Part shown: piece after piece, positions 1 to 64,000 of the stretch
Layout of the letters: each line of letters starts with the position of its first letter
Position numbering within the stretch: position 1 is the first letter of the stretch
NCBI GenBank assembly: GCA_021324395.1
Contig: JAJPJG010000038.1
Coordinates: 1 to 64,000, forward strand
From: Spartobacteria bacterium
GTDB lineage: Bacteria > Verrucomicrobiota > Verrucomicrobiia > Chthoniobacterales > Chthoniobacteraceae
Direction: 5' to 3'
Length of the DNA stretch: 64,000 bases
Made by a program: the position numbers and the translations under genes
Notes under the pieces: generated by a model
The model's database searches: none
What the model was told of the DNA's origin: nothing
The model's input: the letters and a program-made list of their open reading frames with translations, nothing else

Positions 1-2351
1 CCATCAAGGCCAACCTCGACAAGCAGCCTTGGAAACGGGGCTACGAGCTCCTCGCGGCCGACAACCGTTCCCAGCTCACCTACAAGATGCAAGGGCCGTT
101 CGAGACGGTCACCCGCAACCCGGACTTAAACCGCTGGACATGGATGAGTGACATGGAGGCCGTGTATGATCTGGCGCTGATGTGGTATTTCACGGGCAAC
201 AGCGCCTACGCCCAGAAATCGCACGACATCCTCCTCGCCTGGGCGACCACGCAAACGAGCATGGGCGGCCAGGAATCCGGCCTCATGCTGGGCGATTACG
301 CTTACCGGTACGCTGGGGGTGCTGACATTTTACGCGGCACATGGCCCGGATGGACTGCTGCCGACACGACCGCGGTCCAAAACTATTTCCTGAATGTCTT
401 CTGGCCAGGGACCAGCGCCGGCACCTACGTGGCCGGCGAAGCCAACAAAGGCTTGCTGAACATGGAGGCCGGTATTGCGATCGCCGCTTTCTGCCATGAT
501 ACCGCCAAATTCAACCACGTCATCGATCAATATCGCACCTACCCGGGCGCAGGCCTCATTAATGCCCTGCCCATTGGTGAGATGGGTGAGACGGGCCGTG
601 ACGCGGGCCATCTTTATGGTGGGCTTCTGGGCATGGCCTTCATTTCCGAAGTGGCTTGGAAGCAAGGCATCGATCTCTACTCGGAGTTGGACAACCGGTT
701 GCTCGCCTGCGGTGAATACTACGCCCGCAACACCCTTGCCCTCGATAACCCATTCGTTCCTTTTGGCACCGTTGATGCCACCTACTATGTGAATGCCGCC
801 GGACCTTACACTGCCAATCGCGCCGCTCTCTACCTCATCCAGAACGCTTACAAAAATCGCCGTGGTCTCCCGACCCCTTGGATTGACCTTAAACTCCAGC
901 AACAGAATGTGGATGGTAACAATTTCATGTATGCGAAGACCGCTGACTCTACCACCGCTGCCCCGCTGCCGGCGACTGTTCGTCCGGAGGTTTCACCGGC
1001 CTCAAGTGGGTTGACGCTGACAACTCTTGGCAACAATTCCGCGGGAAGCAGCTCCTCTTACGCGAACGGTGTTTGGACGCTAAGTGGCCTCGGAAACGGA
1101 GTCTGGCACTCTGCCGGTGACTCTGACGACTGCCAGTTTGCTTACAAAGAGATGACGGGGGACTGCGCCATGGTTGCCAAGGTCACCTCGTTCACAAATT
1201 CGGGAACTCCAAATGGCAAATGTGGGTTGATGCTGCGCGATAATCTCTCGGCCACCGTTTCGCAGCGGGGCTTTGTCGATGTTGCCTGGAACTCATCAGG
1301 CACTCATTCGGCAGAATGCCGGCAGGATGGCTGGAAGGAAAACTGGGGAGGAAGCTACTTCGCGCAGCGCTCAAATCCTCATCCTCCCGGCTTGCCTTAC
1401 TGGCTCAAAATCGAGCGCAGGGGCAATCAGATTACCGGCTATACTTCGCCAGATGGCACCAGTTGGACACCCATTGTCAGCCCCTACTACCCCAATTTGC
1501 CGTCCACCCTTTATATCGGCCTGTTCCTCTGCAGCGGGAATACTACGCCCGTTACTGCCACCTTTGCCAATGTGGCATTCACCGGTGGCAGCGGCGGCTT
1601 GGTGACGGCTCCGGCCGCCCCGGCGTCCGTGTTTGCCGATGCCTCTGACAAAGCGATTACCGTGCGTTGGCTGCCCTCCTTTGGCGCCACCACCTACGAC
1701 CTGCTCCGCTCCACCACCTCGGGCTCCGGCTACACCGTGCTCGCCGGCAACCTCGACACCGCCAAAACGAGCTATGTGGATACGACGGTGGCCGCGGGAA
1801 TGACCTACTACTATGTGGTTCGCGCGAAAAACTCCGTCGGCGCCAGCGGCAATTCGCCAGAGTTCTACGGGTCTCTGCTTCCTGCGCCGATGGTTCATCT
1901 CGCCTTAAGCGGCATCTCGACGGCCAGTTTCAACCAGGACTCCGAAACGGAAGGCGCCGCCAAGGCTTTCGACTCCGACTTGGGCACCAAGTGGTTCGGC
2001 TATAATTCGCCCACCGGCTGGCTCCAGTATGACTTCGGCAAGGACAACGCGCAGGTCGTCAAACGTTATACGATCAATTCCGCCGACGTAGCGGAGCGCG
2101 ACCCGAAGAGCTGGACCTTCCTTGGCTCCCAAGACGGTTCCACCTGGACCACCCTCGATTCCCGGAGCAACCAGTCATTCTTCAATCGAATGGGGATTAA
2201 CACCTACGATATCGGCAACACCACCGCCTATCGCTTCTACCGGCTCAACATCACCGCCAACAACGGGGCGCCCGGCGTGGCGGTTGCCGAACTTGGTCTG
2301 TGGGGCGACACGGGGCGCATGGTTGCGTTGAAACTGGCCCCCAACCACTAG
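1..2351 (+). CDS. Secreted alginate-lyase-family polysaccharide lyase, multidomain (5' end outside window)
   Basis: The frame is open from the window edge (codon phase at base 3), so the first ATG at 87 is internal and the signal peptide lies upstream. The first visible residues (IKANL...PW, QGPF, MWYFTGN) align with the N-terminal part of the broken gene at 5453, which does have a signal peptide. Numbering from base 3, the layout is: an alpha-helical lyase domain at about 1-305 (alginate lyase superfamily); a concanavalin-like DUF1349-type domain at about 335-530; a fibronectin type III domain at about 536-625; and an F5/8 type C (discoidin) carbohydrate-binding domain at about 636-770. The family cleaves uronic-acid polysaccharides by beta-elimination. 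The accessory domains suggest it binds polymer outside the cell. Substrate cannot be told from sequence. It lies 31 bp upstream of a GH31 gene on the same strand, so the two may be co-transcribed. Confidence 0.8.
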   Translation, partial: IKANLDKQPWKRGYELLAADNRSQLTYKMQGPFETVTRNPDLNRWTWMSDMEAVYDLALMWYFTGNSAYAQKSHDILLAWATTQTSMGGQESGLMLGDYAYRYAGGADILRGTWPGWTAADTTAVQNYFLNVFWPGTSAGTYVAGEANKGLLNMEAGIAIAAFCHDTAKFNHVIDQYRTYPGAGLINALPIGEMGETGRDAGHLYGGLLGMAFISEVAWKQGIDLYSELDNRLLACGEYYARNTLALDNPFVPFGTVDATYYVNAAGPYTANRAALYLIQNAYKNRRGLPTPWIDLKLQQQNVDGNNFMYAKTADSTTAAPLPATVRPEVSPASSGLTLTTLGNNSAGSSSSYANGVWTLSGLGNGVWHSAGDSDDCQFAYKEMTGDCAMVAKVTSFTNSGTPNGKCGLMLRDNLSATVSQRGFVDVAWNSSGTHSAECRQDGWKENWGGSYFAQRSNPHPPGLPYWLKIERRGNQITGYTSPDGTSWTPIVSPYYPNLPSTLYIGLFLCSGNTTPVTATFANVAFTGGSGGLVTAPAAPASVFADASDKAITVRWLPSFGATTYDLLRSTTSGSGYTVLAGNLDTAKTSYVDTTVAAGMTYYYVVRAKNSVGASGNSPEFYGSLLPAPMVHLALSGISTASFNQDSETEGAAKAFDSDLGTKWFGYNSPTGWLQYDFGKDNAQVVKRYTINSADVAERDPKSWTFLGSQDGSTWTTLDSRSNQSFFNRMGINTYDIGNTTAYRFYRLNITANNGAPGVAVAELGLWGDTGRMVALKLAPNH

Positions 2352-2382
2352 GCACTAGATTGCGATTTTTCAAAAAGCTAAA

Positions 2383-5031
2383 ATGAGAATAAACTACCCC
2401 GTCCTGTTTTTCGCGGCACTCGCCGGCAGCGTGATCCCTTGCCTGCACGCGGCCCCGCAAGCGGTCCAAGGCGTCGATAAAACCGCCGCCGAAGTGCGTA
2501 TCCGCTGCACCAACGGCGTCCTCGTCCTGCGTCCGCTCGCCGACGATACCGTCCGCGTGCGCTTCGGCGATGCGCAGGCGCCAGAGACACCGAGCTTCGT
2601 CCTAACACAGTCCCTCCCGACACCCGTGTTTAAAATCGAGGATGGCGCCAAGGCGATCAAGGTCTCCACCCGCAGACTTCAGGTCTACGTGGACCGCGAG
2701 TCGGGCGCGTTGGCTTTTCTCGACGCCTTCGGCCGCGTCCTTCTCCGCGAACCCCTCACCGGCGCGCGCAAGCTCACACCGACGCAGGTCGGCCCCGACA
2801 AGACGTTCACCGTCGAGCAGGTTTTCCAATCCCCTCCCGACGAGTTTCTCTACGGACTCGGCCAGTTTCAGGATGGCATCTGGAACTGGCGCGGCATCCC
2901 GCTTGAACTTCGGCAGTTGAACACCCAGATCGCCGTCCCGATGCTGATTTCCAGCAAGGGCTATGGCCTTCTCTGGGACAACGCCTCGCTCACCGACTTC
3001 AATCCGGCCGACCAGGAAATCGCCCTCAATGGCGGCAATGCGGCGGACACCGGGGGCAAGAAGCCCAATGCGACCGAGGACCTTGCCAAAACGCCGATGG
3101 ACCTCAGCAAAATCGGCCAGAAGACCGGCACTTTCACCACCGGCGAAGCCGGCGAATATGTCTTCCTCGCCAAGGACGGCGATCGCAGCGGCGATTTCGC
3201 CATTCTGATTGACGGAAAACAGGTGGCCGGAGTGACGAACATGTGGACGCCCCGCGCCCTCAGCACGAAGGTCAAGCTGCCCGCGCGCACCACCGTCGCC
3301 GTCGCCCTGCGCGGCGGCGGCAGGGACGTGAAACTTTTCGCCCGCCCGCTTGGCGACACCACGACCTTCCGGGCCCAGATGGGCGAGGCCATCGACTATA
3401 CCTTTTTCTACGGCCCGTCCCTCGATGCGATCGTGGCCGGATACCGCAAGGCCACCGGCGAAGCGCCGATGTGGCCGAAGTGGGCCTATGGCTTCTGGCA
3501 ATGCCGCGAACGTTACTCCAGTCAGCAGCAGATCCTCGACACGGTCGCCGAGTTCCGCAAGCGCGGCATCCCGATGGATCTGATCGTGCAGGACTGGCAA
3601 TACTGGGGCCCGCATGGCTGGGGCGCCTACGAATGGGACGAAAAAAAATATCCCGATCCCGCCACCCTGCTGAACGATCTCCACGAACAGAACACGAAGT
3701 TCATGATCTCCGTCTGGTGCAATCCCCACGGCAAAGCCGGCGACGATTTGAGAAAGAACAATCTACTCATCGGCGATTGGATCGATGTGTTCAGCCGGCA
3801 AGGTCGCGATCTCCGCTGGAAATACATCAACGAGGCGTTCTACCAGCACGGCGCCGATGGCTGGTGGGCCGACGCCTCTGAGCCCGGTGACGACGGCAAC
3901 AGCCTCGCCGGCAGGCAGACCAGCGCCGGCCCCGGTTCCTTCCTGCGCAATTCGTATCCGCTCTTCGCCAGCCAGTCGCTCTACGAGGGGCAGCTTTCTA
4001 GCAATCCCGACAAACGCGTCTGCACTCTCACCCGCTCCGCCTATCCCGGCATGCAGCGCTACGCCGCCGCCGCCTGGTCGGGCGACATCAAGGGCGACTG
4101 GATCACGCTCAAGCGCCAAATCCCCGCCGGCCTGAACTTCAGCATCACCGGCATCCCTTATTGGACCACGGACTGTGGCGGGTTCTTTCACCCGAAGGAC
4201 CAATACAAAGACGCCGACTACAACGAACTCCTCACGCGTTGGTTTCAGTGGAGCACCTTCTGCCCCATCCTTCGCATCCACGGTTTCGGCACCGAGACCG
4301 AAATGTGGAAGTGGCTCCCCGAGACTCAAAAGCTCCTCCTGGCCTACAACGAACTCCGCTACCGCATGCTGCCCTACAACTACTCGGTGGCGTGGAAGGT
4401 CACGAGCGAGGGTTACACCATCCTGCGCCCGCTCGCGATGGACTTCCCGCAGGACCCGCGGGCGCTCGCCCTCTCCGACTCCTATATGTTCGGCCCGGCC
4501 TTCCTCGTCACGCCGGTTACCGACCCTGTGAGCAAGACCTCGGGAACCCGCAAGGTTTACCTTCCGGCCGGCACGGATTGGATCAACTTCTGGACCGGCG
4601 AGAAGCTCGCCGGCGGGCGCGAGATCACCACGCCCGCGCCGCTCGAAACCCTGCCGCTCTTCGTGCGCGCCGGCTCCATCGTGCCCATGGGCCCGGTGGT
4701 GCAATACGCCACCGAAAAGCCCGACGCGCCCTACGAGATCCGCGTGTATCCCGGCGCTAACGGACGTTTCACCATCTACGAGGACGACAACGAAACCTAC
4801 GCCTACAAAAAGGGCGCTCACGCCACCATCCCGCTCACGTGGGATGACCAGCGCCAGGAGCTCACCATCGGCGCACGCGTCGGCGGATTCCGCGGCCTCG
4901 TTCGCGAGCGCCTTTACCGCGTCGTCTTCGTTAAACCCGGCCGCGGCATCGGTGCGCTGAACTCCGATCTGGTCGATGTCGAGGTGCGCTACACCGGCAC
5001 TGCGATCACCATTCCCGCCCGCCGCCAATAA
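2383..5031 (+). CDS. Secreted glycoside hydrolase family 31 (alpha-xylosidase/alpha-glucosidase type) with PA14-like insert
   Basis: This 882-residue protein has a Sec signal peptide (MRINYPVLFFAALAG, cleavage likely after CLHA). The GH31 N-terminal beta-sandwich is followed by a roughly 100-residue PA14-like insertion at about 230-345 (FTTGEAGEYVFLAKDG). The (beta/alpha)8 catalytic domain begins near AYGFWQCRERY. The catalytic nucleophile should be Asp497 in WWADASEP and the acid/base Asp568 in WSGDIKGDW. A C-terminal beta-sandwich ends in IYEDDNETY, typical of the family. GH31 enzymes with an inserted PA14 domain are often xyloglucan-active alpha-xylosidases, so that is the favoured activity, but alpha-glucosidase or sulfoquinovosidase cannot be excluded. 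The location is periplasmic or cell-surface. With the upstream lyase it forms a small polysaccharide-degrading pair. Confidence 0.9.
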   Translation: MRINYPVLFFAALAGSVIPCLHAAPQAVQGVDKTAAEVRIRCTNGVLVLRPLADDTVRVRFGDAQAPETPSFVLTQSLPTPVFKIEDGAKAIKVSTRRLQVYVDRESGALAFLDAFGRVLLREPLTGARKLTPTQVGPDKTFTVEQVFQSPPDEFLYGLGQFQDGIWNWRGIPLELRQLNTQIAVPMLISSKGYGLLWDNASLTDFNPADQEIALNGGNAADTGGKKPNATEDLAKTPMDLSKIGQKTGTFTTGEAGEYVFLAKDGDRSGDFAILIDGKQVAGVTNMWTPRALSTKVKLPARTTVAVALRGGGRDVKLFARPLGDTTTFRAQMGEAIDYTFFYGPSLDAIVAGYRKATGEAPMWPKWAYGFWQCRERYSSQQQILDTVAEFRKRGIPMDLIVQDWQYWGPHGWGAYEWDEKKYPDPATLLNDLHEQNTKFMISVWCNPHGKAGDDLRKNNLLIGDWIDVFSRQGRDLRWKYINEAFYQHGADGWWADASEPGDDGNSLAGRQTSAGPGSFLRNSYPLFASQSLYEGQLSSNPDKRVCTLTRSAYPGMQRYAAAAWSGDIKGDWITLKRQIPAGLNFSITGIPYWTTDCGGFFHPKDQYKDADYNELLTRWFQWSTFCPILRIHGFGTETEMWKWLPETQKLLLAYNELRYRMLPYNYSVAWKVTSEGYTILRPLAMDFPQDPRALALSDSYMFGPAFLVTPVTDPVSKTSGTRKVYLPAGTDWINFWTGEKLAGGREITTPAPLETLPLFVRAGSIVPMGPVVQYATEKPDAPYEIRVYPGANGRFTIYEDDNETYAYKKGAHATIPLTWDDQRQELTIGARVGGFRGLVRERLYRVVFVKPGRGIGALNSDLVDVEVRYTGTAITIPARRQ

Positions 5032-5151
5032 TCTCATAATTCTGAGACTCTAAAAATCTCCGCCCCGCCGGGATCCGGCGCCTTCGACATCCGCGAAACC
5101 GCCTAAGATGCGTCAAGAGGGATTGTTAACCGTCACCAAATCGTCACATGC

Positions 5152-5445
5152 ACTGCATGGCTGCACACCGTTCGTGGCGGGCTCGCCGGATGTTGTGTGG
5201 GGGCTGACAACTGCTTCGCCGAGCCCGACGATTCAATCTCCGGGCTTCGCACCGCAATCGTCGAGCCCGACGAAGCATTCCACGGGCTTGACAACGCAAT
5301 CCACGGGCTTAGCACTTGGGGAAAACAAGCTCCACATTTGAGAAAGCAAGCTCCACACTTGAGAAGTCGGGCTTCGCACCTGACGAATCGAGTTCAACAA
5401 TTGAAAAAACGAGCCCGGCAGTCGAAGCGGCGGCTCGGTTTTGTG
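5152..5445. repeat. Degenerate 21-nt tandem repeat array (copy 1)
   Basis: About 14 units of 21 nt can be laid end to end. Most share a CGAGC/CGGGC(T/C) core followed by a (C/G)ACA-like stretch. Two neighbouring units at about 5341-5382 are nearly identical (AAGCAAGCTCCACA...TTGAG). Because 21 is a multiple of 3, several frames are open and read as heptad-like peptides, but none has a good start or ribosome site, so I do not call a gene. The unit at 5385-5405 (AATCGAGTTCAACAATTGAA) resembles units of the second array near 62.2-62.6 kb, which suggests one repeat family at two places. Confidence 0.75.
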
Positions 5446-5452
5446 CATCAGC

Positions 5453-5797
5453 ATGACTAGCCGCGTGCAAATTCCCAACGGATTGCGAAAGGTATGTCTC
5501 TTGGTGGCAGTTTCGGCAGCCGTTTCATGCCTGGAGTGGAGGGTGCAAGCCTACACCCATCCCTGCATTCCGAATACTCTCGAAGAGCTGGCTACTATCA
5601 AGGCCAACCTTAATCAGGAGCCTTGGAAGTCCGGCTACGCCGCGCTCGCGGGCGCGAGCACTTCCCAGCTCTCCTGGCCCATGGAAGGCCCGTTCACAAA
5701 CGTCAGCCGCACCCCTGACGTCAATCTCACCCACTGGAAGAACGACATGACCGCCGTGTATAATCTCGCGCGGATGTGGTATTTCACCGGCAACAAG
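5453..5797 (+). pseudogene. 5' remnant of a second alginate-lyase-family gene
   Basis: The frame starts at ATG 5453 and has a signal peptide (LRKVCLLVAVSAAVSCLEW, then VQA). About 90 residues follow that parallel the 5'-truncated gene at the window start: IKANLNQEPWKSGY, MEGPFTNVSRTPD and MWYFTGN match the same order of motifs there. Similarity stops abruptly after FTGNK at 5797. The frame then runs into unrelated sequence and stops at 5890. The normal family length is several hundred residues, so only the first sixth is left. The breakpoint joins it to an orphan signal-peptide fragment at 5824, consistent with a deletion that fused two secreted-protein genes. It may still be expressed as a short exported peptide, but function is doubtful. 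Confidence 0.75.
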
Positions 5798-5823
5798 CAT
5801 TCCCGGGTCGAAATCTTTGAAAC

Positions 5824-5922
5824 ATGCAAAACCATAAACACATTCTCACTCTCATCGGCGCCCTCGCTGCGTCCCTTGTCTCATCTTTGATAGCCGCTCC
5901 CGTCGCGCAGACGCCGGAATAG
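5824..5922 (+). pseudogene. Orphan signal-peptide fragment of a lost secreted protein
   Basis: ATG at 5824 opens a 32-residue frame with charged start, hydrophobic core (ILTLIGALAASLVSSLIA) and AAPVA-type cleavage region, ending at a stop right after the predicted cleavage site. It is in a different frame from the broken lyase gene just upstream. The best reading is the 5' end of another exported protein whose body has been lost. A real 32-residue secreted peptide is possible but there is no supporting context. Confidence 0.45.
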
Positions 5923-6116
5923 TTACGGCTTGTTTTGGCGGGAGGGTAACCGAGGAACAGGCGCTCGCGAATGCGCACGATTAAAGGAGCGCTTGCTCTC
6001 GCATAGATGGAACGGCTGTCGTAATCGACTTTCGCTGGTATGACTCGGTTTCCGCTTAACCACGGACATTTAAACAAAGAACCGCGCACTTAAATGGTAG
6101 AAACCATGCGGCGTAG

Positions 6117-6140
6117 TTGTGCTAGAATTTGTGCTAGAAT
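6117..6140. repeat. Tandem 12-mer TTGTGCTAGAAT x2 (possible integrase arm sites)
   Basis: TTGTGCTAGAAT occurs at 6117-6128 and again at 6129-6140, with TTGTGCTA at 6178-6185. The repeats lie about 115-180 bp from a tRNA-Leu fragment that ends at the anticodon loop. Short direct repeats next to a tRNA core site are typical of arm-type sites for tyrosine integrases. A similar pair (TTGTATCC) sits beside tRNA-Thr at 53076-53097. Confidence 0.5.
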
Positions 6141-6254
6141 AAGGAGTGGTTTACCCATCCCTCGCAACATACGCAATTTGTGCTAATCGGCTAAATTACT
6201 CTAGAAAACAATGCCTGAGTGAAATGGCAAGCAGCGGAAAGAAATCCAAGAATT

Positions 6255-6298
6255 TAAAATCCTAAGTCTGGCGCGTCTGCCAATTTCGCCACCCCGGC
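6255..6298 (-). pseudogene. tRNA-Leu(TAG) 5'-half remnant
   Basis: Read on the minus strand from 6298, the sequence begins GCCGGGGTGGCGAAATTGGC and continues through a D-arm, a CCAGA anticodon 5' stem and the loop CTTAGGA (anticodon TAG at 6264-6262). It matches a bacterial tRNA-Leu in order and spacing. After the loop the expected 3' stem TCTGG is replaced by TTTTA. No variable arm, T-arm (GTTCGA) or acceptor 3' strand follows within several hundred bases. The break right after the anticodon loop is what site-specific recombination in a tRNA gene would leave. The accessory genes at 1-6.2 kb lie on the side where the 3' half is missing. Confidence 0.8.
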
Positions 6299-6560
6299 AT
6301 TGTGAATGTCTTTACTTTTTCGCCGTGCAACGCCTAGCGACGCCGGCAGAGGTGCATTTGCGTAGAGTAACAGAACAACATGAGCCGGGAAAATTCATAA
6401 CCATGCGTGACACTAATCGCAAGCGTATCCGTGGACTTTTAGCGCGGACAATACTACCTGCGACTGCCGGCTAAACACGTTTTTTTCCAACCGACTATGG
6501 CTTCTCTTCGCGCGTGTTCGCGGCGCTTGAGCAGAAGAATCGGAGGAAGTAGCTTCCGTT

Positions 6561-7118
6561 ATGAATTTCTGGGTCAAGATCATGCTCGTGCTGGTGGTGG
6601 TGTGGCTCGTTGCTGGCGGAGCCATTTTCTGGGCGCGAAGCGCGAGGCCGACGGCGCGATCGATCACGGCTTACGTGGACAAAAATGATCTCTCGTCGTT
6701 GAGCGGCCCGGCTCGCAGAGCAGTCATTGAACGATTGGCGGGAATGCTGAACCGCGTGAGCATTGAAGAGCGCGAGGAGCTGCGCCGCAACCGCGTGACG
6801 GAACGATTCTTTCGCTCGCTCACACCCGGGGAGCAGGGGACATTTCTGGATATGACGCTGCCAGCCGGGTTTAAACAGATGATGGAGTCGTTTAACAAAA
6901 TGGACCCAGTGAAACGCAAGGAATTCGTCAATCGTGCGCTTGAGGAAATGAAAAAGCACGAGGGCGAAGAACCGCCGCGCAACATGGACGACGCCAACGT
7001 GCAGCGCATGATCAACCAAGGTATGAAATCCTTCTACAGCGAAGCGAGCGCGGAAACAAAACTCGATCTCGCGCCGTTGATCGAGCAGATGCAACGCAAC
7101 CTGCAATCACCGCGATGA
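6561..7118 (+). CDS. Membrane-anchored protein of unknown function, first gene of the pseudopilin/ABC operon
   Basis: The protein has 185 residues. One N-terminal transmembrane segment (MLVLVVVWLVAGGAIFWA, about 7-25) is followed by a soluble, mostly helical and charged region with no domain I recognise. Its stop overlaps the start of the next gene by four bases (ATGA), and the three following genes are joined the same way, so the four are probably translated together. The body (about 40-185) faces the periplasm or cytoplasm depending on orientation, which cannot be settled here. It could be an accessory or anchor for the exporter or pseudopilin. Confidence 0.75.
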   Translation: MNFWVKIMLVLVVVWLVAGGAIFWARSARPTARSITAYVDKNDLSSLSGPARRAVIERLAGMLNRVSIEEREELRRNRVTERFFRSLTPGEQGTFLDMTLPAGFKQMMESFNKMDPVKRKEFVNRALEEMKKHEGEEPPRNMDDANVQRMINQGMKSFYSEASAETKLDLAPLIEQMQRNLQSPR

Positions 7119-7657
7119 CTCTATGGAATTACGATGACGAAACTAATGCGTTCTCGCTGCTCGAGTTGTTGGTTGTGATCGCAATTATTGCTGTGCTGGC
7201 CGCGATTTCGATACCGATGACGAAGCGCGCGATTGAAAGTGGACGCGCGGCGGGGTGCGTCTCGAACTTGCGGCAGATCGGCGTTGCGCTGAATCTTTAC
7301 CTGGCCGAACACAACGCGACCATGCCGGTGCTCGATGCGGGAAGACGGGAAAGGAGCGAGGACCGGCCGGTGATTGATAACACGCTGGATAAATACGCCG
7401 GCGACAGCCGCGTGTTTGCGTGTCCATCCGACTCACAAGGGATCGCATCTGCATCGGGCACGAGTTATTACTGGAACGTGGCACTCAATGGCCAGGCGCT
7501 CGCCAGCCTGCATTTTCTTTTCACCGAAGAGGCGAGCCGGATTCCGGTGATTTCGGACAAGCAGGGATTCCATCCATACACCGAGGACAAGGTGAACCTG
7601 CTCTACGCCGACGGTCATGCTACTAAAGACATTCGCTTTTTCACCAACGGCCAATGA
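7115..7657 (+). CDS. Type II secretion/type IV pilin-like pseudopilin, H-X9-DG type
   Basis: The N-terminus has a prepilin signal: a short leader, then A|FSLLELLVVIAIIAVLAAISIPM, with the conserved Glu at +5 and Ala rather than Gly before the cleavage site. The globular part includes CVSNLRQIGVALNLYLAEHN and CPSD. It ends with NLLYADGHATKD, like the DG-containing C-terminal motif of the very large pseudopilin families of Verrucomicrobiota and Planctomycetota. It has 180 residues and overlaps genes on both sides by four bases. The prepilin peptidase and assembly genes are not in the window. Its place between a membrane protein and an ABC-2 exporter is unusual for a minor pilin and suggests a dedicated secretion or envelope role. 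Confidence 0.85.
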   Translation: MTLWNYDDETNAFSLLELLVVIAIIAVLAAISIPMTKRAIESGRAAGCVSNLRQIGVALNLYLAEHNATMPVLDAGRRERSEDRPVIDNTLDKYAGDSRVFACPSDSQGIASASGTSYYWNVALNGQALASLHFLFTEEASRIPVISDKQGFHPYTEDKVNLLYADGHATKDIRFFTNGQ

Positions 7658-8532
7658 TCCGTCTGAATAACCTAAGCAAAAACTTCCGTGGCCGCCCCGC
7701 ACTCATCGATCTTTCTCTTGAAATTGCGCGGGGCGAAATCTTTGGTTTGCTGGGGCACAACGGTGCAGGCAAAAGCACGACGTTTGGTCTGATCCTCGGC
7801 CAGCTTTATCCAACCGCAGGCGAGGCATTCATTCGCGACATTTCCGTGCAGCGGGATCGAATGAAAGCGCTCAAAGGTGTAGGCGCGATTTTTGAGACAC
7901 CGGGATTTTACGATTACCTGAGCGGCTGGAATAACCTGCGCATTTTCACGAGCTATTCAGGCCAGGTCAAAGATGCGGAAATTACGGAGACGGTGAAGTT
8001 CGTCGGGCTGGAGAACCGCATCCACGATCCGGTGCGTGTTTACAGCCACGGAATGCGCCAGCGGCTTGCGCTCGCCCAGGCGTTGTTGCCGCGACCTGAC
8101 GTGGTGCTGCTTGACGAGCCTGCGGAAGGACTCGATCCGGAAGGCATTCACGAAATGCGGCAACTCATTTTGCAGCTCAACAGCGAGCACGGAATGACAG
8201 TGCTGCTATCATCGCACCTGCTTTCGGAGGTCGAGCAGCTATGCGACCGGATCGCGATCCTGAACAGCGGCCGGCTTGTTTTTCAAGGACGCTGGAGCGA
8301 GTTGGCGAAAAATGAAAATCGATTTCGAATCAAGGTGGACGACTGGCAGGCTGCCATATCGGTCATTGAAAAATGTGGGGCTGCGATTCTCGACACGGGC
8401 ATTGTGCAGCCGCGCGGGGAGATAGCTGATGTCGTTGCGGCGCTTGTGCTGGCGGGTCGCCGGGTTTACGCCGTCGAGCCGTTAAAGCAATCGCTCGAAG
8501 AACTTTACCTCGGAGCGGTCGCAGCGGAATGA
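7654..8532 (+). CDS. ABC transporter ATP-binding protein (ABC-2 exporter type)
   Basis: The protein has 292 residues. Walker A is GHNGAGKSTT (about 34-43), the signature is YSHGMRQRLALAQAL, Walker B is VVLLDEPAEGLDP and the switch histidine is in LLSSHLLSEVEQL. A C-terminal extension of about 80 residues is typical of CcmA/NatA/DrrA-like exporters. The next gene supplies the membrane subunit, and start and stop codons overlap at both ends (ATGA). It energises export or membrane insertion of an unknown substrate from the cytoplasmic face. Confidence 0.95.
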   Translation: MIRLNNLSKNFRGRPALIDLSLEIARGEIFGLLGHNGAGKSTTFGLILGQLYPTAGEAFIRDISVQRDRMKALKGVGAIFETPGFYDYLSGWNNLRIFTSYSGQVKDAEITETVKFVGLENRIHDPVRVYSHGMRQRLALAQALLPRPDVVLLDEPAEGLDPEGIHEMRQLILQLNSEHGMTVLLSSHLLSEVEQLCDRIAILNSGRLVFQGRWSELAKNENRFRIKVDDWQAAISVIEKCGAAILDTGIVQPRGEIADVVAALVLAGRRVYAVEPLKQSLEELYLGAVAAE

Positions 8533-9377
8533 GTTCGCTGTTCCGGCTCCAGTTGGGGCACGAGTTGCGAAAGTTGTTTGCGCGTAAACGCACTTACATA
8601 GGGTTTGGCGCGTTTGTGCTGGTCGAGGCATTGGTGTTGTTTCTCGTAAATCTGCCGAAGCCGCGCTCGCATTTTCGACGGCTCATCGAGCAGAATGGCT
8701 ATGGCTTCGATGAGTATTTTTCCGGTCTCACACTGGCATTGTTGATGGTGATGTGGACAACGTTTTTGCTCGGCGCGCTTTATTTGGCGCTTGTAGCCGG
8801 CGATGTGGTTTCGAAGGAAGTCGAGGAAGGCACGCTACGGATGATACTCTGCCGCCCGGTATCGCGGGCACGAATCGTGGCGCTGAAATACCTGGCGTGC
8901 ATTGTTTACACGTTCGTTCTCGTCTTGTTCATCGGCCTGAGCGCGCTGGCCGCGGGCATCGCTTATCGCGGTTTCGGCGGACTGTTTGTCTTTGCGCCGA
9001 TGGAACACATCGTCGCGCTTCACGCGGCCTGGCCGGGACTGGAACGTTACTTGGGAGCACTGGCGTTGCTGGCACTTAGTCTTACAAGCGTAACAAGCCT
9101 CGGGTTGATGCTCTCATGTTTCAACATGAAGCCGGCCGCGGCGACGATCGTCACGCTCTCAGTGATCTTTCTGGACTCGATTTTTCGGAACATTCCATAT
9201 TTCGAGAGCCTGCAGCCGTGGTTCATCACTACGCACATGGGTGCCTGGCTTCATGTATTCACGCCATTCATTCCCTGGAGCCGGCTATGTGAAGACTACG
9301 CGTATCTCCTCGCACTCGATGCTACATTTGTCATCGTCGGCTTCGCTGCATTTCAACGGCGCGATTTCAAGGCTTAA
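8529..9377 (+). CDS. ABC-2 type permease
   Basis: This 282-residue protein has six predicted membrane segments, beginning around GFGAFVLVEALVLFLVNL and ending near YLLALDATFVIVGFAAF. The GDVVSKEVEEGTLRMILCRPVSR segment between the second and third helices is the classic ABC-2 cytoplasmic motif (S.E...GT....L..P..R). It overlaps its ATPase by four bases. It is the last gene of the 6561-9377 operon and converges with the flavoprotein gene after a 46-bp gap. Substrate is unknown. Confidence 0.93.
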   Translation: MSSLFRLQLGHELRKLFARKRTYIGFGAFVLVEALVLFLVNLPKPRSHFRRLIEQNGYGFDEYFSGLTLALLMVMWTTFLLGALYLALVAGDVVSKEVEEGTLRMILCRPVSRARIVALKYLACIVYTFVLVLFIGLSALAAGIAYRGFGGLFVFAPMEHIVALHAAWPGLERYLGALALLALSLTSVTSLGLMLSCFNMKPAAATIVTLSVIFLDSIFRNIPYFESLQPWFITTHMGAWLHVFTPFIPWSRLCEDYAYLLALDATFVIVGFAAFQRRDFKA

Positions 9378-9423
9378 TGATTCCCTGTGTGCCTCGACGC
9401 GTCTCAATTTGCGCTGAGCGCAA

Positions 9424-10647
9424 TCAAAGCGTTTGCGCGATGTGTTGACCGGCGATCCAGCCGGTTGTCCATGCAGATTGAAAATTGAAGCCGCCGGTGA
9501 TGCCGTCAATGTCGAGCACTTCGCCCGCGAAGTAGAGTCGCGGCTGGATTCGGCTTTGCATCGTTTTGAAATCAACTTCGCGCAGCGAAACGCCGCCGCA
9601 CGTGACAAATTCCTCCTTGTTCAAGCTCTTGCCGCGCACCGCGAACTCCGTCCTGCAAAGCATTCGCGCGAGAGCGTGCGCACCGTCGCGCGTGAGCGTG
9701 TTCCAGCGTGCATCAGATGCGATACCGCTTGCGGCGATCAATTTCTCCCAAAGTCGCACAGGCAGCTTTGCAACCGGGGCGTTAACGAGCTGGCGAGTGG
9801 GCATGGCAGTGCGGCGCTGCTGGAACTCGGTGAGGAGTTGTTGCTCCGTCACATCGGGCAGCCACGCGATGCGCAACGGAAATTCGTAACCGCACTCATG
9901 CAGCTCACGCGCTCCCCACGCGGAGAGTCGCAGAATCGCCGGGCCGCTCACGCCGGTGTGCGTCACGAGCAACGGCCCGCGTTCGCGCAACTTCGTGCCG
10001 GGGATGCCCGCCTCGACTGGATCCACGCTGATGCCGGGCAACTCGCGCAGCCATTCGCTCTCGATATGAAATGTGAAAAGCGATGGAACGGGCGGCTCGA
10101 TTTTGTGACCGAGCGCCGCGATGAGTTCGCCCGCCGAGCTAGTGCGGCAGCCGCCGCTCGCGATGAGCAATGCATCGCACGCGAGCGATTCACCGTTGCC
10201 GAGCGCGAGATCGAAACCTCGCGCGCACGTTGCGATCCGCTCGACTCCGCATTTCGTGCGCACCTGCACGCCTGCTGCCAACGCTGCTTGCTCGAGGCAT
10301 TGCGCGATCGTTTCCGAGGAATCGGTGATTGGAAAGACGCGGCCATCCGGCTCGGTTTTCAGCATCACGCCACAATGCTCAAACCATGCGACCGTGTCGC
10401 GCGGCTGGAACCGCGTGAATGGCCCGATGAGCGCGCGACCGCCACGCGGATAGCGCTTGCTCAATTCACGCGCATCGAAGCAGGCATGGGTCACGTTGCA
10501 GCGGCCGCCGCCTGAGATGCGCACCTTCGCGAGCAAGTGCGAGGATTTTTCGAGAATGATGACGCGATGCTGCGGCGCAGTTTCAGCGCAATGAATCGCG
10601 GCGAAAAATCCCGCTGCACCGCCGCCGATGACCGCGATCGTTTTCAT
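9424..10647 (-). CDS. NAD(P)/FAD-dependent oxidoreductase, HI0933/BaiN family
   Basis: I chose the start at 10647 (MKTIAVIGGG) because the dinucleotide-binding motif GGGAAGFFAA begins within ten residues there. An upstream in-frame ATG at 10686 would add 13 non-conserved residues. Family marks are KVRISGGGRCNVTH near the N-terminus and GEVLDIDGITGGFNFQSAWTTGW at the C-terminus, which bind FAD. Members are cytosolic flavoproteins of poorly defined physiological role. The best studied, BaiN, acts in bile-acid dehydroxylation, which is not implied here. Length (407 residues) is normal for the family. It is divergent from the isomerase-family gene at 10788. Confidence 0.9.
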   Translation of the reverse strand: MKTIAVIGGGAAGFFAAIHCAETAPQHRVIILEKSSHLLAKVRISGGGRCNVTHACFDARELSKRYPRGGRALIGPFTRFQPRDTVAWFEHCGVMLKTEPDGRVFPITDSSETIAQCLEQAALAAGVQVRTKCGVERIATCARGFDLALGNGESLACDALLIASGGCRTSSAGELIAALGHKIEPPVPSLFTFHIESEWLRELPGISVDPVEAGIPGTKLRERGPLLVTHTGVSGPAILRLSAWGARELHECGYEFPLRIAWLPDVTEQQLLTEFQQRRTAMPTRQLVNAPVAKLPVRLWEKLIAASGIASDARWNTLTRDGAHALARMLCRTEFAVRGKSLNKEEFVTCGGVSLREVDFKTMQSRIQPRLYFAGEVLDIDGITGGFNFQSAWTTGWIAGQHIAQTL

Positions 10648-10787
10648 CGCGAACACATCGCATTTTGAAGGCACCGGCATCGACAAAAAAATCCTCTAAG
10701 GCGCGGCGTTGTCCGAGAAGAAGCGTCCGCACGGTAGTTCGAGACGAGGGTTGTTTCGTTCGTGAGAACTGAAAGAATGTCGCGCAC

Positions 10788-12221
10788 ATGACCACGAAAC
10801 GACAACTTCGCGTCGGACTTTTCGGCATCGGTCTGGACACTTACTGGCCGCAATTCAAAGGACTCAAGGCGCGGCTGGAAGGCGACGTTCGCGTCGTCGA
10901 GCAGCAACTCGCGCGGCCCGGCGTGGAGATCGTCAACCTCGGCTTGATTGATAATCCCAAGCGCGCGCTCGAAGCGGGCCATCAATTTCGCGCGGCCGAC
11001 GTGGATTTGATTTTTCTTCACGTGACGACCTATGCGCTTTCTTCGACCGTGCTGCCCGTCGTGCAACGCGCGCGCGTGCCGGTCATCATTTTGAATCTCG
11101 CGCCCGAGCCGGCAATTGATTACGCGAACTTCAACGCGATGGGCGATCGCACGGCGATGACCGGCGAATGGCTGGCACATTGCGCTGCATGTCCAGTGCC
11201 GGAAATCGCGAACGTTTTCAATCGCGCAGGCATTGATTTTCATCAGGTCACCGGCATGTTGCGAAACGATCCGGTTTGCTGGAACGAAGTCGATGCGTGG
11301 ATCGAAGCCGCGCGCGTGGCGCACACGATGTTTCACAACCGGCTTGGTCTCATGGGCCATTATTACGGCGGGATGCTCGACATTTATTCCGACACAATGC
11401 TGCAATGCGCGACGTTTGGCGGACACATGGAAATTCTGGAAGTAGACGAACTCGCGGCGATGCGTCGCGAAGTTTCCGCAAAGCAAATCAAGGATCGCGT
11501 CGCGCGTTTCAAAAAAGTTTTCGAGGTGCAAAGCGATTGCTCGCAAGCTGAACTGGAACGCGCGGCAAAAACTTCCGTAGCACTCGATCGCGTGGTGAAA
11601 GAGCACGACCTGGGTTCGCTCGCCTACTTTTACAGCGGCACGGGTAACGCGGAAAATGAGGACGCCATCAACTCGATCATTCTTGGAAATTCATTGCTCA
11701 CCGCGCGCGGCATTCCCGTCGCCGGCGAATACGAAGTGAAGAATGCGCAGGCAATGAAGATTATGGACACCTTCGGCGCAGGCGGCTCGTTCACGGAATA
11801 TTACGCGATGGATTTTACCGACGATGTGGTGCTGATGGGTCACGACGGTCCGGGACACATCAAGATCGCCGAAGGCAAAACAAAAGTGCGTCCGCTGAAA
11901 GTTTACCACGGCAAAGTCGGCCGCGGTCTCTCGGTTGAAATGTCCGTGAAACACGGCGCAGTCACGTTACTTTCCGTCGTGGAAACACGCGATAGAAAAT
12001 TGAAATTGCTCGTGGCTGAAGGCGAATCCGTCCCAGGCCCGATTCTAGAAATCGGCAACACCAACAGCCGTTACAAGTTCAGCCTCGGCGCGCGAAAATT
12101 TGTGAACGACTGGAACGCGCACGGCCCGGCGCATCATTGCGCTGTCGGCCTCGGCCACATCGCGCACAAGATTGAAAAGTTCGGCAAGTTGCTCGGTTTG
12201 GAAGTGGCGAAAGTTTGTTAA
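10788..12221 (+). CDS. L-arabinose/L-fucose isomerase family protein
   Basis: The protein has 477 residues and two Rossmann-like N-terminal domains followed by a catalytic C-terminal part. Candidate metal and catalytic residues lie in GEYEVKNAQAMKIMDTFG, MGHDGPGHI and HGPAHHCAVGLGH; the last matches the HH motif near the end of bacterial AraA. The family interconverts aldoses and ketoses with Mn2+. Overall similarity seems to the broad family rather than canonical AraA, so the sugar is uncertain. Ribulokinase is encoded far away at 58.1 kb, which makes an L-arabinose route possible. It stands alone on the plus strand, with a PfkB kinase converging from downstream. Confidence 0.8.
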   Translation: MTTKRQLRVGLFGIGLDTYWPQFKGLKARLEGDVRVVEQQLARPGVEIVNLGLIDNPKRALEAGHQFRAADVDLIFLHVTTYALSSTVLPVVQRARVPVIILNLAPEPAIDYANFNAMGDRTAMTGEWLAHCAACPVPEIANVFNRAGIDFHQVTGMLRNDPVCWNEVDAWIEAARVAHTMFHNRLGLMGHYYGGMLDIYSDTMLQCATFGGHMEILEVDELAAMRREVSAKQIKDRVARFKKVFEVQSDCSQAELERAAKTSVALDRVVKEHDLGSLAYFYSGTGNAENEDAINSIILGNSLLTARGIPVAGEYEVKNAQAMKIMDTFGAGGSFTEYYAMDFTDDVVLMGHDGPGHIKIAEGKTKVRPLKVYHGKVGRGLSVEMSVKHGAVTLLSVVETRDRKLKLLVAEGESVPGPILEIGNTNSRYKFSLGARKFVNDWNAHGPAHHCAVGLGHIAHKIEKFGKLLGLEVAKVC

Positions 12222-12290
12222 CCGATATGCCTTCATCTTTGAGCTATCGCTTCCTACGTTAAAGAAAACGGGCGGAAAGCGACGCGCGCT

Positions 12291-13235
12291 CTACTCGAGC
12301 GTGACCTCGTGCATCAATGCGCCAATCGCAGCCTGCGAACTGATGCCGGAAGTGCCGCGTGAAAGCACGTCGAGTGAAAATGCCGTCGCGAGGCGCGCCG
12401 TATCGGCGAGCGACGAGCCGTTGAGCCGCGCCGCGATAATGCCGGCGACCATTGCGTCGCCCGCGCCAACGGTGCTTTTCACGGCGATCTTCGGAGGACG
12501 AGCGGTGATCGCTTCATCCTTTGTGACGAAGAGTGCGCCGTCAGCACCCATCGAAACTACAACCAACTCAGCACCGCGCGTTGCCAGCTCGCGAGCCGCT
12601 GCAAGAATCGCTGCGTCATTTTCAAGTCGCCTCCCGACAAGTGCCTCAAGTTCGTGAATGTTCGGTTTCACAATTTGCGGCTGCGCTTCCAATGCATGGC
12701 GCAATTGCTCGCCGCTGGTGTCGAGTGCGACTCGCTGGCCGCGCTCGCGCAGCTTTTTCGCGAGGTCGCGGTAAAACGTCGGGCCGACTCCGGGTGGCAG
12801 ACTTCCCGCGATGACAAACCACGCGTGATCGAGCGCGGAGAGCTCGTCAATTTGCGCGCGAAGCAATGCGAGGTCATTCGGCGTCGGCGCGCAGCCGGGA
12901 AAATTAATGTCCGTCGTTTCACCGCGCGCGGGATCGGCGATCTTAATGCTGATGCGAGTCTGGCCGTCGATTCGCACGAAATGATCGTCCACATCTTTTT
13001 TCGTCAGCAGTTCCTTGAAAACAGATGTGTTTTCGCGCCCGAGAAAACCGGTCGCTGCGACGCTGTGTCCGTAATCCGCGAGCGCTGCGGCAACGTTGAT
13101 TCCTTTCCCACCGGCACTCGATTTCACGCGCTCGACGCGATTAACCGCGCCCGGGCTGAAATCGCGGATCGTGACGGTCTGGTCGATCGCCGGATTTAGC
13201 GTGATGGTGACGACTTGGAAAATGTGATGCGTCAT
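12291..13235 (-). CDS. 1-phosphofructokinase-family (PfkB) sugar kinase
   Basis: This 314-residue protein has the ribokinase/PfkB fold. Near the N-terminus is TLNPAIDQTV and GGKGINVAAAL (PfkB signature 1). Near the C-terminus is STVGAGDAMVAG, which holds the catalytic Asp and anion hole (signature 2). The VVTITLNPA start is typical of the FruK/LacC subfamily that phosphorylates fructose-1-phosphate, tagatose-6-phosphate or fructose-6-phosphate. No PTS gene is nearby, so a role as an ATP-dependent 6-phosphofructokinase is equally possible. Its start lies 3 bp from the stop of the methyltransferase gene, so the two are probably one transcript. Confidence 0.88.
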   Translation of the reverse strand: MTHHIFQVVTITLNPAIDQTVTIRDFSPGAVNRVERVKSSAGGKGINVAAALADYGHSVAATGFLGRENTSVFKELLTKKDVDDHFVRIDGQTRISIKIADPARGETTDINFPGCAPTPNDLALLRAQIDELSALDHAWFVIAGSLPPGVGPTFYRDLAKKLRERGQRVALDTSGEQLRHALEAQPQIVKPNIHELEALVGRRLENDAAILAAARELATRGAELVVVSMGADGALFVTKDEAITARPPKIAVKSTVGAGDAMVAGIIAARLNGSSLADTARLATAFSLDVLSRGTSGISSQAAIGALMHEVTLE

Positions 13236-13238
13236 TTT

Positions 13239-14345
13239 TTAGCGGTGTTGTTTTAGACCAAGCGCCAGCGCCGCGTCGCGCGAAAATTCAAACCCGCGCA
13301 GCAAAGCCGGCGCATCTTTTCGCAGCGCCAGCACTTTGAAAATCGTGCCGAGCAATTGCGGATGCATCAGCGTCTGCAATGCGCGCGACTCCTTCGCATC
13401 CGGCGAACGCTGCGCGAAAAAATGCTGCATCAAGCCGACGATGAAATGGTGCTGATCGGTGAAACCGGCGAGCTCGAATCCGTGCCCGATCGCGCGCTCG
13501 GCGATGCTCGTGAAATCGACGTGCGCTGTGATGTCCAACTCGCCGATATTTTGCAGCGGATCGTAGCTGCGCTGATGCTGTGCGTAGCAGGTCAGCGTGC
13601 CGTGCGCTCGCTCCACGCTGTAAAAAACATCGCGCGGCCAGCCGTAATCAATCGCAAGCAGATAACCGCGCGACAGCTTCGCCGCGATTTCGTCCACCCA
13701 CGCGAGCGCGTCGAGATGAATCTCCGTTTCGTAATTTTCGATCCACGGAATGTGGGTGCATCTCGTGCGCAGCGTTTTGTCGCGAATCTCGCAATCGACG
13801 AACGCGAGGTTTTCATCGACGCAGCGCTCCCGCCATTCGCCGCGGGAAAAACGGACGAGATGAACCGGCATTGCATCGAGCAGCTCGTTTGAAAAATGCA
13901 CGCCGCAAAATGGCGAAAGCTCCGCGAGCGATTCGTGCCAGATCACGCTGCACGAAAAATCGGCAAGCGTCGCTCTTTGCCGCTCGCGCAATAATAACGC
14001 CGGCTCGACGATCACGTAACGCAGCGCATCGCGAAACTCCGGCGAAACCGCTTGTAAAACATCCCGCGCGAAGTCGCCGTTGTTTGCGCCTTGTTCGACA
14101 ATGCAAAACTCCTGCGGATTCCCGAGTCGCTCCCACATTTCCTCAAACTGCATCGCCAGCAAGCGTCCGAATAGCGGCCCGACGCTCACATTCGTAAAAA
14201 AATCGCCGCGGCGCCCGATCTCCGCCCTGCCGGACGCGTAGTAGCCATGCTGCGCGTCGTATAGCGCCATCGCCATGAAATCGCGAAACGGCAGCGGCCC
14301 GCCGGATCGGATGCGTGCGCGGATTTTTTCGACGAGTGGAGACAT
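13239..14345 (-). CDS. Class I SAM-dependent methyltransferase, MidA/NDUFAF7 family
   Basis: I take the start at 14345 (MSPLVEKIRARIRSGGPLPF), because the 13 residues from the farther ATG at 14384 derive from non-coding sequence. Family marks are FMAMALYDAQHGYYASG and GDFFTNVSVGPLFGRLLA, then the SAM-binding loop VEQGANNGDFARD, and later VHFSNELLDAMPV. In mitochondria NDUFAF7 methylates an arginine of complex I subunit NDUFS2; the bacterial target is not established. It is 368 residues long, normal for the family, and cytosolic. It is transcribed divergently from the solute-binding lipoprotein at 14394 across a 48-bp gap. Confidence 0.9.
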   Translation of the reverse strand: MSPLVEKIRARIRSGGPLPFRDFMAMALYDAQHGYYASGRAEIGRRGDFFTNVSVGPLFGRLLAMQFEEMWERLGNPQEFCIVEQGANNGDFARDVLQAVSPEFRDALRYVIVEPALLLRERQRATLADFSCSVIWHESLAELSPFCGVHFSNELLDAMPVHLVRFSRGEWRERCVDENLAFVDCEIRDKTLRTRCTHIPWIENYETEIHLDALAWVDEIAAKLSRGYLLAIDYGWPRDVFYSVERAHGTLTCYAQHQRSYDPLQNIGELDITAHVDFTSIAERAIGHGFELAGFTDQHHFIVGLMQHFFAQRSPDAKESRALQTLMHPQLLGTIFKVLALRKDAPALLRGFEFSRDAALALGLKQHR

Positions 14346-14393
14346 GAGGAATTGCAGATTGCAGATTCGCCGCGACGCGCGCAATCATCCGGC

Positions 14394-15626
14394 ATGCCGT
14401 TTTTCCCCCGATTGCGACTGATTGCCGCTTGCGCACTGATGGTTTTGGGCGCATGTCATCGCGTGGCCGACCCCAAAGTCCACATCCAAATCTGGCACCA
14501 GAAAGGCGGCCCGGAGCGCGATTTGTTCAACGAAATCGTCGCGCGCTACAACGCGTCGCATCCCGACCGCGTCGTCGAGCCGCTCTATCGCGAGAGCGAG
14601 GAGCTGCGCAATCTTTACGTCATCGCGGCGGTCGCGGGACAAGGCCCCGACCTCGTTTACGGACCGGCGGATAACGTCGGCGTATTTGTCACGACGGAGA
14701 CGGTCAAGCCGCTCGACGACATTTTTCCGCCGGAGTTTTTCGCGCAGTTCGTGCCGGAAGGTTTCGTCGATTTAAACAGCAAGCACTGGCTTGCCGCGGA
14801 CCAGATCGGCAATCACCTCACGCTCGTTTACAACCGTCAACTCGTCGCCAAACCTCCCGAGACGCTCGACGAGCTCGTGCAAATCGGCGAGTCGTTGACT
14901 AAAACCGACGCTGACGGCCGCGTGACGCAATACGGGCTGACGTGGAATTACCGCGAGCCGTTTTTCTTCCTGCCGTTCCTCACCGCGTTCGGCGGCTGGC
15001 CGATGGACGACGACGGCAAGCCGACGCTCGACAACGCTGTGACCGTGCGCGCGTTGCAGTTCGTTCTCGACCTGCGCAACAAATACAAAATCATCCCGAA
15101 GGAAATCGACTACGACACGGCAGATACTTTGTTTAAAGAAGGCAAAACCGGCATGATCATCAACGGCCCGTGGTCATGGGGCGGCTACCACATGCCCGAG
15201 CGCAGCCTCATTGCGCCGTTGCCGAAAAACACCGAGACCGGCCTCTGGTGCGCGCCGATGTTTTCGGCCAAAGGCTACTCGGTAAACGTGAACGTCACGC
15301 AGGGCAAAATGCCTTACATCCGCGAAGTCGTCGAATATCTCACCAGCGCGGACGTGCAGCGCGAGATGGCCGGGAAACTCCTCACGAGTCCCGTCAACAA
15401 AGCCGTCATCGACTCGCCAGCCGTGCAGCAAAATCCGATTTTGCAGGCATCGATGGAGCAGATCCGTCGCGCGAAACCGATGCCGGTGAAACCACAGTTG
15501 CGGCAAATCTGGGACGGCATGCGCGGTCCGTATCAACTCGTCATGGCCGGCGCCCTCACCGCCGGGGAAGGCGCAAAGCGGATGCAGCAGGAGTGCGAGA
15601 AAAACATCGCGGATAGCCAGCTCTAA
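14394..15626 (+). CDS. Extracellular sugar-type solute-binding lipoprotein
   Basis: Start ATG 14394 gives a short lipoprotein signal with lipobox LGAC (Cys21). An earlier in-frame ATG at 14352 would spoil the signal. The mature part is a family-1 solute-binding protein: IQIWHQKGG, PDLVYGPADN, GLTWNYREPFFFLPFLTAFGG, GKTGMIINGPWSWGGYH and the closing helices. It resembles maltose/maltodextrin-binding proteins. No permease or ATPase genes are adjacent, so its ABC partner must be elsewhere, or it works as an orphan receptor. The GH57 branching enzyme downstream fits an alpha-glucan context. Length is 410 residues. Confidence 0.87.
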   Translation: MPFFPRLRLIAACALMVLGACHRVADPKVHIQIWHQKGGPERDLFNEIVARYNASHPDRVVEPLYRESEELRNLYVIAAVAGQGPDLVYGPADNVGVFVTTETVKPLDDIFPPEFFAQFVPEGFVDLNSKHWLAADQIGNHLTLVYNRQLVAKPPETLDELVQIGESLTKTDADGRVTQYGLTWNYREPFFFLPFLTAFGGWPMDDDGKPTLDNAVTVRALQFVLDLRNKYKIIPKEIDYDTADTLFKEGKTGMIINGPWSWGGYHMPERSLIAPLPKNTETGLWCAPMFSAKGYSVNVNVTQGKMPYIREVVEYLTSADVQREMAGKLLTSPVNKAVIDSPAVQQNPILQASMEQIRRAKPMPVKPQLRQIWDGMRGPYQLVMAGALTAGEGAKRMQQECEKNIADSQL

Positions 15627-15843
15627 AGGATGCGACGCAAAATCATTCGAGGTGTAATTTCCTCCCGGCAGCTTTAAAGCTACCCCGCGGACGATCTTCG
15701 CCCAAAGCGGGCGGCGTTATAAAGCAACTCCCACGCGGTTTTTCACTAAATGTCCGGCAACGGAGGATGCGCGTCTTTCAATCTGCAGTCCCCACCACTC
15801 CGCACTCGACAAAATTCCGTTGCCCGCCAATCTTTTCGGCTCC

Positions 15844-17427
15844 ATGTCCAACGGTTACCTGGCGCTCGTGCTGCACGCGCATTTGCCTTACGTGCGGCAT
15901 CCCGAGTATGATGATTTTTTGGAAGAGGACTGGCTTTACGAAGCCATCACGGAGACGTATCTGCCGCTGCTGCAAGTGCTCTGGCGGCTCGCGGATGAGA
16001 ACGTGCCGTTCAAGCTCACGATGTCGCTCACGCCCACGCTTTGCTCGATGCTGCGCGACCCGCTCTTGCAGGATCGCTACGTGCGCTACATCGAGCGGGC
16101 GATCGAGCTGGCGCGCAAGGAACTCGACCGCACGCGCAACGATTCGCGGCTCAACGAGCTGGCGCGGATGTATCTGGAGCGCTTCATCACGTGCCGCAAT
16201 CTTTACGTGGACGGGTGGAAGCGCGACATCGTCAGCGCATTCGCGCAACTGCAGGAGCGCGGTGTCTTGGAAATCATCACTTGCGCGGCGACGCACGGTT
16301 TTCTGCCGCTCATGGCGAATTTCCCGGAGGCGGTGCGGGCGCAGATTCACATCGCGCGCGATCACTACCGGGAATGTTTCGGGCGCGATCCGGTGGGGAT
16401 CTGGCTGCCGGAATGCGGCTTCGTGCCGGGGCTCGACCGAGTTTTACAGGAAGTAAATATCCGCTGGTTCATCATGGATTCGCATGGGCTGATGTTCGGC
16501 AATCCGCGTCCGCGCTACGCGATTTACGCGCCGGTGTTCACGCCGAGCGGTGTGGCGGCTTTCGCGCGCGACCGCGAGTCGAGCAAGCAGGTCTGGAGCG
16601 CCGAGCACGGCTATCCGGGCGACCCGGCGTATCGCGATTTCTACCGCGACATAGGCTTCGATCTTTCGCACGACTACCTGAAGCCGTTCCTGCCGCCGGA
16701 CGGCACGCGGAAATTTACCGGCATCAAATACCACCGCATCACCGGCCGCACACACGACAAGGATTTATACAACCGTATCTGGGCGATGGCCGCCGCCGAT
16801 TCGCACGCGGGCAATTTCATGTGGAATCGCGCGCAGCAGCTCAAGCACCTGAGCGAGCACTCGAATCTCGACCCGATCGTCGTCAGTCCGTTTGACGCAG
16901 AGCTGTTCGGGCACTGGTGGTTCGAGGGGCCGGAGTTTTTGAATTGGTTCATCCGCAAGAGCGCTTACGACCAGCAGGAGTTCCAGCTCACGTCGCCGAC
17001 GAAATATCTCGCCGACCACAACACGCTACAACTCGTCGTGCCGAGCGCATCGAGCTGGGGCCACAAAGGCTACTGGGAGGTCTGGCTCGACGACAGCAAC
17101 TCGTGGATTTATCCGCACCTCCACGCCGCCGCGCGTCGCATGACCGAGCTGGCGCGCGAGAAGAAAGACACGACCGACGCGCTCACCGATCGCGCATTGA
17201 AACAACTCGCGCGTGAGCTGCTGCTGGCGCAATCGAGCGACTGGGCGTTTTTAATGAAGACCGGCACTGCGCGCGACTACGCGACGAAGCGCTCGAAAGA
17301 TCACCTCCTGCGCTTCACGCGGCTCTACGATATGATCCGCTGCAACGACATCGACGGGAAGTTTCTCGCGAACTGCGAATGGCGGGACAACATTTTTCCG
17401 AATCTCGACTGGCGTTATTACGCGTGA
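15844..17427 (+). CDS. GH57 family 1,4-alpha-glucan branching enzyme
   Basis: I chose ATG 15844 (MSNGYLALVLHAHLPYVRHPE) because the HAHLPY motif of GH57 normally lies a few residues from the start; a TTG at 15820 is possible. The catalytic nucleophile should be Glu190 in GIWLPECGF and the acid/base Asp351 in SPFDAELFGHWWFEGP, both in the expected context for GH57 branching enzymes. Length (527) fits. The protein is cytosolic and makes alpha-1,6 branches in glycogen. The 217 bp before it contain no clear element. Its stop overlaps the next start (GTGA), so translation of the secreted protein downstream is probably coupled. Confidence 0.92.
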   Translation: MSNGYLALVLHAHLPYVRHPEYDDFLEEDWLYEAITETYLPLLQVLWRLADENVPFKLTMSLTPTLCSMLRDPLLQDRYVRYIERAIELARKELDRTRNDSRLNELARMYLERFITCRNLYVDGWKRDIVSAFAQLQERGVLEIITCAATHGFLPLMANFPEAVRAQIHIARDHYRECFGRDPVGIWLPECGFVPGLDRVLQEVNIRWFIMDSHGLMFGNPRPRYAIYAPVFTPSGVAAFARDRESSKQVWSAEHGYPGDPAYRDFYRDIGFDLSHDYLKPFLPPDGTRKFTGIKYHRITGRTHDKDLYNRIWAMAAADSHAGNFMWNRAQQLKHLSEHSNLDPIVVSPFDAELFGHWWFEGPEFLNWFIRKSAYDQQEFQLTSPTKYLADHNTLQLVVPSASSWGHKGYWEVWLDDSNSWIYPHLHAAARRMTELAREKKDTTDALTDRALKQLARELLLAQSSDWAFLMKTGTARDYATKRSKDHLLRFTRLYDMIRCNDIDGKFLANCEWRDNIFPNLDWRYYA

Positions 17428-18719
17428 AGTCAAAGCGCAGAACGCAATCCGCAAAACCGAATCTCGCGCTCGGCGCTGTTCTGTCGTTTTGCATTTTGCA
17501 TTTTGCGATTTGCCTTTGCCCCGCGCAGGAGGAGATGCCGAGCCCGCCGCCGAAAAAAACAGGCGTTAAACTTCAGTTCGTGCCGCCGCCGATGGAAGGC
17601 GCGTTTTCCGTCGGCATTTACGATGCGGGCGGAAAACTCATCCGCACGCTGCACCACGATGCGGATACATCCGAGTTCGGCATCGCGCTGAACGGGCTCA
17701 TCACGTATTGGGACGGCAAGGATGACGCTGGGACGCAATCGCCCGCCGGCAAATATTCCGCGCGCGGCTGGTGCGTCGGCGATGATGTGGACATCGAGGG
17801 CGAGGCGTTTTTGTGCAATGAGTGGATCACAGACGAAACATCGCCGCGCATTCGACGCATCACCGATCTGTGGTCGATGCCGGACGGCGGTTTCGGCATC
17901 GGTGCGGAAACATCCGGCGGCGCAACGATGCTCAATTTCGATACGAATGGAAATCCATCGCGCGCGAGGGGCGGACAGCACAATTTGCTGGTGCGCGATG
18001 GCAAAATAATTCGTGGCGATTCGCAAACGGAGATTCCGATCAAAGGTCTCGAAAAGCCGATCAGCGCTGCGCTCGCGCGTGACGGAGGCATATGGGTGAT
18101 CGATGGCGGCGACGTGAAGGAATTTTCGCCATCGGGCGAATTTCAGCGCCGTTTGGGAACACCACCGAATGAACCCGCGCCGATGAAAATCGCAGCGTCC
18201 CAGACGACGGATGCAATTTTTTTGCTCGAGCAAAATGACAAGTTGCAACGCTTGCGCGAATTGATTTTGACGAGCGGCACCGCACCGGCGCCGGCGGAAC
18301 AGGCGACGTCACTCTGGAAAGTCGCACTCAACAAAACCATCACCTTCAGCGACACACTCGATGCTATCCGCGAAAAACTGAAAATGCCGGATGGCAAGCC
18401 GTTTTCGCCCGAGGAAAAAGTGAAACTCGCGCTCGCGAAAAATCCGCTCGAACAAAAAAAAGCGGGCGAGATCGAAGTGTCGGTCGCATTTGATCACGAT
18501 GGCAGTTTCTTAAAATCGACAGACGATTTGCCGCTGAAACGGCTGTCCGACACACCGCATTTAAAATGGGCGGCGCTCGCGCGCGGCGCTGATGCGGACT
18601 CGCTCGTGCTGTTTCAAAGCGACGGCGCGGTGGTCGAAGAATTCACGATCTCGAAGCTTTCGCGGATGATGGCGTTTGATTGCGGCGAGTTCGACTATGA
18701 TCCGGCGCGCGACAAATGA
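17424..18719 (+). CDS. Secreted protein of unknown function with FlgD-like N-terminal domain
   Basis: A GTG at 17424 overlaps the upstream stop by four bases and places a signal peptide correctly (LGAVLSFCILHFAICLCPA). The longer frame from 17379 would begin inside the branching-enzyme gene. After a proline-rich linker, FSVGIYDAGGKLIRTLH and LITYWDGKDDAG resemble FlgD-type immunoglobulin-like domains. The middle shows beta-propeller-like pieces (WSMPDGGFGIG, ARDGGIWVIDGGDVKEFSPSGE). The C-terminal part is charged and unassigned. It is 431 residues long. The role is unknown; a periplasmic or surface scaffold is a guess. Confidence 0.7.
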   Translation: MKSKRRTQSAKPNLALGAVLSFCILHFAICLCPAQEEMPSPPPKKTGVKLQFVPPPMEGAFSVGIYDAGGKLIRTLHHDADTSEFGIALNGLITYWDGKDDAGTQSPAGKYSARGWCVGDDVDIEGEAFLCNEWITDETSPRIRRITDLWSMPDGGFGIGAETSGGATMLNFDTNGNPSRARGGQHNLLVRDGKIIRGDSQTEIPIKGLEKPISAALARDGGIWVIDGGDVKEFSPSGEFQRRLGTPPNEPAPMKIAASQTTDAIFLLEQNDKLQRLRELILTSGTAPAPAEQATSLWKVALNKTITFSDTLDAIREKLKMPDGKPFSPEEKVKLALAKNPLEQKKAGEIEVSVAFDHDGSFLKSTDDLPLKRLSDTPHLKWAALARGADADSLVLFQSDGAVVEEFTISKLSRMMAFDCGEFDYDPARDK

Positions 18720-18739
18720 TGCACGTTCGATTTTAAGTC

Positions 18740-19552
18740 ATGCGCATTCCGCTCGAAGACAATTTCACCGACATTCTCGGCAAGGCGCAGCGCGGATTGC
18801 GCGTGTCCGATTCCGAGCTCGCGTCGAAAGCCGCGCTCGACATCGAGACGGTGCAGCGGCTGCGCGCAGGCGATTTTGAAAACGCGACGGCGGGCCGTCT
18901 CGCGGCGGCGCTCGGCTTGAACGCGCGCGCGCTCGTCGACATCGGCGAGAAAATCTGGCAGCCGCGCGATGTGGCGCTCGATGGTTTGGCGATGTTTAAC
19001 ACGCCGTTTGACGACATGACGGTGAACGCCTACGTCGTCTGGGATGCGGAAGCGCGCGAAGCGGCGGCGTTCGATACCGGCTCCGATTGCGGGCCGATGC
19101 TGCAGCTTTTGGAAAAGGAGAAGCTCACCCTGAAATTCATTTTTCTCACGCACACGCACGGCGATCACGTTTTCGACATCGACCGCCTGCGCACGAAAAC
19201 GGAAGCACCGGCCTACGTCTCACGCCGTGAGCCGCTCGAAGGTGCGGAGGCGATCGACGAGGGCGCGCGTTTTCATCTCGGCAAGCTGACGATCGAAACG
19301 CGGCTGACGTGGGGCCATTCGCGCGGCGGAATGACTTACGTTGTGCGAGGGCTAACGCAGCCGGTTGCGATTGTCGGCGACGCTATTTTCGCCGGTTCGA
19401 TGGGCGGCGGAATGGTTTCCTACGCGGACGCGCTGCGCACGAATCGAGAACAAATTTTAACGCTGCCGGACGAGACGATCCTTTGTCCCGGGCACGGGCC
19501 GATGACGACGGTCGGTGAGGAAAAAAAGCACAATCCGTTTTTTGCGGAGTAA
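18740..19552 (+). CDS. MBL-fold metallo-hydrolase (glyoxalase II-like) with N-terminal helix-turn-helix region
   Basis: The protein has 270 residues. The first ~75 form helices typical of Xre-type DNA-binding domains (VSDSELASKAALDIETVQRLRAGD, then AGRLAAALGLN). From about 80 on is a complete metallo-beta-lactamase fold: FLTHTHGDHVFDID (metal ligands), TWGHSRGGMTYV, VGDAIFAGSMGG and CPGHGPMTTVGEEKKHNPFF. The ending CPGHGP...E...NPFF is that of hydroxyacylglutathione-hydrolase-like enzymes. The combination of a DNA-binding-like domain with a hydrolase is uncommon. The helical part could instead be a non-DNA-binding fold. It is 2 bp from the dehydrogenase gene downstream, so both are likely co-expressed. 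Confidence 0.85.
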   Translation: MRIPLEDNFTDILGKAQRGLRVSDSELASKAALDIETVQRLRAGDFENATAGRLAAALGLNARALVDIGEKIWQPRDVALDGLAMFNTPFDDMTVNAYVVWDAEAREAAAFDTGSDCGPMLQLLEKEKLTLKFIFLTHTHGDHVFDIDRLRTKTEAPAYVSRREPLEGAEAIDEGARFHLGKLTIETRLTWGHSRGGMTYVVRGLTQPVAIVGDAIFAGSMGGGMVSYADALRTNREQILTLPDETILCPGHGPMTTVGEEKKHNPFFAE

Positions 19553-19554
19553 TC

Positions 19555-20458
19555 ATGCGCGAAGAAAAAATCGGTTTTGTCGGTGTTGGCCGCATGGGCG
19601 CGAACATTGCGCGGCGTTTGCGCGAGCGCGGATTTCAGATCGGCGCCATTTACGACACGAATCCCGAAGCGGCCTCGTTGCTGGTGCGAGAACTGCAAAG
19701 CGAACTGTGTAACAATGTTTCCGACGTCACAAAACGTGCGGATGTGATCATCACCGTTGTGCCGGACGACAACGCGATGCGGCTGATTTTTGGAACCGAA
19801 GGCGAGGGGGACACATTGCTGGCCGGAGCGCGCGGAAAGCTCTTCATTAATTGCGCGACCGTTTCTCCCGAAGTGCACATCGAGGTCGAGCACCGCGCGG
19901 AACAGGCCGGCGCGCAAACACTCGAGGCGTGCATGGCGTCGAGCATAACGCAGGCGCGTGAAGGCTCGCTGTATTTGATGTGCGCGGGACGCGAGGAAGC
20001 ATTTCGTCGCGCGGAACCGGTCTTGAAAGAGCTGGGCGCGTCGATGCGATACATCGGCAAAGCGGGCGAAGCAGCGAAAGTGAAGGCGCTCGTGAACATG
20101 GTGATGAACATCAACACCGCAGCACTCGCCGAAGGCCTCGCGCTCGGCGACGCACTCGGGCTCGACTTGAAGCTGCTGCGCGAAGTTTTCTCCCAGACCG
20201 GCGCGGCTTCTCGGGTGCTCCAGACCGACGGCGAGGATATGCAAAATCGCGAGCACAGCTGTTTTTTCTCAGCGGCGCACGCCGCGAAGGACAGCGGCAT
20301 CGCGTTGCATCTCGCGGAAAACTCCGGGCTGAATCTCCCGCTCGCCCGCGCGACAAAAAGAGCAATACGACCGAATGGTTCAGGAGGGACTCGGCGAGCT
20401 TGATAAATCGGGCATCGCGGAGCTGACGTTCAAAGGTCGCGGCGCAAAACCGCATTGA
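19555..20458 (+). pseudogene. Beta-hydroxyacid dehydrogenase (HIBADH-like), frameshifted near the 3' end
   Basis: The frame opens with GFVGVGRMGANIARRL (NAD(P) binding) and keeps the family order: PDDNAMRLIF, CMASSITQAREGSLYLMCAG, and GEAAKVKALVNMVMNINTAALAEG with the catalytic Lys. In the continuous frame the end becomes unrelated (KRAIRPNGSGGTRRA) and stops at 20403. Dropping one A from the run of five at 20355-20359 restores KEQYDRMVQEGLGELDKSG and a normal end at 20458. So one base is extra in that run: a real mutation, an assembly error or slippage. Nearly all of the enzyme, including the catalytic Lys, is upstream and might still fold. Members reduce or oxidise small hydroxyacids such as 3-hydroxyisobutyrate or tartronate semialdehyde. 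Confidence 0.8.
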
Positions 20459-20521
20459 ATTTGCGCACGCACAAAATTTTCCTCGCCAGCGCAAAACGGC
20501 ACGCGTAGAAACGCAATCCCT

Positions 20522-21406
20522 TTGACCACGGAAACTCCAGTTTTACGCATCGGTTTGCCCTCCGGCAGTTTGCAGGAGGCGACGTTTGCGCTGTTCGCAA
20601 AAGCCGGCTTCAACATCAATGCCTCGAGCCGTTCCTACAAACCGGCCGTTGACGATCCGGAGATGCAAATCCGCCTGCTGCGTGCGCAGGAAATTTCGCG
20701 TTATGTCGAACACGGTTTTCTCGATTGCGGCCTGACCGGCAAGGATTGGATCGAGGAAAACGGTTCGGACGTGGAGAGCATTTGCGAGCTGACGTTTTCG
20801 AAGGCCAGCTCGCAGCCGACGCGATGGGTTTTGTGTGTGCCGGAAAGCTCGCCGATCAAGTCGGTGAAAGATTTGCAGGGCAAAGTCATCGCGACGGAAG
20901 CGGTCCAGATGACGCGCCGTTTTCTCGACAAGCAGGGCGTGAAAGCGAGCGTGGAATTTTCCTGGGGCGCGACCGAGGTGAAAGTGCCCGATCTCGTCGA
21001 TGCCATCGTCGATGTCACCGAGACCGGCTCGTCGCTGCGCGCAAACAAACTGCGGATCGTCGATACGCTGATGACCTCCGCGCCGCAATTCATCGCGAAC
21101 AAATCGGCGTGGACCGATTCCTGGAAGCGCGAAAAGATCGAGCGCATCGTGCTTTTGCTGAAAGGCGCATTGAATGCGCGCGACAAGGTCGGCCTGAAGA
21201 TGAATATCGCCGAAAAGAAGTTGCAGAATTTACTCGAAGCTCTACCGTCGCTCCGCAATCCAACCGTTTCGCATTTGGCGAGCTCGGATTGGGTCGCGGT
21301 TGAGACGGTCATCGATGAGAAAATCGTCCGCGAGATCATCCCCCAGCTCAAAGCGCTCGGGGCCGAGGGAATCATCGAATATCCACTCAACAAAGTAGTC
21401 TATTAA
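20522..21406 (+). CDS. hisG: ATP phosphoribosyltransferase, long form
   Basis: This enzyme catalyses the first step of histidine synthesis (ATP + PRPP to phosphoribosyl-ATP). The frame starts with TTG at 20522 ([15 protein letters not shown] follows); there is no ATG in range. Marks are [32 protein letters not shown] and the PRPP loop [19 protein letters not shown]. The ~80 residues after about 215 form the C-terminal allosteric domain of the long HisG form, which works without HisZ. Length 294 fits. Other his genes are not in the window. Confidence 0.95.
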
Positions 21407-21412
21407 AGCCAC

Positions 21413-21517
21413 ATGGGTTCACTAAAGAAACGACGCAAATCCAAAATCGCTAAACACAAACGCCGGAAGCGGATGAAACTCAACCGCCACAAGAAGCGTT
21501 TGCGCTACAAGAGCTAG
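21413..21517 (+). CDS. AURKAIP1/COX24 (mS38/bS22-like) small basic ribosomal protein
   Basis: This 34-residue frame is too short for most gene callers. It is almost entirely Lys/Arg (MGSLKKRRKSKIAKHKRRK, then MKLNRHKKRLRYKS). The spacing RRKRMKLNRHKKR matches the C-terminal motif of mitochondrial mS38 and of actinobacterial bS22, which sit near the decoding centre of the small subunit. It starts 6 bp after hisG and ends 15 bp before the TPR gene, so it is likely in the same transcript. The ribosomal role is inferred from the family. Confidence 0.8.
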   Translation: MGSLKKRRKSKIAKHKRRKRMKLNRHKKRLRYKS

Positions 21518-21532
21518 TCGCTAGATTAGCCG

Positions 21533-23329
21533 ATGAACTCATCGCGGGACGGACTCTTGCACGGGAATCGCAAGTGGCAGCGTCGCATCATGCAGATGAT
21601 CCTCTGCGCTGCCCTGCCGGCCGTCGCCGCGCCGCTGCACAAGCCGGCGTCGCGAAACGCCCGCGTCCAGCAGTCCGACGTGATTTCGCCGGACACGCAG
21701 AAGACCGCGCCCGATCTTCTTTTGAAAAAAGAGGACGAGTTGAAGTCCGACGCGCTCGCTGCGTTCGTCGATGGAATCATCGCCGAGGACAACGGCGACG
21801 CGGATAAAGCGGTCGATGCGTATAAAAAGGCGCTGAGTCTCGATCCAAGTTACGGCGAGCTCGCGGTAAAAGTCGCCTTCGAACTCGCGCGCCGTGGCGA
21901 CGTCAGCTCCGGCATCGAGATTCTGAAGGATTCGATAAAGTCCGCGCCGAAAGAGCCGGTCACATATCTCTATCTCTCGCAGCTTTACGAGAAGTATCTC
22001 AAAAAGCCCGACCTCGCGCAGAAATACGCGCAGCAGGCGCTCGACCTCGATCCGCGCAACTTCGCGTCCTACGTCGCCCTTTACGAAATCTACATCAACA
22101 CCGGCCAGCAAAAGAAAGCCGCGGAACTGCTCGAGCGCGCATCGAAGCTCGACAATGACGATCCGCAATTCTGGTTGCAGCTCGGCGATTTCTACGTGCG
22201 CCTGTTGATGAAAGACGACGGCTCCGCCGCGCCGGACGACCTGAAAAAAATGAACGCGGTTTACGAGAAAGCGCGCGCACTCGCAAACAACGACCCTGAT
22301 GTCCTCACCCGCGTCGCAGATTACTACGTGCTCTCGCGGCAGACCAAGGACGCGATCCCGCTTTATTTAAAAGTCGTCCAGCTCAAGCAAAACACGAGCG
22401 ATCCATCGTTTACGGCGGTGCAGGATAAGCTCGCGCGCAGCTTCAGCGCGAACGGACAAATCGACGAAGCAATCAGCGTTTTACAAAAACTAATTAAAGA
22501 CAACCCGGTTCGCTACGAAACCTACGAGCTGCTCGGCGAGCTTTACGAAAAGAAAGGCGACACCAAACGCGCGCTGGAAAATTACCAGCAAACGCTGCTG
22601 CTCGATCCGGCCGTGCCGATCAACTACCTCCGCGTCGCGCAGCTTTTCATCAACATCAATGAATTCGATAAAGCCGTCGCGACGGTGAAAGAAGCGCGGC
22701 AAAAATTCCCGCAGGTGCCGCAAATCACCTATTCGCTCGCGATCGCCTATTCGAAAGCGAAGAAAAATCAGGAAGCCGTCGCGACGTTCGAGGAAGCGCT
22801 GCACGAAGCCGAAAACGTCCAGCAGGACATGATCAACGGCGAATTCTACTTCAGCTACGGAGCCGCCGCCGAGCAGGCCGGACTCATCGACAAAGCGGTC
22901 GCACTTTTAAAGAAATCGATCGAGCTCGATCCAGGCAGCGCCGCGCAGGCTTACAACTATCTCGGCTACATGTGGGTCGACAAAAACCAGAATCTCGACG
23001 AAGCCGGCGACCTCATCAAACGCGCCGTCGAGATGGAACCGCAGAACCCGGCTTACATCGACAGCCTCGGCTGGTGGTATTTCAAAAAAGGCGAACCGCA
23101 AAAGGCGCTCGAGCAGTTGCAGAAAGCCGCCGCGACGATTCAGCCCGAGGATCCCGTCGTCTACGAGCATCTCGGCGATGTTTACGAAAAGCTAAACAAC
23201 AGTGCACAAGCGCTGGCTTGCTGGCAGAAAGCCGCCACGCTCGGTCCCGACGACAAAGACGCGCTCGCGCAGAAGATCGAAAACGCGAAACAAAAGCTGG
23301 CTGCCCATTCGGCGGAGCCGCAGCAGTAA
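21533..23329 (+). CDS. Tetratricopeptide repeat protein, secreted or periplasmic
   Basis: The protein has 598 residues. A basic N-terminus and hydrophobic stretch (IMQMILCAALPAVAAPL, about 17-33) look like a signal peptide. From about 75 to the end there are roughly a dozen 34-residue TPR units, many with the A..A..LDP pattern (DKAVDAYKKALSLDP, RALENYQQTLLLDP, DKAVALLKKSIELDP). Coiled regions are absent. TPR proteins serve as scaffolds for protein-protein contacts, and partners are unknown. Its stop is 3 bp before the next small gene, suggesting translational coupling. Confidence 0.9.
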   Translation: MNSSRDGLLHGNRKWQRRIMQMILCAALPAVAAPLHKPASRNARVQQSDVISPDTQKTAPDLLLKKEDELKSDALAAFVDGIIAEDNGDADKAVDAYKKALSLDPSYGELAVKVAFELARRGDVSSGIEILKDSIKSAPKEPVTYLYLSQLYEKYLKKPDLAQKYAQQALDLDPRNFASYVALYEIYINTGQQKKAAELLERASKLDNDDPQFWLQLGDFYVRLLMKDDGSAAPDDLKKMNAVYEKARALANNDPDVLTRVADYYVLSRQTKDAIPLYLKVVQLKQNTSDPSFTAVQDKLARSFSANGQIDEAISVLQKLIKDNPVRYETYELLGELYEKKGDTKRALENYQQTLLLDPAVPINYLRVAQLFININEFDKAVATVKEARQKFPQVPQITYSLAIAYSKAKKNQEAVATFEEALHEAENVQQDMINGEFYFSYGAAAEQAGLIDKAVALLKKSIELDPGSAAQAYNYLGYMWVDKNQNLDEAGDLIKRAVEMEPQNPAYIDSLGWWYFKKGEPQKALEQLQKAAATIQPEDPVVYEHLGDVYEKLNNSAQALACWQKAATLGPDDKDALAQKIENAKQKLAAHSAEPQQ

Positions 23330-23332
23330 CGC

Positions 23333-23728
23333 ATGCCACTCGAGCAAGCCCACATCATTGACGCCATCGCGCACGATGAAGCCACCGGTGAAATCGCGCT
23401 CATCATGACCGAGTCCCGCCCGTGGAATGGCGCCGATCGCCGCCTCTACGAACTGCAGGAAAAAGTAAACGCGTATTTGTCCTTCGCGCTCGACGGCGAA
23501 ATGGCCGAGTCCTATCCGCACTTCGCCGGGAAAACCATTCGCCTGCAACTCGACTGCACCGGGCCTCCCGATCCGCGCACGCTGCAATTCATCGGAATCA
23601 TGAGCGAGCAGATCGCATTTCAAGGAATCAAATTCGAAGTGCGCATCATGCAGCAAACCGGCTGCTCCTGCGGGGAGAATGAATGCTGCCGTTCGGAGCA
23701 TTCAAATGACAAGCCGCTCTGCGAGTAA
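23333..23728 (+). CDS. Small DUF6572-like protein with Cys-rich tail
   Basis: The 131-residue protein has an N-terminal part (IIDAIAHDEATGEIALIMTE, then ELQEKVNAYLSF) resembling small DUF6572 proteins that also begin with an IDAI motif. The C-terminus holds five cysteines and two histidine/aspartate-rich turns (GCSCGENECCRSEHSND), which could bind a metal. No signal peptide or membrane segment is present. It follows the TPR gene after 3 bp and probably shares its transcript. Function is unknown and the family assignment is from memory of motif order only. Confidence 0.7.
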   Translation: MPLEQAHIIDAIAHDEATGEIALIMTESRPWNGADRRLYELQEKVNAYLSFALDGEMAESYPHFAGKTIRLQLDCTGPPDPRTLQFIGIMSEQIAFQGIKFEVRIMQQTGCSCGENECCRSEHSNDKPLCE

Positions 23729-23852
23729 GCCTGCCGTCACTTTCCACGGCAAAAATCACGCGACGGCACGTCGCATTTTCGCAGCGGCAGAGCTGCATCC
23801 ACACTAATTCCTTCTCGCGCCGCGCGCGCGAATTGCGCAGCATTTTTGCGCA

Positions 23853-24482
23853 ATGATTTTTACCGGCGCCGTCATCGTTATCGCGAGTTATCTGCTCGGA
23901 TCGATTCCGTTTGGTTATCTCGTCGGCAAAATGCGCGGCATCGACATTCGCCAGCACGGCAGCGGAAATATCGGCGCAACCAACGTGCTCCGAGTGCTCG
24001 GCAAAAAATTTGGTATTCCCGTCTTCATCTGCGACGCGTTGAAAGGCCTCATCGCGGTGCGAGGCGCGATGTCGTTCGCAGCGCATGGGCATGCGATTCC
24101 GCCTGCGGCGGCGGGAATCATGGCCGCGCTCTGCTGCATTATCGGGCATAATTTTCCTGTGTGGCTTGCGTTCAAAGGAGGAAAGGGAATCGCGACTTCG
24201 GCGGGTGTGTTGATCGGAATGGTGCCGGTTGCGGCGGCGCTCACGCTGGCAGTATGGGTGATTATTTTTTACAGCACGCGCTATGTGTCGCTGGCGTCGA
24301 TCTGCGCGTCCATCGCGCTGCCGGTGATCGTCGTCGCGTGCCTCTTTCTCGGCCTCGAAACGGGCTGGCCGTTCTTTTATTTTTCCGTCGTCGCCGCGTT
24401 GCTCGCGGTCTGGCGACATCGCTCGAATATCCAGCGATTGCTCAACGGGACTGAACCGCGTTTTGTAAAAAAGAATGAATAA
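23853..24482 (+). CDS. plsY: Glycerol-3-phosphate acyltransferase (acyl-phosphate dependent)
   Basis: PlsY transfers an acyl group from acyl-phosphate to glycerol-3-phosphate, the first step of phospholipid synthesis in most bacteria. Marks are SYLLGSIPFGYLVGK, DIRQHGSGNIGATNVLR, IIGHNFPVWLAFKGGKGIATSAG and multiple membrane helices. Length is 209 residues, as expected for this inner-membrane enzyme. Its 3' end overlaps the start of gpsA by 8 bp. The two genes are metabolically linked: GpsA makes the glycerol-3-phosphate that PlsY uses. Confidence 0.96.
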   Translation: MIFTGAVIVIASYLLGSIPFGYLVGKMRGIDIRQHGSGNIGATNVLRVLGKKFGIPVFICDALKGLIAVRGAMSFAAHGHAIPPAAAGIMAALCCIIGHNFPVWLAFKGGKGIATSAGVLIGMVPVAAALTLAVWVIIFYSTRYVSLASICASIALPVIVVACLFLGLETGWPFFYFSVVAALLAVWRHRSNIQRLLNGTEPRFVKKNE

Positions 24483-25470
24483 AATCGCAGTCATCGGCGC
24501 AGGCGGATGGGGCACCGCGCTTGCCATTTTGCTCGCGAAGCGAAACCGCGAAATCACGCTATGGGGCTATGAAGCCGGCCACGTGGAGAAACTGCGCGCG
24601 ACGCGCCGTAACGCGCTTTATTTACCAGGCGTGGAGTTGCCGCCAAATATCTCGCCGACGAATAACGCAGGCGCTTTGGCGGATGCGGATTTGATTTTAT
24701 TCGTGCCGCCGTCGAAAGCGATGCGGTCAGTAGCAAAAAATTTCGCACGGGAAAAAATCGCGTCGTCTGCGGTGTTGCTTTCATGCACGAAAGGAATCGA
24801 GCAGGGCAGCGGTTTGCGAATGAGCGAAGTCATCGAGGAATTTTTTCCGCAAAATCGGGTCGCGGTATTGTCCGGACCGAGTCACGCGGAGGAAGTCTCG
24901 CGCGGCATGCCGACGGCGGTCGTGCTCGGTTGTCGCGAGGAGGCGATCGCGCAGGAGTTGCAGCAGGTTTTCTCGAGTGGAAGTTTTCGCGCTTACACGA
25001 GCGACGATGTCGCAGGGATCGAGCTTGGCGGTGCGTTAAAAAATGTGTTCGCCATCGCCGCGGGTGTGAGCGATGGGCTCGGTTTTGGCGATAACTCGAA
25101 GGCCGCACTCGTCACGCGCTCGCTTGCGGAACTGATGCGGCTTGGCGTCGCGCTCGGCGGACGGCGCGAAACGTTTCAAGGGCTGAGTGGCGTTGGCGAT
25201 TTGATGGTGACGTGCTTCTCGCGCCACAGCCGAAATCGCGGCGTCGGCGAACGGCTCGGCAAAGGTGAAACGCTCGCGCAAATCAGCGCATCGATGGCGA
25301 TGGTCGCGGAAGGTGTTCCAACCGCGAAAAGCGCGCTGGAATGCGCCCGTAAACACGGCGTTACCGCTCCGATTATTGAGCAGGTTCACGCGATTCTTTT
25401 TGAAAATAAAGCGCCGCGTGAAGCATTGAGTGAGTTGCTGCGACGCGAGCTGAGGCCGGAAGAAGACTGA
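24475..25470 (+). CDS. gpsA: Glycerol-3-phosphate dehydrogenase [NAD(P)+]
   Basis: This enzyme reduces dihydroxyacetone phosphate to sn-glycerol-3-phosphate in the cytosol. Marks are the nucleotide-binding IAVIGAGGWGTALAI, VPPSKAMR, SCTKGIE, LSGPSHAEEVSRGMPTA, the catalytic Lys region GGALKNVFAIAAGVSDGL, and GLSGVGDLMVTCFS. Length 331 is normal. It overlaps plsY by 8 bp. Confidence 0.97.
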   Translation: MNKIAVIGAGGWGTALAILLAKRNREITLWGYEAGHVEKLRATRRNALYLPGVELPPNISPTNNAGALADADLILFVPPSKAMRSVAKNFAREKIASSAVLLSCTKGIEQGSGLRMSEVIEEFFPQNRVAVLSGPSHAEEVSRGMPTAVVLGCREEAIAQELQQVFSSGSFRAYTSDDVAGIELGGALKNVFAIAAGVSDGLGFGDNSKAALVTRSLAELMRLGVALGGRRETFQGLSGVGDLMVTCFSRHSRNRGVGERLGKGETLAQISASMAMVAEGVPTAKSALECARKHGVTAPIIEQVHAILFENKAPREALSELLRRELRPEED

Positions 25471-25522
25471 TCCATAGATTGGCGCTTTGCGTTTCGCTAA
25501 ATCTGCGTGAATCTCCGCAACT

Positions 25523-28060
25523 GTGGATCGGAAAAGTCTTCCCATTTTCGAACTTGAGCGCGCGATCATCGATGCGCTCAAGGCTAGTCCGCGTCTTATT
25601 TTGCAGGCGCCGACCGGCTCGGGAAAATCGACGCAGGTGCCTCAGATACTGCTCGATCATGGCTTGCTCGGCGAGGGCGAGGTCGTGATTTTGCAGCCGC
25701 GTCGGCTTGCGACGCGCATGCTCGCGGCGCGTGTCGCGCACGAGCGCGGTGTGTTGCTCGGCGACGAAGTCGGTTATCAGATTCGCTTTGATCGCGTGGT
25801 GTCGGAAAAGACTCGCATCCGTTTCGTCACTGAAGGCGTGTTGCTGCGCCAGCTTCTGCAGCAGCCGTTGTTAAACAATGTTAGCGCCGTGATTTTCGAC
25901 GAATTTCATGAGCGGCATCTTTACGGCGACATCACGCTTGCACGTGTGCTCGACCTGCAGCAAACGGTCCGGCCCGATCTGAAAATCATCGTCATGTCCG
26001 CGACGCTCGACACTGGACAGCTCGAAAAATTTCTCGAGCCGTGCACGCTGCTGCAATCGGCAGGTCGCATGTTTCCCGTCGAGATCGAATATCTTGCGAA
26101 ACCATTTCGCGCCGAGGATTACGCTGTGTGGGATGTCGCCGCCGATGAGCTTGAGCGCGTCGCGATGCAGACCGATGGCGACGTGCTTGTATTCATGCCT
26201 GGCGCTTATGAAATCAGCCGCACGATCCAGGCGATTCGCGCGTCGCGTGTCGGTGACGAGTTTGTCGTGCTGCCGCTGCACGGCGAATTGCCAGTGGCTG
26301 ACCAGGACGCCGCGCTCGCGGATTACGGGCAACGAAAAGCGATCGTTTCGACAAACGTCGCGGAGACTTCGCTAACGATAGAAGGCGTGCGCATCGTGAT
26401 CGACAGCGGCCTCGCGCGCATCGCGCGGTTCGATCCATATCGCGGCATCAATACATTGCTCATCGAAAAAATTTCGCGCGCATCCTCGGATCAACGCGCG
26501 GGACGCGCCGGACGAACCGCGCCGGGAAAATGCGTGCGACTTTGGACCGAGCGCGAACATCTCGAGCGTCAGCCGCAGGAATTGCCAGAGGTGAAGCGGC
26601 TCGATCTGTCGGAAGTCGTGCTGACGCTGAAAGCAAGCGGCGTCGAGGACATCGGAAATTTCCGCTGGCTCGAACCGCCCGAGCCGCGCGCGCTGGAACG
26701 CGCGGAGACTTTGCTGAAGGATCTCGGCGCGCTCGACGAGCAGACCGGCGCAATCACGAAACTCGGTCGCCGCATGCTCGTGTTTCCCGTGCATCCGCGT
26801 TACGCGCGCATGTTGCTGGAGGCGCACGAGCGCGGCTGTGTGCGGGCGATTGCGCTCGTCGCGTCGCTGTCGCAAGGCCGTAATTTGCTGCGCAGAAGCG
26901 ATGGCAAACAAATGGAGCAAGATCGCGCGGACGTGCTCGGAGAAAAGGAAGTGTCGGATTTTTTCATCCTGATGCGCGCGTTTCGTTTTGCGGAACAAAG
27001 CAATTACAATCCGCAACGCTGCCGCCGGCTTGGGATCAATGGCCTCGCCGCGCGGGAAGCCGCGCAGACCCTTGAGCAATTTTTGAAAATCGCGCGCGAC
27101 GAAAAGCTTAACCTTGAGCGCACCGAAGCGAGCGATGAAGCCATCCAGCGCTGCGTGCTTGCCGGTTTCTCAGATCAAGTCGCGATGCGAATCGATGCCG
27201 GAACGCTTCGTTGCAATCTCGTCCACGGCCGCCGTGGTGTGCTCGCGCGCGAAAGTGTGGTGCAACACGCGCAGTTGCTCGTCGCGTCGGATGTGCGCGA
27301 GATCGAGATAAAAGGCGAGCTGACGACGCTGTTAAACACCGCGACCGCGATCGAGGAGTCATGGTTGCGGGAGCTTTTTCCCGATGCGTTCCGCACGGAA
27401 ACACGCGTAAGCTATGACCCCATTCAGCGCCGCGTTGTGGCGCGCACGCAGATGATGTTTCGCGATCTTGTGCTCGGCTCCTCGCTCACCGAAAAAGTTC
27501 CTCCCGACGAGGCCGCGCAGGTTTTGGCAAATGCAGTCATCGACGGCACGTGTGTGCTCGCGAACTGGGATAATTTCGTCGAGCAATGGATCACGCGCGT
27601 GAACCGCCTGCGTGAATGGATGCCGGAGTTGGAACTCCCCGCGATTGCCGATGACGAGCGCCGCGCAATCATCGAGCACATCTGCCATGGCGCGACGACT
27701 TACAAAGACATCAAGGATCGTGCGGTGCTGCCGGTCGTGAAGTCGTGGCTCTCGCCGATGCAGCAGGAACTCGTGGACAAATTCGTGCCGGAACGCGTGT
27801 CACTTCCAAATGGAAAAAAATGGAAAATCGTCTACGACGCGAAAGCAGCGCCGACTATCGCTGCGCGCATCCAGGAGCTATACGGCGTTGAAGGTAGTCT
27901 TACTATCGCGAGTGGACGCGTTCCTTTAGTGATCCAGGTGCTGGCACCTAGCCACCGGCCTATCCAGGTTACGCAAAACCTTTCCACTTTCTGGCGTGAA
28001 GCTTATCCGAAGATTAAGCAGGAGCTTCAGCGTAAATATCCAAAACACGAATGGCGCTAA
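25523..28060 (+). CDS. hrpB: ATP-dependent helicase HrpB (DEAH-box family)
   Basis: The start is a GTG at 25523. Motif I is QAPTGSGKSTQVP (about 29-41), motif II VIFDEFHERHLYGD, motif III SATLD, and the C-terminal RecA domain carries STNVAETSLTIEGV and QRAGRAGR. The helicase-associated domains and the HrpB-specific C-terminus follow (PEWR-like ending KYPKHEWR). Length 845 is typical. HrpB is a DExH helicase of uncertain physiological role. Its stop overlaps the next gene by 10 bp, which ties the following AT-richer gene cluster to this transcript or marks the insertion boundary of that cluster. Confidence 0.95.
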   Translation: MDRKSLPIFELERAIIDALKASPRLILQAPTGSGKSTQVPQILLDHGLLGEGEVVILQPRRLATRMLAARVAHERGVLLGDEVGYQIRFDRVVSEKTRIRFVTEGVLLRQLLQQPLLNNVSAVIFDEFHERHLYGDITLARVLDLQQTVRPDLKIIVMSATLDTGQLEKFLEPCTLLQSAGRMFPVEIEYLAKPFRAEDYAVWDVAADELERVAMQTDGDVLVFMPGAYEISRTIQAIRASRVGDEFVVLPLHGELPVADQDAALADYGQRKAIVSTNVAETSLTIEGVRIVIDSGLARIARFDPYRGINTLLIEKISRASSDQRAGRAGRTAPGKCVRLWTEREHLERQPQELPEVKRLDLSEVVLTLKASGVEDIGNFRWLEPPEPRALERAETLLKDLGALDEQTGAITKLGRRMLVFPVHPRYARMLLEAHERGCVRAIALVASLSQGRNLLRRSDGKQMEQDRADVLGEKEVSDFFILMRAFRFAEQSNYNPQRCRRLGINGLAAREAAQTLEQFLKIARDEKLNLERTEASDEAIQRCVLAGFSDQVAMRIDAGTLRCNLVHGRRGVLARESVVQHAQLLVASDVREIEIKGELTTLLNTATAIEESWLRELFPDAFRTETRVSYDPIQRRVVARTQMMFRDLVLGSSLTEKVPPDEAAQVLANAVIDGTCVLANWDNFVEQWITRVNRLREWMPELELPAIADDERRAIIEHICHGATTYKDIKDRAVLPVVKSWLSPMQQELVDKFVPERVSLPNGKKWKIVYDAKAAPTIAARIQELYGVEGSLTIASGRVPLVIQVLAPSHRPIQVTQNLSTFWREAYPKIKQELQRKYPKHEWR

Positions 28061-29766
28061 ACTCAGACCGCAAGAATGGTTTTTGCCTCCAGGTGAATCG
28101 AACGCAGCTAGCTGCGTTGTCTTATATTCTTATCCTGCTACTGCTCCTAAAGGTAGTCTGGGGCATGTGGAATTGGAAAGACCTCACGTCAGGCGACACG
28201 TCATGTTATTGCATCAGCGCTTATCAATGGGCGCTTCATGGAAAAATCAATGCGGGCGCAATGATTTATTCGCCTTTGTATGTGGTCTACTATTCCAAGT
28301 TCCTATCGTTTTTTAATAATGCTTATCCGGCCACGATAGCTCACCGCATCATCATTCTTTTGGCTCTTGGTTTAACGATTCTGGCTTTGTGTCGCTCGCT
28401 TCTTCCAAAGTCGATAGCATGGTTCATAGCTGCTTGGTGGCTCGCGTTGCCGATTAATTGGAATGCCTATTATGAAGTGCATCTCTTTGGGTTGTTCTTC
28501 TTTGTGTTCGGCAGTTGGCTTGCAGGGCTGCGGGATTGTGCAATGAATCGAGGCATTGCGCTGGCCAGTTTTTTTACCGGAGCGCTGTTGGTGCGAAATG
28601 AATTTCTCGTTGCTGCAGCGATTATGTCCGTCGTGCTCGTCGGCTATGAGTTGCGTAGAATACGATTGGCTCCAGGTGCTGGAACGCTTCTTCGGTCTAT
28701 TGCGTCAGCATTCGGCCCTTCTCTAGTGATTTTAATAGGAGCTATCGTCTTGTTTCAGGAGTCATTAAATAAGGATGTCCTGCGAGCTTTCCAATCCCGG
28801 CATCTTACAAATATGGGGCAAGTGCTTGCTTATGGCTATCAGCAGAGGCATCCAGAATGGACTCATAACCCGTGGACTGAGTATTCGCCATTAATGCAAC
28901 AAAAATTCGGGCGCCAGCTTGTTAGCTTTACTGATGCAGCTAGCATCAATCCGCAGGAGATCAGGGATTATGTATTATGGAATCTCAGCCTCGTGCCAAA
29001 CGGAATTCAACTCGCGTTGTTTAATAACTATTCAGGAAAGTATACCCCGGACTTTGCGGTGTGGCATGGAAGCAGAGCTAAAGCTTACGTATTAAGCTGT
29101 GTGTTGCTAATAGTGCTCGCAGCCGGCACTTATTCTTTGTGGCGCCAAAGAGAGATATGGAAACGATTTCTTAACCACCGGCGTGTTTGGGTGCTTGTTA
29201 CGATGGCCACGACTCTGCCGTCGGCATTCCTTGCGATTATAACGCAACGACCGCGGCCGAGTTACATCTTCACGCTTGCTCTTTTCGTAATGGTGGTCAC
29301 CGGCTTTTGCATGAGCGCTATGCTTCGCAACTTTCGTCTGCATCGAAGTTTTAATCGAATTTCTCTAGTTCTTGCTCTTTGCGTCCTTGTCTTTATTCCA
29401 GCGGGCAGCACAATCGTCACAGGGGAGAGGCAGTTATACGAGGTATACCAGCGGCTTTATCCCTATCGGCAGTTCTTCGCAGATACGTCAAATGTCTTTG
29501 CCTCGGATTCGTCCTGCTCAGTGGTTAGTAATTATCTTGGTGAAGGTTCTCATCTCAAGTCGTGCTACCTTCCAGGTGACTCACAAGCCGGCAGCGCATT
29601 TCAGCAATTTCTACAGCAAAACAAGGTCTCGTTGCTTTATCTTGCTGAGCAATCTCAACGCAGGCATGACTTCGCGGAATGGTGGACCAGCCCGGAAAGG
29701 AATCGCTGGACGATCGTGGCTTATGACGATAAAGCCAAATGGATTTTTCTGAAAAAGAATGGATAG
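28051..29766 (+). CDS. Polytopic GT-C-like membrane glycosyltransferase candidate
   Basis: The protein has 571 residues and about ten membrane segments (ALSYILILLLLLKVVWG, IIILLALGLTILALC, SCVLLIVLAAGTYSLW, LALFVMVVTGFCMSAML among them). A lumenal-type loop after the first helix holds the acidic GDTSCY, the place where GT-C enzymes keep their catalytic Asp. A soluble C-terminal part carries SDSSCSVVSNYLGEG. This resembles the dolichyl/undecaprenyl-phosphate-dependent glycosyltransferases of the inner membrane, but similarity is too low to name a donor. It overlaps hrpB by 10 bp and the GT2 gene by 8 bp. Base composition is visibly AT-richer than in hrpB. Confidence 0.7.
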   Translation: MALNSDRKNGFCLQVNRTQLAALSYILILLLLLKVVWGMWNWKDLTSGDTSCYCISAYQWALHGKINAGAMIYSPLYVVYYSKFLSFFNNAYPATIAHRIIILLALGLTILALCRSLLPKSIAWFIAAWWLALPINWNAYYEVHLFGLFFFVFGSWLAGLRDCAMNRGIALASFFTGALLVRNEFLVAAAIMSVVLVGYELRRIRLAPGAGTLLRSIASAFGPSLVILIGAIVLFQESLNKDVLRAFQSRHLTNMGQVLAYGYQQRHPEWTHNPWTEYSPLMQQKFGRQLVSFTDAASINPQEIRDYVLWNLSLVPNGIQLALFNNYSGKYTPDFAVWHGSRAKAYVLSCVLLIVLAAGTYSLWRQREIWKRFLNHRRVWVLVTMATTLPSAFLAIITQRPRPSYIFTLALFVMVVTGFCMSAMLRNFRLHRSFNRISLVLALCVLVFIPAGSTIVTGERQLYEVYQRLYPYRQFFADTSNVFASDSSCSVVSNYLGEGSHLKSCYLPGDSQAGSAFQQFLQQNKVSLLYLAEQSQRRHDFAEWWTSPERNRWTIVAYDDKAKWIFLKKNG

Positions 29767-31324
29767 CATGCCGTTGAGCACAGTGGAAGTATCGGGGCCG
29801 GTCGTTACGATCATTACGCCGTCCTACAATCAAGGAAGGTTCATTCGCGCAACTATTGAGAGTATCCTCGCACAGGACTACCCGAACATCGAATACCTTG
29901 TCGTCGATGGCGGGTCGACAGATCATACTATTTCCATTCTGCGCGAATTTGGAGAGCGGGTGCGATGGATTTCCGAGCGCGATCGCGGTCAAACCCATGC
30001 GATTAACAAAGGTCTCGCCATGACTGTAGGCGAGATTATTACCTGGGTTAATTCCGATGACGTGTTGGAACCCGGCGCTATTTCCGCCGCGGTTGCGGCT
30101 TTTCAAGAGGACCCGCGCACCGCGCTTGTTTACGGCAATGCACGCGAATTGAACGCAGAGGGACAGCATATCCGCGACAACTATCCGCCGGCGCCAAATG
30201 TTTGGGAGTTGGTGCATGGATGGGACTATATCATTCAGCCGGCATCCTTTTTCCGACGCAATAAGATGGAAGAAGTCGGCGGTCTCGATGAAGAACTGCA
30301 TTGGGCAATGGACTATGATCTGTTCATGCGACTGGCTCTGAACTATCCCATCAAGCGTGTCGATGCGTTCCTTGCCAGCTATCGCTTTTACGACGAGTGC
30401 AAATCATGCGCGGGCGGTTGGAAGCGCTACATGGAAATCGTCCGCGTTCTACGTCGCTATAATACGACGCACACTGCGCCTGCGTTCTTTTTATACGCAT
30501 GGGAGCTTGTGAATACGACACTTACCCGCCTGAACAACCGCGCCCGGCCTTTGCTTCGCAAAGCCACGCATCACCCAACGCAAAAGCTTCGCAGAAGAGC
30601 GGAGTTGTTTTTATATCCGCGAATTACCCGATGGTATTTTGATGGATGGGTGGCTCCCATTTTCGAATGGTATCTCTTGAATGAAGGCAAGGAGATGATA
30701 GAACTCCATGGTCATATTCCTCCTGAAAAATGTCTCGGAGATATCCAGCGGCTAAGGTTCATCGTGGATGGTATTCTTGTGCGCGAAATGATAATTGGTT
30801 GCGGCGACTTTAGCATTGCTGTTCCAATCCCAAAGACCCGCGGGCCCATGATTCATCTGCGTGTCGAGGCAAAGCGTTCTTTCATTCCTTCGCGCTTTTA
30901 TAAGGGTGGTGGTGACAATCGTCGCATTGCTTATCACTTAAAACATATCGGCGGGGCTTCTCCGAAAACGTGCAATGAACCTCAATGGTCAACAGGCTGC
31001 TTTGCCGACGGTTGGGCCGGGCCGCAGGTTAGTTCTTTGTTGCAGACGAATGAAGCCGCCGTCGAAATTACCGGCTGCATACCTGATGGGTATCCAAAGC
31101 TCCAAGGTCAAACCCTGAGATTAACCATCGACGGTAAAGTTCATCGAGACATCATGCTAAAGGAGGGCAGCTTCCGCGAAGTGCTGACTGTTCCCGCCCG
31201 CGGAAAGCCGTTCGAGTTGTGCCTTAACGCGTCGCACTGGTTCGTGCCGGCTTATGAAGAAAAGACCGATGACTATCGAAGGCTTGCCTTTCGATTGGAC
31301 GGCATCCGTTGCATTAGCGCATGA
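29759..31324 (+). CDS. Family 2 glycosyltransferase with two C-terminal repeat modules
   Basis: Residues 15-240 form a GT-A fold: ITPSYNQGRFIRATIESILAQ, YLVVDGGSTDHT, TWVNSDDVLEPGA (DxD-type), then LDEELHWAMDYDLFMRLA. A linker follows, then two related modules of about 100 residues, 300-400 and 415-520. Each has a GW..P opening, an I.G.IP strand, an IDG turn and a closing DD/DNRR.A.(H/R)L strand. These look like beta-sandwich carbohydrate-binding or scaffold domains. The second in-frame ATG at 29768 is an alternative start. The gene overlaps both neighbours (8 and 4 bp), so it is part of one unit with the P450 and acyl-activating genes. Confidence 0.88.
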   Translation: MDSMPLSTVEVSGPVVTIITPSYNQGRFIRATIESILAQDYPNIEYLVVDGGSTDHTISILREFGERVRWISERDRGQTHAINKGLAMTVGEIITWVNSDDVLEPGAISAAVAAFQEDPRTALVYGNARELNAEGQHIRDNYPPAPNVWELVHGWDYIIQPASFFRRNKMEEVGGLDEELHWAMDYDLFMRLALNYPIKRVDAFLASYRFYDECKSCAGGWKRYMEIVRVLRRYNTTHTAPAFFLYAWELVNTTLTRLNNRARPLLRKATHHPTQKLRRRAELFLYPRITRWYFDGWVAPIFEWYLLNEGKEMIELHGHIPPEKCLGDIQRLRFIVDGILVREMIIGCGDFSIAVPIPKTRGPMIHLRVEAKRSFIPSRFYKGGGDNRRIAYHLKHIGGASPKTCNEPQWSTGCFADGWAGPQVSSLLQTNEAAVEITGCIPDGYPKLQGQTLRLTIDGKVHRDIMLKEGSFREVLTVPARGKPFELCLNASHWFVPAYEEKTDDYRRLAFRLDGIRCISA

Positions 31325-32652
31325 GTGATCCTCCTATAAAAACTCCACCCGGCTTGGGCTTGCAGGAATCTCAAGAGCTGGCATCAGCCGTGTGTTCCTC
31401 CGCGGATTACCTGTCTGCTCTGGTGGAGCGATTCGGCGACGTCAGCCGTTACGTGAACAGCTACGGTCCGGTCTACTTCTTCAACCATCCTGATCACGTT
31501 CAAAGCATTTTGCTAAACCAAAAATATGAGCGCGCTCGCTTGGTAAAGCTCGTCCTCGGTGACGGACTCTTATCCAGTGATGGTGATTATTGGCGCTCGC
31601 AACGACGCCTGATCTCGCCGCAATTTCACGAGCACTGCATGCCGCATTTTGTTCCGATGATTGTTGATGCGACGAATGCAACTTTCGAAAGATGGCATCA
31701 GTCCGGCCGGATCGATGTCTCTTTCGAGATGAGAAGGCTAACTCTCGATGTGATCGTCAGGGCAATGTTCAGTCTTAGTATTGGTGACAAGTTGGATGAG
31801 TTATCGGACGCTGTAACTGTGCTAATCGAGGATCTCGGCACGCTCGGCGGCAGTCTTTTTAACTTACAAGAGCAGATTACGCCCGAAAGAAACGCACGGT
31901 TTCAGCGCGCTCTGAAATGTGTTGATAACTTTGCGCACGAGCTTCTCGCCAGCCGCCGCGTTAAGTCGCAGCAGAATCGTGATTTGGTTTCTCTTTTACT
32001 CAATGCAAAGGATGAATCCACAGGAATGCCTTTGAATGAGAAGCAGCTTCGAGATGAAATTGTCACAATGCTGCTGGCCGGCCATGAGACAACTGCGATT
32101 ACACTTGCTTGGGCGATCGATCTGCTTGCGAGAAATGCTGCGGCAAGGGAACGGCTTCGCACGGAAGTGGATCATGCTATTAGTGGCCGAAGCCCGCAAT
32201 ACGATGACTTAAATTCGCTAAACTATGCGCGCATGGTTATTGATGAAACGCTGCGATTGAATCCACCGGTGTGGTTTATGATGCGAAAGGCGGAGGTCGA
32301 TTCGGAACTTGGCGGCTATTTTATTCCCGCGAATACATCGGTGTTGATCTCCCCTTACACTACACATCGCCATAAGGAGTTTTGGAAGGATCCCGACTCT
32401 TTCGATCCTGAGCGGTTCTCGCAGGAACAGAGCAAGACGCGCCATCGTTATGCCTACGTTCCTTTTTCAACAGGGCGGCATCATTGCCTGGGGCACGCGT
32501 TCGCAATGATGGAAACCCAGTTCATTCTCGCGATGATTGCGCAACATTGGCAACTCACTCCCATGTCGGATCGCATCGAGCCCAACCCTGCGATTACCTA
32601 CCGCCAACGCGGTGAGCTCATGGTCAAAGCTATACCGCGCTACCAGCTATGA
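31321..32652 (+). CDS. Cytochrome P450
   Basis: The protein has 443 residues. The I-helix oxygen-binding motif is AGHETTAIT, the K-helix ExxR is ETLRLNPP with Glu and Arg in place, and the heme loop is PFSTGRHHCLGHAF with the axial Cys at about residue 389. There is no membrane anchor, so it is likely soluble. Similarity is to bacterial fatty-acid/alkane-type P450s (WFMMRKAE, SPYTTHRH). It would hydroxylate or epoxidise the lipid part of the product of this cluster, or the carrier-bound acyl group. Redox partners are not encoded nearby. Start and stop overlap neighbours by four bases (ATGA). Confidence 0.95.
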   Translation: MSDPPIKTPPGLGLQESQELASAVCSSADYLSALVERFGDVSRYVNSYGPVYFFNHPDHVQSILLNQKYERARLVKLVLGDGLLSSDGDYWRSQRRLISPQFHEHCMPHFVPMIVDATNATFERWHQSGRIDVSFEMRRLTLDVIVRAMFSLSIGDKLDELSDAVTVLIEDLGTLGGSLFNLQEQITPERNARFQRALKCVDNFAHELLASRRVKSQQNRDLVSLLLNAKDESTGMPLNEKQLRDEIVTMLLAGHETTAITLAWAIDLLARNAAARERLRTEVDHAISGRSPQYDDLNSLNYARMVIDETLRLNPPVWFMMRKAEVDSELGGYFIPANTSVLISPYTTHRHKEFWKDPDSFDPERFSQEQSKTRHRYAYVPFSTGRHHCLGHAFAMMETQFILAMIAQHWQLTPMSDRIEPNPAITYRQRGELMVKAIPRYQL

Positions 32653-34343
32653 CTGCCGAAACTACCTTGGTAGAATTGCTGCGTTCTCATGCGTTAAGAC
32701 AAGGCGGGAAGCCTGCATTTACTTTTTTACCCGATGGGGAAAAGGAACAAGGCTCGCTGACTTTTGCGCAACTGGATCAGCGGGCACGTGCGATCGGTGC
32801 TTATTTACAGGCCCGGCGGATGCAGGGTAAGCCGGTGTTGTTACTATTTCCATCAGGCCTCGACTTTATCGCTGCATTCGCGGGTTGTCTTTACGCTGGA
32901 GCGATTCCGACTCCGGCGCACGTGCCGCGTCTCAATCGAAACCTATCGCGCCTGCGCATGTTGGCAGCGGATGCGAAGCCTGAAGTTGCTTTTACCACCG
33001 ATACCGTTTTTGACCGCATTCAGCCGATGCTAGTCGAAGCGGGGCTGAAGGTTTTGTCGTGGGTTACCACCGGCGAAGTTTCAGAAGAGCTGGCCGGGAG
33101 TTGGTGTGAACCGCAGATTACACAGGATACGCTGGCGTTGCTGCAATATACTTCCGGGTCAACGTCCGCGCCGAAAGGAATCATGGTAAGCCACGGCAAT
33201 TTGATCGCAAATCATCGAATGATTGAACGCGCGTTCGAGCACACGCATGATTCTACCTTTGTGACATGGCTGCCGCTCTTTCATGACATGGGACTTATCG
33301 GAACTGTGCTCCAGGTTATCTATCTCGGCAGTCATTGTGTATTGATGCCGCCCGAGTGTTTTTTGGTGAAACCTCTCCGCTGGCTTCAGTCGATTTCGCG
33401 CTACAAGGCTCACACCACCGGCGCGCCGAACTTTGCTTATGACCTATGCTGCCGGCGTGTCACGGCGGAGCAGCGCGAGCAACTCGATCTTAGCCACTGG
33501 CAGGTTGCTTTCAATGGCTCGGAGCCGGTTCGCGCCCAGACTTTGAAAAACTTTACCGAGACTTTTGCCACGTGCGGCTTTCGTGCGACAACGTTTTACC
33601 CGTGCTATGGACTCGCCGAGGCCACCTTGTTTGTTTCCGGTGCGACAAAAAGTTCGGAGCCGGTCACCGCATCTTTCGCCGGTGATTCCTTGCAGCATGG
33701 AAAAGCAGTCGAGGCTGACGGTGAACTATCACGCACATTTGTAAGTTGCGGTTACGGCTGGCTTGAACAGGAAATCGTAATAGTGGATCCCGAGACAAAA
33801 CAACGCTGTGCCGATGGAGCAATCGGCGAGATTTGGGTTAAAGGTCCCAATGTGGCTCAAGGCTTCTGGAAACAGCCGGAGCTAACCTCCCGGCATTTCA
33901 AAGCATACCTTTTCGATAGTAACGATGGGCCTTTTCTTCGCACAGGCGATGCGGGTTTTTTCCACAAGGGAGAGCTATACATAGCCGGAAGACTGAAGGA
34001 CTTGATCATCATTGCCGGGCGCAACCACGATCCCGCGGATATCGAGCAGACTGTCGAGACGAGTCATCCCGGGATTCGTCCTGGATGTTGCGCCGCATTT
34101 TCAATCGACTTTGGCGGCGACGAAAAGCTTGTGGTCCTGGCCGAGCTTCACCAGCACGAAACCCAGACGAAAGCCATTACCGATGCCGTCAGGCGATCTG
34201 TCGCGGAGAATCACGATCTTAGCATTCATGCCTTGGAATTTCTGTTGCCGGCGAGGATTCCGAAGACATCGAGCGGCAAGATACAGCGCCATCTTTGCCG
34301 TGCGCGTTACCTGGCCGGCTCATTGCACACACAGGAGATTTGA
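32649..34343 (+). CDS. Fatty acyl-AMP ligase (FAAL)
   Basis: This 564-residue adenylate-forming enzyme has LLQYTSGSTSAPKGIMVSHG (P-loop/A3), NFAYDLCCRRV, FYPCYGLAEATLFVSG (A5) and GRLKDLIIIAGRNHDPADIEQ (A8). The motif order and the HDPADIE ending are those of FAALs rather than acyl-CoA ligases. FAALs activate a fatty acid as acyl-AMP and pass it to an acyl carrier protein, which is encoded immediately downstream. It overlaps the P450 by 4 bp. Confidence 0.93.
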   Translation: MTAETTLVELLRSHALRQGGKPAFTFLPDGEKEQGSLTFAQLDQRARAIGAYLQARRMQGKPVLLLFPSGLDFIAAFAGCLYAGAIPTPAHVPRLNRNLSRLRMLAADAKPEVAFTTDTVFDRIQPMLVEAGLKVLSWVTTGEVSEELAGSWCEPQITQDTLALLQYTSGSTSAPKGIMVSHGNLIANHRMIERAFEHTHDSTFVTWLPLFHDMGLIGTVLQVIYLGSHCVLMPPECFLVKPLRWLQSISRYKAHTTGAPNFAYDLCCRRVTAEQREQLDLSHWQVAFNGSEPVRAQTLKNFTETFATCGFRATTFYPCYGLAEATLFVSGATKSSEPVTASFAGDSLQHGKAVEADGELSRTFVSCGYGWLEQEIVIVDPETKQRCADGAIGEIWVKGPNVAQGFWKQPELTSRHFKAYLFDSNDGPFLRTGDAGFFHKGELYIAGRLKDLIIIAGRNHDPADIEQTVETSHPGIRPGCCAAFSIDFGGDEKLVVLAELHQHETQTKAITDAVRRSVAENHDLSIHALEFLLPARIPKTSSGKIQRHLCRARYLAGSLHTQEI

Positions 34344-34344
34344 T

Positions 34345-35892
34345 TTGAATACCGAAGCTATTGAGTCATGGGTTGCGACGTGGATTGCTCGCGCGCTGGA
34401 GGTGGAAGAAAACGATATTAATACTTCCGAGTCTTTTACCGGGCTTGGACTCGACTCGTTAAGTCTCTATACTTTGACCGGAGATATCTCGGCGTGGATG
34501 GGACGCGATTTACCCGTTACGATTGCATGGGAATATCCTACGGTCAAAGGTCTCGCGTTACATCTCGGTTCCTTGCCCAAGGAGAGTGATGAAAGCATTC
34601 CGCACGTTTCGCGTGATCAGCCATTGCCGCTTAGCTTTAGCCAGGAACGAATGTGGAACCACGCGCAAAAGCCGCGTGATCGCGACTTTGTGGTAAGGCG
34701 TTACATCCTGACCGGCGAGGTCGATCGCCGCGCGCTGGAGCGAGCTGTCGATGATTTTGTCCGTCGTCATGAGATTTTGCGAACTACCTTTGCGGGTGTA
34801 AATGGTGAGTCCTGTCAGGTTATCCAATCGCCTGCTGCTGGAAACCTTCTTTATACTGACCTAAGCGATCACTCTGCGGCTGCCGACCAAGCTGCCGCGC
34901 TCATTCAAGAGCTGGCGGATCGCGGCATTGATCTGGCAAACGGTTCGCTCTTTTATGCATGGCTACTAAAGCATCATGAGACGGAGCATAGCCTTGCATT
35001 TGTTCTGCACCACATGACTTATGACGCGCGCTCTTTCGATGTGCTGCACGAGGAAATCAGCGCGCTCTACAATGCCTACCGCAGTGGAAGTGAGTCGCCT
35101 TTGCCCGAGCTTCGCGTGCAGGTGGCGGACTTTGCGGCGTGGCAACGCGAATGGCTGCGCGAAGGCGGCGAAGCTTATGGTGCGGCGGTCGAATGGTGGA
35201 AAAAGCATTGGCCGGCGGGTGTCGCAACGCTTAACGAGCTGCCTTTTTCATGCAAAGCGAAGCCGGATAATCCCGACGCGATTCATCCTTACTACACCGT
35301 TACTTTTTCGCCTGAACTGCTCGAGCGCCTTAGAGCTTTGTGCCGCCGTGAAAATGTGACGCTTTATACCGTGATGTTCGCGGCCTTTGCGCGGCTGCTC
35401 CATGAGTATTCACAAAGGGAGCAGTTAGTCATCGGCACTTATGTCTCGCAGCGCAGCAAGCCATCGACTGCGGCGATGATGGGCTTTTTCGTGAACCTGC
35501 TTTCGCTTTGCATCGATCATCGCGGGCAGCCTTCTTTTCGCGAGCTGATGAGACGCATCCAGCAAACGATGCAGGAAGCGACGATCCACCAGTATCTGCC
35601 ATTCGAGAGGCTTTCCGATGAGCTGGAGAAAAGCGAGGACCGCAAGCCGCCGGCTGCGGAAATCATCTTTCAGCTCACCAAGACCACGAAGGCGCTGCAA
35701 CTTGACGGACTGACGAATTACCTCGCGCCGACTTCGCGCCAGTTCAGCAAGCCGTGGAGACTGTCGCTCACGGTCGTCGAGGGCGAGAACAGCCTGCAGG
35801 CGAGCGCGGGGTTCGATCCCGAATTGTATGCGCGCGAGGGCGTGATCGAGATGGTGCAGCGCTACGCGGCGTTTTTGGAAGCGAATGTTTAG
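34345..35892 (+). CDS. Acyl carrier protein-condensation domain fusion
   Basis: The start is a TTG at 34345, one base after the FAAL stop, with AGGAG at 34332-34336. An apparent ATG at 34012 would run the gene backward through the FAAL gene and is rejected. Residues 1-80 form an acyl/peptidyl carrier domain with the phosphopantetheine Ser in GLGLDSLSLY. Residues ~95-510 form an NRPS condensation domain with the active motif HHMTYDARS (HHxxxD). So one protein both receives the fatty acyl group from the FAAL and carries it to an acceptor amine or hydroxyl. There is no adenylation domain, so the acceptor is free, perhaps a glycan made by the upstream GTs. The domain could instead be a PapA-like O-acyltransferase. 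Confidence 0.85.
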   Translation: MNTEAIESWVATWIARALEVEENDINTSESFTGLGLDSLSLYTLTGDISAWMGRDLPVTIAWEYPTVKGLALHLGSLPKESDESIPHVSRDQPLPLSFSQERMWNHAQKPRDRDFVVRRYILTGEVDRRALERAVDDFVRRHEILRTTFAGVNGESCQVIQSPAAGNLLYTDLSDHSAAADQAAALIQELADRGIDLANGSLFYAWLLKHHETEHSLAFVLHHMTYDARSFDVLHEEISALYNAYRSGSESPLPELRVQVADFAAWQREWLREGGEAYGAAVEWWKKHWPAGVATLNELPFSCKAKPDNPDAIHPYYTVTFSPELLERLRALCRRENVTLYTVMFAAFARLLHEYSQREQLVIGTYVSQRSKPSTAAMMGFFVNLLSLCIDHRGQPSFRELMRRIQQTMQEATIHQYLPFERLSDELEKSEDRKPPAAEIIFQLTKTTKALQLDGLTNYLAPTSRQFSKPWRLSLTVVEGENSLQASAGFDPELYAREGVIEMVQRYAAFLEANV

Positions 35893-35924
35893 AAAAATTG
35901 GCCAATTCCCTAGTGCATTTTTGA

Positions 35925-37556
35925 TCAAAGGCGTTTCGCCAATCTTTCCGCAAGCCGCTGCAGCGCGGGCGAGCGATCGTGCGGGTCGAGACGCACTTCG
36001 ATGAGGCTGAAGCCGGCGGTGTTTTCTTTTGCCTCCGCCAGCGCACAGTGGAGCTGCTCCTCGGTATCGACGACCCAGCCGCGACCTGCGCCGAGGAGCT
36101 CGGGCAGTTTGTGGTAGCGCCATTCGAGCACGTCGTTGTAAGGCCCGTCCTGCATGTGGCGCTCCGTGCCGTAGCCACGATTGTTTAACACAATGACGAT
36201 CGGCGACAGGCCGTGGCGCACAGCGGTCGCGAGCTCGGTGCCGGTCATTTGAAATGCGCCGTCGCCGACGAGCACGAGCGGGCGCAGTTTTGGGTTGGCG
36301 ATTTGCGCGCCTACGGCGGCTGGAACGGCGAAGCCCATCGATGCGTAGTAGGCGGGACCGAGAAATTCGGTGCGGTGATGGATGTAAAGATCAGCTGCGC
36401 CAAAAAGCGCGTCGCCGACATCGGTAACGACGATCGTGTTGTCGTCGAGGAAGGTGTTTAGCAACGCGAAAAGACGTTGGGACGTGATGGCGGAATTCTG
36501 GATTTCGGGTTTTGCGTTTTCGATTGGCTTGCGAAAGGGCGCGTTGCTGGTTTCGCGCTTTTTTAAATCGGCATCGATGAGGCCGCGGACGAAATCTTTG
36601 AAACGGACGTCGTCGAAATTGTGATAGCGGATGGAGAGCTTTTCGCTGGTGGCGTTGATGCTGCGTGCGGGATCGAGGCGCGCGGTATACACGCCGAGAT
36701 TAATGTCGGTCATGAACGCGCCGAGCATGATCACGCAATCGCTCGCCTCGACAAATTCGCGCACGTCCTCGCGTCCCATCGCGCCTTCGTAAACGCCGAG
36801 ATAAAGCGGGTGCTGCTCGCTGATAACGGATTTGCCGAGGATCGTCGTAGCAAATGGAATGCCGGTCTTTTTTAACAGATCGAGCAGTGCTTCCTGCAGT
36901 CCGAAGCGATGCACTTCCACGTCGGCGAGAATCACCGGCTGGCGCGCGTTGTTGATCATGAACGTAGCTTCGTGCAAAGCCTCGCGCAGCGTGTTCGGGT
37001 CGCTTTCCTCGTGGAGTTCGGCGGGTTGGTGATGCGCGATGCCGGGGACGTTCACCATGTCGCGCGGCAGCTCGATGTAAACAGGGCGTTTGTAACGCAG
37101 CGCGGCGTGCAGCACGCGGTCGATTTCCGCAAACGCAGTTTGCGCGTCGCTGAGCACGGTGCTGGCGACGGTGAGTTGCTCGAAGACTTTTTTCTGTGTG
37201 TCGAACTCGCGCACTTTGTGATGCAGCAGCGGATTTTTTTCGCGCTCTTTCATTCCCGGCGCGCCGCTGATGACGACGACCGGCGATTTTTCCGCGAAAG
37301 CCTCGGCGGTGGTGTTCGCGACTTTCAGTCCGCCCACGCAATAGGTGATGCAGACAACGCCGAGTCCGCGCAATCGCGCATACGCGTCGGCGGCGAAACC
37401 CGCGCCTTGTTCATCGCACGTCGTAATCGTGCGCAGCTCGCTTTTTTGCAGCAGATCATAAAAGCCGAGCACGTAGTCGCCGGGGATGCCGAAGATGTCC
37501 GTGACGCCGTGTGCGCGGAGGCGCGAGATGAGGTATTCGCCGATGGTCGGAGGCAT
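35925..37556 (-). CDS. TPP-dependent decarboxylase (pyruvate/indolepyruvate type)
   Basis: The protein has 543 residues and the three domains of ThDP enzymes. The PYR domain has the glutamate in CDEQGAGFAADAYAR. The PP domain has the metal and diphosphate motif VGDGAFQMTGTEL followed by NRGYG. The IFGIPGDYVLGFYDLL start and the PVYIELPRDMV turn fit pyruvate/indolepyruvate/phenylpyruvate decarboxylases. These make an aldehyde from a 2-oxo acid. It converges with the ACP-condensation gene after 32 bp, so it is probably not in that transcript. Confidence 0.88.
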   Translation of the reverse strand: MPPTIGEYLISRLRAHGVTDIFGIPGDYVLGFYDLLQKSELRTITTCDEQGAGFAADAYARLRGLGVVCITYCVGGLKVANTTAEAFAEKSPVVVISGAPGMKEREKNPLLHHKVREFDTQKKVFEQLTVASTVLSDAQTAFAEIDRVLHAALRYKRPVYIELPRDMVNVPGIAHHQPAELHEESDPNTLREALHEATFMINNARQPVILADVEVHRFGLQEALLDLLKKTGIPFATTILGKSVISEQHPLYLGVYEGAMGREDVREFVEASDCVIMLGAFMTDINLGVYTARLDPARSINATSEKLSIRYHNFDDVRFKDFVRGLIDADLKKRETSNAPFRKPIENAKPEIQNSAITSQRLFALLNTFLDDNTIVVTDVGDALFGAADLYIHHRTEFLGPAYYASMGFAVPAAVGAQIANPKLRPLVLVGDGAFQMTGTELATAVRHGLSPIVIVLNNRGYGTERHMQDGPYNDVLEWRYHKLPELLGAGRGWVVDTEEQLHCALAEAKENTAGFSLIEVRLDPHDRSPALQRLAERLAKRL

Positions 37557-37760
37557 GCGCGACTATACTGCGGCGTCGCGGGAATTGTCATGCGGCGCGA
37601 ATCTCCGCACGAAATTCACCTGTTGACAGAGCGGGCGTCTTTTGCGAGTTTGCTTCACGCAAGTTCGCGCTATCCGGTTGTTCGCCTCTCTGGCAAAACT
37701 CCCTCGCAAAACGCTGGCGCGGTCCTGATTTTTACCTACGGAAATTAAATCCATCCCGAT

Positions 37761-38516
37761 ATTGCGGGTCATAGCAAGTGGTCCAAAGTTAAGCGCTTTA
37801 AAGGCGCACTCGATCAGAAACGTGGAAAGCTTTTTTCAAAGCTATCCAAAGAGATTACTGTCGCCGCGAAAATGGGCGGCGGTGATCCCGGCGGCAATCC
37901 GCGTCTGCGCAGTGCGATTCTCGCCGCGCGCGCGCAAAGCATGCCGAACGATAACATCGAGCGTGCGATTAAGCGCGGCACCGGCGAAGGCGCGGACGCA
38001 CAGCATTTCGATGAGATTGTTTACGAGGGCTACGCGCCAGGTGGCGTGGCGTTGATCGTGGAAGTCGCGACAGACAACAAGAATCGCACCGCAGCGGACC
38101 TGCGCAGTATTTTTACAAAGAACCACGGCAATCTCGCGTCGAGCGGAAGCGTGAGTTACATGTTTCATCGCAAAGGCCAGATCACGGTGCCACGCGATGT
38201 GCTCGATGAGGACAAGCTGCTGGAAATTGTGCTCGAAGCCGGCGCGGAAGAGTTGACAAGCGACGAAGAACATCATGTCATCACGACCGCACACGACCAG
38301 CTCTACGCTGTCGCCGAGGCGCTGAAGATCGCGGGTATCACCGCGGATTCGCACAAGCTGACTTACGTTCCTGAAACCACCGTGCCGGTGGCGGACGAAT
38401 CCATAGCAGCGCAAGTGTTAAGGCTCTGCGAAGCGCTCGAGGACAACGACGACGTGCAAAACGTGTATTCGAATTTTGATGTGCCAGAGGAAGTGCTGGC
38501 GAAACTGAGCGCCTGA
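37761..38516 (+). CDS. yebC: YebC/PmpR family protein, apparent ATT start
   Basis: YebC-family proteins bind DNA as regulators or help ribosomes over proline stretches. The first ATG (37872) would begin at GGGDPGGNPRLRSAI and delete the conserved N-terminus. In the same frame upstream, from 37761, the sequence reads ?-AGHSKWSKVKRFKGALDQ and KRGKLFSKLSKEITVAAK, which is the family's standard start. The codon in the Met position is ATT (37761-37763). The only other possibility before an in-frame stop at 37746 is ATC at 37749. So the gene either initiates at ATT, or an ATG has been mutated or misread. With that start it is 251 residues, the normal length. A terminator follows at 38524. Confidence 0.9.
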   Translation: MAGHSKWSKVKRFKGALDQKRGKLFSKLSKEITVAAKMGGGDPGGNPRLRSAILAARAQSMPNDNIERAIKRGTGEGADAQHFDEIVYEGYAPGGVALIVEVATDNKNRTAADLRSIFTKNHGNLASSGSVSYMFHRKGQITVPRDVLDEDKLLEIVLEAGAEELTSDEEHHVITTAHDQLYAVAEALKIAGITADSHKLTYVPETTVPVADESIAAQVLRLCEALEDNDDVQNVYSNFDVPEEVLAKLSA

Positions 38517-38523
38517 ATTTTCC

Positions 38524-38549
38524 AGACCGATTGAAGTCCGGTCTTTTTT
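38524..38549 (+). terminator. Rho-independent terminator after yebC
   Basis: AGACCG (38524-38529) pairs with CGGTCT (38539-38544) around a nine-base loop, followed by a run of T. It lies 8 bp after the yebC stop and 27 bp before rho, so rho most likely has its own promoter or is read through from yebC. Confidence 0.8.
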
Positions 38550-38575
38550 AAGAGACTTCGAAGACCAAATTCAAC

Positions 38576-40234
38576 ATGCCCATTATGACAGAGCCTAGCG
38601 ACAAACCGACAATCGAAGCCCAAAACGGTGAAGGCGCAGCCGCGCCGAAAAAGCGCACCATGAGCCTGGAAGCGCGCAGGAAAATTTCCGAGACGCTGAA
38701 AGCCCGCCGCGCCGCCAAAGCTGAAGCAGCCGGCGAGACTTTGCCAAAAGCCGAAGAAACTCCCGTGGAAGAAACCAGCACGCCGCCCGCAGCCGTGAGC
38801 GGTTCGCGCAACGAACCCGCACCGATCGCGGAGAACGTCGCGGCACCAGTGCCGGAACAACCGGTCGCACCGAAAACCGAAGTGCCAGCGCCCGCACCCG
38901 CGGCGCCGCCAGTGGATGACCGTCCGCCGATCAAATCTTCCATCGACGCGCTTGAATCCTTGCGCGCCGCCGCCGCAGCAGCGCGCCCATATGAACCCAA
39001 GCCGCGCATCACAGCCGAGTCGACTGCGTCGACGCTCGAAAGCCTGCGGGCGATCACCCGCATCGCTCGCCCGAGCAGCCCGATGCCGGAGCAACTCGGC
39101 GAAGAATTGCCGCCGGTTGGCGACGATTACGTGCCCGAATACGCCGAGGGCATCGTCGAAGTTTCCGGTAAAGGTTTCGGCTTTTTGCGCGATCAAAAAC
39201 GCGGTTTTGTCCAGAATCCGGCGGACGTATTCGTCACGCCCGAGATCGTGCGGCAATACAATTTGCGCGACGGCCAGTGGGTCAAAGGAGAGGTTCGTCG
39301 CGGCAATCGCGGTGCTCAATTGTTCCGCCTCAGCGAAATCAACGGCGAGACGCCCGACAAGGCGCAGAACACGCCCGCATTTGAAGAACTCACCGTCGTC
39401 AGCCCCGATCAGCGCATTCATCTCGAGACGACGCCGGATCGTTACACAACGCGCATCATGGACATGATGACGCCAATCGGCAAAGGCCAGCGCGGCCTCA
39501 TCGTCGCGCCGCCGCGCACCGGCAAAACAACGCTGCTCCAGCACATCGCCGACGCGGTCGCGAAGAATCATCCGGAGATGAAATTGATCATCCTGCTCGT
39601 GGACGAGCGCCCGGAGGAAGTGACGGAAATTCGACGCACCTGTCCGACCGCCGATATCATGGCGAGCTCGAATGACAGCGATATCAAGAGCCATACGCGC
39701 ATCGCGCAGCTCGCGATCGAACGTGCGAAACGGCTTGTTGAACAAGGTCAGGATGTTTTCGTGCTGCTCGATTCGATCACGCGTGTTGGTCGTGCATTTA
39801 ATAATGCGATGGGCGGTGGCGGACGCACGATGTCCGGCGGCATCGATGCGCGTGCACTTGAAATCCCGCGCAAACTTTTCGCTTCAGCACGCAATACCGA
39901 GGAAGCCGGCTCGCTGACGATCATCGCGACCGCGCTCATCGACACAGGCAGCCGCATGGATGAGCTCATTTTCCAGGAGTTCAAGGGCACGGGCAACATG
40001 GAGCTCGTGCTCGATCGTAAAGTCGCCGATCTGCGGGTTTATCCAGCGGTCGACATTTTCAAATCCGGCACGCGTCGCGAGGAACTGCTCGTTCCCGCGG
40101 ATCAGCTCCACAAAATCAACGTGATCCGCCGCGGCCTCGCCGGCCACAAGCCTGAGGAAGCGATTGAGCGTCTGCTGAGTTTCGTGCGGAAATTCCCCAC
40201 GAACGCGCAGATGCTGAAAGAGATTCCGGGTTAA
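38576..40234 (+). CDS. rho: Transcription termination factor Rho with long N-terminal extension
   Basis: The C-terminal ~415 residues are a standard Rho: an RNA-binding cold-shock-like domain (GFGFLRDQKRGFVQNP), Walker A (IVAPPRTGKTTLLQ), LLVDERPEEVTEI, the Q-loop region SNDSDIKSHTRIA and the RNA-binding loop VVHLIM-type NNAMGGGGRTMSGGID. The first ~140 residues are extra: a basic SLEARRKISETLKARRAAK helix, then an Ala/Pro-rich low-complexity stretch, then two related 17-mers (ALESLRAAAAAARPYEP and TLESLRAITRIARPSSP). Rho extensions in other phyla alter RNA binding or drive condensates. Here the function is unknown. Total length is 552. Confidence 0.96.
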   Translation: MPIMTEPSDKPTIEAQNGEGAAAPKKRTMSLEARRKISETLKARRAAKAEAAGETLPKAEETPVEETSTPPAAVSGSRNEPAPIAENVAAPVPEQPVAPKTEVPAPAPAAPPVDDRPPIKSSIDALESLRAAAAAARPYEPKPRITAESTASTLESLRAITRIARPSSPMPEQLGEELPPVGDDYVPEYAEGIVEVSGKGFGFLRDQKRGFVQNPADVFVTPEIVRQYNLRDGQWVKGEVRRGNRGAQLFRLSEINGETPDKAQNTPAFEELTVVSPDQRIHLETTPDRYTTRIMDMMTPIGKGQRGLIVAPPRTGKTTLLQHIADAVAKNHPEMKLIILLVDERPEEVTEIRRTCPTADIMASSNDSDIKSHTRIAQLAIERAKRLVEQGQDVFVLLDSITRVGRAFNNAMGGGGRTMSGGIDARALEIPRKLFASARNTEEAGSLTIIATALIDTGSRMDELIFQEFKGTGNMELVLDRKVADLRVYPAVDIFKSGTRREELLVPADQLHKINVIRRGLAGHKPEEAIERLLSFVRKFPTNAQMLKEIPG

Positions 40235-40237
40235 ACG

Positions 40238-41752
40238 TTACAGCTCGAAAAATGAGCCAAGCTTCGCGAGGAAACTCGCGGTGTATTCGGCTTTGCGTGA
40301 CATGAGCGTGCGCTGCTCGGCGGTCGATGCGAGCACACTTTCATTTTCGAGGCGGCGCTGCGCGAGCATTTCGCTGAGAGATTGCAGGAGCGCTGGATTT
40401 TTCTGAAGTAGTTCGGCGAAAACCGGTTTCTCGATCTCCAGCACATCGCAATCGGTTGTGGCAACGATTGTCGCACTTCGCTTTTCGCCCGTAAGCAGCG
40501 ACATTTCGCCAAAGTAATCGCCGTCGCGCAGTGTTGCGACTTGCGCTGCTTCGCCATTCCGCTGCACGTAAACGGCGGCTGCGCCTTGCGCGAGAATGAA
40601 CATCGAGTTGCCTTCGGCTTCCTGTTCGATGATTTTTTCGTTTCGACCGAACCGGCAAAGATTCGCCGACTCGAGCAGGCGATCGGTTTGCGAATCGTCG
40701 AGACATTGAAAAAACGGCTGTTTGCGTAATAGCGCACGAGTGTTGTCGGAGATTTGCCGCTCGGTTTTCGGCATCTGTTTTTCGATCTGCAGCGTGCGAA
40801 TGGGGAATGGGATGCGAATGCCGGCGCGACTGAGCGCATACCAGACATTTGTGTGAATGTTATCGCTCGTCTCGTTAAATTTCCGGTGATTCTCGAGATA
40901 GTATTTGATCTCGTAAGTCACCGCCGAATCGCCAAATCCAACGAGAAACGCTTTCGGCGCGGGACTCGCCATGACGCCAGGCGCAGTCGCCGTTGCATGC
41001 ACGAGCACTTCTTTTACGCGATTTGGCGGCACGTTGTAATCGATCCCGAGCCGAATTCTCATCGCGTGTTCCTTTGTCGGATAGGAAAGATTGACGATGG
41101 TGTTGCGGACGATTGTGTTGTTCGGCACGTCCAGATAGATGTCGTCATTTGTGCAAAGACGCGTTGAACGCCAGTTGACCTCGATGACTTCGCCGTAAGT
41201 GTTGTCCACGATGAGCCAGTCGCCGTGTTTAAAAGGTTTTCCGAGTTGTAGCGAAATGCCGGAAATGATGTTGCCCAGCAAATCCTGCATTGCCCAACCG
41301 ATGATGCCGACCAGCACGGTCGACGGCAAAATAACGCCGGTGACGTTTTGTCCGTAAATGCCGCTCAACACCATCGCCACCGTCGTTAAAAAAACAATCA
41401 GCGCAAAAACATCGCGAAGATATTTTGGAATGGTGATACCGCGTCGTTGCTCAAAGTAAAACTCCCAGAAATAACGTCGCACCAGCGCGAGCGTGAAAAT
41501 GACACCGAGTAATATCGCGGCAACCCGCAGCTCTCTTTCCAACTGAAACGAGCCATAATCGTAGTGCAAATCGAGCAGCACGAGCGGCAAGTAGATCGAG
41601 ATGACGATGCAAAAAAGCCGATACATCACGCCGAGCGACACGCCCGCATGTCGTTTCAGCCAGCGGCCAATCGCAACGGTAACGAGATAGAGCAGCGGCG
41701 CGATAGCGATGAGCAGGAGCAGGCGTTCTGTCGCCGTGACCGACAAATTCAT
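40238..41752 (-). CDS. MscS-family channel with cyclic nucleotide-binding domain (bCNG type)
   Basis: The protein has 504 residues. Four or five N-terminal membrane helices lead to the MscS pore and upper-vestibule region (GIIGWAMQDLLGNIISGISLQLGKPFKHGDWLIVDNTYGEVIEVNWRS in pieces, beta domain after it). From about 340 to 465 is a cyclic-nucleotide-binding domain with FGEMSLLTGEKRSATIVA as phosphate-binding cassette. This is the bacterial cyclic-nucleotide-gated branch of MscS, in which gating responds to ligand more than to membrane tension. A short helical tail follows. It converges with rho with only 3 bp between stops. Confidence 0.92.
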   Translation of the reverse strand: MNLSVTATERLLLLIAIAPLLYLVTVAIGRWLKRHAGVSLGVMYRLFCIVISIYLPLVLLDLHYDYGSFQLERELRVAAILLGVIFTLALVRRYFWEFYFEQRRGITIPKYLRDVFALIVFLTTVAMVLSGIYGQNVTGVILPSTVLVGIIGWAMQDLLGNIISGISLQLGKPFKHGDWLIVDNTYGEVIEVNWRSTRLCTNDDIYLDVPNNTIVRNTIVNLSYPTKEHAMRIRLGIDYNVPPNRVKEVLVHATATAPGVMASPAPKAFLVGFGDSAVTYEIKYYLENHRKFNETSDNIHTNVWYALSRAGIRIPFPIRTLQIEKQMPKTERQISDNTRALLRKQPFFQCLDDSQTDRLLESANLCRFGRNEKIIEQEAEGNSMFILAQGAAAVYVQRNGEAAQVATLRDGDYFGEMSLLTGEKRSATIVATTDCDVLEIEKPVFAELLQKNPALLQSLSEMLAQRRLENESVLASTAEQRTLMSRKAEYTASFLAKLGSFFEL

Positions 41753-41788
41753 CGCGCTGGTTTACGGAAAATGCTGCGCACGTTCAAT

Positions 41789-42781
41789 TCATTCCACGAA
41801 TAGCTTCTTCGCGCGCCGTCGCACGTGACGCGCGCCGGGCAGATTCACCTTCGCATGCGTAGTGGCCGGATCGATCAACGCGCGGACCGATTGCACGAGG
41901 TCGAATGAAATGTCGGGCACGCCATTTTTTTGCAGCCACTGGTGAATGAGCGCGCTTTGCAGCGCGTCCGGCATCGCGCGTAATTCGGAGACGGACAATT
42001 CCGCCGAATCGACGCAAATCGATTGCCGCAAAAACTCCTGCTGTGCGCGCAGGATTTCGGCGGTTTTCCAAATGGATTTGCGAACGTCGCGACCGAGCGC
42101 TTTTTCGATCGCGGGAATGATCTCGCAGCGCATTTTGCTGCGCGTGTTTTGCAGTTCGCGATTTGTCGCGTCATCGCGGAATTTTAGTTTGTGCGTGTGG
42201 ATGTATTCGTCAATTTCCGCGCGCCAGATGCCAAGCAGCGGTCGCAGTAGATGCAATGTTGCGCCGTCTGTGTTACGCACAGTTTCAGCCTGCATTCCGC
42301 CGAGGCCAAAGGTTCCTGCGCCGCGAAACAAATTGAAAAGAAACGTCTCAACCTGATCGTCAGCGTGATGTGCGAGGAAAACGCCGTTGCATTTTTCCTC
42401 GACCGAGACGCGAGCGAAAAATGCGTAGCGTGCATCGCGCGCGGCAGTTTCGAGTGATTGCTTCTTTTTCGCCGCAAATTTTCGCACGTCATATTTCTTA
42501 ACAACCGAACGCAAGTTGTATTTCTCAGCCAGATTCGCAACAAAGCGCGCATCGGCGCTGCTCGCTCGTCCTCGCAAACTGTGGTCGAGATGACAGACAA
42601 CCAAATTTTTAAATCCACACGAAACCAGAAAGTGCAGCAGCGCGACCGAATCGCGTCCGCCTGAAACGCCAATGAGAAAGCTCTCCGCAGCATCGAAGTG
42701 CGCGAGCGCGGTGCGGGCTTTTTGCTCAAATGCGAGCGGTTTCGGTAACGGCGTTTTTTTTGCACGCGTGGATTTATTCAT
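41789..42781 (-). CDS. tilS: tRNA(Ile)-lysidine synthetase
   Basis: TilS converts C34 of tRNA-Ile(CAU) to lysidine, which lets it read AUA. The PP-loop is GVSGGRDSVALLHFL, and CHLDHSLRGRASSADARFV, LAHHADDQVETFLFNL and LRPLLGIWRAEIDEY follow in the expected order. I chose ATG 42781 (MNKSTRAKK). A farther ATG at 42814 would overlap the start of the divergent response-regulator gene. Length is about 330 residues. Regulation is not visible. Confidence 0.94.
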   Translation of the reverse strand: MNKSTRAKKTPLPKPLAFEQKARTALAHFDAAESFLIGVSGGRDSVALLHFLVSCGFKNLVVCHLDHSLRGRASSADARFVANLAEKYNLRSVVKKYDVRKFAAKKKQSLETAARDARYAFFARVSVEEKCNGVFLAHHADDQVETFLFNLFRGAGTFGLGGMQAETVRNTDGATLHLLRPLLGIWRAEIDEYIHTHKLKFRDDATNRELQNTRSKMRCEIIPAIEKALGRDVRKSIWKTAEILRAQQEFLRQSICVDSAELSVSELRAMPDALQSALIHQWLQKNGVPDISFDLVQSVRALIDPATTHAKVNLPGARHVRRRAKKLFVE

Positions 42782-42804
42782 GCTGTAACGACACTTTAAT
42801 AATA

Positions 42805-43479
42805 ATGGCCGCACCGAAAGAATCCGAATTCAAGCCGTTGTTCGTGCTAATCGCTGAGGACGAGCAGTCGATGATCGACATGCTCAAGCTCGCACTCACG
42901 AAGGCCGGCCATCGTATAGCAGCCGTCGCGCGCACCGGCAGCGAAGCGGTCGAACTCGCGCGAACCACGCGCATCGACCTGGCAATTCTCGACGTTGAGA
43001 TGCCGCGCATGAACGGACTCGACGCTGCGCGCGAGATTCTGGCTATTCGCGATGTGCCGCTCATCATCAGCACCGGACGCAGCGACGCAGCGGTGATTTC
43101 CGCGGCGCAACGCATCAACATCAAGGCGTTTCTCGTGAAGCCGTTTCGCCCGGAGCAGCTCGCTTCGGCCATCGCAATCGCAGTTTCGCAGCATCAATTT
43201 CAGCGCGAGGCGCAGGAAAAAATCACCGCGCTCTCAAGTGAACTCGAGTCACATAAAACAAACGCGAATGCGGTTTCGCTCGAAGCATTCGGCCTAACGA
43301 AACGCGAGCGCGAAGTGCTGGAGTTGATCGCTCAGGGAAAACCGAACTCCGAAATTGCTACGGAGTTGGGCGCTTCCACCCGCACGATCGACAAGCACGT
43401 GGAGCATATCCTGGCGAAGCTCGACGTGAAAACGCGAACGGCAGCAGCGGCGCGAGCGCTTCAGGCAAAGGCTGCGTAG
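42805..43479 (+). CDS. Response regulator with LuxR-type HTH
   Basis: Start ATG 42805 gives 224 residues. The receiver domain has the acidic pocket AEDE, phospho-acceptor Asp63 (ILDVEMPRMNG), a switch Ser/Thr region (IISTGRSD) and the conserved Lys in FLVKPFRPEQ. The C-terminal effector is a LuxR helix-turn-helix (LTKREREVLELIAQGKPNSEIATELGAS, then TRTIDKHVEHILAKL). A possible binding motif lies just downstream at 43496-43511, before the giant surface-protein gene. No partner kinase is adjacent. The upstream gene tilS is divergent, 23 bp away. Confidence 0.93.
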   Translation: MAAPKESEFKPLFVLIAEDEQSMIDMLKLALTKAGHRIAAVARTGSEAVELARTTRIDLAILDVEMPRMNGLDAAREILAIRDVPLIISTGRSDAAVISAAQRINIKAFLVKPFRPEQLASAIAIAVSQHQFQREAQEKITALSSELESHKTNANAVSLEAFGLTKREREVLELIAQGKPNSEIATELGASTRTIDKHVEHILAKLDVKTRTAAAARALQAKAA

Positions 43480-43495
43480 GGTTCCGTATTCGGAC

Positions 43496-43511
43496 TACGT
43501 AGTTTTACGTA
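43496..43511. promoter_or_regulatory. TACGTA-N4-TACGTA direct palindromic motif
   Basis: TACGTA occurs at 43496-43501 and 43506-43511, ten base pairs apart from start to start, that is on the same face of the helix. It lies 17 bp after a LuxR-type response-regulator gene and 35 bp before the 2416-residue surface-protein gene. Paired 6-bp palindromes with one-turn spacing suit a dimeric regulator. The link to the adjacent regulator is inferred from position only. Confidence 0.4.
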
Positions 43512-43545
43512 AGGGTGGCACGGCACCAGCTATTTACCGCGGCTT

Positions 43546-46500
43546 GTGTTTGCCGCCGTAAGTAAAACCAACCTTTATCGATTGTTTCGACAGTTGTTGC
43601 TCGCGCTCACCCTGTGCACGACAGCCTCAGTGCACTCCAGCACGCTTAGCTGGACCGGAGCAGCGGGCGACAGCAATGTCAGCACCGCCGGCAACTGGAG
43701 CCTCGCACAAGCGCCTGCCTCGGGCGACAGCTTGATTTTTACCGGGACAAATTCGCTCGCGCCGAAACTTTCCACCGCGTTAACGGTAAGTTCGCTTTCA
43801 TTTGCAACCAATGCATCTGCGTTTTCCCTCACGGGCACCGGCACCTACACCATCAACACGAGCTCCGGCATTACCAACAACAGTGTGAATTTGCAGACAG
43901 TTGCCAGCGCACTTGCGCTTGGCGCCAACCAGACGTGGAACGCCGCAGCCGGCGATCTCGCATTTTACGGAGCGGTAAATCTAGGTTCGCGGACGCTGAC
44001 GCTGACCGGCTCGAACAACATCACGATCAGCGGCAACATCAGCGGAACGGGCGCGATGACAAAAACCGGAACCGGTAAATTAACGCTGAGCGGCTCTAAT
44101 GCTTACAGCGGCACGACCACGTTAAGCGCCGGGACGATTGTGATCGGCAGCAATAATGCCGTTGGCACCGGCACCTTTTCGCTCGGCACGGCGAACGTGG
44201 ACGTGAGCGGCGCGCGCGCGCTTGCGAATGCAGTCACCCTCGCCGGCGACACGACATTTCTTGGTTCGGATAATTTGACGATGAGTGGTGCGGTGAGCAT
44301 CACGGGCAATCGCACACTCACCGTCAGCGGGACAGGTAAACTCACCTTCAGCGGCGTCGTTGACACGACGAAAAACAGTTACACGTGGACCAAAAGCGGT
44401 AGCGGCACGCTCGCACTGTTGGCTGCGAACACGTTTACGAAACTGAAGCTTAGCAGCGGCACATTGATTACCGGTAACGACAGCGCCCTTGGAAGCAGCA
44501 CGTTTTCGCTCGGCACCGCGACGCTGCAGGGCAACGGAAACGGCACACGCACATTCGCAAACAGTGTTACTCTGGTTGGAAATCCTACGTTCGGGGGAAC
44601 TGACGATTTGATTTTCACGGCGAGCGCGAGTCTCACCGGAAGTCGCACATTCACAATCAACAACTCGAATGTCACTTTCAGCGGCGCGATCACCGGAACC
44701 GGCTACGCACTGACAAAAAACGGCCCGGGAAACCTGATTCTCAGCGGCAATTCCGCGAATACATACACTGGAGCAACAACAGTGAATGACGGAAAACTCG
44801 TGCTCGCCAAGACCGCAGGTGTGAATGCGTTCGGCGGATCACTGGCGATCGGCGATGGCAGCGGCTATGCAGCTTCGACAATCGTGCAACTTAACGCGTC
44901 GAATCAAATCGCCGACACCACGGCGGTCACGGTCAATGCCGACGGACAACTCAATTTGCAGACTTACGCTGAGGCGATTGGAGCTTTGACAATGACCGGC
45001 GGCAGCATCATCGTCACAAACCGTCTGGACCTCGGTGGGAATGTAACCGTGAGCGCAGCGGGCACAAACTCAGCAGCAATCAGCACGAATCTCGGATTAA
45101 ACGGCGCGCGCACTTTTACGATCAACGACAACGGGTCGACAACGGACGTGGACCTGACGATTGCGGGCGTAATTTCCGATGGCAGCGTGACGAGTGCGCT
45201 TAACAAAGTCGGTTCAGGTTTCGTCGCCCTCAACGGAACGAACACCTACACCGGCGGGACAACATTGAGCGCGGGTGGTATTTCGGCGGGCACAAACAGC
45301 GCATTCGGCACCGGCACGATTTCACTTGGCGCGGCAACAATTCAATCGAGCAGTGGCGCGCGCTCTTTTAGCAATGCGTTAACACTCGCTGGCGACACCA
45401 TTTTCTCCGGCACGGATAATCTCGCCTTCAGCGGCTCCGCGGCGCTGACCGGCAATCGCACGCTGACCATCAACAACACGACGACAACATTTAGCGGCGC
45501 AATCGCGCAGGACATCGCAGGCCGCACGCTGACAAAAACCGGCGTCGGCACGCTCGCCCTTACCGGCACGGGAGCGAACACGATCACCGGCACGACGACC
45601 GTGAATGCCGGCACGCTTTTGCTCGGGAAAAATTCCGGTGCGGCGATCGGCGGCGATCTGGTAATCGGCGATGGTTCAGGCACGGATACCGTGCAGTTTT
45701 CCACAGCGAATCAGCTCGCAAGCGCCGCGAACGTGACGGTGAATGGAAGCGGTGTTTTGGATTTGAATGGAAACAACCAAGCGATTGCGTCGCTAACGCT
45801 CGGCGGCGGAGCGTTGATAACCACCGGAACCGGAGCGTTAACACTCGGCGGTGACGTGTCGCACAATGGCTCTGGCGCTCAAACCGCAACGATTTCCGGG
45901 AAAATCGATCTCGGCGGAACAACGCGCACGTTTACGGTGAACGACTCATCCGCTGCAACTGACCTGACAATTTCGGCGGTGATCTCGAACGGTGCGCTCA
46001 CGAAAACAGGCGGCGGCACGATGTTGCTTAGCGCAAGCAACAGCTACACCGGCACGACGACGATTAATGGCGGAACTTTGCAGCTCGGAGCAACAAGCGC
46101 GATCGCGAGCGCGTCATCCGTTATTTTAAATAACAGTGCGACATTTGACCTGAACGGTTTCAACGCGACGCTCGCTTCGCTCTCCGGCACAGGCAATGTC
46201 GCTCTCAGCGGCGGCACGCTTACTTTTGGCAACGGCAACTCGACTACATTTGGCGGCCCAATTTTCGGCAACGGCAGCATCATTAAAAATGGGTCGGGAA
46301 CATTTACGCTGAGCGGTAGCGCGAGTTTTACCGGCGCAACGAATGTCAACTCGGGCACGCTGCAATTCAGCGGGACAAATATCGCGCCATCGAGTTCGGC
46401 CACCACGATTGCATCCGGAGCGTCGCTGGATTTAAACAGCTTTAACGAAGTGCTCGGATCCCTTTCCGGCAGCGGAAACGTCACGCTCGGCAGCGGCTAT

Positions 46501-49500
46501 CTGACGGTCGGCGGTAACAACAGCTCGACGACATTTTCCGGAATTATCAGCGGAAGCGGCGGCTTAATCAAAACCGGCACGGGCGCGATGACCGTCACGA
46601 ATGCAAACACGTTTGATGGTTTGGTGACGATCAATGACGGCTCGCTCACGCTCAGCGGCTCGAATGCGAAGCTCGCGAGCGCATCTGCGTTTTACATCGG
46701 CAATCGCACCACGCTTACGCTCGACAACTCGACAGGCACAAACACAAACCGCATTGCCGATACCGCGGCGATTTGGTTCAACGGTGGCACGTTTGCGTTT
46801 GTCTCGGGCAGTAACGGCTCGACCGAAACGGTCGGCGCGCTGAATGCGATCGGCGGCGCATCCACTGTCTCGATTGCAAATGGTGGCACATCATCGGCAC
46901 TGACGTTTAATTCGCTCGGGACGATCGCGAGTGGTGCAACGGTGAATTTTTCCGCAAGCGGCGGCACACTCGGATCCGGTGTTGGCGGTCCGCATATTTA
47001 CGTCATCGGCCAGGCGAGTGGGTTCATGGGTGGTTGGGCGACCGTCGGCAGCAACTTCGCGGAATATTACGCCGACGGTGTGCGCGCGTTTAGCAATTAT
47101 TATACGGGCAGTGACGGCATCAATGTGAATGACGGAACAAAAGTCGTGCTGCTTTCCGGCAGTTCGCCGGGCACAGCCACGACGCTGACGAATGCGGGCA
47201 CGACGTCAAACTTGAGCCTCAGCATTTCCGACGTTTCGTCGATCGATCTCGGCACCGCGACGACACGCACCTTAAATCTCGTCAGCGGCGGATTGATCAA
47301 AAGCAGCGCGACAGCGACCACGATTTCGGGACAGGGTCGATTGACGGCCGGTGGAACTGCAACCGGTTCGCTCGCGATTTCGATCGACGCGGGCCATACG
47401 CTCAGCATCGCGTCGAGCATCATCGACAATGCGGGCGCGAATGGAACTTACGGCGATGCCGATGACGGCGTAGTCTCGCTCGCGAAAACGGATGCGGGAC
47501 TGCTCGTGCTCACCGGCTCAAATGCATTTAGCGGAAACGTCTTTGTCAATGGCGGCACGCTGCGGATCTCCGCCGAAAACAATCTGGGCGCGAATGGCAA
47601 TGACGTGATCTTCAATAGCGGCACGCTAAATGTGGCGAGTGGCTTCACTGCGAGTAGCGGCAAAATTTTCACGATTAGCTCCGACCTCACCGGCACCATT
47701 GACGTCGATGCCGGGCAAACGCTCACGCTTGCGAATGCGGCGAATGTTTTAACGAGTGGAAACGCCGCGAGCGTTCTCTACAAAAATGGTGGCGGCATCT
47801 TTGTCCTGCAGAATGCCGACACGTCGTTTACCGGCACGTTGCAGGTGAATGCCGGGGTCGCTGAGTTGCGAAACGCGCAGTCACTCGGCGGCGCGATTCT
47901 GCTCAACAGCGGGACACTTCGTTTGCGCAACGATGCCGATACAAATTTCGGAAACACCGTTTCGCTTTCCGCGGACTCCACCATCGAGGTGACGCGGTTG
48001 ACCGGCACTTCCGGCGCTGTGAATCTCACGCTCGCCAAACTTTCAGCCGGTGCAAACACGTTGACCATCACCGGCAGCAATGGCGCATCGCTGGCTTTTG
48101 GCTCCGTTAATTTGACGGCGAATACGACGTTTAACACTTCGACCGCTACCGTCTCGCTCAGCTCAATTGGCGGCGGATTCGGTTTTACAAAAACCGGCAC
48201 AAACACGCTGACGCTCAGCGGCACGAGCAGCTACACGGGCGCGACGACGATCAGCGCCGGAACCTTGAGAATCGCCGGGACGAATGCAACGTCGCCACTT
48301 TCTGCAGTGGCACTGGCTTCGGGTGCGATTTTTGATTTGAATAACTACAGCACGAAAATCGCGGTGCTTAGCGGTTCGGGCTCGATCGCGCTTGGAAGCG
48401 CAGTGCTCACCGCGGGCGATGTGAGCTCCAGCACTTTCGCAGGCGCGCTCAACGGAGCCGGTGGATTTATAAAATCGGGTGCCGGTATCCTGACTCTCGG
48501 CGGCACGTCGGGTTATTCGGGCGCAACGACGATCAGCGCCGGCACATTGCAACTGGGCACAAACAACGCGATCGCCAGCGCGTCAAACATCTCCATCGCG
48601 AACGGCGCGACTTTTGATCTGAACAATTTCAATCAAACGACGACGGTGCTGACAGGCTCTGGAAATGTAACGCTCGGCAGCGGCACGCTGACGCTCGGCA
48701 CGTCCAGTGGTTCGAGCACCTTCAGCGGCGTGCTTAGCGGAAGCGGCTCGGTTGTTAAAAACGGAACAAGCACGCTGGTTTTAAACAGCGGAAATACGCT
48801 CAGCGGCGCCATTACAATCAACGCCGGCATTCTCGACGTGGAAAACCTGTCGGCCCTCGGCGGCACGACAGGCGGAACGGTCGTCAATTCCAGCGCGGAG
48901 TTGCAGATCGGCACATCGGTCAGCGGCGAAGCGCTTACCCTAAGCGGCTCGGGCAGCAGTGCAGGTGCGCTCCACAACGTGAGCGGCACCGTCACGTGGG
49001 GCGGGCCGGTTTCGCTCGCGGCGAACAGCACGGTCGCTTCCGACGCGGGCACGCTTACGCTCAGCGGCTCCGTTTCCACCGGCGCAAACGTGCTGACGAC
49101 AACCGGCAGCGGAAACATCATCATCAGCGGCGCGATCAGCGGCTCGGCAGGGCTGGCGAAAAGCGGCACGGGCACGCTGACGTTGAGCGGATCAAATTCG
49201 TTTGGCGGAACTGTTAACGTGACTGCCGGCGTGCTTTCCGTCCAGCACAGCGCGGCTCTTGGTGCGAGCGGTGCGGGGAATGGAACCACGATCGGCAGCG
49301 GCGCGGCGGTGCAGATCAGCAACGCGAGCGGAATCAATATCGCCGGGGAAATTTTGACACTCAGCGGCGCCGGCATTGCAAACACCGGCGCGTTATCAAA
49401 TACCAGCGGGAACAACTCCTGGAGCGGCAATGTGGTGCTCGCGGCCGATTCCACGATCGGGGTCGCGCAATCGCAGGACGCGCTTACGATTTCCGGCGTA

Positions 49501-50796
49501 ATCAGCGAAAGCGGCACCGCGAGTGCACTGACAAAAGCCGGGACAGGCACGCTCGTATTTTCCGCCGCGAATACTTACAGCGGAGCGACCAACATTGTTG
49601 CGGGGACTCTGCAGCTTGCGGCCTCTGATCGCATCAACGATGCATCAGCCGTCACCATCAGCAGCGGCGCCTTGCTTGATCTGAATGATTACAACGAGAC
49701 GATCGGCTCGCTCGCAGGCGCGGGCGATGTAGACACCGGCAGCGCTACCGGCGGAACGCTGACGGTCGGCGTTAACGACCGTTCAACAACGTTTTCAGGC
49801 AACATTTCCGGCATTGGCGATGTCGTCAAAACGGGCACGGGCACCCTGACACTCACCGGCACGAACAGCACCTATTCCGGCGATACCTACGTGAATTCCG
49901 GCAAGCTCGCGATCGACAACGACGCGCGACTTGGCGCTGACGGCGGCCTCATTTTCAGCGGCGGCACATTGCTCGCGAGCGGATCGTTTACCTCAAGCCG
50001 CGTGGTTGCGGTGAATGCCGATAGCGCGATCGATACAAATGGCAACACCGTGATTCTCAGCGGCTCCCTCAGCGGCACGGCAAACCTCGCGAAGAATGGC
50101 GCGGGAACGCTGAAACTCAGCGGATCGAATGCCGGTTTTACCGGTTCATTTGCGGTGAACGGCGGAAAGCTCGCGGTTAACGCTGCGTTTACGAACAGCA
50201 CCGTCACGCTGGCTAGTGGCGCCGAACTCGATGGCAGCGGCAGCGTCAACGACGTCGCTGCAGCCAGCGGTTCAACCGTTGCTCCTGGCAATAGCGGGGC
50301 CGGACAGCTCGGCACGGGCAACTTCAACCTCGGCAGCGGCGCGCACCTTTCGATCGAGATCGGCGGCACCACGGCCGGCACGGGCTATGACGAGATAAGT
50401 GTAACCGGCTCGGTTACAATTTCCGGCGCGCTCGACGCTTCGTTCGTCAATGGCTACACGCCAACACACGTGGCGAGTTTGAGTGTTCCCTACGTGATCG
50501 GCGGTGCGAACACCACGCTCGACAAGTTTTTCATCATCATCAACGACGGCGCCGACGCAGTGAACGGCACATTTTCAAATCAAGTCATGTCGAATACCAT
50601 CTTCGGCACGCTGCCGACGATTACGTTTGGAAATCAACCGTTCGCGATCAGCTACACCGGCGACGCAGCGACCAATAGCACCATTGGCGGCAACGACATC
50701 GTCCTCACCGCGATCCCGGAGCCGAACGAGCTGACGTTCTTCGCGGGCGGAATTGCGCTGCAGATCGCATGGTTCCGCCTGCGCAAGCGCCGCTGA
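43546..50796 (+). CDS. Giant autotransporter-type beta-strand repeat surface protein with PEP-CTERM-like tail
   Basis: A GTG start at 43546 opens a 2416-residue protein with a signal peptide (LFRQLLLALTLCTTASVHS). Nearly the whole length is built from passenger-associated repeats of the kind TKTGTGTLTLSGSN-TYSGATTISAGTL, about 20-25 times, which predict a long right-handed beta-solenoid rich in Gly, Ser and Thr. There is no autotransporter barrel. Instead the last ~30 residues are IPEPNELTFFAGG, a hydrophobic span and WFRLRKRR, matching the PEP-CTERM sorting signal used with exosortase. It is thus predicted to be attached to or exported across the outer surface. The TACGTA motif upstream and the response regulator before it hint at two-component control. 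Internal repeats make misassembly possible. Confidence 0.9.
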   Translation: MFAAVSKTNLYRLFRQLLLALTLCTTASVHSSTLSWTGAAGDSNVSTAGNWSLAQAPASGDSLIFTGTNSLAPKLSTALTVSSLSFATNASAFSLTGTGTYTINTSSGITNNSVNLQTVASALALGANQTWNAAAGDLAFYGAVNLGSRTLTLTGSNNITISGNISGTGAMTKTGTGKLTLSGSNAYSGTTTLSAGTIVIGSNNAVGTGTFSLGTANVDVSGARALANAVTLAGDTTFLGSDNLTMSGAVSITGNRTLTVSGTGKLTFSGVVDTTKNSYTWTKSGSGTLALLAANTFTKLKLSSGTLITGNDSALGSSTFSLGTATLQGNGNGTRTFANSVTLVGNPTFGGTDDLIFTASASLTGSRTFTINNSNVTFSGAITGTGYALTKNGPGNLILSGNSANTYTGATTVNDGKLVLAKTAGVNAFGGSLAIGDGSGYAASTIVQLNASNQIADTTAVTVNADGQLNLQTYAEAIGALTMTGGSIIVTNRLDLGGNVTVSAAGTNSAAISTNLGLNGARTFTINDNGSTTDVDLTIAGVISDGSVTSALNKVGSGFVALNGTNTYTGGTTLSAGGISAGTNSAFGTGTISLGAATIQSSSGARSFSNALTLAGDTIFSGTDNLAFSGSAALTGNRTLTINNTTTTFSGAIAQDIAGRTLTKTGVGTLALTGTGANTITGTTTVNAGTLLLGKNSGAAIGGDLVIGDGSGTDTVQFSTANQLASAANVTVNGSGVLDLNGNNQAIASLTLGGGALITTGTGALTLGGDVSHNGSGAQTATISGKIDLGGTTRTFTVNDSSAATDLTISAVISNGALTKTGGGTMLLSASNSYTGTTTINGGTLQLGATSAIASASSVILNNSATFDLNGFNATLASLSGTGNVALSGGTLTFGNGNSTTFGGPIFGNGSIIKNGSGTFTLSGSASFTGATNVNSGTLQFSGTNIAPSSSATTIASGASLDLNSFNEVLGSLSGSGNVTLGSGYLTVGGNNSSTTFSGIISGSGGLIKTGTGAMTVTNANTFDGLVTINDGSLTLSGSNAKLASASAFYIGNRTTLTLDNSTGTNTNRIADTAAIWFNGGTFAFVSGSNGSTETVGALNAIGGASTVSIANGGTSSALTFNSLGTIASGATVNFSASGGTLGSGVGGPHIYVIGQASGFMGGWATVGSNFAEYYADGVRAFSNYYTGSDGINVNDGTKVVLLSGSSPGTATTLTNAGTTSNLSLSISDVSSIDLGTATTRTLNLVSGGLIKSSATATTISGQGRLTAGGTATGSLAISIDAGHTLSIASSIIDNAGANGTYGDADDGVVSLAKTDAGLLVLTGSNAFSGNVFVNGGTLRISAENNLGANGNDVIFNSGTLNVASGFTASSGKIFTISSDLTGTIDVDAGQTLTLANAANVLTSGNAASVLYKNGGGIFVLQNADTSFTGTLQVNAGVAELRNAQSLGGAILLNSGTLRLRNDADTNFGNTVSLSADSTIEVTRLTGTSGAVNLTLAKLSAGANTLTITGSNGASLAFGSVNLTANTTFNTSTATVSLSSIGGGFGFTKTGTNTLTLSGTSSYTGATTISAGTLRIAGTNATSPLSAVALASGAIFDLNNYSTKIAVLSGSGSIALGSAVLTAGDVSSSTFAGALNGAGGFIKSGAGILTLGGTSGYSGATTISAGTLQLGTNNAIASASNISIANGATFDLNNFNQTTTVLTGSGNVTLGSGTLTLGTSSGSSTFSGVLSGSGSVVKNGTSTLVLNSGNTLSGAITINAGILDVENLSALGGTTGGTVVNSSAELQIGTSVSGEALTLSGSGSSAGALHNVSGTVTWGGPVSLAANSTVASDAGTLTLSGSVSTGANVLTTTGSGNIIISGAISGSAGLAKSGTGTLTLSGSNSFGGTVNVTAGVLSVQHSAALGASGAGNGTTIGSGAAVQISNASGINIAGEILTLSGAGIANTGALSNTSGNNSWSGNVVLAADSTIGVAQSQDALTISGVISESGTASALTKAGTGTLVFSAANTYSGATNIVAGTLQLAASDRINDASAVTISSGALLDLNDYNETIGSLAGAGDVDTGSATGGTLTVGVNDRSTTFSGNISGIGDVVKTGTGTLTLTGTNSTYSGDTYVNSGKLAIDNDARLGADGGLIFSGGTLLASGSFTSSRVVAVNADSAIDTNGNTVILSGSLSGTANLAKNGAGTLKLSGSNAGFTGSFAVNGGKLAVNAAFTNSTVTLASGAELDGSGSVNDVAAASGSTVAPGNSGAGQLGTGNFNLGSGAHLSIEIGGTTAGTGYDEISVTGSVTISGALDASFVNGYTPTHVASLSVPYVIGGANTTLDKFFIIINDGADAVNGTFSNQVMSNTIFGTLPTITFGNQPFAISYTGDAATNSTIGGNDIVLTAIPEPNELTFFAGGIALQIAWFRLRKRR

Positions 50797-50797
50797 T

Positions 50798-51046
50798 CTA
50801 ACCCTCGATCGTGTTGATCTCGACGGGCTCGACTTTGACGCCGAGCTCCTCGAGCCAGGCGATCGATTTTTTGATTTCCCCGCGCTCGCCGTCGAGCTCG
50901 ATGGAGACGATGCCGACCTCGGCAGTGACGCTGGCTTGGCGGACGTTTGTCACCACGTTAAACTTGTGGCCGAGCTCGTAGATGATGGGCCGCGTGATGA
51001 GTCGCGCGGGGAACATGAGCCAGAGGCGGGATTTTTCGGCAGCCAT
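50798..51046 (-). CDS. NIL-domain protein, methionine-linked
   Basis: The 82-residue protein is a single ferredoxin-like NIL domain (RLWLMFPARLITRPIIYELG, NVRQASVTAEVGIVSIELDG, LEELGVKVEPVEI). NIL domains occur at the end of the methionine importer ATPase MetN, where they sense methionine, and with homocysteine-forming systems. It is the last gene of the riboswitch-controlled operon, 45 bp after the carrier-protein gene. It could bind methionine as a feedback sensor. It lacks iron-sulfur cysteines, so it is not the ferredoxin fusion known in archaea. Confidence 0.88.
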   Translation of the reverse strand: MAAEKSRLWLMFPARLITRPIIYELGHKFNVVTNVRQASVTAEVGIVSIELDGERGEIKKSIAWLEELGVKVEPVEINTIEG

Positions 51047-51091
51047 GGGCGAAGTGTCGAAGGACGAAGCGCGTGTGTCGAGGGCTTTTGA

Positions 51092-51364
51092 CTAGCCGCC
51101 GGCGATGGCGGGGACGATGGAGATTTCGTCGGTTTCTTTTACAGCCGTGGCTTTTTCCTCCAGAAAACGAATGTCCTCATCGTTGATGAACACGTTCACG
51201 AAACGGCGAATGTTGCCGCTCTCGTCGCAGATGCGCTCTTTCAAGCCGGGATAGCTCTTGTCGAGATCGGCGAGAATTTCCTCGATGCTCGAGCCGGAAG
51301 CGCTGACAACTTCCTGCTCGCGGGTGAGTTTGCGGAGTGGAGTGGGAATGCGGATGTTTGGCAT
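51092..51364 (-). CDS. MoaD/ThiS-family sulfur carrier protein
   Basis: This 90-residue beta-grasp protein (NIRIPTPLRKLTREQEVV, then VNVFINDEDIRFLEEKAT) ends directly in Gly-Gly (IVPAIAGG), the tail that is adenylated by an E1-like enzyme and then loaded with sulfur as a thiocarboxylate. It lies 11 bp after the threonine-synthase-like gene. Similar carriers (CysO, HcyS) supply sulfide for cysteine or homocysteine synthesis. The activating enzyme is not in this operon. Confidence 0.9.
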   Translation of the reverse strand: MPNIRIPTPLRKLTREQEVVSASGSSIEEILADLDKSYPGLKERICDESGNIRRFVNVFINDEDIRFLEEKATAVKETDEISIVPAIAGG

Positions 51365-51375
51365 ATTTGTGTTTG

Positions 51376-52638
51376 TTAAATGGTTGCTTGCAGTTCTTCG
51401 CGCACGAGCTCTTCAAATTCGCGCAGGCTCGGCTTGATCGTGCGCGCCTCGCCGCATTTACCGATGATGGCTTCCTGCGTTTTTAAGCCGTTGCCGGTGA
51501 TGCAGAGCACGATGCTTTCTTCGCGTGGAATCGCGCCGGACTCGATCAATTTTTGCGCGCACGCGACGGTCACGCCGCCGGCGGTTTCGGCAAAAATGCC
51601 TTCGTGACTCGCGAGCAGACGAATGCCTTCAACGATTTCATCATCGTTTACGTCCTCGGCGCTGCCGCCGGTTTCGTTCATCGCGTGAATCGCATAATAG
51701 CCGTCGGCCGGTGTGCCGATTGCGAGCGATTTCGCGATCGTCTGCGGCTTCGGCACCGGCTTCACGATGTCGGTGCCTTTTTTCTTCGCAGTGCTGATCG
51801 GCGAACAGCCGCTCGCCTGCGCACCGTGCATGGCGAATGGCGTTTTCTCGACAAGCCCGAGTGTGGCGAACTCGTTGTAAGCCTTGCAAATTTTTGTCAA
51901 AAGCGAGCCGCTCGCCATCGGCACAACCGTGTGCTGCGGCAAACGCCAGCCGAGCTGCTCGGCGATCTCGAAGCCCATCGACTTCGAGCCTTCGGCGTAA
52001 TACGGACGCAGGTTCACATTGACGAAACCCCAGCCGTATTTGCCCGCGATTTCGGAGCAAAGGCGATTGACCTGATCGTAAGGCCCGTGGATGCCGATCA
52101 CGTTCGTGCCGTAAACGAGCGATCCGAGCACTTTGCCCTGCTCGAGATCGGCGGGAATCAGCACGTAGCTGGTAAGGCCGGCGCTCGCGGCGTTTGCGGC
52201 GACGGAGTTCGCGAGATTTCCGGTCGATGCGCACGCGACGATTTTGAAACCCATCTCTTTCGCGCGGCTCAGCGCCACGCTCACGACGCGATCTTTAAAA
52301 GACAGCGTCGGATAATTGACCGTATCGTTTTTGACGTAGAGCTCTTTGACGCCGAGGGCCTGCGCAAGCCGGTCGGCTTTGACCAAAGGCGTGAATCCGA
52401 CCTGCGTTCCGACAGTCGGTGCGCCGTCGATCGGCAGCAGCTCGCGGTAACGCCACATCGATTGCGGACGCGATTGGATTTCCGTGCGCGTGAGCACCGG
52501 ACGGATCGCATCGTAATCGTAAGCCGCCTCGAGCGGCCCGAAATCGAAATCGCAAACATGCACCGCTTCCTTCGGGTAAGCGCGTCCGCACTCGCGGCAC
52601 TTGAGGTGCGTAAAATAAGGGCTCGAATTTTTGTCCAT
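51376..52638 (-). CDS. thrC: Threonine-synthase-family PLP enzyme under SAM riboswitch control
   Basis: The 420-residue protein starts with a zinc-ribbon-like KCRECGRAYP...C (Cys14, Cys17, Cys29), then a fold-type II PLP domain: the Schiff-base Lys115 in YPTLSFKDRVV, the phosphate loop ASTGNLANSVA, and GSGSLL-type MASGSLLTKI. By sequence it would convert O-phosphohomoserine to threonine. Context argues for a different or extra role. It heads an operon with a thiocarboxylate-type carrier and a NIL-domain protein, behind a SAM-I riboswitch that should switch off when SAM is plentiful. A beta/gamma-replacement by sulfide on an activated homoserine would give homocysteine. Whether another thrC exists in the genome is not known from this window. 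Confidence 0.85.
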   Translation of the reverse strand: MDKNSSPYFTHLKCRECGRAYPKEAVHVCDFDFGPLEAAYDYDAIRPVLTRTEIQSRPQSMWRYRELLPIDGAPTVGTQVGFTPLVKADRLAQALGVKELYVKNDTVNYPTLSFKDRVVSVALSRAKEMGFKIVACASTGNLANSVAANAASAGLTSYVLIPADLEQGKVLGSLVYGTNVIGIHGPYDQVNRLCSEIAGKYGWGFVNVNLRPYYAEGSKSMGFEIAEQLGWRLPQHTVVPMASGSLLTKICKAYNEFATLGLVEKTPFAMHGAQASGCSPISTAKKKGTDIVKPVPKPQTIAKSLAIGTPADGYYAIHAMNETGGSAEDVNDDEIVEGIRLLASHEGIFAETAGGVTVACAQKLIESGAIPREESIVLCITGNGLKTQEAIIGKCGEARTIKPSLREFEELVREELQATI

Positions 52639-52698
52639 AAATCAAGCTCCGATCGAGAGTGCCGACGAGGAAGGGGAAGGTGCGACGGTGCGCAAATT

Positions 52699-52850
52699 CC
52701 TCTCATCTTTTCCCGCAGGTCATTTCATTTTATTGAAACGAACTGTGGGCTGGATTTGGCACCTGGTCCCCGACGCTTCGTTCTCACGAAACATCGAGCG
52801 GTTGCCGTGACTTCAACGGGCCAGTCCCTCAGTCACTCTCGATAAGAGTG
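52699..52850 (-). promoter_or_regulatory. SAM-I (S-box) riboswitch
   Basis: On the minus strand the RNA begins CTCTTATCGAGAGTGACTGA, then GGGACTGGCCCGTTGAAGTC, ACGGCAACC, CCAGGTGCCAAATCC, and closes with GATGAGAG, which pairs with CTCTTATC to form P1. These are the conserved core elements of SAM-I: the kink-turn and pseudoknot strand GGCCC/CAACC, the GGTGCCAA J-region and P1. The start codon of the PLP enzyme lies 61 bases after P1. No terminator hairpin with a T run is visible in that space, so control at translation (GGAG site) is more likely than at transcription. Confidence 0.95.
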
Positions 52851-52855
52851 CGGGG

Positions 52856-52884
52856 AAATTAGGCGCGGCCCGGCGCAGCGTCAA
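52856..52884 (-). promoter_or_regulatory. Sigma70-type promoter for the riboswitch operon
   Basis: On the minus strand TTGACG (52884-52879) and TAATTT (52861-52856) are separated by exactly 17 bp. The transcript would start within a few bases of the riboswitch P1 stem, which supports both calls. Confidence 0.75.
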
Positions 52885-52954
52885 TCTATTTTTCATAACG
52901 CGGTGGTTGTTTGCAGGTATGCCGCGCAAGACCTACGTTCAATAAACTTTCAGA

Positions 52955-53030
52955 TGGAGCCAACGACGGGATTCGAACCCGTGACCTGCTGATTACGAAT
53001 CAGCTGCTCTACCAGCTGAGCTACGTTGGC
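52955..53030 (-). tRNA. tRNA-Thr(CGT), intact
   Basis: Reading from 53030, GCCAACG acceptor strand, D-arm AGCTCAGCTGGTAGAGC, anticodon arm GCTGA-TTCGTAA-TCAGC (anticodon CGT), T-arm GTTCGAATCCC, then CGTTGGC, T and encoded CCA. All stems pair. A degraded copy of its 5' half lies in the same orientation at 57953-57976, marking this gene as an integration site. Confidence 0.97.
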
Positions 53031-53075
53031 TTCTACTCTGTAAAATGGCTGATTTTCAATTCCGCCTTTGACTCG

Positions 53076-53097
53076 TTGTATCCCTGAATTTGTATCC
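53076..53097. repeat. TTGTATCC direct repeats (possible integrase arm sites)
   Basis: TTGTATCC at 53076-53083 and 53090-53097, 14 bp apart, between tRNA-Thr and the integrase remnant. Position and spacing suit arm-type binding sites. A similar element (TTGTGCTAGAAT) lies by the tRNA-Leu fragment near 6.1 kb. Confidence 0.5.
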
Positions 53098-53110
53098 TTC
53101 GGCAATCGAA

Positions 53111-53426
53111 ATGATCACCGTTGAGGCAAAATCTGACTGGGAAGCAACAAAGGTTCAAAACTTGATGCGTTATTCGGCCATCGAGCAGCTATTTCGCACG
53201 ATTTAAGACGGGCGGCAAGTTGATTCGAAAAAGCTTAAACACAACGGTGTTTTCGGTCGCGCAATTGCGTTTGCCCGGCGTAATTAAACAGCATCGGGCT
53301 CTCAACGAATCCCGCAAAGCATTTGGAAACGGCAAAATGACGTTATTCCATGCCGATGAAGCAAAGTATTTGAAGGTGCCCGCCCAGGAGAAAGCGCGAT
53401 TCTTCCAACGTCCTGTTTCGTCATAA
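53111..53426 (+). pseudogene. Tyrosine integrase, N-terminal remnant
   Basis: From ATG 53111 the first frame reads EATKVQNLMRYS and stops at 53206. One frame over, from 53211, it continues GGKLIRKSLNTTVFSVAQLRL...IKQHRALNESRKAFGNGKMT, the N-terminal arm-binding region of phage/ICE-type tyrosine integrases. The normal intervening residues are lost and a frameshift separates the parts. The catalytic domain (R, H-x-x-R, Y) is absent: after about 53335 the sequence is the reverse of an AP2-like pseudogene. It sits 80 bp from tRNA-Thr, the expected place for the integrase of an element inserted there. Confidence 0.75.
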
Positions 53427-53703
53427 TATCCCACCTGATATTGCATCTTTTTGGGGTTGCGAAATACACCCCCACTGGTGATTTGAGCTTCAGAGCCGAC
53501 AATACCCGTCGAGGAATGGGATTAATCCGCTTATTGGGCAGCTCCTTGAGCAACTGGTTACGAAACTTCTCGGCGGCGCGCAGGCTTTTCCTGCTATGGC
53601 CAGCGAACAATTTGCTGACCTCCACCTTGGCACGAGAGATGACAACCTGATAGCCGTCGTTGGTCACACGGATATTCCTGAACTCCGTGAGTGCTTTCTT
53701 CAT
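53340..53703 (-). pseudogene. AP2-like DNA-binding protein, frameshifted
   Basis: From ATG 53703 the frame reads FRNIRVTNDGYQVVISR, SRKSLRAAEKFRNQLLKELP, then LKLKSPVGVYF and changes to unrelated sequence. A neighbouring frame picks up at about 53440 with YQVGYYDETGRWKNRAFSW. Together they look like two short strands-plus-helix AP2-type modules as seen in mobile-element proteins. The frameshift near 53440 separates them. Its 3' end is fused to the integrase remnant. Confidence 0.6.
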
Positions 53704-53714
53704 TACTCGGGGTT

Positions 53715-53903
53715 TTACACCTCAGTCCTATGTCCCTCCGCGTCATACTCGTAAGTTTTCCCATCAACTTCACCAGCCACCTTTTTATGTGATCCGTCAC
53801 AGTAGGGCTGGTTCTTCGACAAGCCACACATGCAAATCCAGACGGATTTCTCCTGGGGTTTGATTTCGAGAGGTTGATTGGCGGTTCTCAGCACTTTTCT
53901 CAT
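53715..53903 (-). CDS. CDGSH iron-sulfur domain protein
   Basis: The start at 53903 (MRKVLRTANQPLEIK) matches the family; an ATG 39 bases earlier is possible. The 62-residue protein has one complete CDGSH motif, CMCGLSKNQPYCDGSHKK, with the three Cys and one His that hold a 2Fe-2S cluster. Small single-CDGSH proteins are electron-transfer or redox-sensing proteins of uncertain partner. It lies 11 bp from the AP2-like pseudogene. As island cargo it may pair with the desaturase downstream, which needs electrons, but this is only an idea. Confidence 0.9.
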   Translation of the reverse strand: MRKVLRTANQPLEIKPQEKSVWICMCGLSKNQPYCDGSHKKVAGEVDGKTYEYDAEGHRTEV

Positions 53904-54099
53904 GCACGAGATCTGACCGCATCTATCTGTGAATGCGAGCACATTTAGTGTTTCGATGGATATTCACATTCAAGAGCACAATTCAACTTTGGCCTCTCCC
54001 GACAATACTGCGAGCTTTCGGCTGGATGTGTGTTATTGTCTCTGCAACTTACCGATTCAGAAGGCGAGAGTGCATCTGTAGCTGGCAAGATCCAACATT

Positions 54100-55200
54100 A
54101 TGAAATTCCGCATCCCCTTCGATCGCGTCCACTGGGAGACAAGCATATTCCTGATCGGGACCCTCTTTCTTACGCTCACCGCAGTGCCGCTTTATCTTTG
54201 GCACTATGGCCTGGACTGGTTTCAGATTGGCTTATTCTGGGTAATGTTCCTGTGCACCGGATTCAGCATCACCTTGGGATATCACCGTCTATTTTCTCAC
54301 CTCTCTTTTAAGAGCCATTGGAGTGTTCGCTTGTTCACACTTATTTTTGGTGCGGCCGCATTCGAGAATTCAGCGTTGATGTGGGCCTCTGAGCATCGAC
54401 GGCATCACAAACATGTCGATCATGACGATGATCCTTATGATATCAGCAAAGGTTTTTTTCATGCTCATATCGGCTGGCTCTTGTTTAAGTTGAAAGTTCA
54501 ACCGCCATACGATAACGTTGCCGACCTTCAGAGAGATCCTTTGGTGCGATGGCAGAACCGCTGGGTGCAAGTCATCGCAGTGGTGGTTAGTTTCATCTTT
54601 CCAACCGTTCTTGGCTGGATGTGGAATGGGGCGGCGGGAGCACTCGGCGCGTTTCTAATTGGAGGTGTAGCACGGGTAGTCTTCCTCCAGCACTGCACAT
54701 TTTTCATCAATTCCGCCTGTCACACCATTGGCAACCAGCCATACTCAACCCGCTGCTCCGCACGGGATAGTTGGATCATGGCCCTATTTACCTTCGGCGA
54801 GGGTTATCACAATTATCATCACGAGTTTCAGCACGACTATCGCAATGGCGTAGGGCGCTGGCAGTTTGATCCGACAAAATGGACCATTTGGATGCTGCAC
54901 AAGCTTGGGCTGGCCCAAAGCCTACGACGTGTTCCATCTGAAAAAATCCTTCTTGCACAACTCGGCGAAACCCAGCGGCGTGTGGAAGCAAGCCTTGCCA
55001 CTGTGAGCACCAGTGACGCAGCGCATAGTCTGCTCGTCCGAATCTATGAGCGACTTCAGTCAATCGCAATGAAGTGGGATCAGTATCGTTTAAAGCAAAT
55101 CGAAGTGACCCGTGAGATGCTGAAATCTCTCCGGCACGAATTAAGAGCAGTAATTAGCGAACTGAAAACTCTCGATCTTCCGGCACGCACAGCAACGTAA
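54100..55200 (+). CDS. Acyl-CoA desaturase (delta-9 type, membrane di-iron)
   Basis: This 366-residue membrane protein has the three histidine boxes of stearoyl-CoA desaturases: HRLFSH (62-67), HRRHH (99-103) and HNYHH (237-241), with four membrane helices around them. It introduces a double bond into saturated acyl chains, using O2 and an electron donor. The last ~90 residues form a helical tail (YERLQSIAMKWDQYRLKQIEV) not needed for catalysis. The stop is 20 bp before the next gene. It is in the island and AT-richer than core genes. Confidence 0.95.
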   Translation: MKFRIPFDRVHWETSIFLIGTLFLTLTAVPLYLWHYGLDWFQIGLFWVMFLCTGFSITLGYHRLFSHLSFKSHWSVRLFTLIFGAAAFENSALMWASEHRRHHKHVDHDDDPYDISKGFFHAHIGWLLFKLKVQPPYDNVADLQRDPLVRWQNRWVQVIAVVVSFIFPTVLGWMWNGAAGALGAFLIGGVARVVFLQHCTFFINSACHTIGNQPYSTRCSARDSWIMALFTFGEGYHNYHHEFQHDYRNGVGRWQFDPTKWTIWMLHKLGLAQSLRRVPSEKILLAQLGETQRRVEASLATVSTSDAAHSLLVRIYERLQSIAMKWDQYRLKQIEVTREMLKSLRHELRAVISELKTLDLPARTAT

Positions 55201-55220
55201 TCAACCGATTGGAGCATCAA

Positions 55221-55700
55221 ATGATAACAAGACAAATCGAACCTCTCGATAAAAGGAATCGGATACCTTTTAACGAAAGCTGGCTGGACTTGGAAGCGTT
55301 GGCCGAGATGGAGTTTACCTCGGAAGATCCAGAGCATCCCATTGAATCGGCAATCGTAGAAAACTGTGGATCAGGCTGGGTTGCATCCACTCCAGGTGAA
55401 CAAATGATTCGTATTTGCTTCACCAAACCTCAAGACTTGAAACGTATCCGCTTGGTCTTTGAGGAGGGAAAGGATCATCGAACCCAAGAGTTCGTGTTGC
55501 GCTGGTCACCGAGCGGACTGACGGAAGACTATCGAGAGATTGTGCGACAGCAGTATAACTTCAGTCCTCCTGACACCACACAGGAAACCGAGGATTACAC
55601 CGTAAATCTTCAAGGTGTGAAGGCATTTGATTTAAGCATTGTTCCCGACATCAGCGGCGGCAGCACCACTGCATCTCTGACCGAGCTTCGCTTAGCATAA
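55221..55700 (+). CDS. Uncharacterised protein, possibly discoidin-like
   Basis: GGAG at 55211-55214 supports ATG 55221 over a TTG at 55209. The 159-residue protein starts MITRQIEPLDKRNRIPFNES and has no signal peptide or membrane helix. GSGWVASTPGEQMIRICFTKPQDLKRIRLVFEE and QEFVLRWSPSG look like strands of an F5/8C-type beta-sandwich, as found in small proteins that follow desaturase or stress genes. Function unknown. Confidence 0.7.
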   Translation: MITRQIEPLDKRNRIPFNESWLDLEALAEMEFTSEDPEHPIESAIVENCGSGWVASTPGEQMIRICFTKPQDLKRIRLVFEEGKDHRTQEFVLRWSPSGLTEDYREIVRQQYNFSPPDTTQETEDYTVNLQGVKAFDLSIVPDISGGSTTASLTELRLA

Positions 55701-55776
55701 AAGGGCTTTACGATAGTCAGATACGCCGCAGACCAAAATATCCGAGGACAACGCGAAATCCCGATTACCGTTAGCT

Positions 55777-55935
55777 ATGCCGATAAAAGGAATTCTGATC
55801 TTGGTGATGCTCGCAACGATCATTGGCACCCTGCCAGTTTGGCCCCACACAAAGCATCTGGGCTTCACGGTTAGTGGAGTGATGAGTATTTGTCTGCTCG
55901 CCTTCATTACGTTGCTGTTGTGTGGAGTTTTTTGA
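55777..55935 (+). CDS. DUF3309 small membrane protein
   Basis: The 52-residue frame has two hydrophobic spans (ILILVMLATIIGTLPVWP and VMSICLLAFITLLLCGVF) joined by HTKHLGFTVSG. The order LP-W-P-H/Y...G..P/VSG matches DUF3309, a family of tiny membrane proteins linked to stress and plasmids or islands. It overlaps no neighbour and precedes the GNAT gene by about 40 bp. Too short for most gene callers. Confidence 0.75.
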   Translation: MPIKGILILVMLATIIGTLPVWPHTKHLGFTVSGVMSICLLAFITLLLCGVF

Positions 55936-55976
55936 TTTTTAATGCGCGTCTCTTGGATAATTCCTGCGGCATTACC

Positions 55977-56432
55977 TTGAACAAAGTCTCGATTAAGCTA
56001 ATGGAACTGGCGGACTTGGAAGGGGCAATACCTCTGTTTGCTGCACAGTTGCGCGAGCATGACATCCATACGTCGATTGCCGATCTCAATCAGGCTGCAC
56101 ACGCCATCATTGACAATCCTTCTTTAGGGTTTTTGCTCCTTGCAAGGAACGAAACTACCCTTGTGGGATTCTCCTATGCAGCTTCGCACCTGAGCCTGGA
56201 GCACGGAGGCATCATTGGATGGCTGGAGGAACTTTATGTCATTCCTGAGTGGCGACGACGCGGCGTCGGCTCACAATTATTGACCGAAACGATTCTTCGA
56301 GCTGAAAAGTTGAAGTGGCGGACTCTTGAGCTAGAGGTTGTTACTGGGCACGAACGGGTCATCCCTCTCTACCTTCGACATGGGTTTCAGCCGACCTCAC
56401 GAATCCGTTACACGCGGCGATTGGAAATCTGA
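55977..56432 (+). CDS. GNAT family N-acetyltransferase
   Basis: A TTG at 55977 places the first strand (VSIKLMELADLEGAIPLF) at the start. The earlier TTG at 55890 would overlap the DUF3309 gene. The acetyl-CoA motif is YVIPEWRRRGVGSQLL, followed by LELEVVTGHERVIPLYLRHGFQ, the usual GNAT ending. About 151 residues. It transfers acetyl from acetyl-CoA to an unknown amine. ATG 56001 is a weaker alternative start. Confidence 0.85.
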   Translation: MNKVSIKLMELADLEGAIPLFAAQLREHDIHTSIADLNQAAHAIIDNPSLGFLLLARNETTLVGFSYAASHLSLEHGGIIGWLEELYVIPEWRRRGVGSQLLTETILRAEKLKWRTLELEVVTGHERVIPLYLRHGFQPTSRIRYTRRLEI

Positions 56433-56548
56433 TTGGATGATTCTTGGACGCCCTGCAGGGCTCAATCTTTCGATCTGAGTGTCACCGTGGCCAATCGATT
56501 TTACTCAAGCATTATAGCCAATCTTGGGGCACTGTGGCAGGTTAAGGT

Positions 56549-56734
56549 ATGAGGATATTCAAATCGTTCACATTGAAATGGTGGCAGGTCAGCCTTTTTA
56601 AAATCTCGTGTGTGTCATTTGGGATTCTGATTGGGGCTACCTGGCCTGATATCTTCAACCTGTGGCGATCTATACTTTTGCTGCTGGTCGTTTTTCCTGG
56701 GCTTTATCTTTCTTGGGTCTGGTGGAAACAGTGA
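56549..56734 (+). CDS. Small two-helix membrane protein
   Basis: The 61-residue frame MRIFKSFTLKWWQVSLFKIS has two membrane helices (SCVSFGILIGATWPDIF and ILLLLVVFPGLYLSWVWW). This pattern, with KWWQ near the start and WWK at the end, recurs in small conserved membrane proteins of unknown role. It stands alone between the GNAT and DUF4112 genes. Confidence 0.65.
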   Translation: MRIFKSFTLKWWQVSLFKISCVSFGILIGATWPDIFNLWRSILLLLVVFPGLYLSWVWWKQ

Positions 56735-56861
56735 CCGGAAGGGAGAGAGTGGCGGTAGCACCTCACACGTTATTAACTACTATAGGTAGCGAGCACTGTT
56801 TTGGAGATTTGGACTCGCACGATTCGTATTCCACTAAGACCCTGCTAATCCTCTGTCTGTA

Positions 56862-57489
56862 TTAAATAGACTTAACGTTTCCAGATAGCGCGTGGATTAA
56901 GGTAATGAAAAGGTAAGCACCCGCAAATACGCAGGCGGCAAAAACGATTAGGACTGCGACAATTAAACCAATGACAAACAGCTAGGTGCGTTGTTGATTC
57001 ACCTCGTTTTGCATCTGCCAGGTGCTTTTGCAGCAGCTCATAATTTCGCTGACTCGGTCGAAACCAAAAAGCAAACACCTCGCCCACGCCAGGAATGATT
57101 CCCATTACGGCATTCAGGAGAATGTTTAGACTCATTCGAGCGAGCACAATTTTGGGAACTCCCAAGCTTGCGGCGACGTAAAGCGTAGCCGAGGAAATCA
57201 GTGCTGCTGCTGCATCTCCAATTCCTGGAATGAGATCCATTATCGGGTTCAGCCCAAACTTCATTTTGGTTGCTGGAACTTCGATCAAATTGTCCATGAA
57301 GAAGGCGATCAAACGCGGCAAACCGTGAACTGTCTGATTTGCATCAACCGCCCGTTGTGGTGGAAGCACCTCCAGCTTAGGCCGCATGGGTTTATGAGAG
57401 ACCATTGGATCGACCTCGACCCCCAATCGTTCGACAAAACTTCGGTGGAACGAATTCCTTGCGATGCGCTTGTTTTTGAGTTCGTTCAT
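56862..57489 (-). pseudogene. DUF4112 membrane protein, frameshifted in last helix
   Basis: The frame from 57489 carries the family marks PRLIAFFMDNLIEVPATK, FGLNPIMDLIPGIGDAAAALIS and NILLNAVMGIIPGVGEVFAFWF. It then continues as unlikely sequence (THLAVCHWFNCRSPNRF). A shift near 56975-56990 restores a hydrophobic helix (LFVIGLIVAVLIVFAACVFA) and a stop at 56862. So one indel disrupts the last helix, or the base call is wrong. DUF4112 proteins are small inner-membrane proteins of unknown role. Confidence 0.75.
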
Positions 57490-57654
57490 ATCTCCAAGAA
57501 CGCATCCGGTGGCATAAGTGGCGGTTGATCTAGTCTGGCAGCCACTTCAACGTCAACTGCACAGCTTCGATTGAGTCGCCTCGGGTGTTTCAATTTCAGC
57601 CGTCGCAGGAGTGGCGCGGTTTACAATCCGCTCATCGGCATTACAGTGAGGTCT

Positions 57655-57837
57655 ATGGGAGACAGATCACCAAAAGAAGCGCACAAAAAGGACGTTCAAA
57701 AGCACGCAAAGCACGATGCGGCGGTGCATAAAAAACTGGAGAACGCTGAAGCCCAGCACCATCCAACATCAGGTCATACCGCTACACCTGCTCATCCGAC
57801 GACATCAGACGAACCGAGCGAAAGCAAAAAGGAATAA
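57655..57837 (+). CDS. Small basic hydrophilic protein (MGDRSPK-type)
   Basis: Start ATG 57655 with GAGG at 57647 gives 60 residues, MGDRSPKEAHKKDVQKHAKH, then a His/Thr/Pro-rich tail ending in SESKKE. This kind of short basic, low-complexity protein is widespread in Proteobacteria and Verrucomicrobiota islands, with unknown role. An upstream ATG at 57571 would add an unrelated 28 residues. Confidence 0.65.
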   Translation: MGDRSPKEAHKKDVQKHAKHDAAVHKKLENAEAQHHPTSGHTATPAHPTTSDEPSESKKE

Positions 57838-57952
57838 CCGTTCGGCGAATGGCAAATCCTCGTGCAAAGAAAGGTGAACGCTGCGCGTGCATCTCTCGAC
57901 GACATTGCGAACGATTCAAGCATCTCATGAGAAAAAACCATTTTTTCTACTG

Positions 57953-57976
57953 ACGAATCAGCTGCTCTACGTTGGC
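57953..57976 (-). repeat. Degraded tRNA-Thr(CGT) 5'-half copy: right end of island
   Basis: ACGAATCAGCTGCTCTAC (57953-57970) and then GTTGGC repeat the 5' half of the tRNA-Thr at 52955-53030, in the same orientation, from the anticodon to the first base pair. The 12 bases CAGCTGAGCTAC between two CTAC repeats are missing, a typical small deletion. No other half is present. Confidence 0.8.
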
Positions 57977-58118
57977 GCAAAGCGGGCGGACAATATGCTT
58001 GCGATGCGATTTCTGACAACCGAAAACTCGCGCTTTTGACAACGCAAATATTTGACGCGGCAATGCGCGGTTGCTTACCCTCCGTGCTCCCAACCGCACT
58101 TCAAAACCCCCTCTTAAA

Positions 58119-59783
58119 ATGCCCTACACACTCGGAATCGACTACGGCACCAACTCGGTGCGCGCCCTCATTGTTGACACCTCAAACGGACACGAACTAG
58201 GGAGTTGCGTCGTCGAGTATCCCAGCGGCAAGCAGGGCATCCTGCTCGATTCGCGCGATCACAATGTCGCGCGGCAGCATCCGGGCGATTATCTTTTCGG
58301 CCTCGAAAAATCAGTGCTCGGCGCGATCACGGAGGCAAAGAAAAACGCGGCGTTTTCCGCGAAAGAAATCATCGGCATCGGTGTGGATACCACCGGATCG
58401 AGCCCGATTCCGGTCGATGAAAAAAACGTCCCGCTCGCGCTCGACGCGAAGTGGAAGGACAACCTCGCGGCGCAATGCTGGCTCTGGAAAGATCACACGA
58501 GCTGGCGCGAAGCGGCGAGCATCACGGAACTCGCCGCGCAGCATCGTCCGCAGTTCATCGCGAAGTGCGGCAACACCTATTCGAGCGAGTGGTGGTGGTC
58601 GAAAATCTGGCGCTGTTTGAAAAGCGCGCCGGAAGTTTTCGATGCCGCATTTTCGTGGGTCGAACTTTGCGACTACGTCCCGGCTGTGCTCGCCGGCGTT
58701 ACCGATCCGCGCAAAGTGAAACGCGGCATCTGCGCCGCCGGACACAAGGCGCTTTACAGCGACGAATGGAGCGGCCTGCCCGACAAGGAATTTCTCGCGA
58801 TGCTCGATCCGAAACTCGCGGATCTGCGCGACCGGCTTTACGACAAGGCGCACGACGCAACCGTTTCCGCGGGCGCGCTTGGCGATGAATGGGCGAAAAA
58901 ACTCGGCCTGACCGCCGGCATTCCGATTGCCATCGGCGAGTTCGATGTTCACTACGGCGCGATCGGCTGCGGCGTGGATGAAGGCACTCTCGTCAAAGTC
59001 ATCGGCACCTCGACGTGCGATTGCGCGGTCGTTCACGCGGATAAAACCGTGGCCGACATTCCCGGAATTTGCGGCATTGTGCCCGGCGCGATTTTGCCCG
59101 GCTACTACGGCATCGAGGCGGGGCAGTCCGCTGTCGGCGATATTTTCAAGTGGTGGGTCGAAGGCGTATGCGAAGGCGACGGCGCATTGCATGGCCGTTT
59201 AACAAAAGAGGCCGCAGCGTTGAAGCCCGGTCAGAGCGGATTGCTCGCGCTCGATTGGAACAACGGCAACCGCACCATCCTGGTCAATCCGCAGCTCAGC
59301 GGCTTGATCCTTGGCCAGACGCTGCACACGACCCGCGCGGAAATTTACCGCGCGCTCATCGAGGCGACGGCGTTCGGCGCGCGTGCGATCATCGAGCGCA
59401 TTCGCGAATACGGCGTGCCGATCAACCGCGTCGTTTGTGCAGGCGGCATCGCGGAAAAAAATCCGATGCTGATGCAAATCTACGCGGACATCACCGGCTG
59501 CACGATGCAGGTCGCCGGCTCGTCGCAGGCTTGCGCGCTCGGCTCCGCGATCAGCGCCGCTGTGCTCGCCGGTGCGCACAAAAATTTCGCCGATGCCGAA
59601 AAAGCGATGAGCTCGCTGAAGCCGGTCACGTATTCGCCGATCGCCGAGAATCAAAAAGTTTACAGCGATCTCTACGCGCTCTACCGCCAGCTCCACGACG
59701 CATTCGGCGGCGTTAACAAATGCGCAGACCTTTCCGGCGTGATGAAAGACCTCATCCGCATCAAGGAAGCCGCGCACAGCTGA
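58119..59783 (+). CDS. araB: Ribulokinase
   Basis: Start ATG 58119 (MPYTLGIDYGTNSVRALIVD) is chosen over one at 58071 because the FGGY-kinase phosphate-1 motif begins there. Marks for ribulokinase are VDTTGSSPIPVDE, NTYSSEWWWSKIWRCLK, EFDVHYGAIGCGV, GTSTCDCAVV, GYYGIEAGQSAVGDIFKWWV and the ATP-binding VCAGGIAEKNP. It phosphorylates L-ribulose (or D-ribulose, ribitol) with ATP in the cytosol. No araD is near. The isomerase-family gene at 10.8 kb could supply the ribulose. Length 554 residues is standard. Confidence 0.95.
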   Translation: MPYTLGIDYGTNSVRALIVDTSNGHELGSCVVEYPSGKQGILLDSRDHNVARQHPGDYLFGLEKSVLGAITEAKKNAAFSAKEIIGIGVDTTGSSPIPVDEKNVPLALDAKWKDNLAAQCWLWKDHTSWREAASITELAAQHRPQFIAKCGNTYSSEWWWSKIWRCLKSAPEVFDAAFSWVELCDYVPAVLAGVTDPRKVKRGICAAGHKALYSDEWSGLPDKEFLAMLDPKLADLRDRLYDKAHDATVSAGALGDEWAKKLGLTAGIPIAIGEFDVHYGAIGCGVDEGTLVKVIGTSTCDCAVVHADKTVADIPGICGIVPGAILPGYYGIEAGQSAVGDIFKWWVEGVCEGDGALHGRLTKEAAALKPGQSGLLALDWNNGNRTILVNPQLSGLILGQTLHTTRAEIYRALIEATAFGARAIIERIREYGVPINRVVCAGGIAEKNPMLMQIYADITGCTMQVAGSSQACALGSAISAAVLAGAHKNFADAEKAMSSLKPVTYSPIAENQKVYSDLYALYRQLHDAFGGVNKCADLSGVMKDLIRIKEAAHS

Positions 59784-59807
59784 TGCGGGCAGTATGAATT
59801 TCCGCGC

Positions 59808-60932
59808 ATGAACAAACTCTGCGCCGTTCTTTTAACGGCTTGTGCGCTTGCGCTCAGCCTCACTGCCGCGGATGCGGAGAACGCTTTGAAGGACGCTTTC
59901 AAAGGGCGCTTCCTCGTCGGCGCGGCGCTAAATCCCTCGTATTTCATGGAGGAAAATTCCGCGCCGGCGCAATTGGTGAAGTCGCAGTTCAGTTCGATCA
60001 CGCCCGAGAACGTGCTGAAGTGGGCCTCCATTCATCCGCTTCCGGAAAAATACGATTTCGCCCTGCCTGACCGTTACGTGAACTTCGGTATGAAAAATGG
60101 CATGTTCACTATCGGCCACACGCTCGTCTGGCATGGGCAGACGCCGGATTGGGTTTTCAAGGACGCCGACGGCAAACCTGTGGACCGGGACACGCTTCTA
60201 CAACGCATGCACGATCACATCCGCACGGTCGTTGGGCGTTACAAAGGCCGCGTGAAAGGCTGGGATGTCGTGAACGAAGCGCTTGGGGAAAATGGTGCGC
60301 TGCGTGACTCGCCCTGGCGGCGCATTATTGGCGATGACTACATCGCGAAGGCTTTCCAGTTTGCGCACGAAGCCGATCCGTCCGCTGAACTTTACTACAA
60401 TGATTACGGCATCGAAAACGCCGCCAAGCGAAACGGCGCGATTGCACTGTTGCGCACGCTCAAAGAGCAGCGCGTGCCGATCACGGGCGTCGGAATCCAG
60501 GAGCACGTCTCGCTGGACTGGCCTGCATTAAAGGACGTGGATGAAGCGATCACCGAGTTTGGCAAGCTTGGACTCAAAGTCATGATTACGGAGCTGGACG
60601 TCAATGTGTTGCCCGATCGTCACCACGCCGCGGGCAATGCTGACATAACTCGCACGGAATCTGCCGAGGCTATACTCAATCCCTACGTGCAAGGTTTACC
60701 CGATGATGTGCAGCAAAGGCTTGCCAGCCGTTATGCCGCGCTTTTCAGCACGTATCTCAAACATCCCGGCGTCGTCACCCGCGTGACGTTGTGGGGCGTA
60801 ACCGATGGCGATTCGTGGCTGAATAATTTCCCGATCAAAGGCCGCACGAATTACCCGCTGCTCTTTGATCGCGAGAGCCGGCCGAAGCCTGCTTTCCGTG
60901 CCGTGATCGACGCGGCAAAAGCTTCCCAATAA
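59808..60932 (+). CDS. Secreted endo-1,4-beta-xylanase, GH10
   Basis: The protein has 374 residues with a signal peptide (LCAVLLTACALALSLTAADA). The GH10 barrel has the acid/base Glu157 in WDVVNEAL and the nucleophile Glu262 in VMITELDVN, plus TPENVLKWASIHP and HTLVWHGQTPDW, which bind xylose at subsites -2 and -1. It hydrolyses internal beta-1,4 links in xylan. It starts 24 bp after araB on the same strand, linking pentose-polymer breakdown to pentose catabolism. No carbohydrate-binding module is present. Confidence 0.96.
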   Translation: MNKLCAVLLTACALALSLTAADAENALKDAFKGRFLVGAALNPSYFMEENSAPAQLVKSQFSSITPENVLKWASIHPLPEKYDFALPDRYVNFGMKNGMFTIGHTLVWHGQTPDWVFKDADGKPVDRDTLLQRMHDHIRTVVGRYKGRVKGWDVVNEALGENGALRDSPWRRIIGDDYIAKAFQFAHEADPSAELYYNDYGIENAAKRNGAIALLRTLKEQRVPITGVGIQEHVSLDWPALKDVDEAITEFGKLGLKVMITELDVNVLPDRHHAAGNADITRTESAEAILNPYVQGLPDDVQQRLASRYAALFSTYLKHPGVVTRVTLWGVTDGDSWLNNFPIKGRTNYPLLFDRESRPKPAFRAVIDAAKASQ

Positions 60933-60949
60933 GCTACGCAGACGCAGCG

Positions 60950-62014
60950 CTAAAACTGTCCGTTCGCCGAAACCGAGATCGTTGTTTGATTCACCGGCGC
61001 GACGGCCGACGCCGGTTTGTCCGGCACGCGATAACTTACGCCGAATCCCGCGCCAATCGTGTTGGTGAATTTCCAGTTTGTGCCGAGGCTGAGCACGACT
61101 GCGTTGTCGTTGTTTAAAATTTCCCCGTCGCGACTGCGGTCTTTGACTTCGCGCGACACGCGCAGATTCATGCTCATCGGTTCGACCGGCTGAAGTTTTA
61201 CTTCGGTAAAATACGCGTTGCTCGCTTCCTCGATGCCGGAAAGCGAGAATGTCGAATCCTGCGACTGCAATCCGCACGACCAGCTCGCTTGCGGGCGGAT
61301 TTTCCACAGCAGCGCCGCGTCGAATTTCGCGCCGGTTTTGTCGCGGTCCGGCAGCAACTCCGTCTGGTCGTTGCTCAGCGCGGTCGCCGTCTGCAACGTC
61401 ACCGGCACGAACGGCAGCTTCTGCTCGAGCGTCAGGCCATAGATGTCCTCGAGCAAAATCGTGTTGTCGAATGCGCGCGTTTCCTGCCGGCTCGCCTGCG
61501 CGCTGATTTTCGTGACGTCTTTTTGCGGCATCCACGCGAGTTCGCCCCCGTATTTCACCGCGTCGGAAAAACCCGCCTGCGAATCGGACGCGCCGCGCGA
61601 GAGCTGCGCGTAATCAGTCACCGTCAAATGCCACGGCAGCTCGACGGCGAGGCTCACCTTGTCCGTCCACCACATGGTCACCGGCGCGGTTTCGGTGAGG
61701 TCGTTAAAAATGCCGTTGTTCTGTCGCGTAAAATCGCCGCCGGTCGAATAACCGAGCGTGACGTGCTCGAACACCGGCAGGCGATACGCGAGGCCGAAGC
61801 GTTGCTCCGCCGTTTCCGACTCCATGCCGTAGGTAAAAATGCGCTGGTAACTCAGCGGCTCGATCGTGAACTCGAAATGCCCCGCGCCATTTCCCCCCGG
61901 CTGCGGTGCCGGCGCGATGATCGGGATCTCGCGCGGATAAATCGGCGCGGACAGCTCTTCCGCGCAAAGTGTCGAACCCGCGAGTGCGAGCACGCAAAGA
62001 AAACGCCGTTTCAT
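60950..62014 (-). CDS. Outer-membrane beta-barrel-like protein of unknown function
   Basis: The 354-residue protein has a signal peptide (MKRRFLCVLALAGSTLCA) followed by alternating hydrophobic and polar strands (HVTLGYSTGGDFTRQ, VSLAVELPWHLTVTDY, AKFDAALLWKIRPQASWS) and ends in TTISVSANGQF, with the terminal Phe typical of outer-membrane barrels. It converges with the xylanase gene 17 bp away. It may form a porin or structural barrel; no family is recognised. Confidence 0.7.
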   Translation of the reverse strand: MKRRFLCVLALAGSTLCAEELSAPIYPREIPIIAPAPQPGGNGAGHFEFTIEPLSYQRIFTYGMESETAEQRFGLAYRLPVFEHVTLGYSTGGDFTRQNNGIFNDLTETAPVTMWWTDKVSLAVELPWHLTVTDYAQLSRGASDSQAGFSDAVKYGGELAWMPQKDVTKISAQASRQETRAFDNTILLEDIYGLTLEQKLPFVPVTLQTATALSNDQTELLPDRDKTGAKFDAALLWKIRPQASWSCGLQSQDSTFSLSGIEEASNAYFTEVKLQPVEPMSMNLRVSREVKDRSRDGEILNNDNAVVLSLGTNWKFTNTIGAGFGVSYRVPDKPASAVAPVNQTTISVSANGQF

Positions 62015-62167
62015 TTGCGCCGGAGCTTATCGGCCGCCATGGAAAATTCAAGCGCGCGCGCCAAAATCGTCGTCGCATTCCCGAAACCGGCCCGCGCATC
62101 GCACCGGAACGTCCCATGCCCCTCGCGAAACGAACCCGGCCACTGCCGCCATCATCCCTGCCATTTC

Positions 62168-62585
62168 GGAAACCCGCACGCGCAATACTGGAATCGACTT
62201 TCACCCTCCGGAAATCGCCTTGCACAGTCCGGAAACCGACTTTGACAACGCTGAAATCGATCTGCGCAGTCGTGAAATCGACTTGGACAGTGCTGGAATC
62301 GACATGCGCAACTCTGGAATCGAGTGGGACGGTTCTGAAATCGACTGTGACAGTTCTGGAATCGAGCCGCACACTCTGGAAATCGCGAGTGACAACGCGG
62401 AAATCGCCCCGGACACTCCGGAAACTGCGAGTGACAGCGCTGGAATTGAGAATGACATCTCTGGAATTGAGAGTGACAACGCAGAAATGAGACGGGGCAT
62501 GGCTGGAATTGACCAGCACAACGCTGGAACCGCCCGTGACATGGCTGGAATCGACCAGCGCACCTCTGGAATCACCCTTGGCTGG
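62168..62585. repeat. Degenerate 21-nt tandem repeat array (copy 2)
   Basis: About 20 units of 21 nt (a few 20 or 22) follow the pattern GGAATCGAC-NNN-GACA-NNN-CT. All three plus frames and at least one minus frame stay open through it and read as heptad peptides (SGIEWDG, AGIENDI, SGIESDN, and so on), but these lack start signals. The pattern resembles array 1 at 5.15-5.45 kb (AATCGA-N4-ACA-N4-GAA). It lies between the outer-membrane-type gene and a heptanucleotide array. Confidence 0.85.
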
Positions 62586-62626
62586 CTAAAGATAACCAGC
62601 GCATGTCCGAAAATCGAACAAATCGG

Positions 62627-62711
62627 CCATTGGCTCATTAGTCATTGGTCATTAGTCATTGGTCATTGGTCATTAGTCATTGGTCATTGGTCATTAGTCA
62701 TTGGTCATTGG
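62627..62711. repeat. Heptanucleotide TTGGTCA/TTAGTCA array
   Basis: About twelve tandem 7-mers, alternating TTGGTCA and TTAGTCA, begin 42 bp after the 21-nt array. The same 7-mer class is known as STRR in cyanobacteria and recurs in many phyla. No gene is formed. Confidence 0.9.
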
Positions 62712-62870
62712 CCGTTCTCTTTTTCTCTTGTCTCAAAGGTCATTTGTTATACGAATTGCTAACTCTGAAAACCGACAAGGAAGCCGATTTTATGCGAACC
62801 ATTTCCACCTTTTCAGAAGCACCCAAGTTCGCCGAATTCAGAATTAAGTGACTTCGCTTACACCAGATTC

Positions 62871-63215
62871 ATGCGACCTTTAGCTCATTTCTTAATTATC
62901 TGGGGAGTTATTCTTTTACTCTTTGCAGCCTACGACGAGCATCGAGAGATTGCATCCGTGATTCCACCGGGCCGTTACGGTAGGCGTCAAATTATCAAGA
63001 AGGCAGATAAGCCAGAGGAGTTTCGCAATCTTATGATATACCAGTGGCTGCGAGATTCGTTGGTCGTTTCAGCAGGCTTTATCATTCTCGGCATGTGCCG
63101 TCGTGCCGACAGTCTTGATCCATTCTCTCCAGACTTTGCAGGCAAGTCAGAGATTGACGATCTGGAGCGAACCCTTGATGAAGAAGAGCAGAAGCGACAC
63201 CGACCACTAAAATGA
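62871..63215 (+). CDS. Small two-helix membrane protein of unknown function
   Basis: The 114-residue protein has membrane spans at about 5-20 (HFLIIWGVILLLFAAY) and 65-79 (SLVVSAGFIILGMC), and a charged, acidic tail (SEIDDLERTLDEEEQKRHR). No family is recognised. It is AT-richer than upstream genes, is followed by a palindromic-type segment (CCTAAC...GTTAGG) and a second small gene, and could be a captured cassette. Confidence 0.65.
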   Translation: MRPLAHFLIIWGVILLLFAAYDEHREIASVIPPGRYGRRQIIKKADKPEEFRNLMIYQWLRDSLVVSAGFIILGMCRRADSLDPFSPDFAGKSEIDDLERTLDEEEQKRHRPLK

Positions 63216-63222
63216 CCAGTCC

Positions 63223-63391
63223 CCTAACCATGCGATGCAGCTAACAGGCTTCGCGCGTCACGGTAGCTTGCTCCCCGCAGACCCGCCGAGCAGTAGCCAA
63301 CCCGCAGGGAAGGGCCTGCAAGGTTTCGACGCGTCCGCTGACACAGCCAAGCAAGTGAGATGGTGAGCTAAGTTGGATTTTTGCGTTAGGC
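63223..63391. other. attC-like segment (weak)
   Basis: CCTAAC at 63223-63228 and GTTAGGC at 63385-63391 are inverted at either end of about 170 bp with further short inverted parts, between two small unrelated genes on the same strand. This resembles an integron recombination site, but it is longer than usual (57-141 bp) and the inner pairing is weak. No integrase is nearby. Confidence 0.25.
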
Positions 63392-63405
63392 CTACTACGC
63401 TCATC

Positions 63406-63891
63406 ATGCGCTATTGTCTTCTAGTCGTTGCCAGTTTTCTGCCGCGCCTTGCGATGGCTGGCGCGATTGAGGATGGGGCACCTTTGGCGGACAACTACAA
63501 TCTATCCTTCCGCGTCCATCGCCAGCTCACCACGCACAAAGACTATTGGCTGCGTCCGCACAAGATTGAGGATCAAGGATGGATTTTTTCCTACTACATT
63601 TCCGAGCTGACCTTCTTAGGCCGCGCGAAGACGAGAGAGGGTTATCGCAACCTTTTTTACGTTAGCTATATCCGATCTTCCCGATATAAGACCTACGCCA
63701 CAGGCCCGGCGCGCGGGTATCACTATTTGCTTTCCGTCACGGATTCCGGCGACATCACGCTGTATGGGCGAACGGATGCTTCTCGCTCTGAAGTTGGTTT
63801 AGATGGAAGCGTCCTCAAGATCGAAAGCAACAAGATTGACCTCAACACGCCACAAGGCATGAAGTATCTCCGTGAGGTCCGCCCGCTCTAG
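63406..63891 (+). CDS. Secreted protein of unknown function
   Basis: Start ATG 63406 places a signal peptide (MRYCLLVVASFLPRLAMAG) at the N-terminus; the ORF start at 63373 does not. The 161-residue protein is rich in beta-strand patterns (WIFSYYISELTFLGRAK, YHYLLSVTDSGDITLYG) and Tyr/Arg, without known domains. After it about 110 bp to the window end hold nothing I can name. Confidence 0.65.
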   Translation: MRYCLLVVASFLPRLAMAGAIEDGAPLADNYNLSFRVHRQLTTHKDYWLRPHKIEDQGWIFSYYISELTFLGRAKTREGYRNLFYVSYIRSSRYKTYATGPARGYHYLLSVTDSGDITLYGRTDASRSEVGLDGSVLKIESNKIDLNTPQGMKYLREVRPL

Positions 63892-64000
63892 CAACCGGGG
63901 TTTTACGGGAGATTGCCGGTAAGCTGGAAACGCGCGCGACTTTGGCCGGGAATCTACCAGCCGATGCTCGCAACGCCTTCTATCGGCGTCCGGTTTTCTT

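What the first reader, a model, noticed from the sequence alone, without database searches (positions are those of the whole stretch)
28051..35892. Compact, AT-richer five-gene cluster: two glycosyltransferases, P450, FAAL and ACP-condensation protein
The five genes overlap by 4-8 bp or adjoin within 1 bp. FAAL loads a fatty acid onto the ACP, the fused condensation domain should move it to a free amine or hydroxyl, the P450 can oxidise it, and the GT2 plus GT-C-like protein supply sugars. There is no adenylation or ketosynthase module, so this is neither a normal NRPS nor a PKS. A glycan or glycolipid as acyl acceptor is inferred. It is visibly AT-richer than hrpB before it, suggesting transfer.
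Basis: partly seen in the sequence, partly recalled or inferred. Interest (0 to 1): 0.75.

Follow-up and report, generated by a model that had tools for sequence, protein, structure and literature searches.

The report
Three-gene fatty-acid conjugation cassette plus glycosyltransferases
A bacterium carries a small gene set, found in the same order in a few distant relatives, that probably activates a fatty acid, oxidises it and attaches it to some other molecule without the usual peptide-synthesis machinery; what it is attached to is unknown.

Summary
The five genes are real. They overlap by 4-8 bp or lie 1 bp apart, and the stretch is 52.0% GC against a genome background of 57.9 ± 1.9% (0 of 166 background windows as low).

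Comparison with relatives divides the cluster. P450 – fatty acyl-AMP ligase (FAAL) – ACP-Condensation didomain is a conserved three-gene cassette. It occurs in the same order at five other loci, in four genomes of another family of the same class. In all three gene trees the six copies form one clade (100/100, 100/100, 100/99) with congruent grouping of the relatives. No relative's cassette has an adjoining glycosyltransferase, A or KS gene. The two glycosyltransferase-type genes are specific to this window. In the window's own order (213 genomes searched) only this genome has a FAAL of this cassette type.

The best mechanism is a stand-alone acyl-conjugating unit. FAAL loads a fatty acid onto the ACP, the P450 oxidises the chain, and the Condensation domain passes it to an amine or hydroxyl. 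This resembles the FUM14 T-C didomain with its separate ligase, or a lipopeptide FAAL:ACP:C start module without the rest. The acceptor is unknown, and a glycan acceptor is not supported by conservation. I rate it a new variant of a known kind.

The parts
28051..29766 (+). Gene 1: polytopic membrane protein, 571 aa, GT-C-like by topology only; window-specific part
   Evidence: no family hit; about 8 hydrophobic segments and an acidic GDTS motif after the first one; only one relative found, 30% identity over 563 aa, inside a surface-polysaccharide-type locus
29759..31324 (+). Gene 2: GT2 glycosyltransferase, 521 aa, with a C-terminal region of two similar repeats of no known family; window-specific part
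   Evidence: PF00535 at residues 17-127; best plasmid hits cover only the N-terminal 58%; repeats read directly from the sequence
31321..32652 (+). Gene 3: cytochrome P450, 443 aa, conserved cassette gene
   Evidence: PF00067 289.8 bits; heme loop FSTGRHHCLG, I-helix AGHETT, ExxR present; cassette clade 100/99
32649..34343 (+). Gene 4: fatty acyl-AMP ligase (FAAL), 564 aa, conserved cassette gene
   Evidence: Best solved relatives are FAAL-type (7r7f 567 bits, 3kxw 431 bits, FadD32); FAAL models score high in NCBIfam; cassette clade 100/100
34345..35892 (+). Gene 5: acyl carrier protein-Condensation didomain, 515 aa, conserved cassette gene
   Evidence: PP-binding 9-74 and Condensation 94-513; GLDSL attachment site, HHMTYDA active-site motif; cassette clade 100/100
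31321..35892 (+). Conserved P450-FAAL-(ACP-C) cassette
   Evidence: Same order and strand in L057, L075, L076, L077, L078

Best explanation
Genes 3-5 are a self-contained acyl-conjugation cassette. The FAAL makes a fatty acyl-AMP and loads the chain onto the phosphopantetheinylated ACP of gene 5 (inferred from family). The P450 oxidises the chain, most likely while it is on the ACP or as free acid (inferred). The Condensation domain fused to that ACP then transfers the chain to the amine or hydroxyl of a soluble or lipid acceptor rather than to an aminoacyl carrier protein, releasing an oxidised fatty amide or ester (inferred). In this genome two upstream, translationally coupled glycosyltransferase-type genes probably glycosylate the acceptor or the product (adjacency only). 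Shown: gene content, motifs, conservation of the three-gene unit, co-inheritance. Not shown: substrate, acceptor, order of steps.
For: Conserved order P450-FAAL-ACP-C at five other loci. All three genes form one clade each, with (L057,L075) and (L076,(L077,L078)) recurring in every tree. Catalytic motifs kept: HHxxxD in all six C domains, GxDS in all six ACPs, heme-Cys loop in all six P450s. FAAL and gene 5 are collinear with a FAAL-ACP-C NRPS start module (37-39% identity over about 1,075 aa to cyanobacterial NRPSs). No A, KS or TE gene adjoins any of the six copies. One PPTase-family gene was found in the genome. Precedents: FUM14, a T-C didomain working with a separate A-domain-like protein, forms ester bonds in vitro (PMC3705289); SgcC5, a free-standing C enzyme, forms ester and amide bonds (PMC10212144).
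Against: The acceptor is unknown and a partner A-PCP protein encoded elsewhere was not excluded. The C-domain motif ends in A instead of G in the window and three relatives (HHxxxDA), so activity is not certain. Some relatives' ACP-C proteins end in a short aromatic tail that could dock to a partner. No structure or biochemical test was possible.
Confidence: 0.52

Rival explanations
1. Trans-acting lipo-initiation module: the cassette supplies an oxidised acyl chain to an NRPS encoded elsewhere, as in the FAAL:ACP:CIII start of daptomycin-type lipopeptides.
For: FAAL-ACP-C is the lipopeptide start architecture (PMC9113097); the genome has one other Condensation domain, on contig C3, in an A-PCP | KS-AT-ACP-aminotransferase-C-A fragment.
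Against: In known start modules the C domain sits on the first elongation NRPS; here it ends the protein. No relative has NRPS genes adjoining the cassette. The C3 Condensation domain groups with NRPSs of family members in which no cassette-type FAAL was found.
Confidence: 0.2
2. Glycolipid pathway: the two glycosyltransferase-type proteins build a lipid-linked sugar and the Condensation domain acylates it.
For: All five genes are in one tight, co-oriented, AT-rich run with overlapping ends; the only gene 1 relative found lies in a surface-polysaccharide-type locus.
Against: None of the five other cassettes has an adjoining glycosyltransferase; gene 1 has no recognised family; GC rises from 47.7% (gene 1) to 55.2% (gene 5), so the parts may have different histories.
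Confidence: 0.2
3. Remnant of a decayed lipopeptide cluster whose elongation modules were lost.
For: Collinear with the N-terminus of FAAL-ACP-C NRPSs; the usual HHxxxDG is HHxxxDA in the window.
Against: Five intact overlapping ORFs; the same three-gene form is found at five other loci and forms its own clades, so this is a stable architecture.
Confidence: 0.05

Closest known systems
FUM14 (T-C didomain NRPS of fumonisin biosynthesis) with FUM10
   Same: Carrier-Condensation didomain with no A domain, plus a separate A-domain-like gene; FUM14 esterification was shown in vitro (PMC3705289, PMC10212144)
   Different: Fungal, makes tricarballylic esters of fumonisin; here a FAAL is the partner and a P450 is part of the unit; sequence subtype not compared here
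FAAL:ACP:CIII lipopeptide initiation (daptomycin, A54145) and FAAL-ACP-C NRPS start modules (PRK05691 type, cyanobacterial NRPSs)
   Same: Same three activities; 37-39% identity over FAAL-ACP-C in Leptolyngbya and Nostoc NRPSs
   Different: No elongation module after the C domain; C domains form a separate clade; a P450 gene in all six copies
SgcC5-type free-standing condensation enzymes
   Same: Could act on a soluble hydroxyl or amine acceptor
   Different: SgcC5 is free-standing; here the ACP is fused to the C domain
Gloeothece verrucosa PCC 7822 plasmid cluster P450 / FAAL-ACAD / ACP / C-ACP-TE / ACAD
   Same: Same gene types in the same order
   Different: FAAL fused to acyl-CoA dehydrogenase, separate ACP, C followed by ACP-TE, P450 only about 25% identical
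PapA / sulfolipid-type FAAL-PKS-acyltransferase systems (from general knowledge)
   Same: FAAL-activated acyl chain moved to a sugar by a C-superfamily enzyme
   Different: PapA5 model scores only 30 bits against a cut-off of 396; no PKS

Membership tests
Fatty acyl-AMP ligase (FAAL) | ANL fold with FAAL-type relatives as nearest kin | tested here: met
   Best solved matches are FAAL-type (7r7f, 3kxw, 5d6j, FadD32); NCBIfam FAAL models 370-445 bits, though below their own cut-offs
Fatty acyl-AMP ligase (FAAL) | Forms acyl-AMP and loads an ACP, not CoA | not testable with these tools
   Needs an enzyme assay
NRPS Condensation domain | PF00668 match and HHxxxDG active site | tested here: met
   238 bits against a cut-off of 30.6; HHMTYDA: both His and the Asp kept, final G replaced by A, as in three of five relatives
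FAAL:ACP:CIII lipopeptide initiation | FAAL, ACP and C domain encoded together | tested here: met
FAAL:ACP:CIII lipopeptide initiation | C domain sits on the first elongation module (C-A-T) | tested here: not met
   C domain ends the protein; no such module adjoins the window copy or the five relatives
FUM14-type T-C didomain | Carrier-C didomain without A domain, separate ligase gene | tested here: met
FUM14-type T-C didomain | C domain falls in the FUM14 sequence subtype; forms esters | not tested
   No FUM14 reference sequence was in the tree; activity needs an assay
PapA acyltransferases | Match to PapA models | tested here: not met
   PRK09294 30.4 bits against a cut-off of 396
GT-C glycosyltransferases (gene 1) | Multi-pass membrane protein with a recognised GT-C family match | tested here: inconclusive
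   About 8 hydrophobic segments, no family match even at E = 10; structure prediction not available
P450-FAAL-(ACP-C) cassette defined here | Three genes in this order, each in the cassette clade | tested here: met

The most novel reading that the evidence does not exclude
An undescribed family of autonomous three-gene lipid-conjugating cassettes: a bacterial FAAL-fed, FUM14-like ACP-Condensation didomain, always paired with a P450, makes oxidised fatty esters or amides without adenylation or ketosynthase modules; in this genome the product is also glycosylated.
Probability: 0.4. Interest if true: 0.65.

Novelty: new variant of a known kind. Interest (0 to 1): 0.5.

Why it matters
If true, this is a minimal FAAL-Condensation route to modified lipids. 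It is small enough (about 4.6 kb) to move whole into a heterologous host. It would show that the lipopeptide start module has become an independent acyl-transfer system. It would also give genome miners a searchable signature (P450-FAAL-ACP-C with nothing after the C domain); whether standard cluster finders flag it was not tested here.

Tried and rejected
PapA-type acyltransferase for gene 5: rejected on score. Decayed NRPS remnant: unlikely, since the form is conserved at five other loci. FAAL-ACP-P450 fusion operons in the same order (G014, G060, G687, G692) looked like a one-chain version, but both their FAAL and P450 belong to other clades, so they are a separate system. A genome-contig scan with gene 5 gave only one distant NRPS. 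A plasmid search with P450+FAAL+ACP-C joined gave only the Gloeothece cluster with all gene types in order, and it differs in domains. The first FAAL tree left out near outgroups and was redone. Gene 1 and gene 2 searches in plasmids gave nothing useful. Literature searches found no description of this cassette, within an open-access library only. Promoter and terminator scans were close to shuffled expectation.

Full report
Observation. The five ORFs are present, on one strand and tightly packed: 28051-29766, 29759-31324, 31321-32652, 32649-34343, and 34345-35892 with a TTG start behind AGGAG. Overlaps are 8, 4 and 4 bp, then a 1-bp gap. Gene 1 overlaps hrpB by 10 bp if its annotated ATG is right. 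Families: gene 2 GT2, gene 3 P450, gene 4 AMP-binding with FAAL models among the best, gene 5 PP-binding plus Condensation. Gene 1 matches no Pfam family even at E = 10; it has about eight hydrophobic segments, so 'GT-C-like' remains a guess. The next gene downstream is a TPP-dependent, indolepyruvate-decarboxylase-like enzyme on the other strand. There is no adenylation or ketosynthase module in the run.

Composition. The 7,842-bp cluster is 52.0% GC. The 166 same-size windows from the rest of the window and about 200 kb of the same genome average 57.9% (sd 1.9, minimum 52.2%); none is as low. GC rises along the cluster: 47.7, 51.9, 51.3, 54.0, 55.2%. Relatives' cassettes are 58.5-62.5% GC, like their own surroundings, so they are not an obvious direct source.

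The conserved unit is three genes. A phylum-wide FAAL search (388 genomes) gave one stand-alone FAAL at 52% identity in a genome of another family (f18) of the same class, G309. Its neighbours are a P450 and an ACP-C protein in the same order. A search of that order found G567, G508 (two copies) and G516. All have P450-FAAL-ACP-C in the same order and strand, with gene gaps or overlaps of a few bases where starts are clear (L057: 3-bp gap and 4-bp overlap; L076: 4- and 19-bp overlaps). A profile search of 68 f18 genomes found the cassette in four genomes, five copies, two of eleven genera. In the window's own order (213 genomes) the only other strong FAAL hits are four FAAL-ACP-P450 fusions of a different clade. 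Distribution is therefore patchy.

Co-inheritance. In maximum-likelihood trees the six cassette copies form one clade for the C domain (100/100 among 67 C domains, including FAAL-start, internal NRPS and free-standing ones), the FAAL (100/100 among 35) and the P450 (100/99 among 20). The groups (L057,L075) and (L076,(L077,L078)) recur in all three. The window's exact place between them is not resolved (bootstrap 86-91 with low SH-aLRT, or open).

What flanks the cassette elsewhere. L057 and L075 have an old-yellow-enzyme-type gene and an LRR protein on either side. L076 has a desaturase, a DUF3419 protein, a hexapeptide-type protein and an AurF-like protein upstream. L077 and L078 have a lipid A acyltransferase-heptosyltransferase (GT9) fusion downstream, close to other apparently housekeeping genes. 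None has an adjoining glycosyltransferase of the window's kinds, or an A, KS or TE gene. The GT9 fusion near L077 and L078 is the nearest sugar enzyme; it was not seen at the other three loci and looks like housekeeping (inference). Part of the L076 and L077 ORF listing was cut in the output, but a tblastn of genes 1 and 2 against all held loci found no match in the five cassette loci. The two glycosyltransferase-type genes of the window are thus local additions. Gene 1 has one relative in the samples searched (97 relatives and 368 genomes across the phylum), in a locus with sugar-nucleotide, sulfotransferase-like and ABC export genes (read from the translations).

Mechanism. FAAL plus gene 5 align collinearly with the FAAL-ACP-C start of an NRPS model (FAAL at model 9-564, ACP-C at 595-1094), and 37-39% identical FAAL-ACP-C starts exist in cyanobacterial NRPSs. 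Motifs are intact: YTSGSTSAPKG and KTSSGK in the FAAL, GLDSL in the ACP, HHMTYDA in the C domain, FSTGRHHCLG in the P450. Hence loading of a fatty acid on the ACP and transfer by the C domain is the natural reading. In daptomycin-type systems the C domain is part of the first elongation module (PMC9113097); here it ends the protein in all six copies. The closest functional precedent is FUM14, a T-C didomain that makes ester bonds alongside a separate A-domain-like protein (PMC3705289; PMC10212144). I therefore favour direct transfer to a non-carrier acceptor. P450 timing, acyl chain and acceptor are inferred or unknown. The genome search found one PPTase-family gene for ACP activation and one second P450.

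Alternatives. A trans NRPS partner is possible: the genome has one other C domain, on a 6.6-kb contig with A-PCP | KS-AT-ACP-aminotransferase-C-A, both ends cut. That C domain groups with NRPSs of family members in which no cassette-type FAAL was found, which argues against a dedicated partner. Acylation of a glycan made by genes 1-2 is possible in this genome only.

Limits. No structure model could be made. Novelty rests on an open-access library and on the collections named. Promoter and terminator scans were close to shuffled expectation.

Noticed in passing
L033 8916-14423; L034 1166-6676; also L080, L081: A FAAL-ACP-P450 single-chain fusion (1135 aa); in L033 and L034 it is followed by a sulfotransferase and an NAD_binding_4 (thioester-reductase-like) protein. 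Four genomes of the window's order; both FAAL and P450 in other clades than the cassette.
   Followed up: partly
L030 (own genome contig C3, 6618 bases): Hybrid assembly-line fragment: A-PCP end, then KS-AT-ACP-aminotransferase-C-A start, cut at both contig ends.
   Followed up: partly
window 52955-58000: A second AT-rich stretch (48-50% GC) directly beside tRNA-Thr(cgt), with a fatty acid desaturase at 54100-55200: possible island.
   Followed up: no
window 62188-62711: Tandem array with 21/42/63-bp periods (about 70% alike), followed by a CATTGGT-type 7/21-bp array (88-98% alike).
   Followed up: no
window 43546-50796: 2416-aa protein of autotransporter-type repeats with a PEP-CTERM-like end.
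   Followed up: no
L074 12001-22124: Gloeothece verrucosa plasmid cluster: P450, FAAL-acyl-CoA dehydrogenase fusion, ACP, C-ACP-thioesterase, acyl-CoA dehydrogenase.
   Followed up: partly
L075, L077, L078 ACP-C proteins; L118 4829-8764: Relatives' ACP-C proteins end in short aromatic tails (YWSNFFR, EWENMFGPG, GWDSLFGPG) missing in the window; a methyltransferase-A-PCP-C protein in G516 ends similarly (LWGDDFSG). Possible docking tail.
   Followed up: no
window 29759-31324, residues about 305-521 of gene 2: The GT2 protein carries two similar C-terminal repeats (about 95 aa each) without any Pfam family above cut-off.
   Followed up: no

Follow-up and report, generated by a model that had tools for sequence, protein, structure and literature searches.

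In mycobacteria, cysteine is made from O-phosphoserine by CysM, a PLP enzyme that takes its sulfur from the thiocarboxylate of the carrier protein CysO, in a route that also features the Mec+ protease. The sulfur of homocysteine in Wolinella succinogenes likewise comes from a carrier thiocarboxylate, with HcyS as the carrier and MetY, a PF01053 family enzyme acting on acyl-homoserine, as its partner. A further system, the MetM/MetO route of Streptomyces albulus, was reportedly described by Hasebe et al. in 2024. The accessible text of PMC12172450 has MetM converting O-phosphohomoserine to homocysteine, and places a SAM riboswitch upstream of metM and identifies metO as the gene for the sulfur carrier. 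The same text describes a Microcystis homologue (51.6% to MetM) with an adjacent metO-like gene and no SAM riboswitch; this enzyme converted O-phosphohomoserine to threonine and showed threonine deaminase activity as well. Finally, in the DUF39 route, as presented in the accessible part of PMC5764234, a NIL-domain protein fused to ferredoxin takes part in homocysteine synthesis, and homoserine is not an intermediate.

Our analysis of a 64,000-nucleotide stretch from a Spartobacteria bacterium (positions 1 to 64,000 of contig JAJPJG010000038.1; hereafter the window) points to a related system on its minus strand. Here, a SAM-I aptamer is followed by genes for a threonine-synthase-like PLP enzyme, a ThiS/MoaD-like carrier and a free-standing NIL protein, with gaps of 61, 11 and 45 bases in operon order:

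52700..52848, minus strand: SAM-I (S box) riboswitch aptamer of the operon leader (Rfam RF00162)
52639..52699, minus strand: leader from aptamer to start codon, a possible translational switch on weak evidence
51376..52638, minus strand: MetM-like threonine-synthase-family PLP enzyme, 420 aa (PALP, TIGR00260), predicted to convert O-phosphohomoserine to homocysteine
51092..51364, minus strand: MetO-like ThiS/MoaD-type sulfur carrier, 90 aa, with a Gly-Gly end (ThiS, SAMP1 models)
50798..51046, minus strand: stand-alone NIL-domain protein, 82 aa, a candidate methionine-sensing partner (NIL match, predicted fold)

These parts had been read from the DNA alone in an earlier note, and profile searches recovered each of them: the full aptamer ahead of the operon (RF00162 match at 52848-52700 on the minus strand, 73.8 bits, E 2e-15, gathering score 44.4), which is the sole RF00162 match in the assembly; the threonine-synthase-family PLP enzyme as the first gene (PALP, 223.9 bits; TIGR00260 'thrC', 285.9 bits, cut-off 167.1); the MoaD/ThiS-like protein with a free Gly-Gly end (ThiS, 63 bits; SAMP1 model, 60.5 bits, cut-off 60), whose C-terminus reads ...AIAGG, with the GG invariant in 11/11 aligned carriers; and the NIL-domain protein as the third gene (44.1 bits, cut-off 24). 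We consider it highly probable that the operon, governed by SAM-I, codes for a homocysteine synthase system of the MetM/MetO type, a function predicted from sequence and gene content. By analogy, its mechanism would not be new: as far as the accessible account of the S. albulus system goes, the two share an upstream SAM riboswitch, a threonine-synthase-like enzyme, an adjacent carrier gene and, as predicted here, O-phosphohomoserine as the substrate, whereas they differ in phylum and in the presence of NIL as the third gene of the window operon. Orthology to S. albulus MetM is bridged solely by Nonomuraea gerenzanensis, which displays the same order of SAM-I (68.7 bits), enzyme and carrier, the latter two being 56.1% and 51.1% identical to their counterparts in the window.

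The content of the window's genome supports the proposal of the earlier note that this 'ThrC' is a homocysteine-forming enzyme. The second thrC that the note had asked after is there, in a separate canonical hom-thrC pair (L069), as are a homoserine kinase gene, thrB (190.4 bits, cut-off 168.25), two genes of the homocysteine-methyltransferase family PF02574 scoring over the cut-off and a ThiF+rhodanese E1 protein of 405 aa. MetX gave no match at E <= 0.001, and the best hit of PF01053, the family of MetB, MetC, MetY and MetZ, reached 23.8 bits, under the cut-off of 27, in keeping with the MetY-free route that had been postulated. The host is hence without a MetX/PF01053 route yet has homoserine kinase and the homocysteine methyltransferase family (MetA was outside the survey); as the assembly is 91.5% complete, the absence of any single gene is no proof. 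The combination of a sole thrC with a normal metY/metB route, named beforehand as fatal to the proposal, was looked for in the genome and not encountered.

Based on these components, the Gly-Gly end of the carrier would probably be adenylated and then thiocarboxylated by the MoeB/MoeZ-type E1-rhodanese protein of the genome, and homoserine kinase would supply O-phosphohomoserine to the MetM-like enzyme. The latter would eliminate the phosphate on PLP and add the carrier sulfur at C-gamma; going by the published system and the chemistry, the acyl-carrier adduct would then be hydrolysed to homocysteine, which a homocysteine methyltransferase would convert to methionine. SAM would switch the operon off via the riboswitch; thus, the thiol branch would stop and the separate hom-thrC threonine branch would be untouched.

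One could instead read the first gene as coding for a second, SAM-regulated threonine synthase, with the carrier and NIL genes being incidental. Its TIGR00260 score lies well above the cut-off, its closest solved structures are threonine synthases, the accessible text of PMC12172450 has the Microcystis homologue giving threonine in vitro, and certain MetM-bearing genomes show no second ThrC-type match. A modest AlphaFold model of the enzyme (pLDDT 74.1, pTM 0.75), used for the fold match only, has a threonine synthase as its top Foldseek match, and many of its matches show large rmsd. As to the profile, the MetM-like protein of Nonomuraea is over the TIGR00260 cut-off too (270.2 bits); hence, this model cannot separate the MetM-type from ThrC. 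A tree does separate them: the 56 proteins more than 50% identical to the window enzyme, which include that of Nonomuraea, represent some genomes twice and lack S. albulus MetM, are monophyletic with respect to 13 ThrC-type proteins (support 0.991). Further, 12 positions distinguish the MetM-type (at least 95% of the 56) from the ThrC-type (at least 75% of the 13), and the window enzyme has not kept the residues conserved in the sampled ThrC at these sites. They include Tyr214, where 12/13 ThrC-type proteins have Arg, and position 145, where Nonomuraea carries the ThrC residue; the FKDR-GM of ThrC corresponds to FKDR-VV in the MetM-type group. Beyond these positions, the threonine synthase reading is opposed by the separate hom-thrC pair, by the carrier gene adjoining that of the enzyme in 25/28 enzyme-bearing genomes as well as in Nonomuraea, and by an anti-correlation with a MetX-like gene (below) that fits methionine, not threonine. 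Moreover, there would be little sense in SAM governing threonine synthesis, and we hold this alternative to be improbable.

The anti-correlation emerged from a set of 38 genomes, the window's own included, of which 28 have the MetM-like enzyme and 10 are without it. A MetX-like gene scoring at least 323 bits is found in 2/28 genomes with the enzyme vs 8/10 without (Fisher p 3.7e-5), every MetX match, in the control genomes too, falling short of the curated 500-bit cut-off of the model; for PF01053 at 300 bits or more the figures are 6/28 vs 8/10 (p 0.0019). The complementarity with the MetX-like gene also argues against a cysteine- or cysteate-forming enzyme acting on O-phosphoserine, be it CysM/CysO-like or cysteate-synthase-like (cysteine genes were outside the survey). 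CysM with CysO does furnish the precedent of a PLP enzyme that shares the fold type and whose substrates are a phosphorylated amino acid and the thiocarboxylate of a carrier, and cysteate synthase is a relative of ThrC whose model, TIGR03844, matches the window enzyme weakly. However, that match, at 73.1 bits against a cut-off of 324.9, is far too low, the enzyme is likewise far under the cysteine synthase cut-offs, and the SAM-I control speaks against such a role, making this reading very unlikely.

Still further from the evidence is a route of the HcyS/MetY or DUF39/NIL kind (Wolinella, methanogens, Desulfovibrio) to which the ThrC-like gene would be unrelated. Those routes do have a carrier and a NIL domain; however, the Wolinella type needs MetY, while the window's genome has no PF01053 protein over the cut-off, and DUF39 (PF01837) was found in 0/38 genomes, that is, neither in the window's nor in its 37 relatives, against matches in 3/14 control genomes. 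Moreover, the NIL protein of the window is without a ferredoxin part or a cysteine. We give this possibility almost no weight, and on the evidence set out for each, the second threonine synthase, the cysteine/cysteate synthase, the Wolinella-type and the DUF39-type routes were all rejected.

A MetM/MetO-type system, if correctly predicted, would explain methionine synthesis in many Chthoniobacterales and relatives that have neither a MetX-like gene nor a PF01053 enzyme. Given that the NCBI threonine synthase model scores the MetM-type over its cut-off, this route to methionine may be overlooked when pathways are predicted from genomes. The MetX-like gene and the MetM-like enzyme co-occur in G002 and G033, and the six PF01053 matches of at least 300 bits in MetM-bearing genomes were followed up, that of G026 by way of its neighboring gene. 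The MetY of G033 exceeds the cut-off of its model; G005 and G016 each have a protein resembling methionine gamma-lyase that stays below the model cut-offs; the proteins of G027 and G036 score highest with cystathionine gamma-synthase/lyase models, in each case below the cut-off, whether narrowly or clearly, as does that of G030, which is without MetM. The gene preceding PF01053 in G026, G027, G030 and G036 resembles that for cystathionine beta-synthase (PALP and CBS domains for G036, judged by eye for the others), and the cystathionine-type enzymes of G027, G030 and G036 could work in either direction. Partial PF01053 matches (79 and 109 bits) occur in MetM-bearing G010 and G012. A second ThrC-type match is absent from MetM-bearing G021 and, at E <= 1e-30, from 8/21 genomes (G228, G233, G236, G242, G245, G246, G248 and G249); these may be missing parts of their assembly, have a distant ThrC or use one enzyme for both jobs. 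G246 is apparently the same as G021.

The less familiar part of the predicted system is NIL as a third partner of MetM/MetO, which we did not find in print: our search, whose coverage excluded most subscription papers, returned no publication that treats a NIL protein together with MetM or thrC, the searchable text of PMC1779556, on ThiS/MoaD gene neighborhoods, has neither threonine synthase nor NIL, and the accessible parts of PMC11237513, PMC13257386 and PMC12452182 hold nothing on NIL with MetM or thrC. The protein consists of a NIL domain only, and its predicted fold is close to the C-terminal NIL (C2) domain of MetN (3tuz, 7.2e-6; 3dhw, 2.4e-5; 3dhx, 4.6e-5). Unlike the latter, it stands alone, outside any ABC transporter and joined to no ATPase domain, which sets it apart from a MetN transporter. 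The modeled likeness to the MetN regulatory domain suggests methionine sensing. In a 194-genome sample of the phylum, the stand-alone NIL protein was seen in 7 genomes, each time beside the enzyme–carrier pair. Twenty-one of 22 genomes with a NIL gene not seen adjoining the enzyme have the enzyme elsewhere, and the Nonomuraea record gave no match to the NIL protein. In Chthoniobacter flavus Ellin428 (L101), the genes for enzyme, carrier and NIL protein stand in a row. NIL would be an extra of this lineage; its likeliest role, at somewhat less than even odds, is that of a feedback subunit that binds methionine and acts on either the enzyme or the carrier. At similar odds, the MetM/MetO system of Verrucomicrobiota might include a third protein of its own, a MetN-type domain that stands free, binds methionine and regulates enzyme or carrier. 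If so, the pathway would be under double control, with SAM acting on the RNA and methionine on the protein. NIL is a small candidate protein through which a thiocarboxylate pathway may be subject to feedback.

At the RNA level, the arrangement described in the earlier note recurs: SAM-I lies upstream of the enzyme in 25/28 enzyme-bearing genomes, the three misses being L031, at a contig edge, and L035 and L039, which have no SAM-I even at E <= 1. Nor was it found at six comparison loci, among them the canonical thrC of the window's genome. Among loci of named genomes, a simple SAM-I pattern was positive in 43/48, a lower bound since this pattern overlooks 4/25 Rfam-confirmed sites. The promoter that had been noted, TTGACG-17-TAATTT, is present yet weaker than claimed: it has 8/12 consensus letters by hand count and was not reported by a promoter scan with a threshold of 9. 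A terminator mechanism was rejected for the riboswitch, the site scan having listed no terminator-like site on the minus strand. The leader segment CACTCTCGAT, which ends 14 bases ahead of the start codon, is able to pair with ATCGAGAGTG on the 5' side of the aptamer through a 10-base complementarity (mononucleotide-shuffle p 0.075 at the window locus). Across the 26 loci examined, such leader complementarity has p < 0.05 at 11, which is at most suggestive of anti-sequester (translational) switching by leader pairing.

The operon lies on the minus strand and comprises a SAM-I aptamer followed by three genes, in the order which the earlier note had described accurately:

52848-52700, minus: SAM-I aptamer
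52638-51376, minus: PLP enzyme, 420 aa
51364-51092, minus: ThiS/MoaD-like protein, 90 aa, with C-terminal Gly-Gly
51046-50798, minus: NIL-domain protein, 82 aa

Successive elements are separated by 61, 11 and 45 bases; therefore, the three genes can be a single transcript. The promoter reported alongside them is present but weak, with 8 of 12 letters matching by count, and went unreported by a promoter scan. The aptamer is the single SAM-I match across the whole assembly, which comprises 3.68 Mb in 58 contigs and is 91.5% complete. Directly upstream of its leader, on the same strand, is a tRNA-Thr with anticodon CGT (52955-53030, minus), and further out are genes for a small CDGSH iron-binding protein (53715-53942, minus) and a fatty-acid desaturase (54100-55200, plus). 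A 2416-aa ORF (43546-50796, plus) runs convergently with the operon and stops a single base short of the NIL stop codon; it features many autotransporter passenger repeats (15 stretches of PF12951), and its C-terminal tail by eye resembles a PEP-CTERM sorting signal.

The earlier note had proposed that this operon makes homocysteine by a MetY-free thiocarboxylate route. According to PMC12172450, citing Hasebe, Adachi, Maruyama and Hamano 2024, Streptomyces MetM is a homocysteine synthase acting on O-phosphohomoserine, its gene has a SAM riboswitch upstream, and metO is the sulfur-carrier gene. A Nonomuraea gerenzanensis locus (L044) shares with the window the SAM-I element, enzyme (56.1% identity) and carrier (51.1%) in the same order; a GroEL-like gene comes after the carrier (by eye), and the record has nothing that matches the window's NIL protein. 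The 2024 study by Hasebe and colleagues is also reported to have identified thiocarboxylated MetO as the sulfur donor. Thus, the proposed variant was already known as MetM/MetO, and the sequence comparisons support the operon in the window as a verrucomicrobial member of it. The homocysteine mechanism is not new, being in print for another phylum; gene content, recurrence and phylogeny support it here as a predicted activity, and the NIL partner is the part of the operon worth following.

By model score, the window enzyme is a predicted threonine synthase (TIGR00260, 285.9 bits versus a cut-off of 167.1), and threonine synthases are nearest to its predicted fold in a structure search with a model of modest quality. 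A second thrC, which the earlier note had thought worth seeking, was found: the canonical gene lies on another contig, directly after homoserine dehydrogenase. Among 38 genomes (the window's own and relatives), the window-type enzyme occurs in 28, the window's own counted; 27 matches are nearly full-length with at least 72% identity (in one of these, from genome G017, a stop codon is counted within the match) and one is broken by a contig end. The remaining matches in these genomes reach at most 42% identity. In a tree of 69 proteins, pre-sorted by more or less than 50% identity to the window enzyme and with some genomes represented twice, the 56 window-type proteins are monophyletic with respect to 13 ThrC-type proteins (12 from relatives, one from a haloarchaeal plasmid), with support of 0.991. 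Twelve positions are conserved differently between these sets (at least 95% of window-type versus at least 75% of ThrC-type proteins). One of them, Tyr214 of the window-type enzymes, is Arg in 12 of the 13 ThrC-type proteins, corresponding in the alignment to residue 160 of Thermus ThrC, an Arg that binds the substrate phosphate. Some genomes carry a further ThrC-like group (L042, L043, L182, L183; 32-35% identity); a plasmid-borne “thrC” of ~36-38% identity is seen on a Salinigranum plasmid (L045, no carrier gene annotated beside it) and other haloarchaeal plasmids, and on the Aliarcobacter cibarius plasmid NZ_CP043858.1 ~8 kb separate a ThrC-like gene from a MoaD/ThiS gene.

The search of the 38 genomes found no second ThrC-type match in MetM-bearing G021, nor was there one at E <= 1e-30 in 8 of 21 MetM-bearing genomes chosen for a NIL locus at which the enzyme was not seen (G228, G233, G236, G242, G245, G246, G248 and G249). 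These cases may reflect gaps in the assembly, a remote ThrC or one enzyme serving both functions. In PMC12172450, a Microcystis homologue made threonine, gave with sulfide only an unidentified peak near methionine, and in its authors' view is not fully functional as MetM in cells. Both this homologue and the MetM-bearing genomes lacking a second ThrC-type match weigh against the homocysteine reading; the enzyme may therefore have a dual role in some lineages.

The remaining methionine genes agree with the earlier note, which had suggested searching for metY/metB/metZ, metX and homoserine kinase: the window's genome has a homoserine kinase and two homocysteine-methyltransferase-family genes, and searches of it returned no MetX match, no PF01053 protein over the cut-off (three weak matches, the best 23.8 bits versus 27) and no DUF39. 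A MetX-like gene is present in 2 of the 28 genomes with the window-type enzyme versus 8 of the 10 without (Fisher p 3.7e-5), and a PF01053 match of at least 300 bits in 6 of 28 versus 8 of 10 (p 0.0019), both p values being optimistic because related genomes were counted as independent. The MetX-like genes counted score 323 to 355 bits, all below the model's curated 500-bit cut-off, and the control genomes stay under it as well; with weak matches included (E <= 0.001), MetX is matched in 16 of 38 genomes, and PF01053 over its family cut-off in 26 of 38. For five of the six MetM-bearing genomes with such a PF01053 match, the protein was compared with more specific models. Those of G027 and G036 best match cystathionine gamma-synthase/lyase models, under cut-off, and their genes adjoin one resembling cystathionine beta-synthase; those of G005 and G016 are methionine-gamma-lyase-like, below model cut-offs, and that of G033 is MetY, over cut-off. 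In G026, the sixth genome, the gene likewise has a neighbor of the cystathionine-beta-synthase kind. G015 (89% complete) has neither the MetM-type enzyme nor the MetX/PF01053 system, and G028 a MetX-like gene with only a 135-bit PF01053 match.

The recurrence that the earlier note had proposed checking is evident: the carrier gene adjoins the enzyme gene in 25 of the 28 genomes, and SAM-I lies upstream in 25 of 28. The carrier exceptions are L041, at a contig end, L028, and L022, where the carrier adjoins a NIL gene elsewhere if G246 and G021 are one assembly, as is probable on identical coordinates (L147 and L163). Gly-Gly ends all 11 aligned carriers, including that of Nonomuraea. The window's genome encodes a 405-aa MoeB/MoeZ-type protein, combining ThiF and rhodanese domains, that could load sulfur on the carrier; a second ThiF match there is weaker (52.9 bits). 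SAM-I also precedes the enzyme in Nonomuraea and in 7 of 10 MetM-bearing genomes from a sample of 194 Verrucomicrobiota; canonical thrC locus L002 and five other comparison loci gave no SAM-I match. Bases just upstream of the window operon's start codon are complementary to the aptamer's 5′ side (p 0.075, mononucleotide shuffles); 11 of 26 loci give p < 0.05 by this measure. Translational control by the riboswitch would be a guess.

In the phylum sample of 194, the enzyme is matched in 10 genomes (E <= 1e-100) and NIL in 7 (E <= 1e-4); each of the seven NIL genomes has the enzyme too, with the three genes as neighbors (Fisher p 6.5e-11, relatedness ignored, most of the seven being in one family). 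NIL is adjacent in 17 of the first sample's 28 genomes with MetM; all 17 belong to the 25 loci whose downstream sequence extends for 900 bases or more. Among named genomes, the best 80 of 268 stretches related to the NIL protein come from Spartobacteria/Chthoniobacterales and other Verrucomicrobiota, with a few titles naming another or no group, which places the host among verrucomicrobial bacteria. The enzyme is present at 55 of these 80 loci, the carrier at 60 and both at 54; 50 have enzyme, carrier and NIL in line, and 19 neither enzyme nor carrier. Of the 25 enzyme-less loci, 22 were taken into whole-genome searches; the other three, L080, L132 and L145, hold a carrier and have a contig end within 450 bases of NIL. 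A MetM-type enzyme was found elsewhere in 21 of these 22 genomes (20 nearly full-length, one broken by a contig end), G241 being the sole one without a match; four loci (L094, L142, L152, L156) end within ~500 bases upstream of NIL, making their detachment uncertain, and in the L152 genome another NIL copy adjoins the enzyme (L123/L180). SAM-I was seen near none of 12 detached NIL genes examined. At three of the 22 loci (L130, L147 and L153), the carrier gene accompanies NIL at a distance from the enzyme gene, a hint that NIL also acts with the carrier.

The modeled NIL protein (pLDDT 87.1) matches the fold of the MetN C-terminal domain (best E 7.2e-6), the methionine sensor of that transporter. 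Hence, in the simplest reading, it would mediate methionine feedback on the enzyme or carrier. Alternatively, it might be a docking partner, by analogy with the NIL/ferredoxin of the DUF39 route (PMC5764234).

Follow-up and report, generated by a model that had tools for sequence, protein, structure and literature searches.

Array 2 and its surroundings

Array 2 is a degenerate tandem repeat near the right end of the analysed window, a stretch of 64,000 nucleotides from the genome of a Spartobacteria bacterium (G000; Table 1). It consists of 20 units in an unbroken 21-bp register, in agreement with the roughly 20 units of the preliminary description, and 18 of them (62190–62567) are strong. 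When the decayed units recovered by profile alignment are included, the array spans 62064–62612 and contains three small indels overall. The identity of the array to itself is 0.61 at lag 21, 0.68 at lag 42, 0.60 at lag 63 and 0.60 at lag 84, and in 2000 mononucleotide shuffles the lag-21 identity had a mean of 0.255 and a maximum of 0.328 (z 16.2). A 7-bp signal is absent from the lag analysis of array 2. The observation itself is confirmed, and the consensus proposed earlier, GGAATCGAC-N3-GACA-N3-CT, was nearly correct, except that position 2 is A or G and position 8 is mostly A or C. The units had also been described as drifted; this holds for some columns (11 and 17 are close to random across the 18 strong units), whereas others have never moved (columns 1, 3, 4 and 15 are invariant).

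Table 1. Positions of the arrays and associated features; coordinates without a prefix refer to the window
Feature	Position	Strand	Remarks
Array 1	5159..5433	+	13 units by profile, own consensus, one 1-bp insertion
SAM riboswitch	52700..52848	-	Rfam
tRNA	52958..53030	-	Rfam
Left neighbour gene	60950..62014	-	354 aa; N-terminus resembles a signal peptide; without Pfam match; its 5' side faces array 2
Array 2, decayed units	62064..62168	+	Small indels; profile alignment
Array 2	62169..62588	+	20 x 21 bp; motif G-R-A-A-T-C-G-A-C-N3-G-A-C-A-N3-C-T
Array 2, last decayed unit	62589..62612	+	Profile alignment
Heptamer array	62628..62711		CATTGGT / CATTAGT; adjoins array 2; 21-bp superperiod
Segment shared with the flank of the C11 copy	62739..62851	+	
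attC-like integron ends around a small ORF	62739..63400		By resemblance to the attC motif
Right neighbour ORF	62871..63215	+	114 aa, outside the X families
alaS array, this genome	L065:12127-12443		G000:C17; in frame, nine heptapeptide repeats in a loop
alaS arrays, different Verrucomicrobia	L259:2032-2445; L157:6837-7131		In frame, unrelated motifs
Protein kinase linker, G037	L082:7023-7316		About nine 7-residue repeats (QTPAGAV), 21-bp array
Two abutting arrays, G025	L259:12876-13446		21 bp, different motifs, directly adjacent

A copy of array 2 is present on contig C11, with similar heptamers alongside. Because the segment to the right of the heptamer array also adjoins the C11 copy, array and flank have been copied together. 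Array 2 may also adjoin an array of cassettes, as ends resembling GCCTAACTCTGAATT are present close to three further arrays of this genome. Searches of array 2 against plasmids and phages gave no match, and only one weak sigma-70-like promoter site was found at the array, about the number expected by chance.

That array 2 encodes a heptapeptide repeat protein is an idea to which we give almost no credence. There is one open frame on each strand (0, 1 and 13 stops in the three forward frames and 0, 1 and 1 in the reverse frames), including a 180-aa ORF starting at 62220, and stops alone therefore cannot rule out translation at this locus. The coding score of array 2 is 10, however, compared with 100–300 for ordinary genes, the fixed columns straddle codons, and sister arrays contain stops and slips. 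The earlier claim that the arrays do not encode a peptide stands insofar as the fixed columns ignore codons and other arrays carry stops and a 1-nt slip; it is qualified by the open frames of array 2 and by one array of this genome that is translated, in alaS.

A genome-wide period with private motifs

A motif-free scan at lags 5 to 99 covered 850,879 of the 3,682,466 bases of this genome, in the window and 40 other stretches, and identified 28 places at lag 21, 27 at lag 42, 20 at lag 63 and 15 at lag 84, followed by lags 7 (9 places) and 18 (7 places). Some stretches were picked through motif-search matches, so the density of arrays in this sample is not unbiased, and one of the 28 lag-21 places is the heptamer array adjoining array 2. 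The count of units and spacing that the preliminary description had called for thus shows 21 bp to be a genome-wide period. Lag 21 is dominant in three genomes: the one studied here, G037 from another family of the order (8 places in 240,000 bases) and G025 (4 in 160,000 bases). Translated repeats, or repeats that may be translated, account for some of the lag-21 places in G037 and G025 and for a few in G000. Samples of 68–100 kb from seven other genomes (G001, G002, G004, G038, G040, G042 and G048) lacked degenerate 21-bp arrays, and the five lag-21 rows in them (four in G048 and one in G040) represent repeats that are simple or resemble coding sequence; the first sample of one genome, which was partly N, was discarded. 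The distribution of the arrays among genomes is patchy. Heptamer arrays also occur in G048.

From 40 lag-21 rows, nine were dropped (the heptamer array, one overlapping row and repeats that are or may be translated), leaving a set of 31 arrays. All 31 have the 21-bp period in common, and the consensus sequence differs from array to array. Motif classes nevertheless recur: 38 of 465 array pairs exceeded the 99.5th percentile of permuted profiles, compared with 2.3 expected. Array 2 shares its class with its C11 copy and a weaker third array in G000, with an array in G028 and with two in G037. Array 1 has a copy on contig C5, pieces of which are 83–88% identical. Solo copies of the unit motifs outside arrays are almost absent, and a scattered regulon of single sites was rejected since the motifs are almost confined to arrays. 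In array-free intergenic DNA of this genome, the residual 21-bp signal is small (0.012 excess identity, with other multiples of three reaching at most 0.011).

Fixed columns, symmetry and curvature

Unit identity is 0.605, 0.627, 0.602 and 0.599 at distances of one to four units and 0.551 at ten. As it is nearly flat along the array, the units do not resemble the product of a recent slippage tree. Column conservation is uneven in 29 of the 30 arrays tested (one array with fewer than eight units was left out), judged against a star with equal rates, a null to which a duplication tree would also add some unevenness. Spacing has been kept better than sequence, as was proposed earlier: the 31 arrays contain 2611 substitutions from consensus and 28 indels, the latter count being biased by lag-based detection, which favours indel-free arrays.

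The motifs of 15 of the 31 arrays are dyad-symmetric at p < 0.05. Within these 15, the two halves do not covary (1456 paired cells compared with 1470 expected, z -0.97), with single arrays at the extremes of z 2.6 and z -2.8. A second set, composed of arrays linked to the X genes described below and overlapping the first at a few loci, gave a similar result (18 of 38 dyad-symmetric, halves at z -0.62). Dyad symmetry in the absence of covariation fits the half-sites of a dimer on duplex DNA and not RNA hairpins. Transcription of the arrays, either in small RNAs or in 5' leaders that carry a series of hairpins, would account for the inverted repeats in half of the motifs and for the many arrays located 5' of genes. 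We consider it very improbable given the lack of covariation in both sets; moreover, array 2 folds no better than shuffled sequence (z 1.6 and -0.6), and Rfam, which matched only the SAM riboswitch and the tRNA elsewhere in the window, gave no match over the array.

Phased bending, suggested in the preliminary description, would allow the arrays to curve or supercoil DNA without any sequence-specific binder. Predicted curvature (calculated from wedge angles) is higher in the 31 arrays than in their column-permuted versions (0.577 compared with 0.422, mean z 0.83), and likewise in 33 X-linked arrays (0.565 compared with 0.426, mean z 0.91); in array-free intergenic DNA it is 0.312 (n = 127). 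The suggestion thus has a basis for the arrays as a group but not for array 2 itself, which shows no excess over versions of itself with the columns shuffled (z -0.07). Permuting columns also alters dinucleotides, A+T content has no 10.5-bp component across the arrays (z 0.0), and the fixed columns are exact bases and palindromes. Overall, bending by itself appears improbable as the function of the arrays.

Gene families downstream of the arrays

Several families of small, mostly helical proteins recur in the flanks of arrays. We refer to these as X1, X2 and X3, and to the later additions as X4 and X6. X1 consists of a predicted helical bundle and a fibronectin III domain (residues 116–206; Z 16.2, rmsd 1.1, 89 residues aligned). 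X3 is predicted to be all-helical, and its best fold match (2rld_C; Z 9.0, 98 aligned, rmsd 3.1) is within the noise for helical bundles; Foldseek returned nothing for it below E 0.001. No known DNA-binding domain was found in X1–X4 or X6, NCBIfam and PHROGs searches with X1, X2 and X3 produced weak rows only, and there was no match for X1 in plasmids and phages or for X3 in plasmids. Among 57 genomes, X1 occurs in 15, X3 in 11, X6 in seven and X4 in one.

Of the eight clear X1–X3 genes in the sampled stretches, seven directly follow an array. The eighth, an X3-like gene about 4 kb to the right of array 2 (C41:66794), does not, and two weaker X1 profile matches also lack an array. Of the seven genomes with array-negative samples, only G042 has an X gene, an X1, and an array is present at this gene itself. 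Across genomes, arrays lie upstream of 38 of 52 X1/X3 genes and downstream of 2 of 53 (57 loci were fetched, 52 of them with at least 300 nt upstream; loci with shorter flanks were excluded, for X6/X4 as well). For X6/X4 the counts are 12 of 14 upstream and 0 of 13 downstream, after removal of the short matches L346 and L352. As a baseline, 905 genes predicted by our own codon-usage script, without an annotation pipeline, have an array upstream in 24 cases and downstream in 26, with periods 20–22 scanned for the baseline and 16–27 for the X loci. The distance from the end of the array to the X start codon has a median of 156 nt, an interval in which sigma-70-like promoters are no more frequent than expected (2 found and 2.9 expected at 34 loci).

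The period is largely constant at these genes: 37 of the 38 upstream X1/X3 arrays have units of 21 or 22 bp, and one has units of 25 bp. Upstream of the X1-type genes at L291, L290 and L279 (G006 and G031) the unit is 22 bp. Two X3 genes with 21-bp arrays occur in G318, from another family of the class, and the X3-like loci of G119, G152 and G220 are without arrays. A motif is common to 14 of 45 pairs in which the X proteins are similar at more than 150 bits, always in the same orientation, compared with 2 of 237 pairs of unrelated X proteins. The motif therefore follows the X protein, imperfectly, and vertical descent alone could be sufficient to produce this pattern.

Several observations speak against the binding model outlined below, among them the lack of a known DNA-binding domain in the X proteins, the lack of a promoter excess between array and X gene and the few periods of 22 or 25 bp. 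Solo copies of the motifs are almost absent, unlike in a usual regulon, and many arrays have no X gene downstream: an X1–X4 or X6 gene follows only 9 of the 31 arrays, and at least 8 of the 31 sit between convergent genes. Array 2 matches X3-linked arrays in motif class and orientation, but no X gene lies close to it; cassette-like sequence and other genes follow instead.

Changes in unit number and arrays within coding sequence

Eight pairs of homologous arrays were aligned, of which L323/L324 proved unalignable; in that pair the gene has been conserved and the array next to it replaced. Most length differences between homologous arrays amount to whole units. The C11 copy is distinguished from array 2 by blocks of 63, 42 and 42 bp together with a single 10-bp gap; for array 1 and its copy the differences are 63 and 1 bp, for L321/L326 21 bp, and for L054/L041 16 and 26 bp (42 together). 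Some of the gaps in L302/L304 are not multiples of 21. In the seven alignable pairs, changed sites number 50 of 605 in fixed columns, 136 of 647 in middle columns and 162 of 733 in free columns; with L323/L324 included, the counts are 168 of 899, 154 of 683 and 168 of 747. Columns were classed by one of the two partners in each pair, a procedure that favours fewer changes in fixed columns.

In-frame arrays occur in a loop of alaS (Table 1). The same loop, of about 44–48 residues between the same landmarks, is present in most relatives. In the array of this genome, the nine GGT codons are identical down to the third base, as are the nine ACC codons, and the codons between them vary. G025, G011 (42-bp units) and a subdivision-3 genome (L157) carry arrays with other motifs at this place; the array in the loop is degenerate in G037 and weak in G022. 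The G037 kinase linker is a further coding example.

Functionless satellites could underlie these patterns if a mutational ruler duplicated DNA in 21-bp steps and arrays expanded and then decayed. Consistent with this are copy-number changes of 21, 42 and 63 bp, the occurrence of the period in alaS loops and the kinase linker, and the superperiod of the heptamers beside array 2. Young, near-homogeneous arrays in G025 (lag scores 0.95–0.98) in particular keep such a ruler in consideration. Neutral satellites would not be expected to consist of star-like units with uneven columns, to show dyad symmetry, to change less at fixed columns or to be so strongly biased to the upstream side of X genes. 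We therefore regard this explanation as unlikely, but serious.

Comparison with known repeat systems

Iterons and ParC-type plasmid centromeres are tandem arrays of degenerate sites at helical spacing on which proteins load side by side; they are confined to a single locus or a small number of loci, use one motif and have a known binder encoded alongside. The arrays described here are similar in their tandem sites at helical spacing (a 21-bp register), but they occupy dozens of loci with private motifs and no known binder. A Pfam search of 10 proteins flanking arrays identified no replication or partition gene, and the neighbours of array 2 are unlike such proteins by sequence (the Pfam scan covers the left neighbour). 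REP/RAYT elements are likewise intergenic, palindromic and multicopy, but differ from these long tandem arrays, which lack covariation in a genome without a RAYT. A RAYT (Y1 transposase) as the driver was rejected (no match in G000, whose assembly is 91.5% complete, and one weak match in G037), as was a hairpin kept by paired changes, the corresponding REP feature, since neither array set shows covariation. Cyanobacterial STRR heptamers are short intergenic tandem repeats that resemble the heptamer array beside array 2; array 2 itself differs in having no 7-bp lag signal and in having fixed and free columns. The constant repeat and spacer blocks of CRISPR were not found, fixed and free columns being interleaved, and Argonaute-guided arrays were rejected because a Piwi gene occurs in none of 16 genomes.

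The BrickBuilt minisatellite-MITE of Porphyromonas gingivalis consists of intergenic tandem repeats at 19 loci of one genome, with a 23-nt unit of one common sequence and a leader and tail with inverted-repeat ends (PMC4596501). These elements are similar to our arrays in being intergenic tandem repeats at many loci of one bacterial genome, and dissimilar in that here the unit is 21 bp and the consensus differs per array. Non-autonomous mobile elements with such a minisatellite body, copied round the genome together with their flank, would explain why three array pairs share flanks and why arrays without X genes resemble X-linked classes. Only those three pairs share flanks, however; in most arrays motifs and flanks are unrelated, common ends were not seen, the RAYT transposase is missing, and mobility would account for spread and not for column constraint. 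Mobile elements are thus a distinctly improbable explanation. Iterons, BrickBuilt and REP elements each have a defining feature that was looked for here and is lacking, and known arrays match one or two features. The open-access literature searched yielded no description of comparable arrays, which may represent a protein-binding DNA element of a type not previously described.

A proposed model: phase-locked binding arrays

We tentatively assign array 2 to a class of phase-locked protein-binding arrays, an assignment that is plausible though short of probable. Each array would comprise about 7–25 degenerate sites placed 21 bp, or two helical turns, apart, each array having its own, often dyad-symmetric, motif. 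The observations behind the assignment are the single genome-wide period, the fixed and free columns, the lack of covariation, the changes in copy number mostly by whole units and the strong bias to the upstream side of X genes. We infer that a dimeric or oligomeric protein binds there, aligned along one face of the helix, since two-turn spacing would place all bound proteins on the same side. The fixed, often symmetric columns would then be protein contacts and the free columns uncontacted. A loaded array may control the X gene next to it, or be read by that gene. Arrays linked to X genes would serve these as cis elements; where a motif-bearing array has no X gene nearby, as in the case of array 2, it would be a copy or a survivor of such a module. 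The natural candidate for the binder is either the X protein or a protein specific to one motif class. The preliminary description, which is borne out in part and had suggested a filament or nucleoid protein as a possible binder, overlooked the fixed columns, the dyad symmetry, the private motif of each array and the downstream gene families.

A more speculative extension of this binding model, which we consider unlikely, is that the arrays represent private protein-DNA codes on a genome-wide scale. Each X protein or a partner would read its own upstream array of about 15 sites, motif and protein would change together while a multimer keeps the 21-bp geometry fixed, and a shared filament or ruler-like enzyme would build arrays even in alaS.

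At dozens of loci the period is the same and the sequences are unrelated, which sets geometry apart from sequence as the trait that is kept; such a distinction is rarely visible in bacterial non-coding DNA. The alaS arrays show that the process operates even within an essential gene, and the upstream link to uncharacterised X families provides a direct test system.
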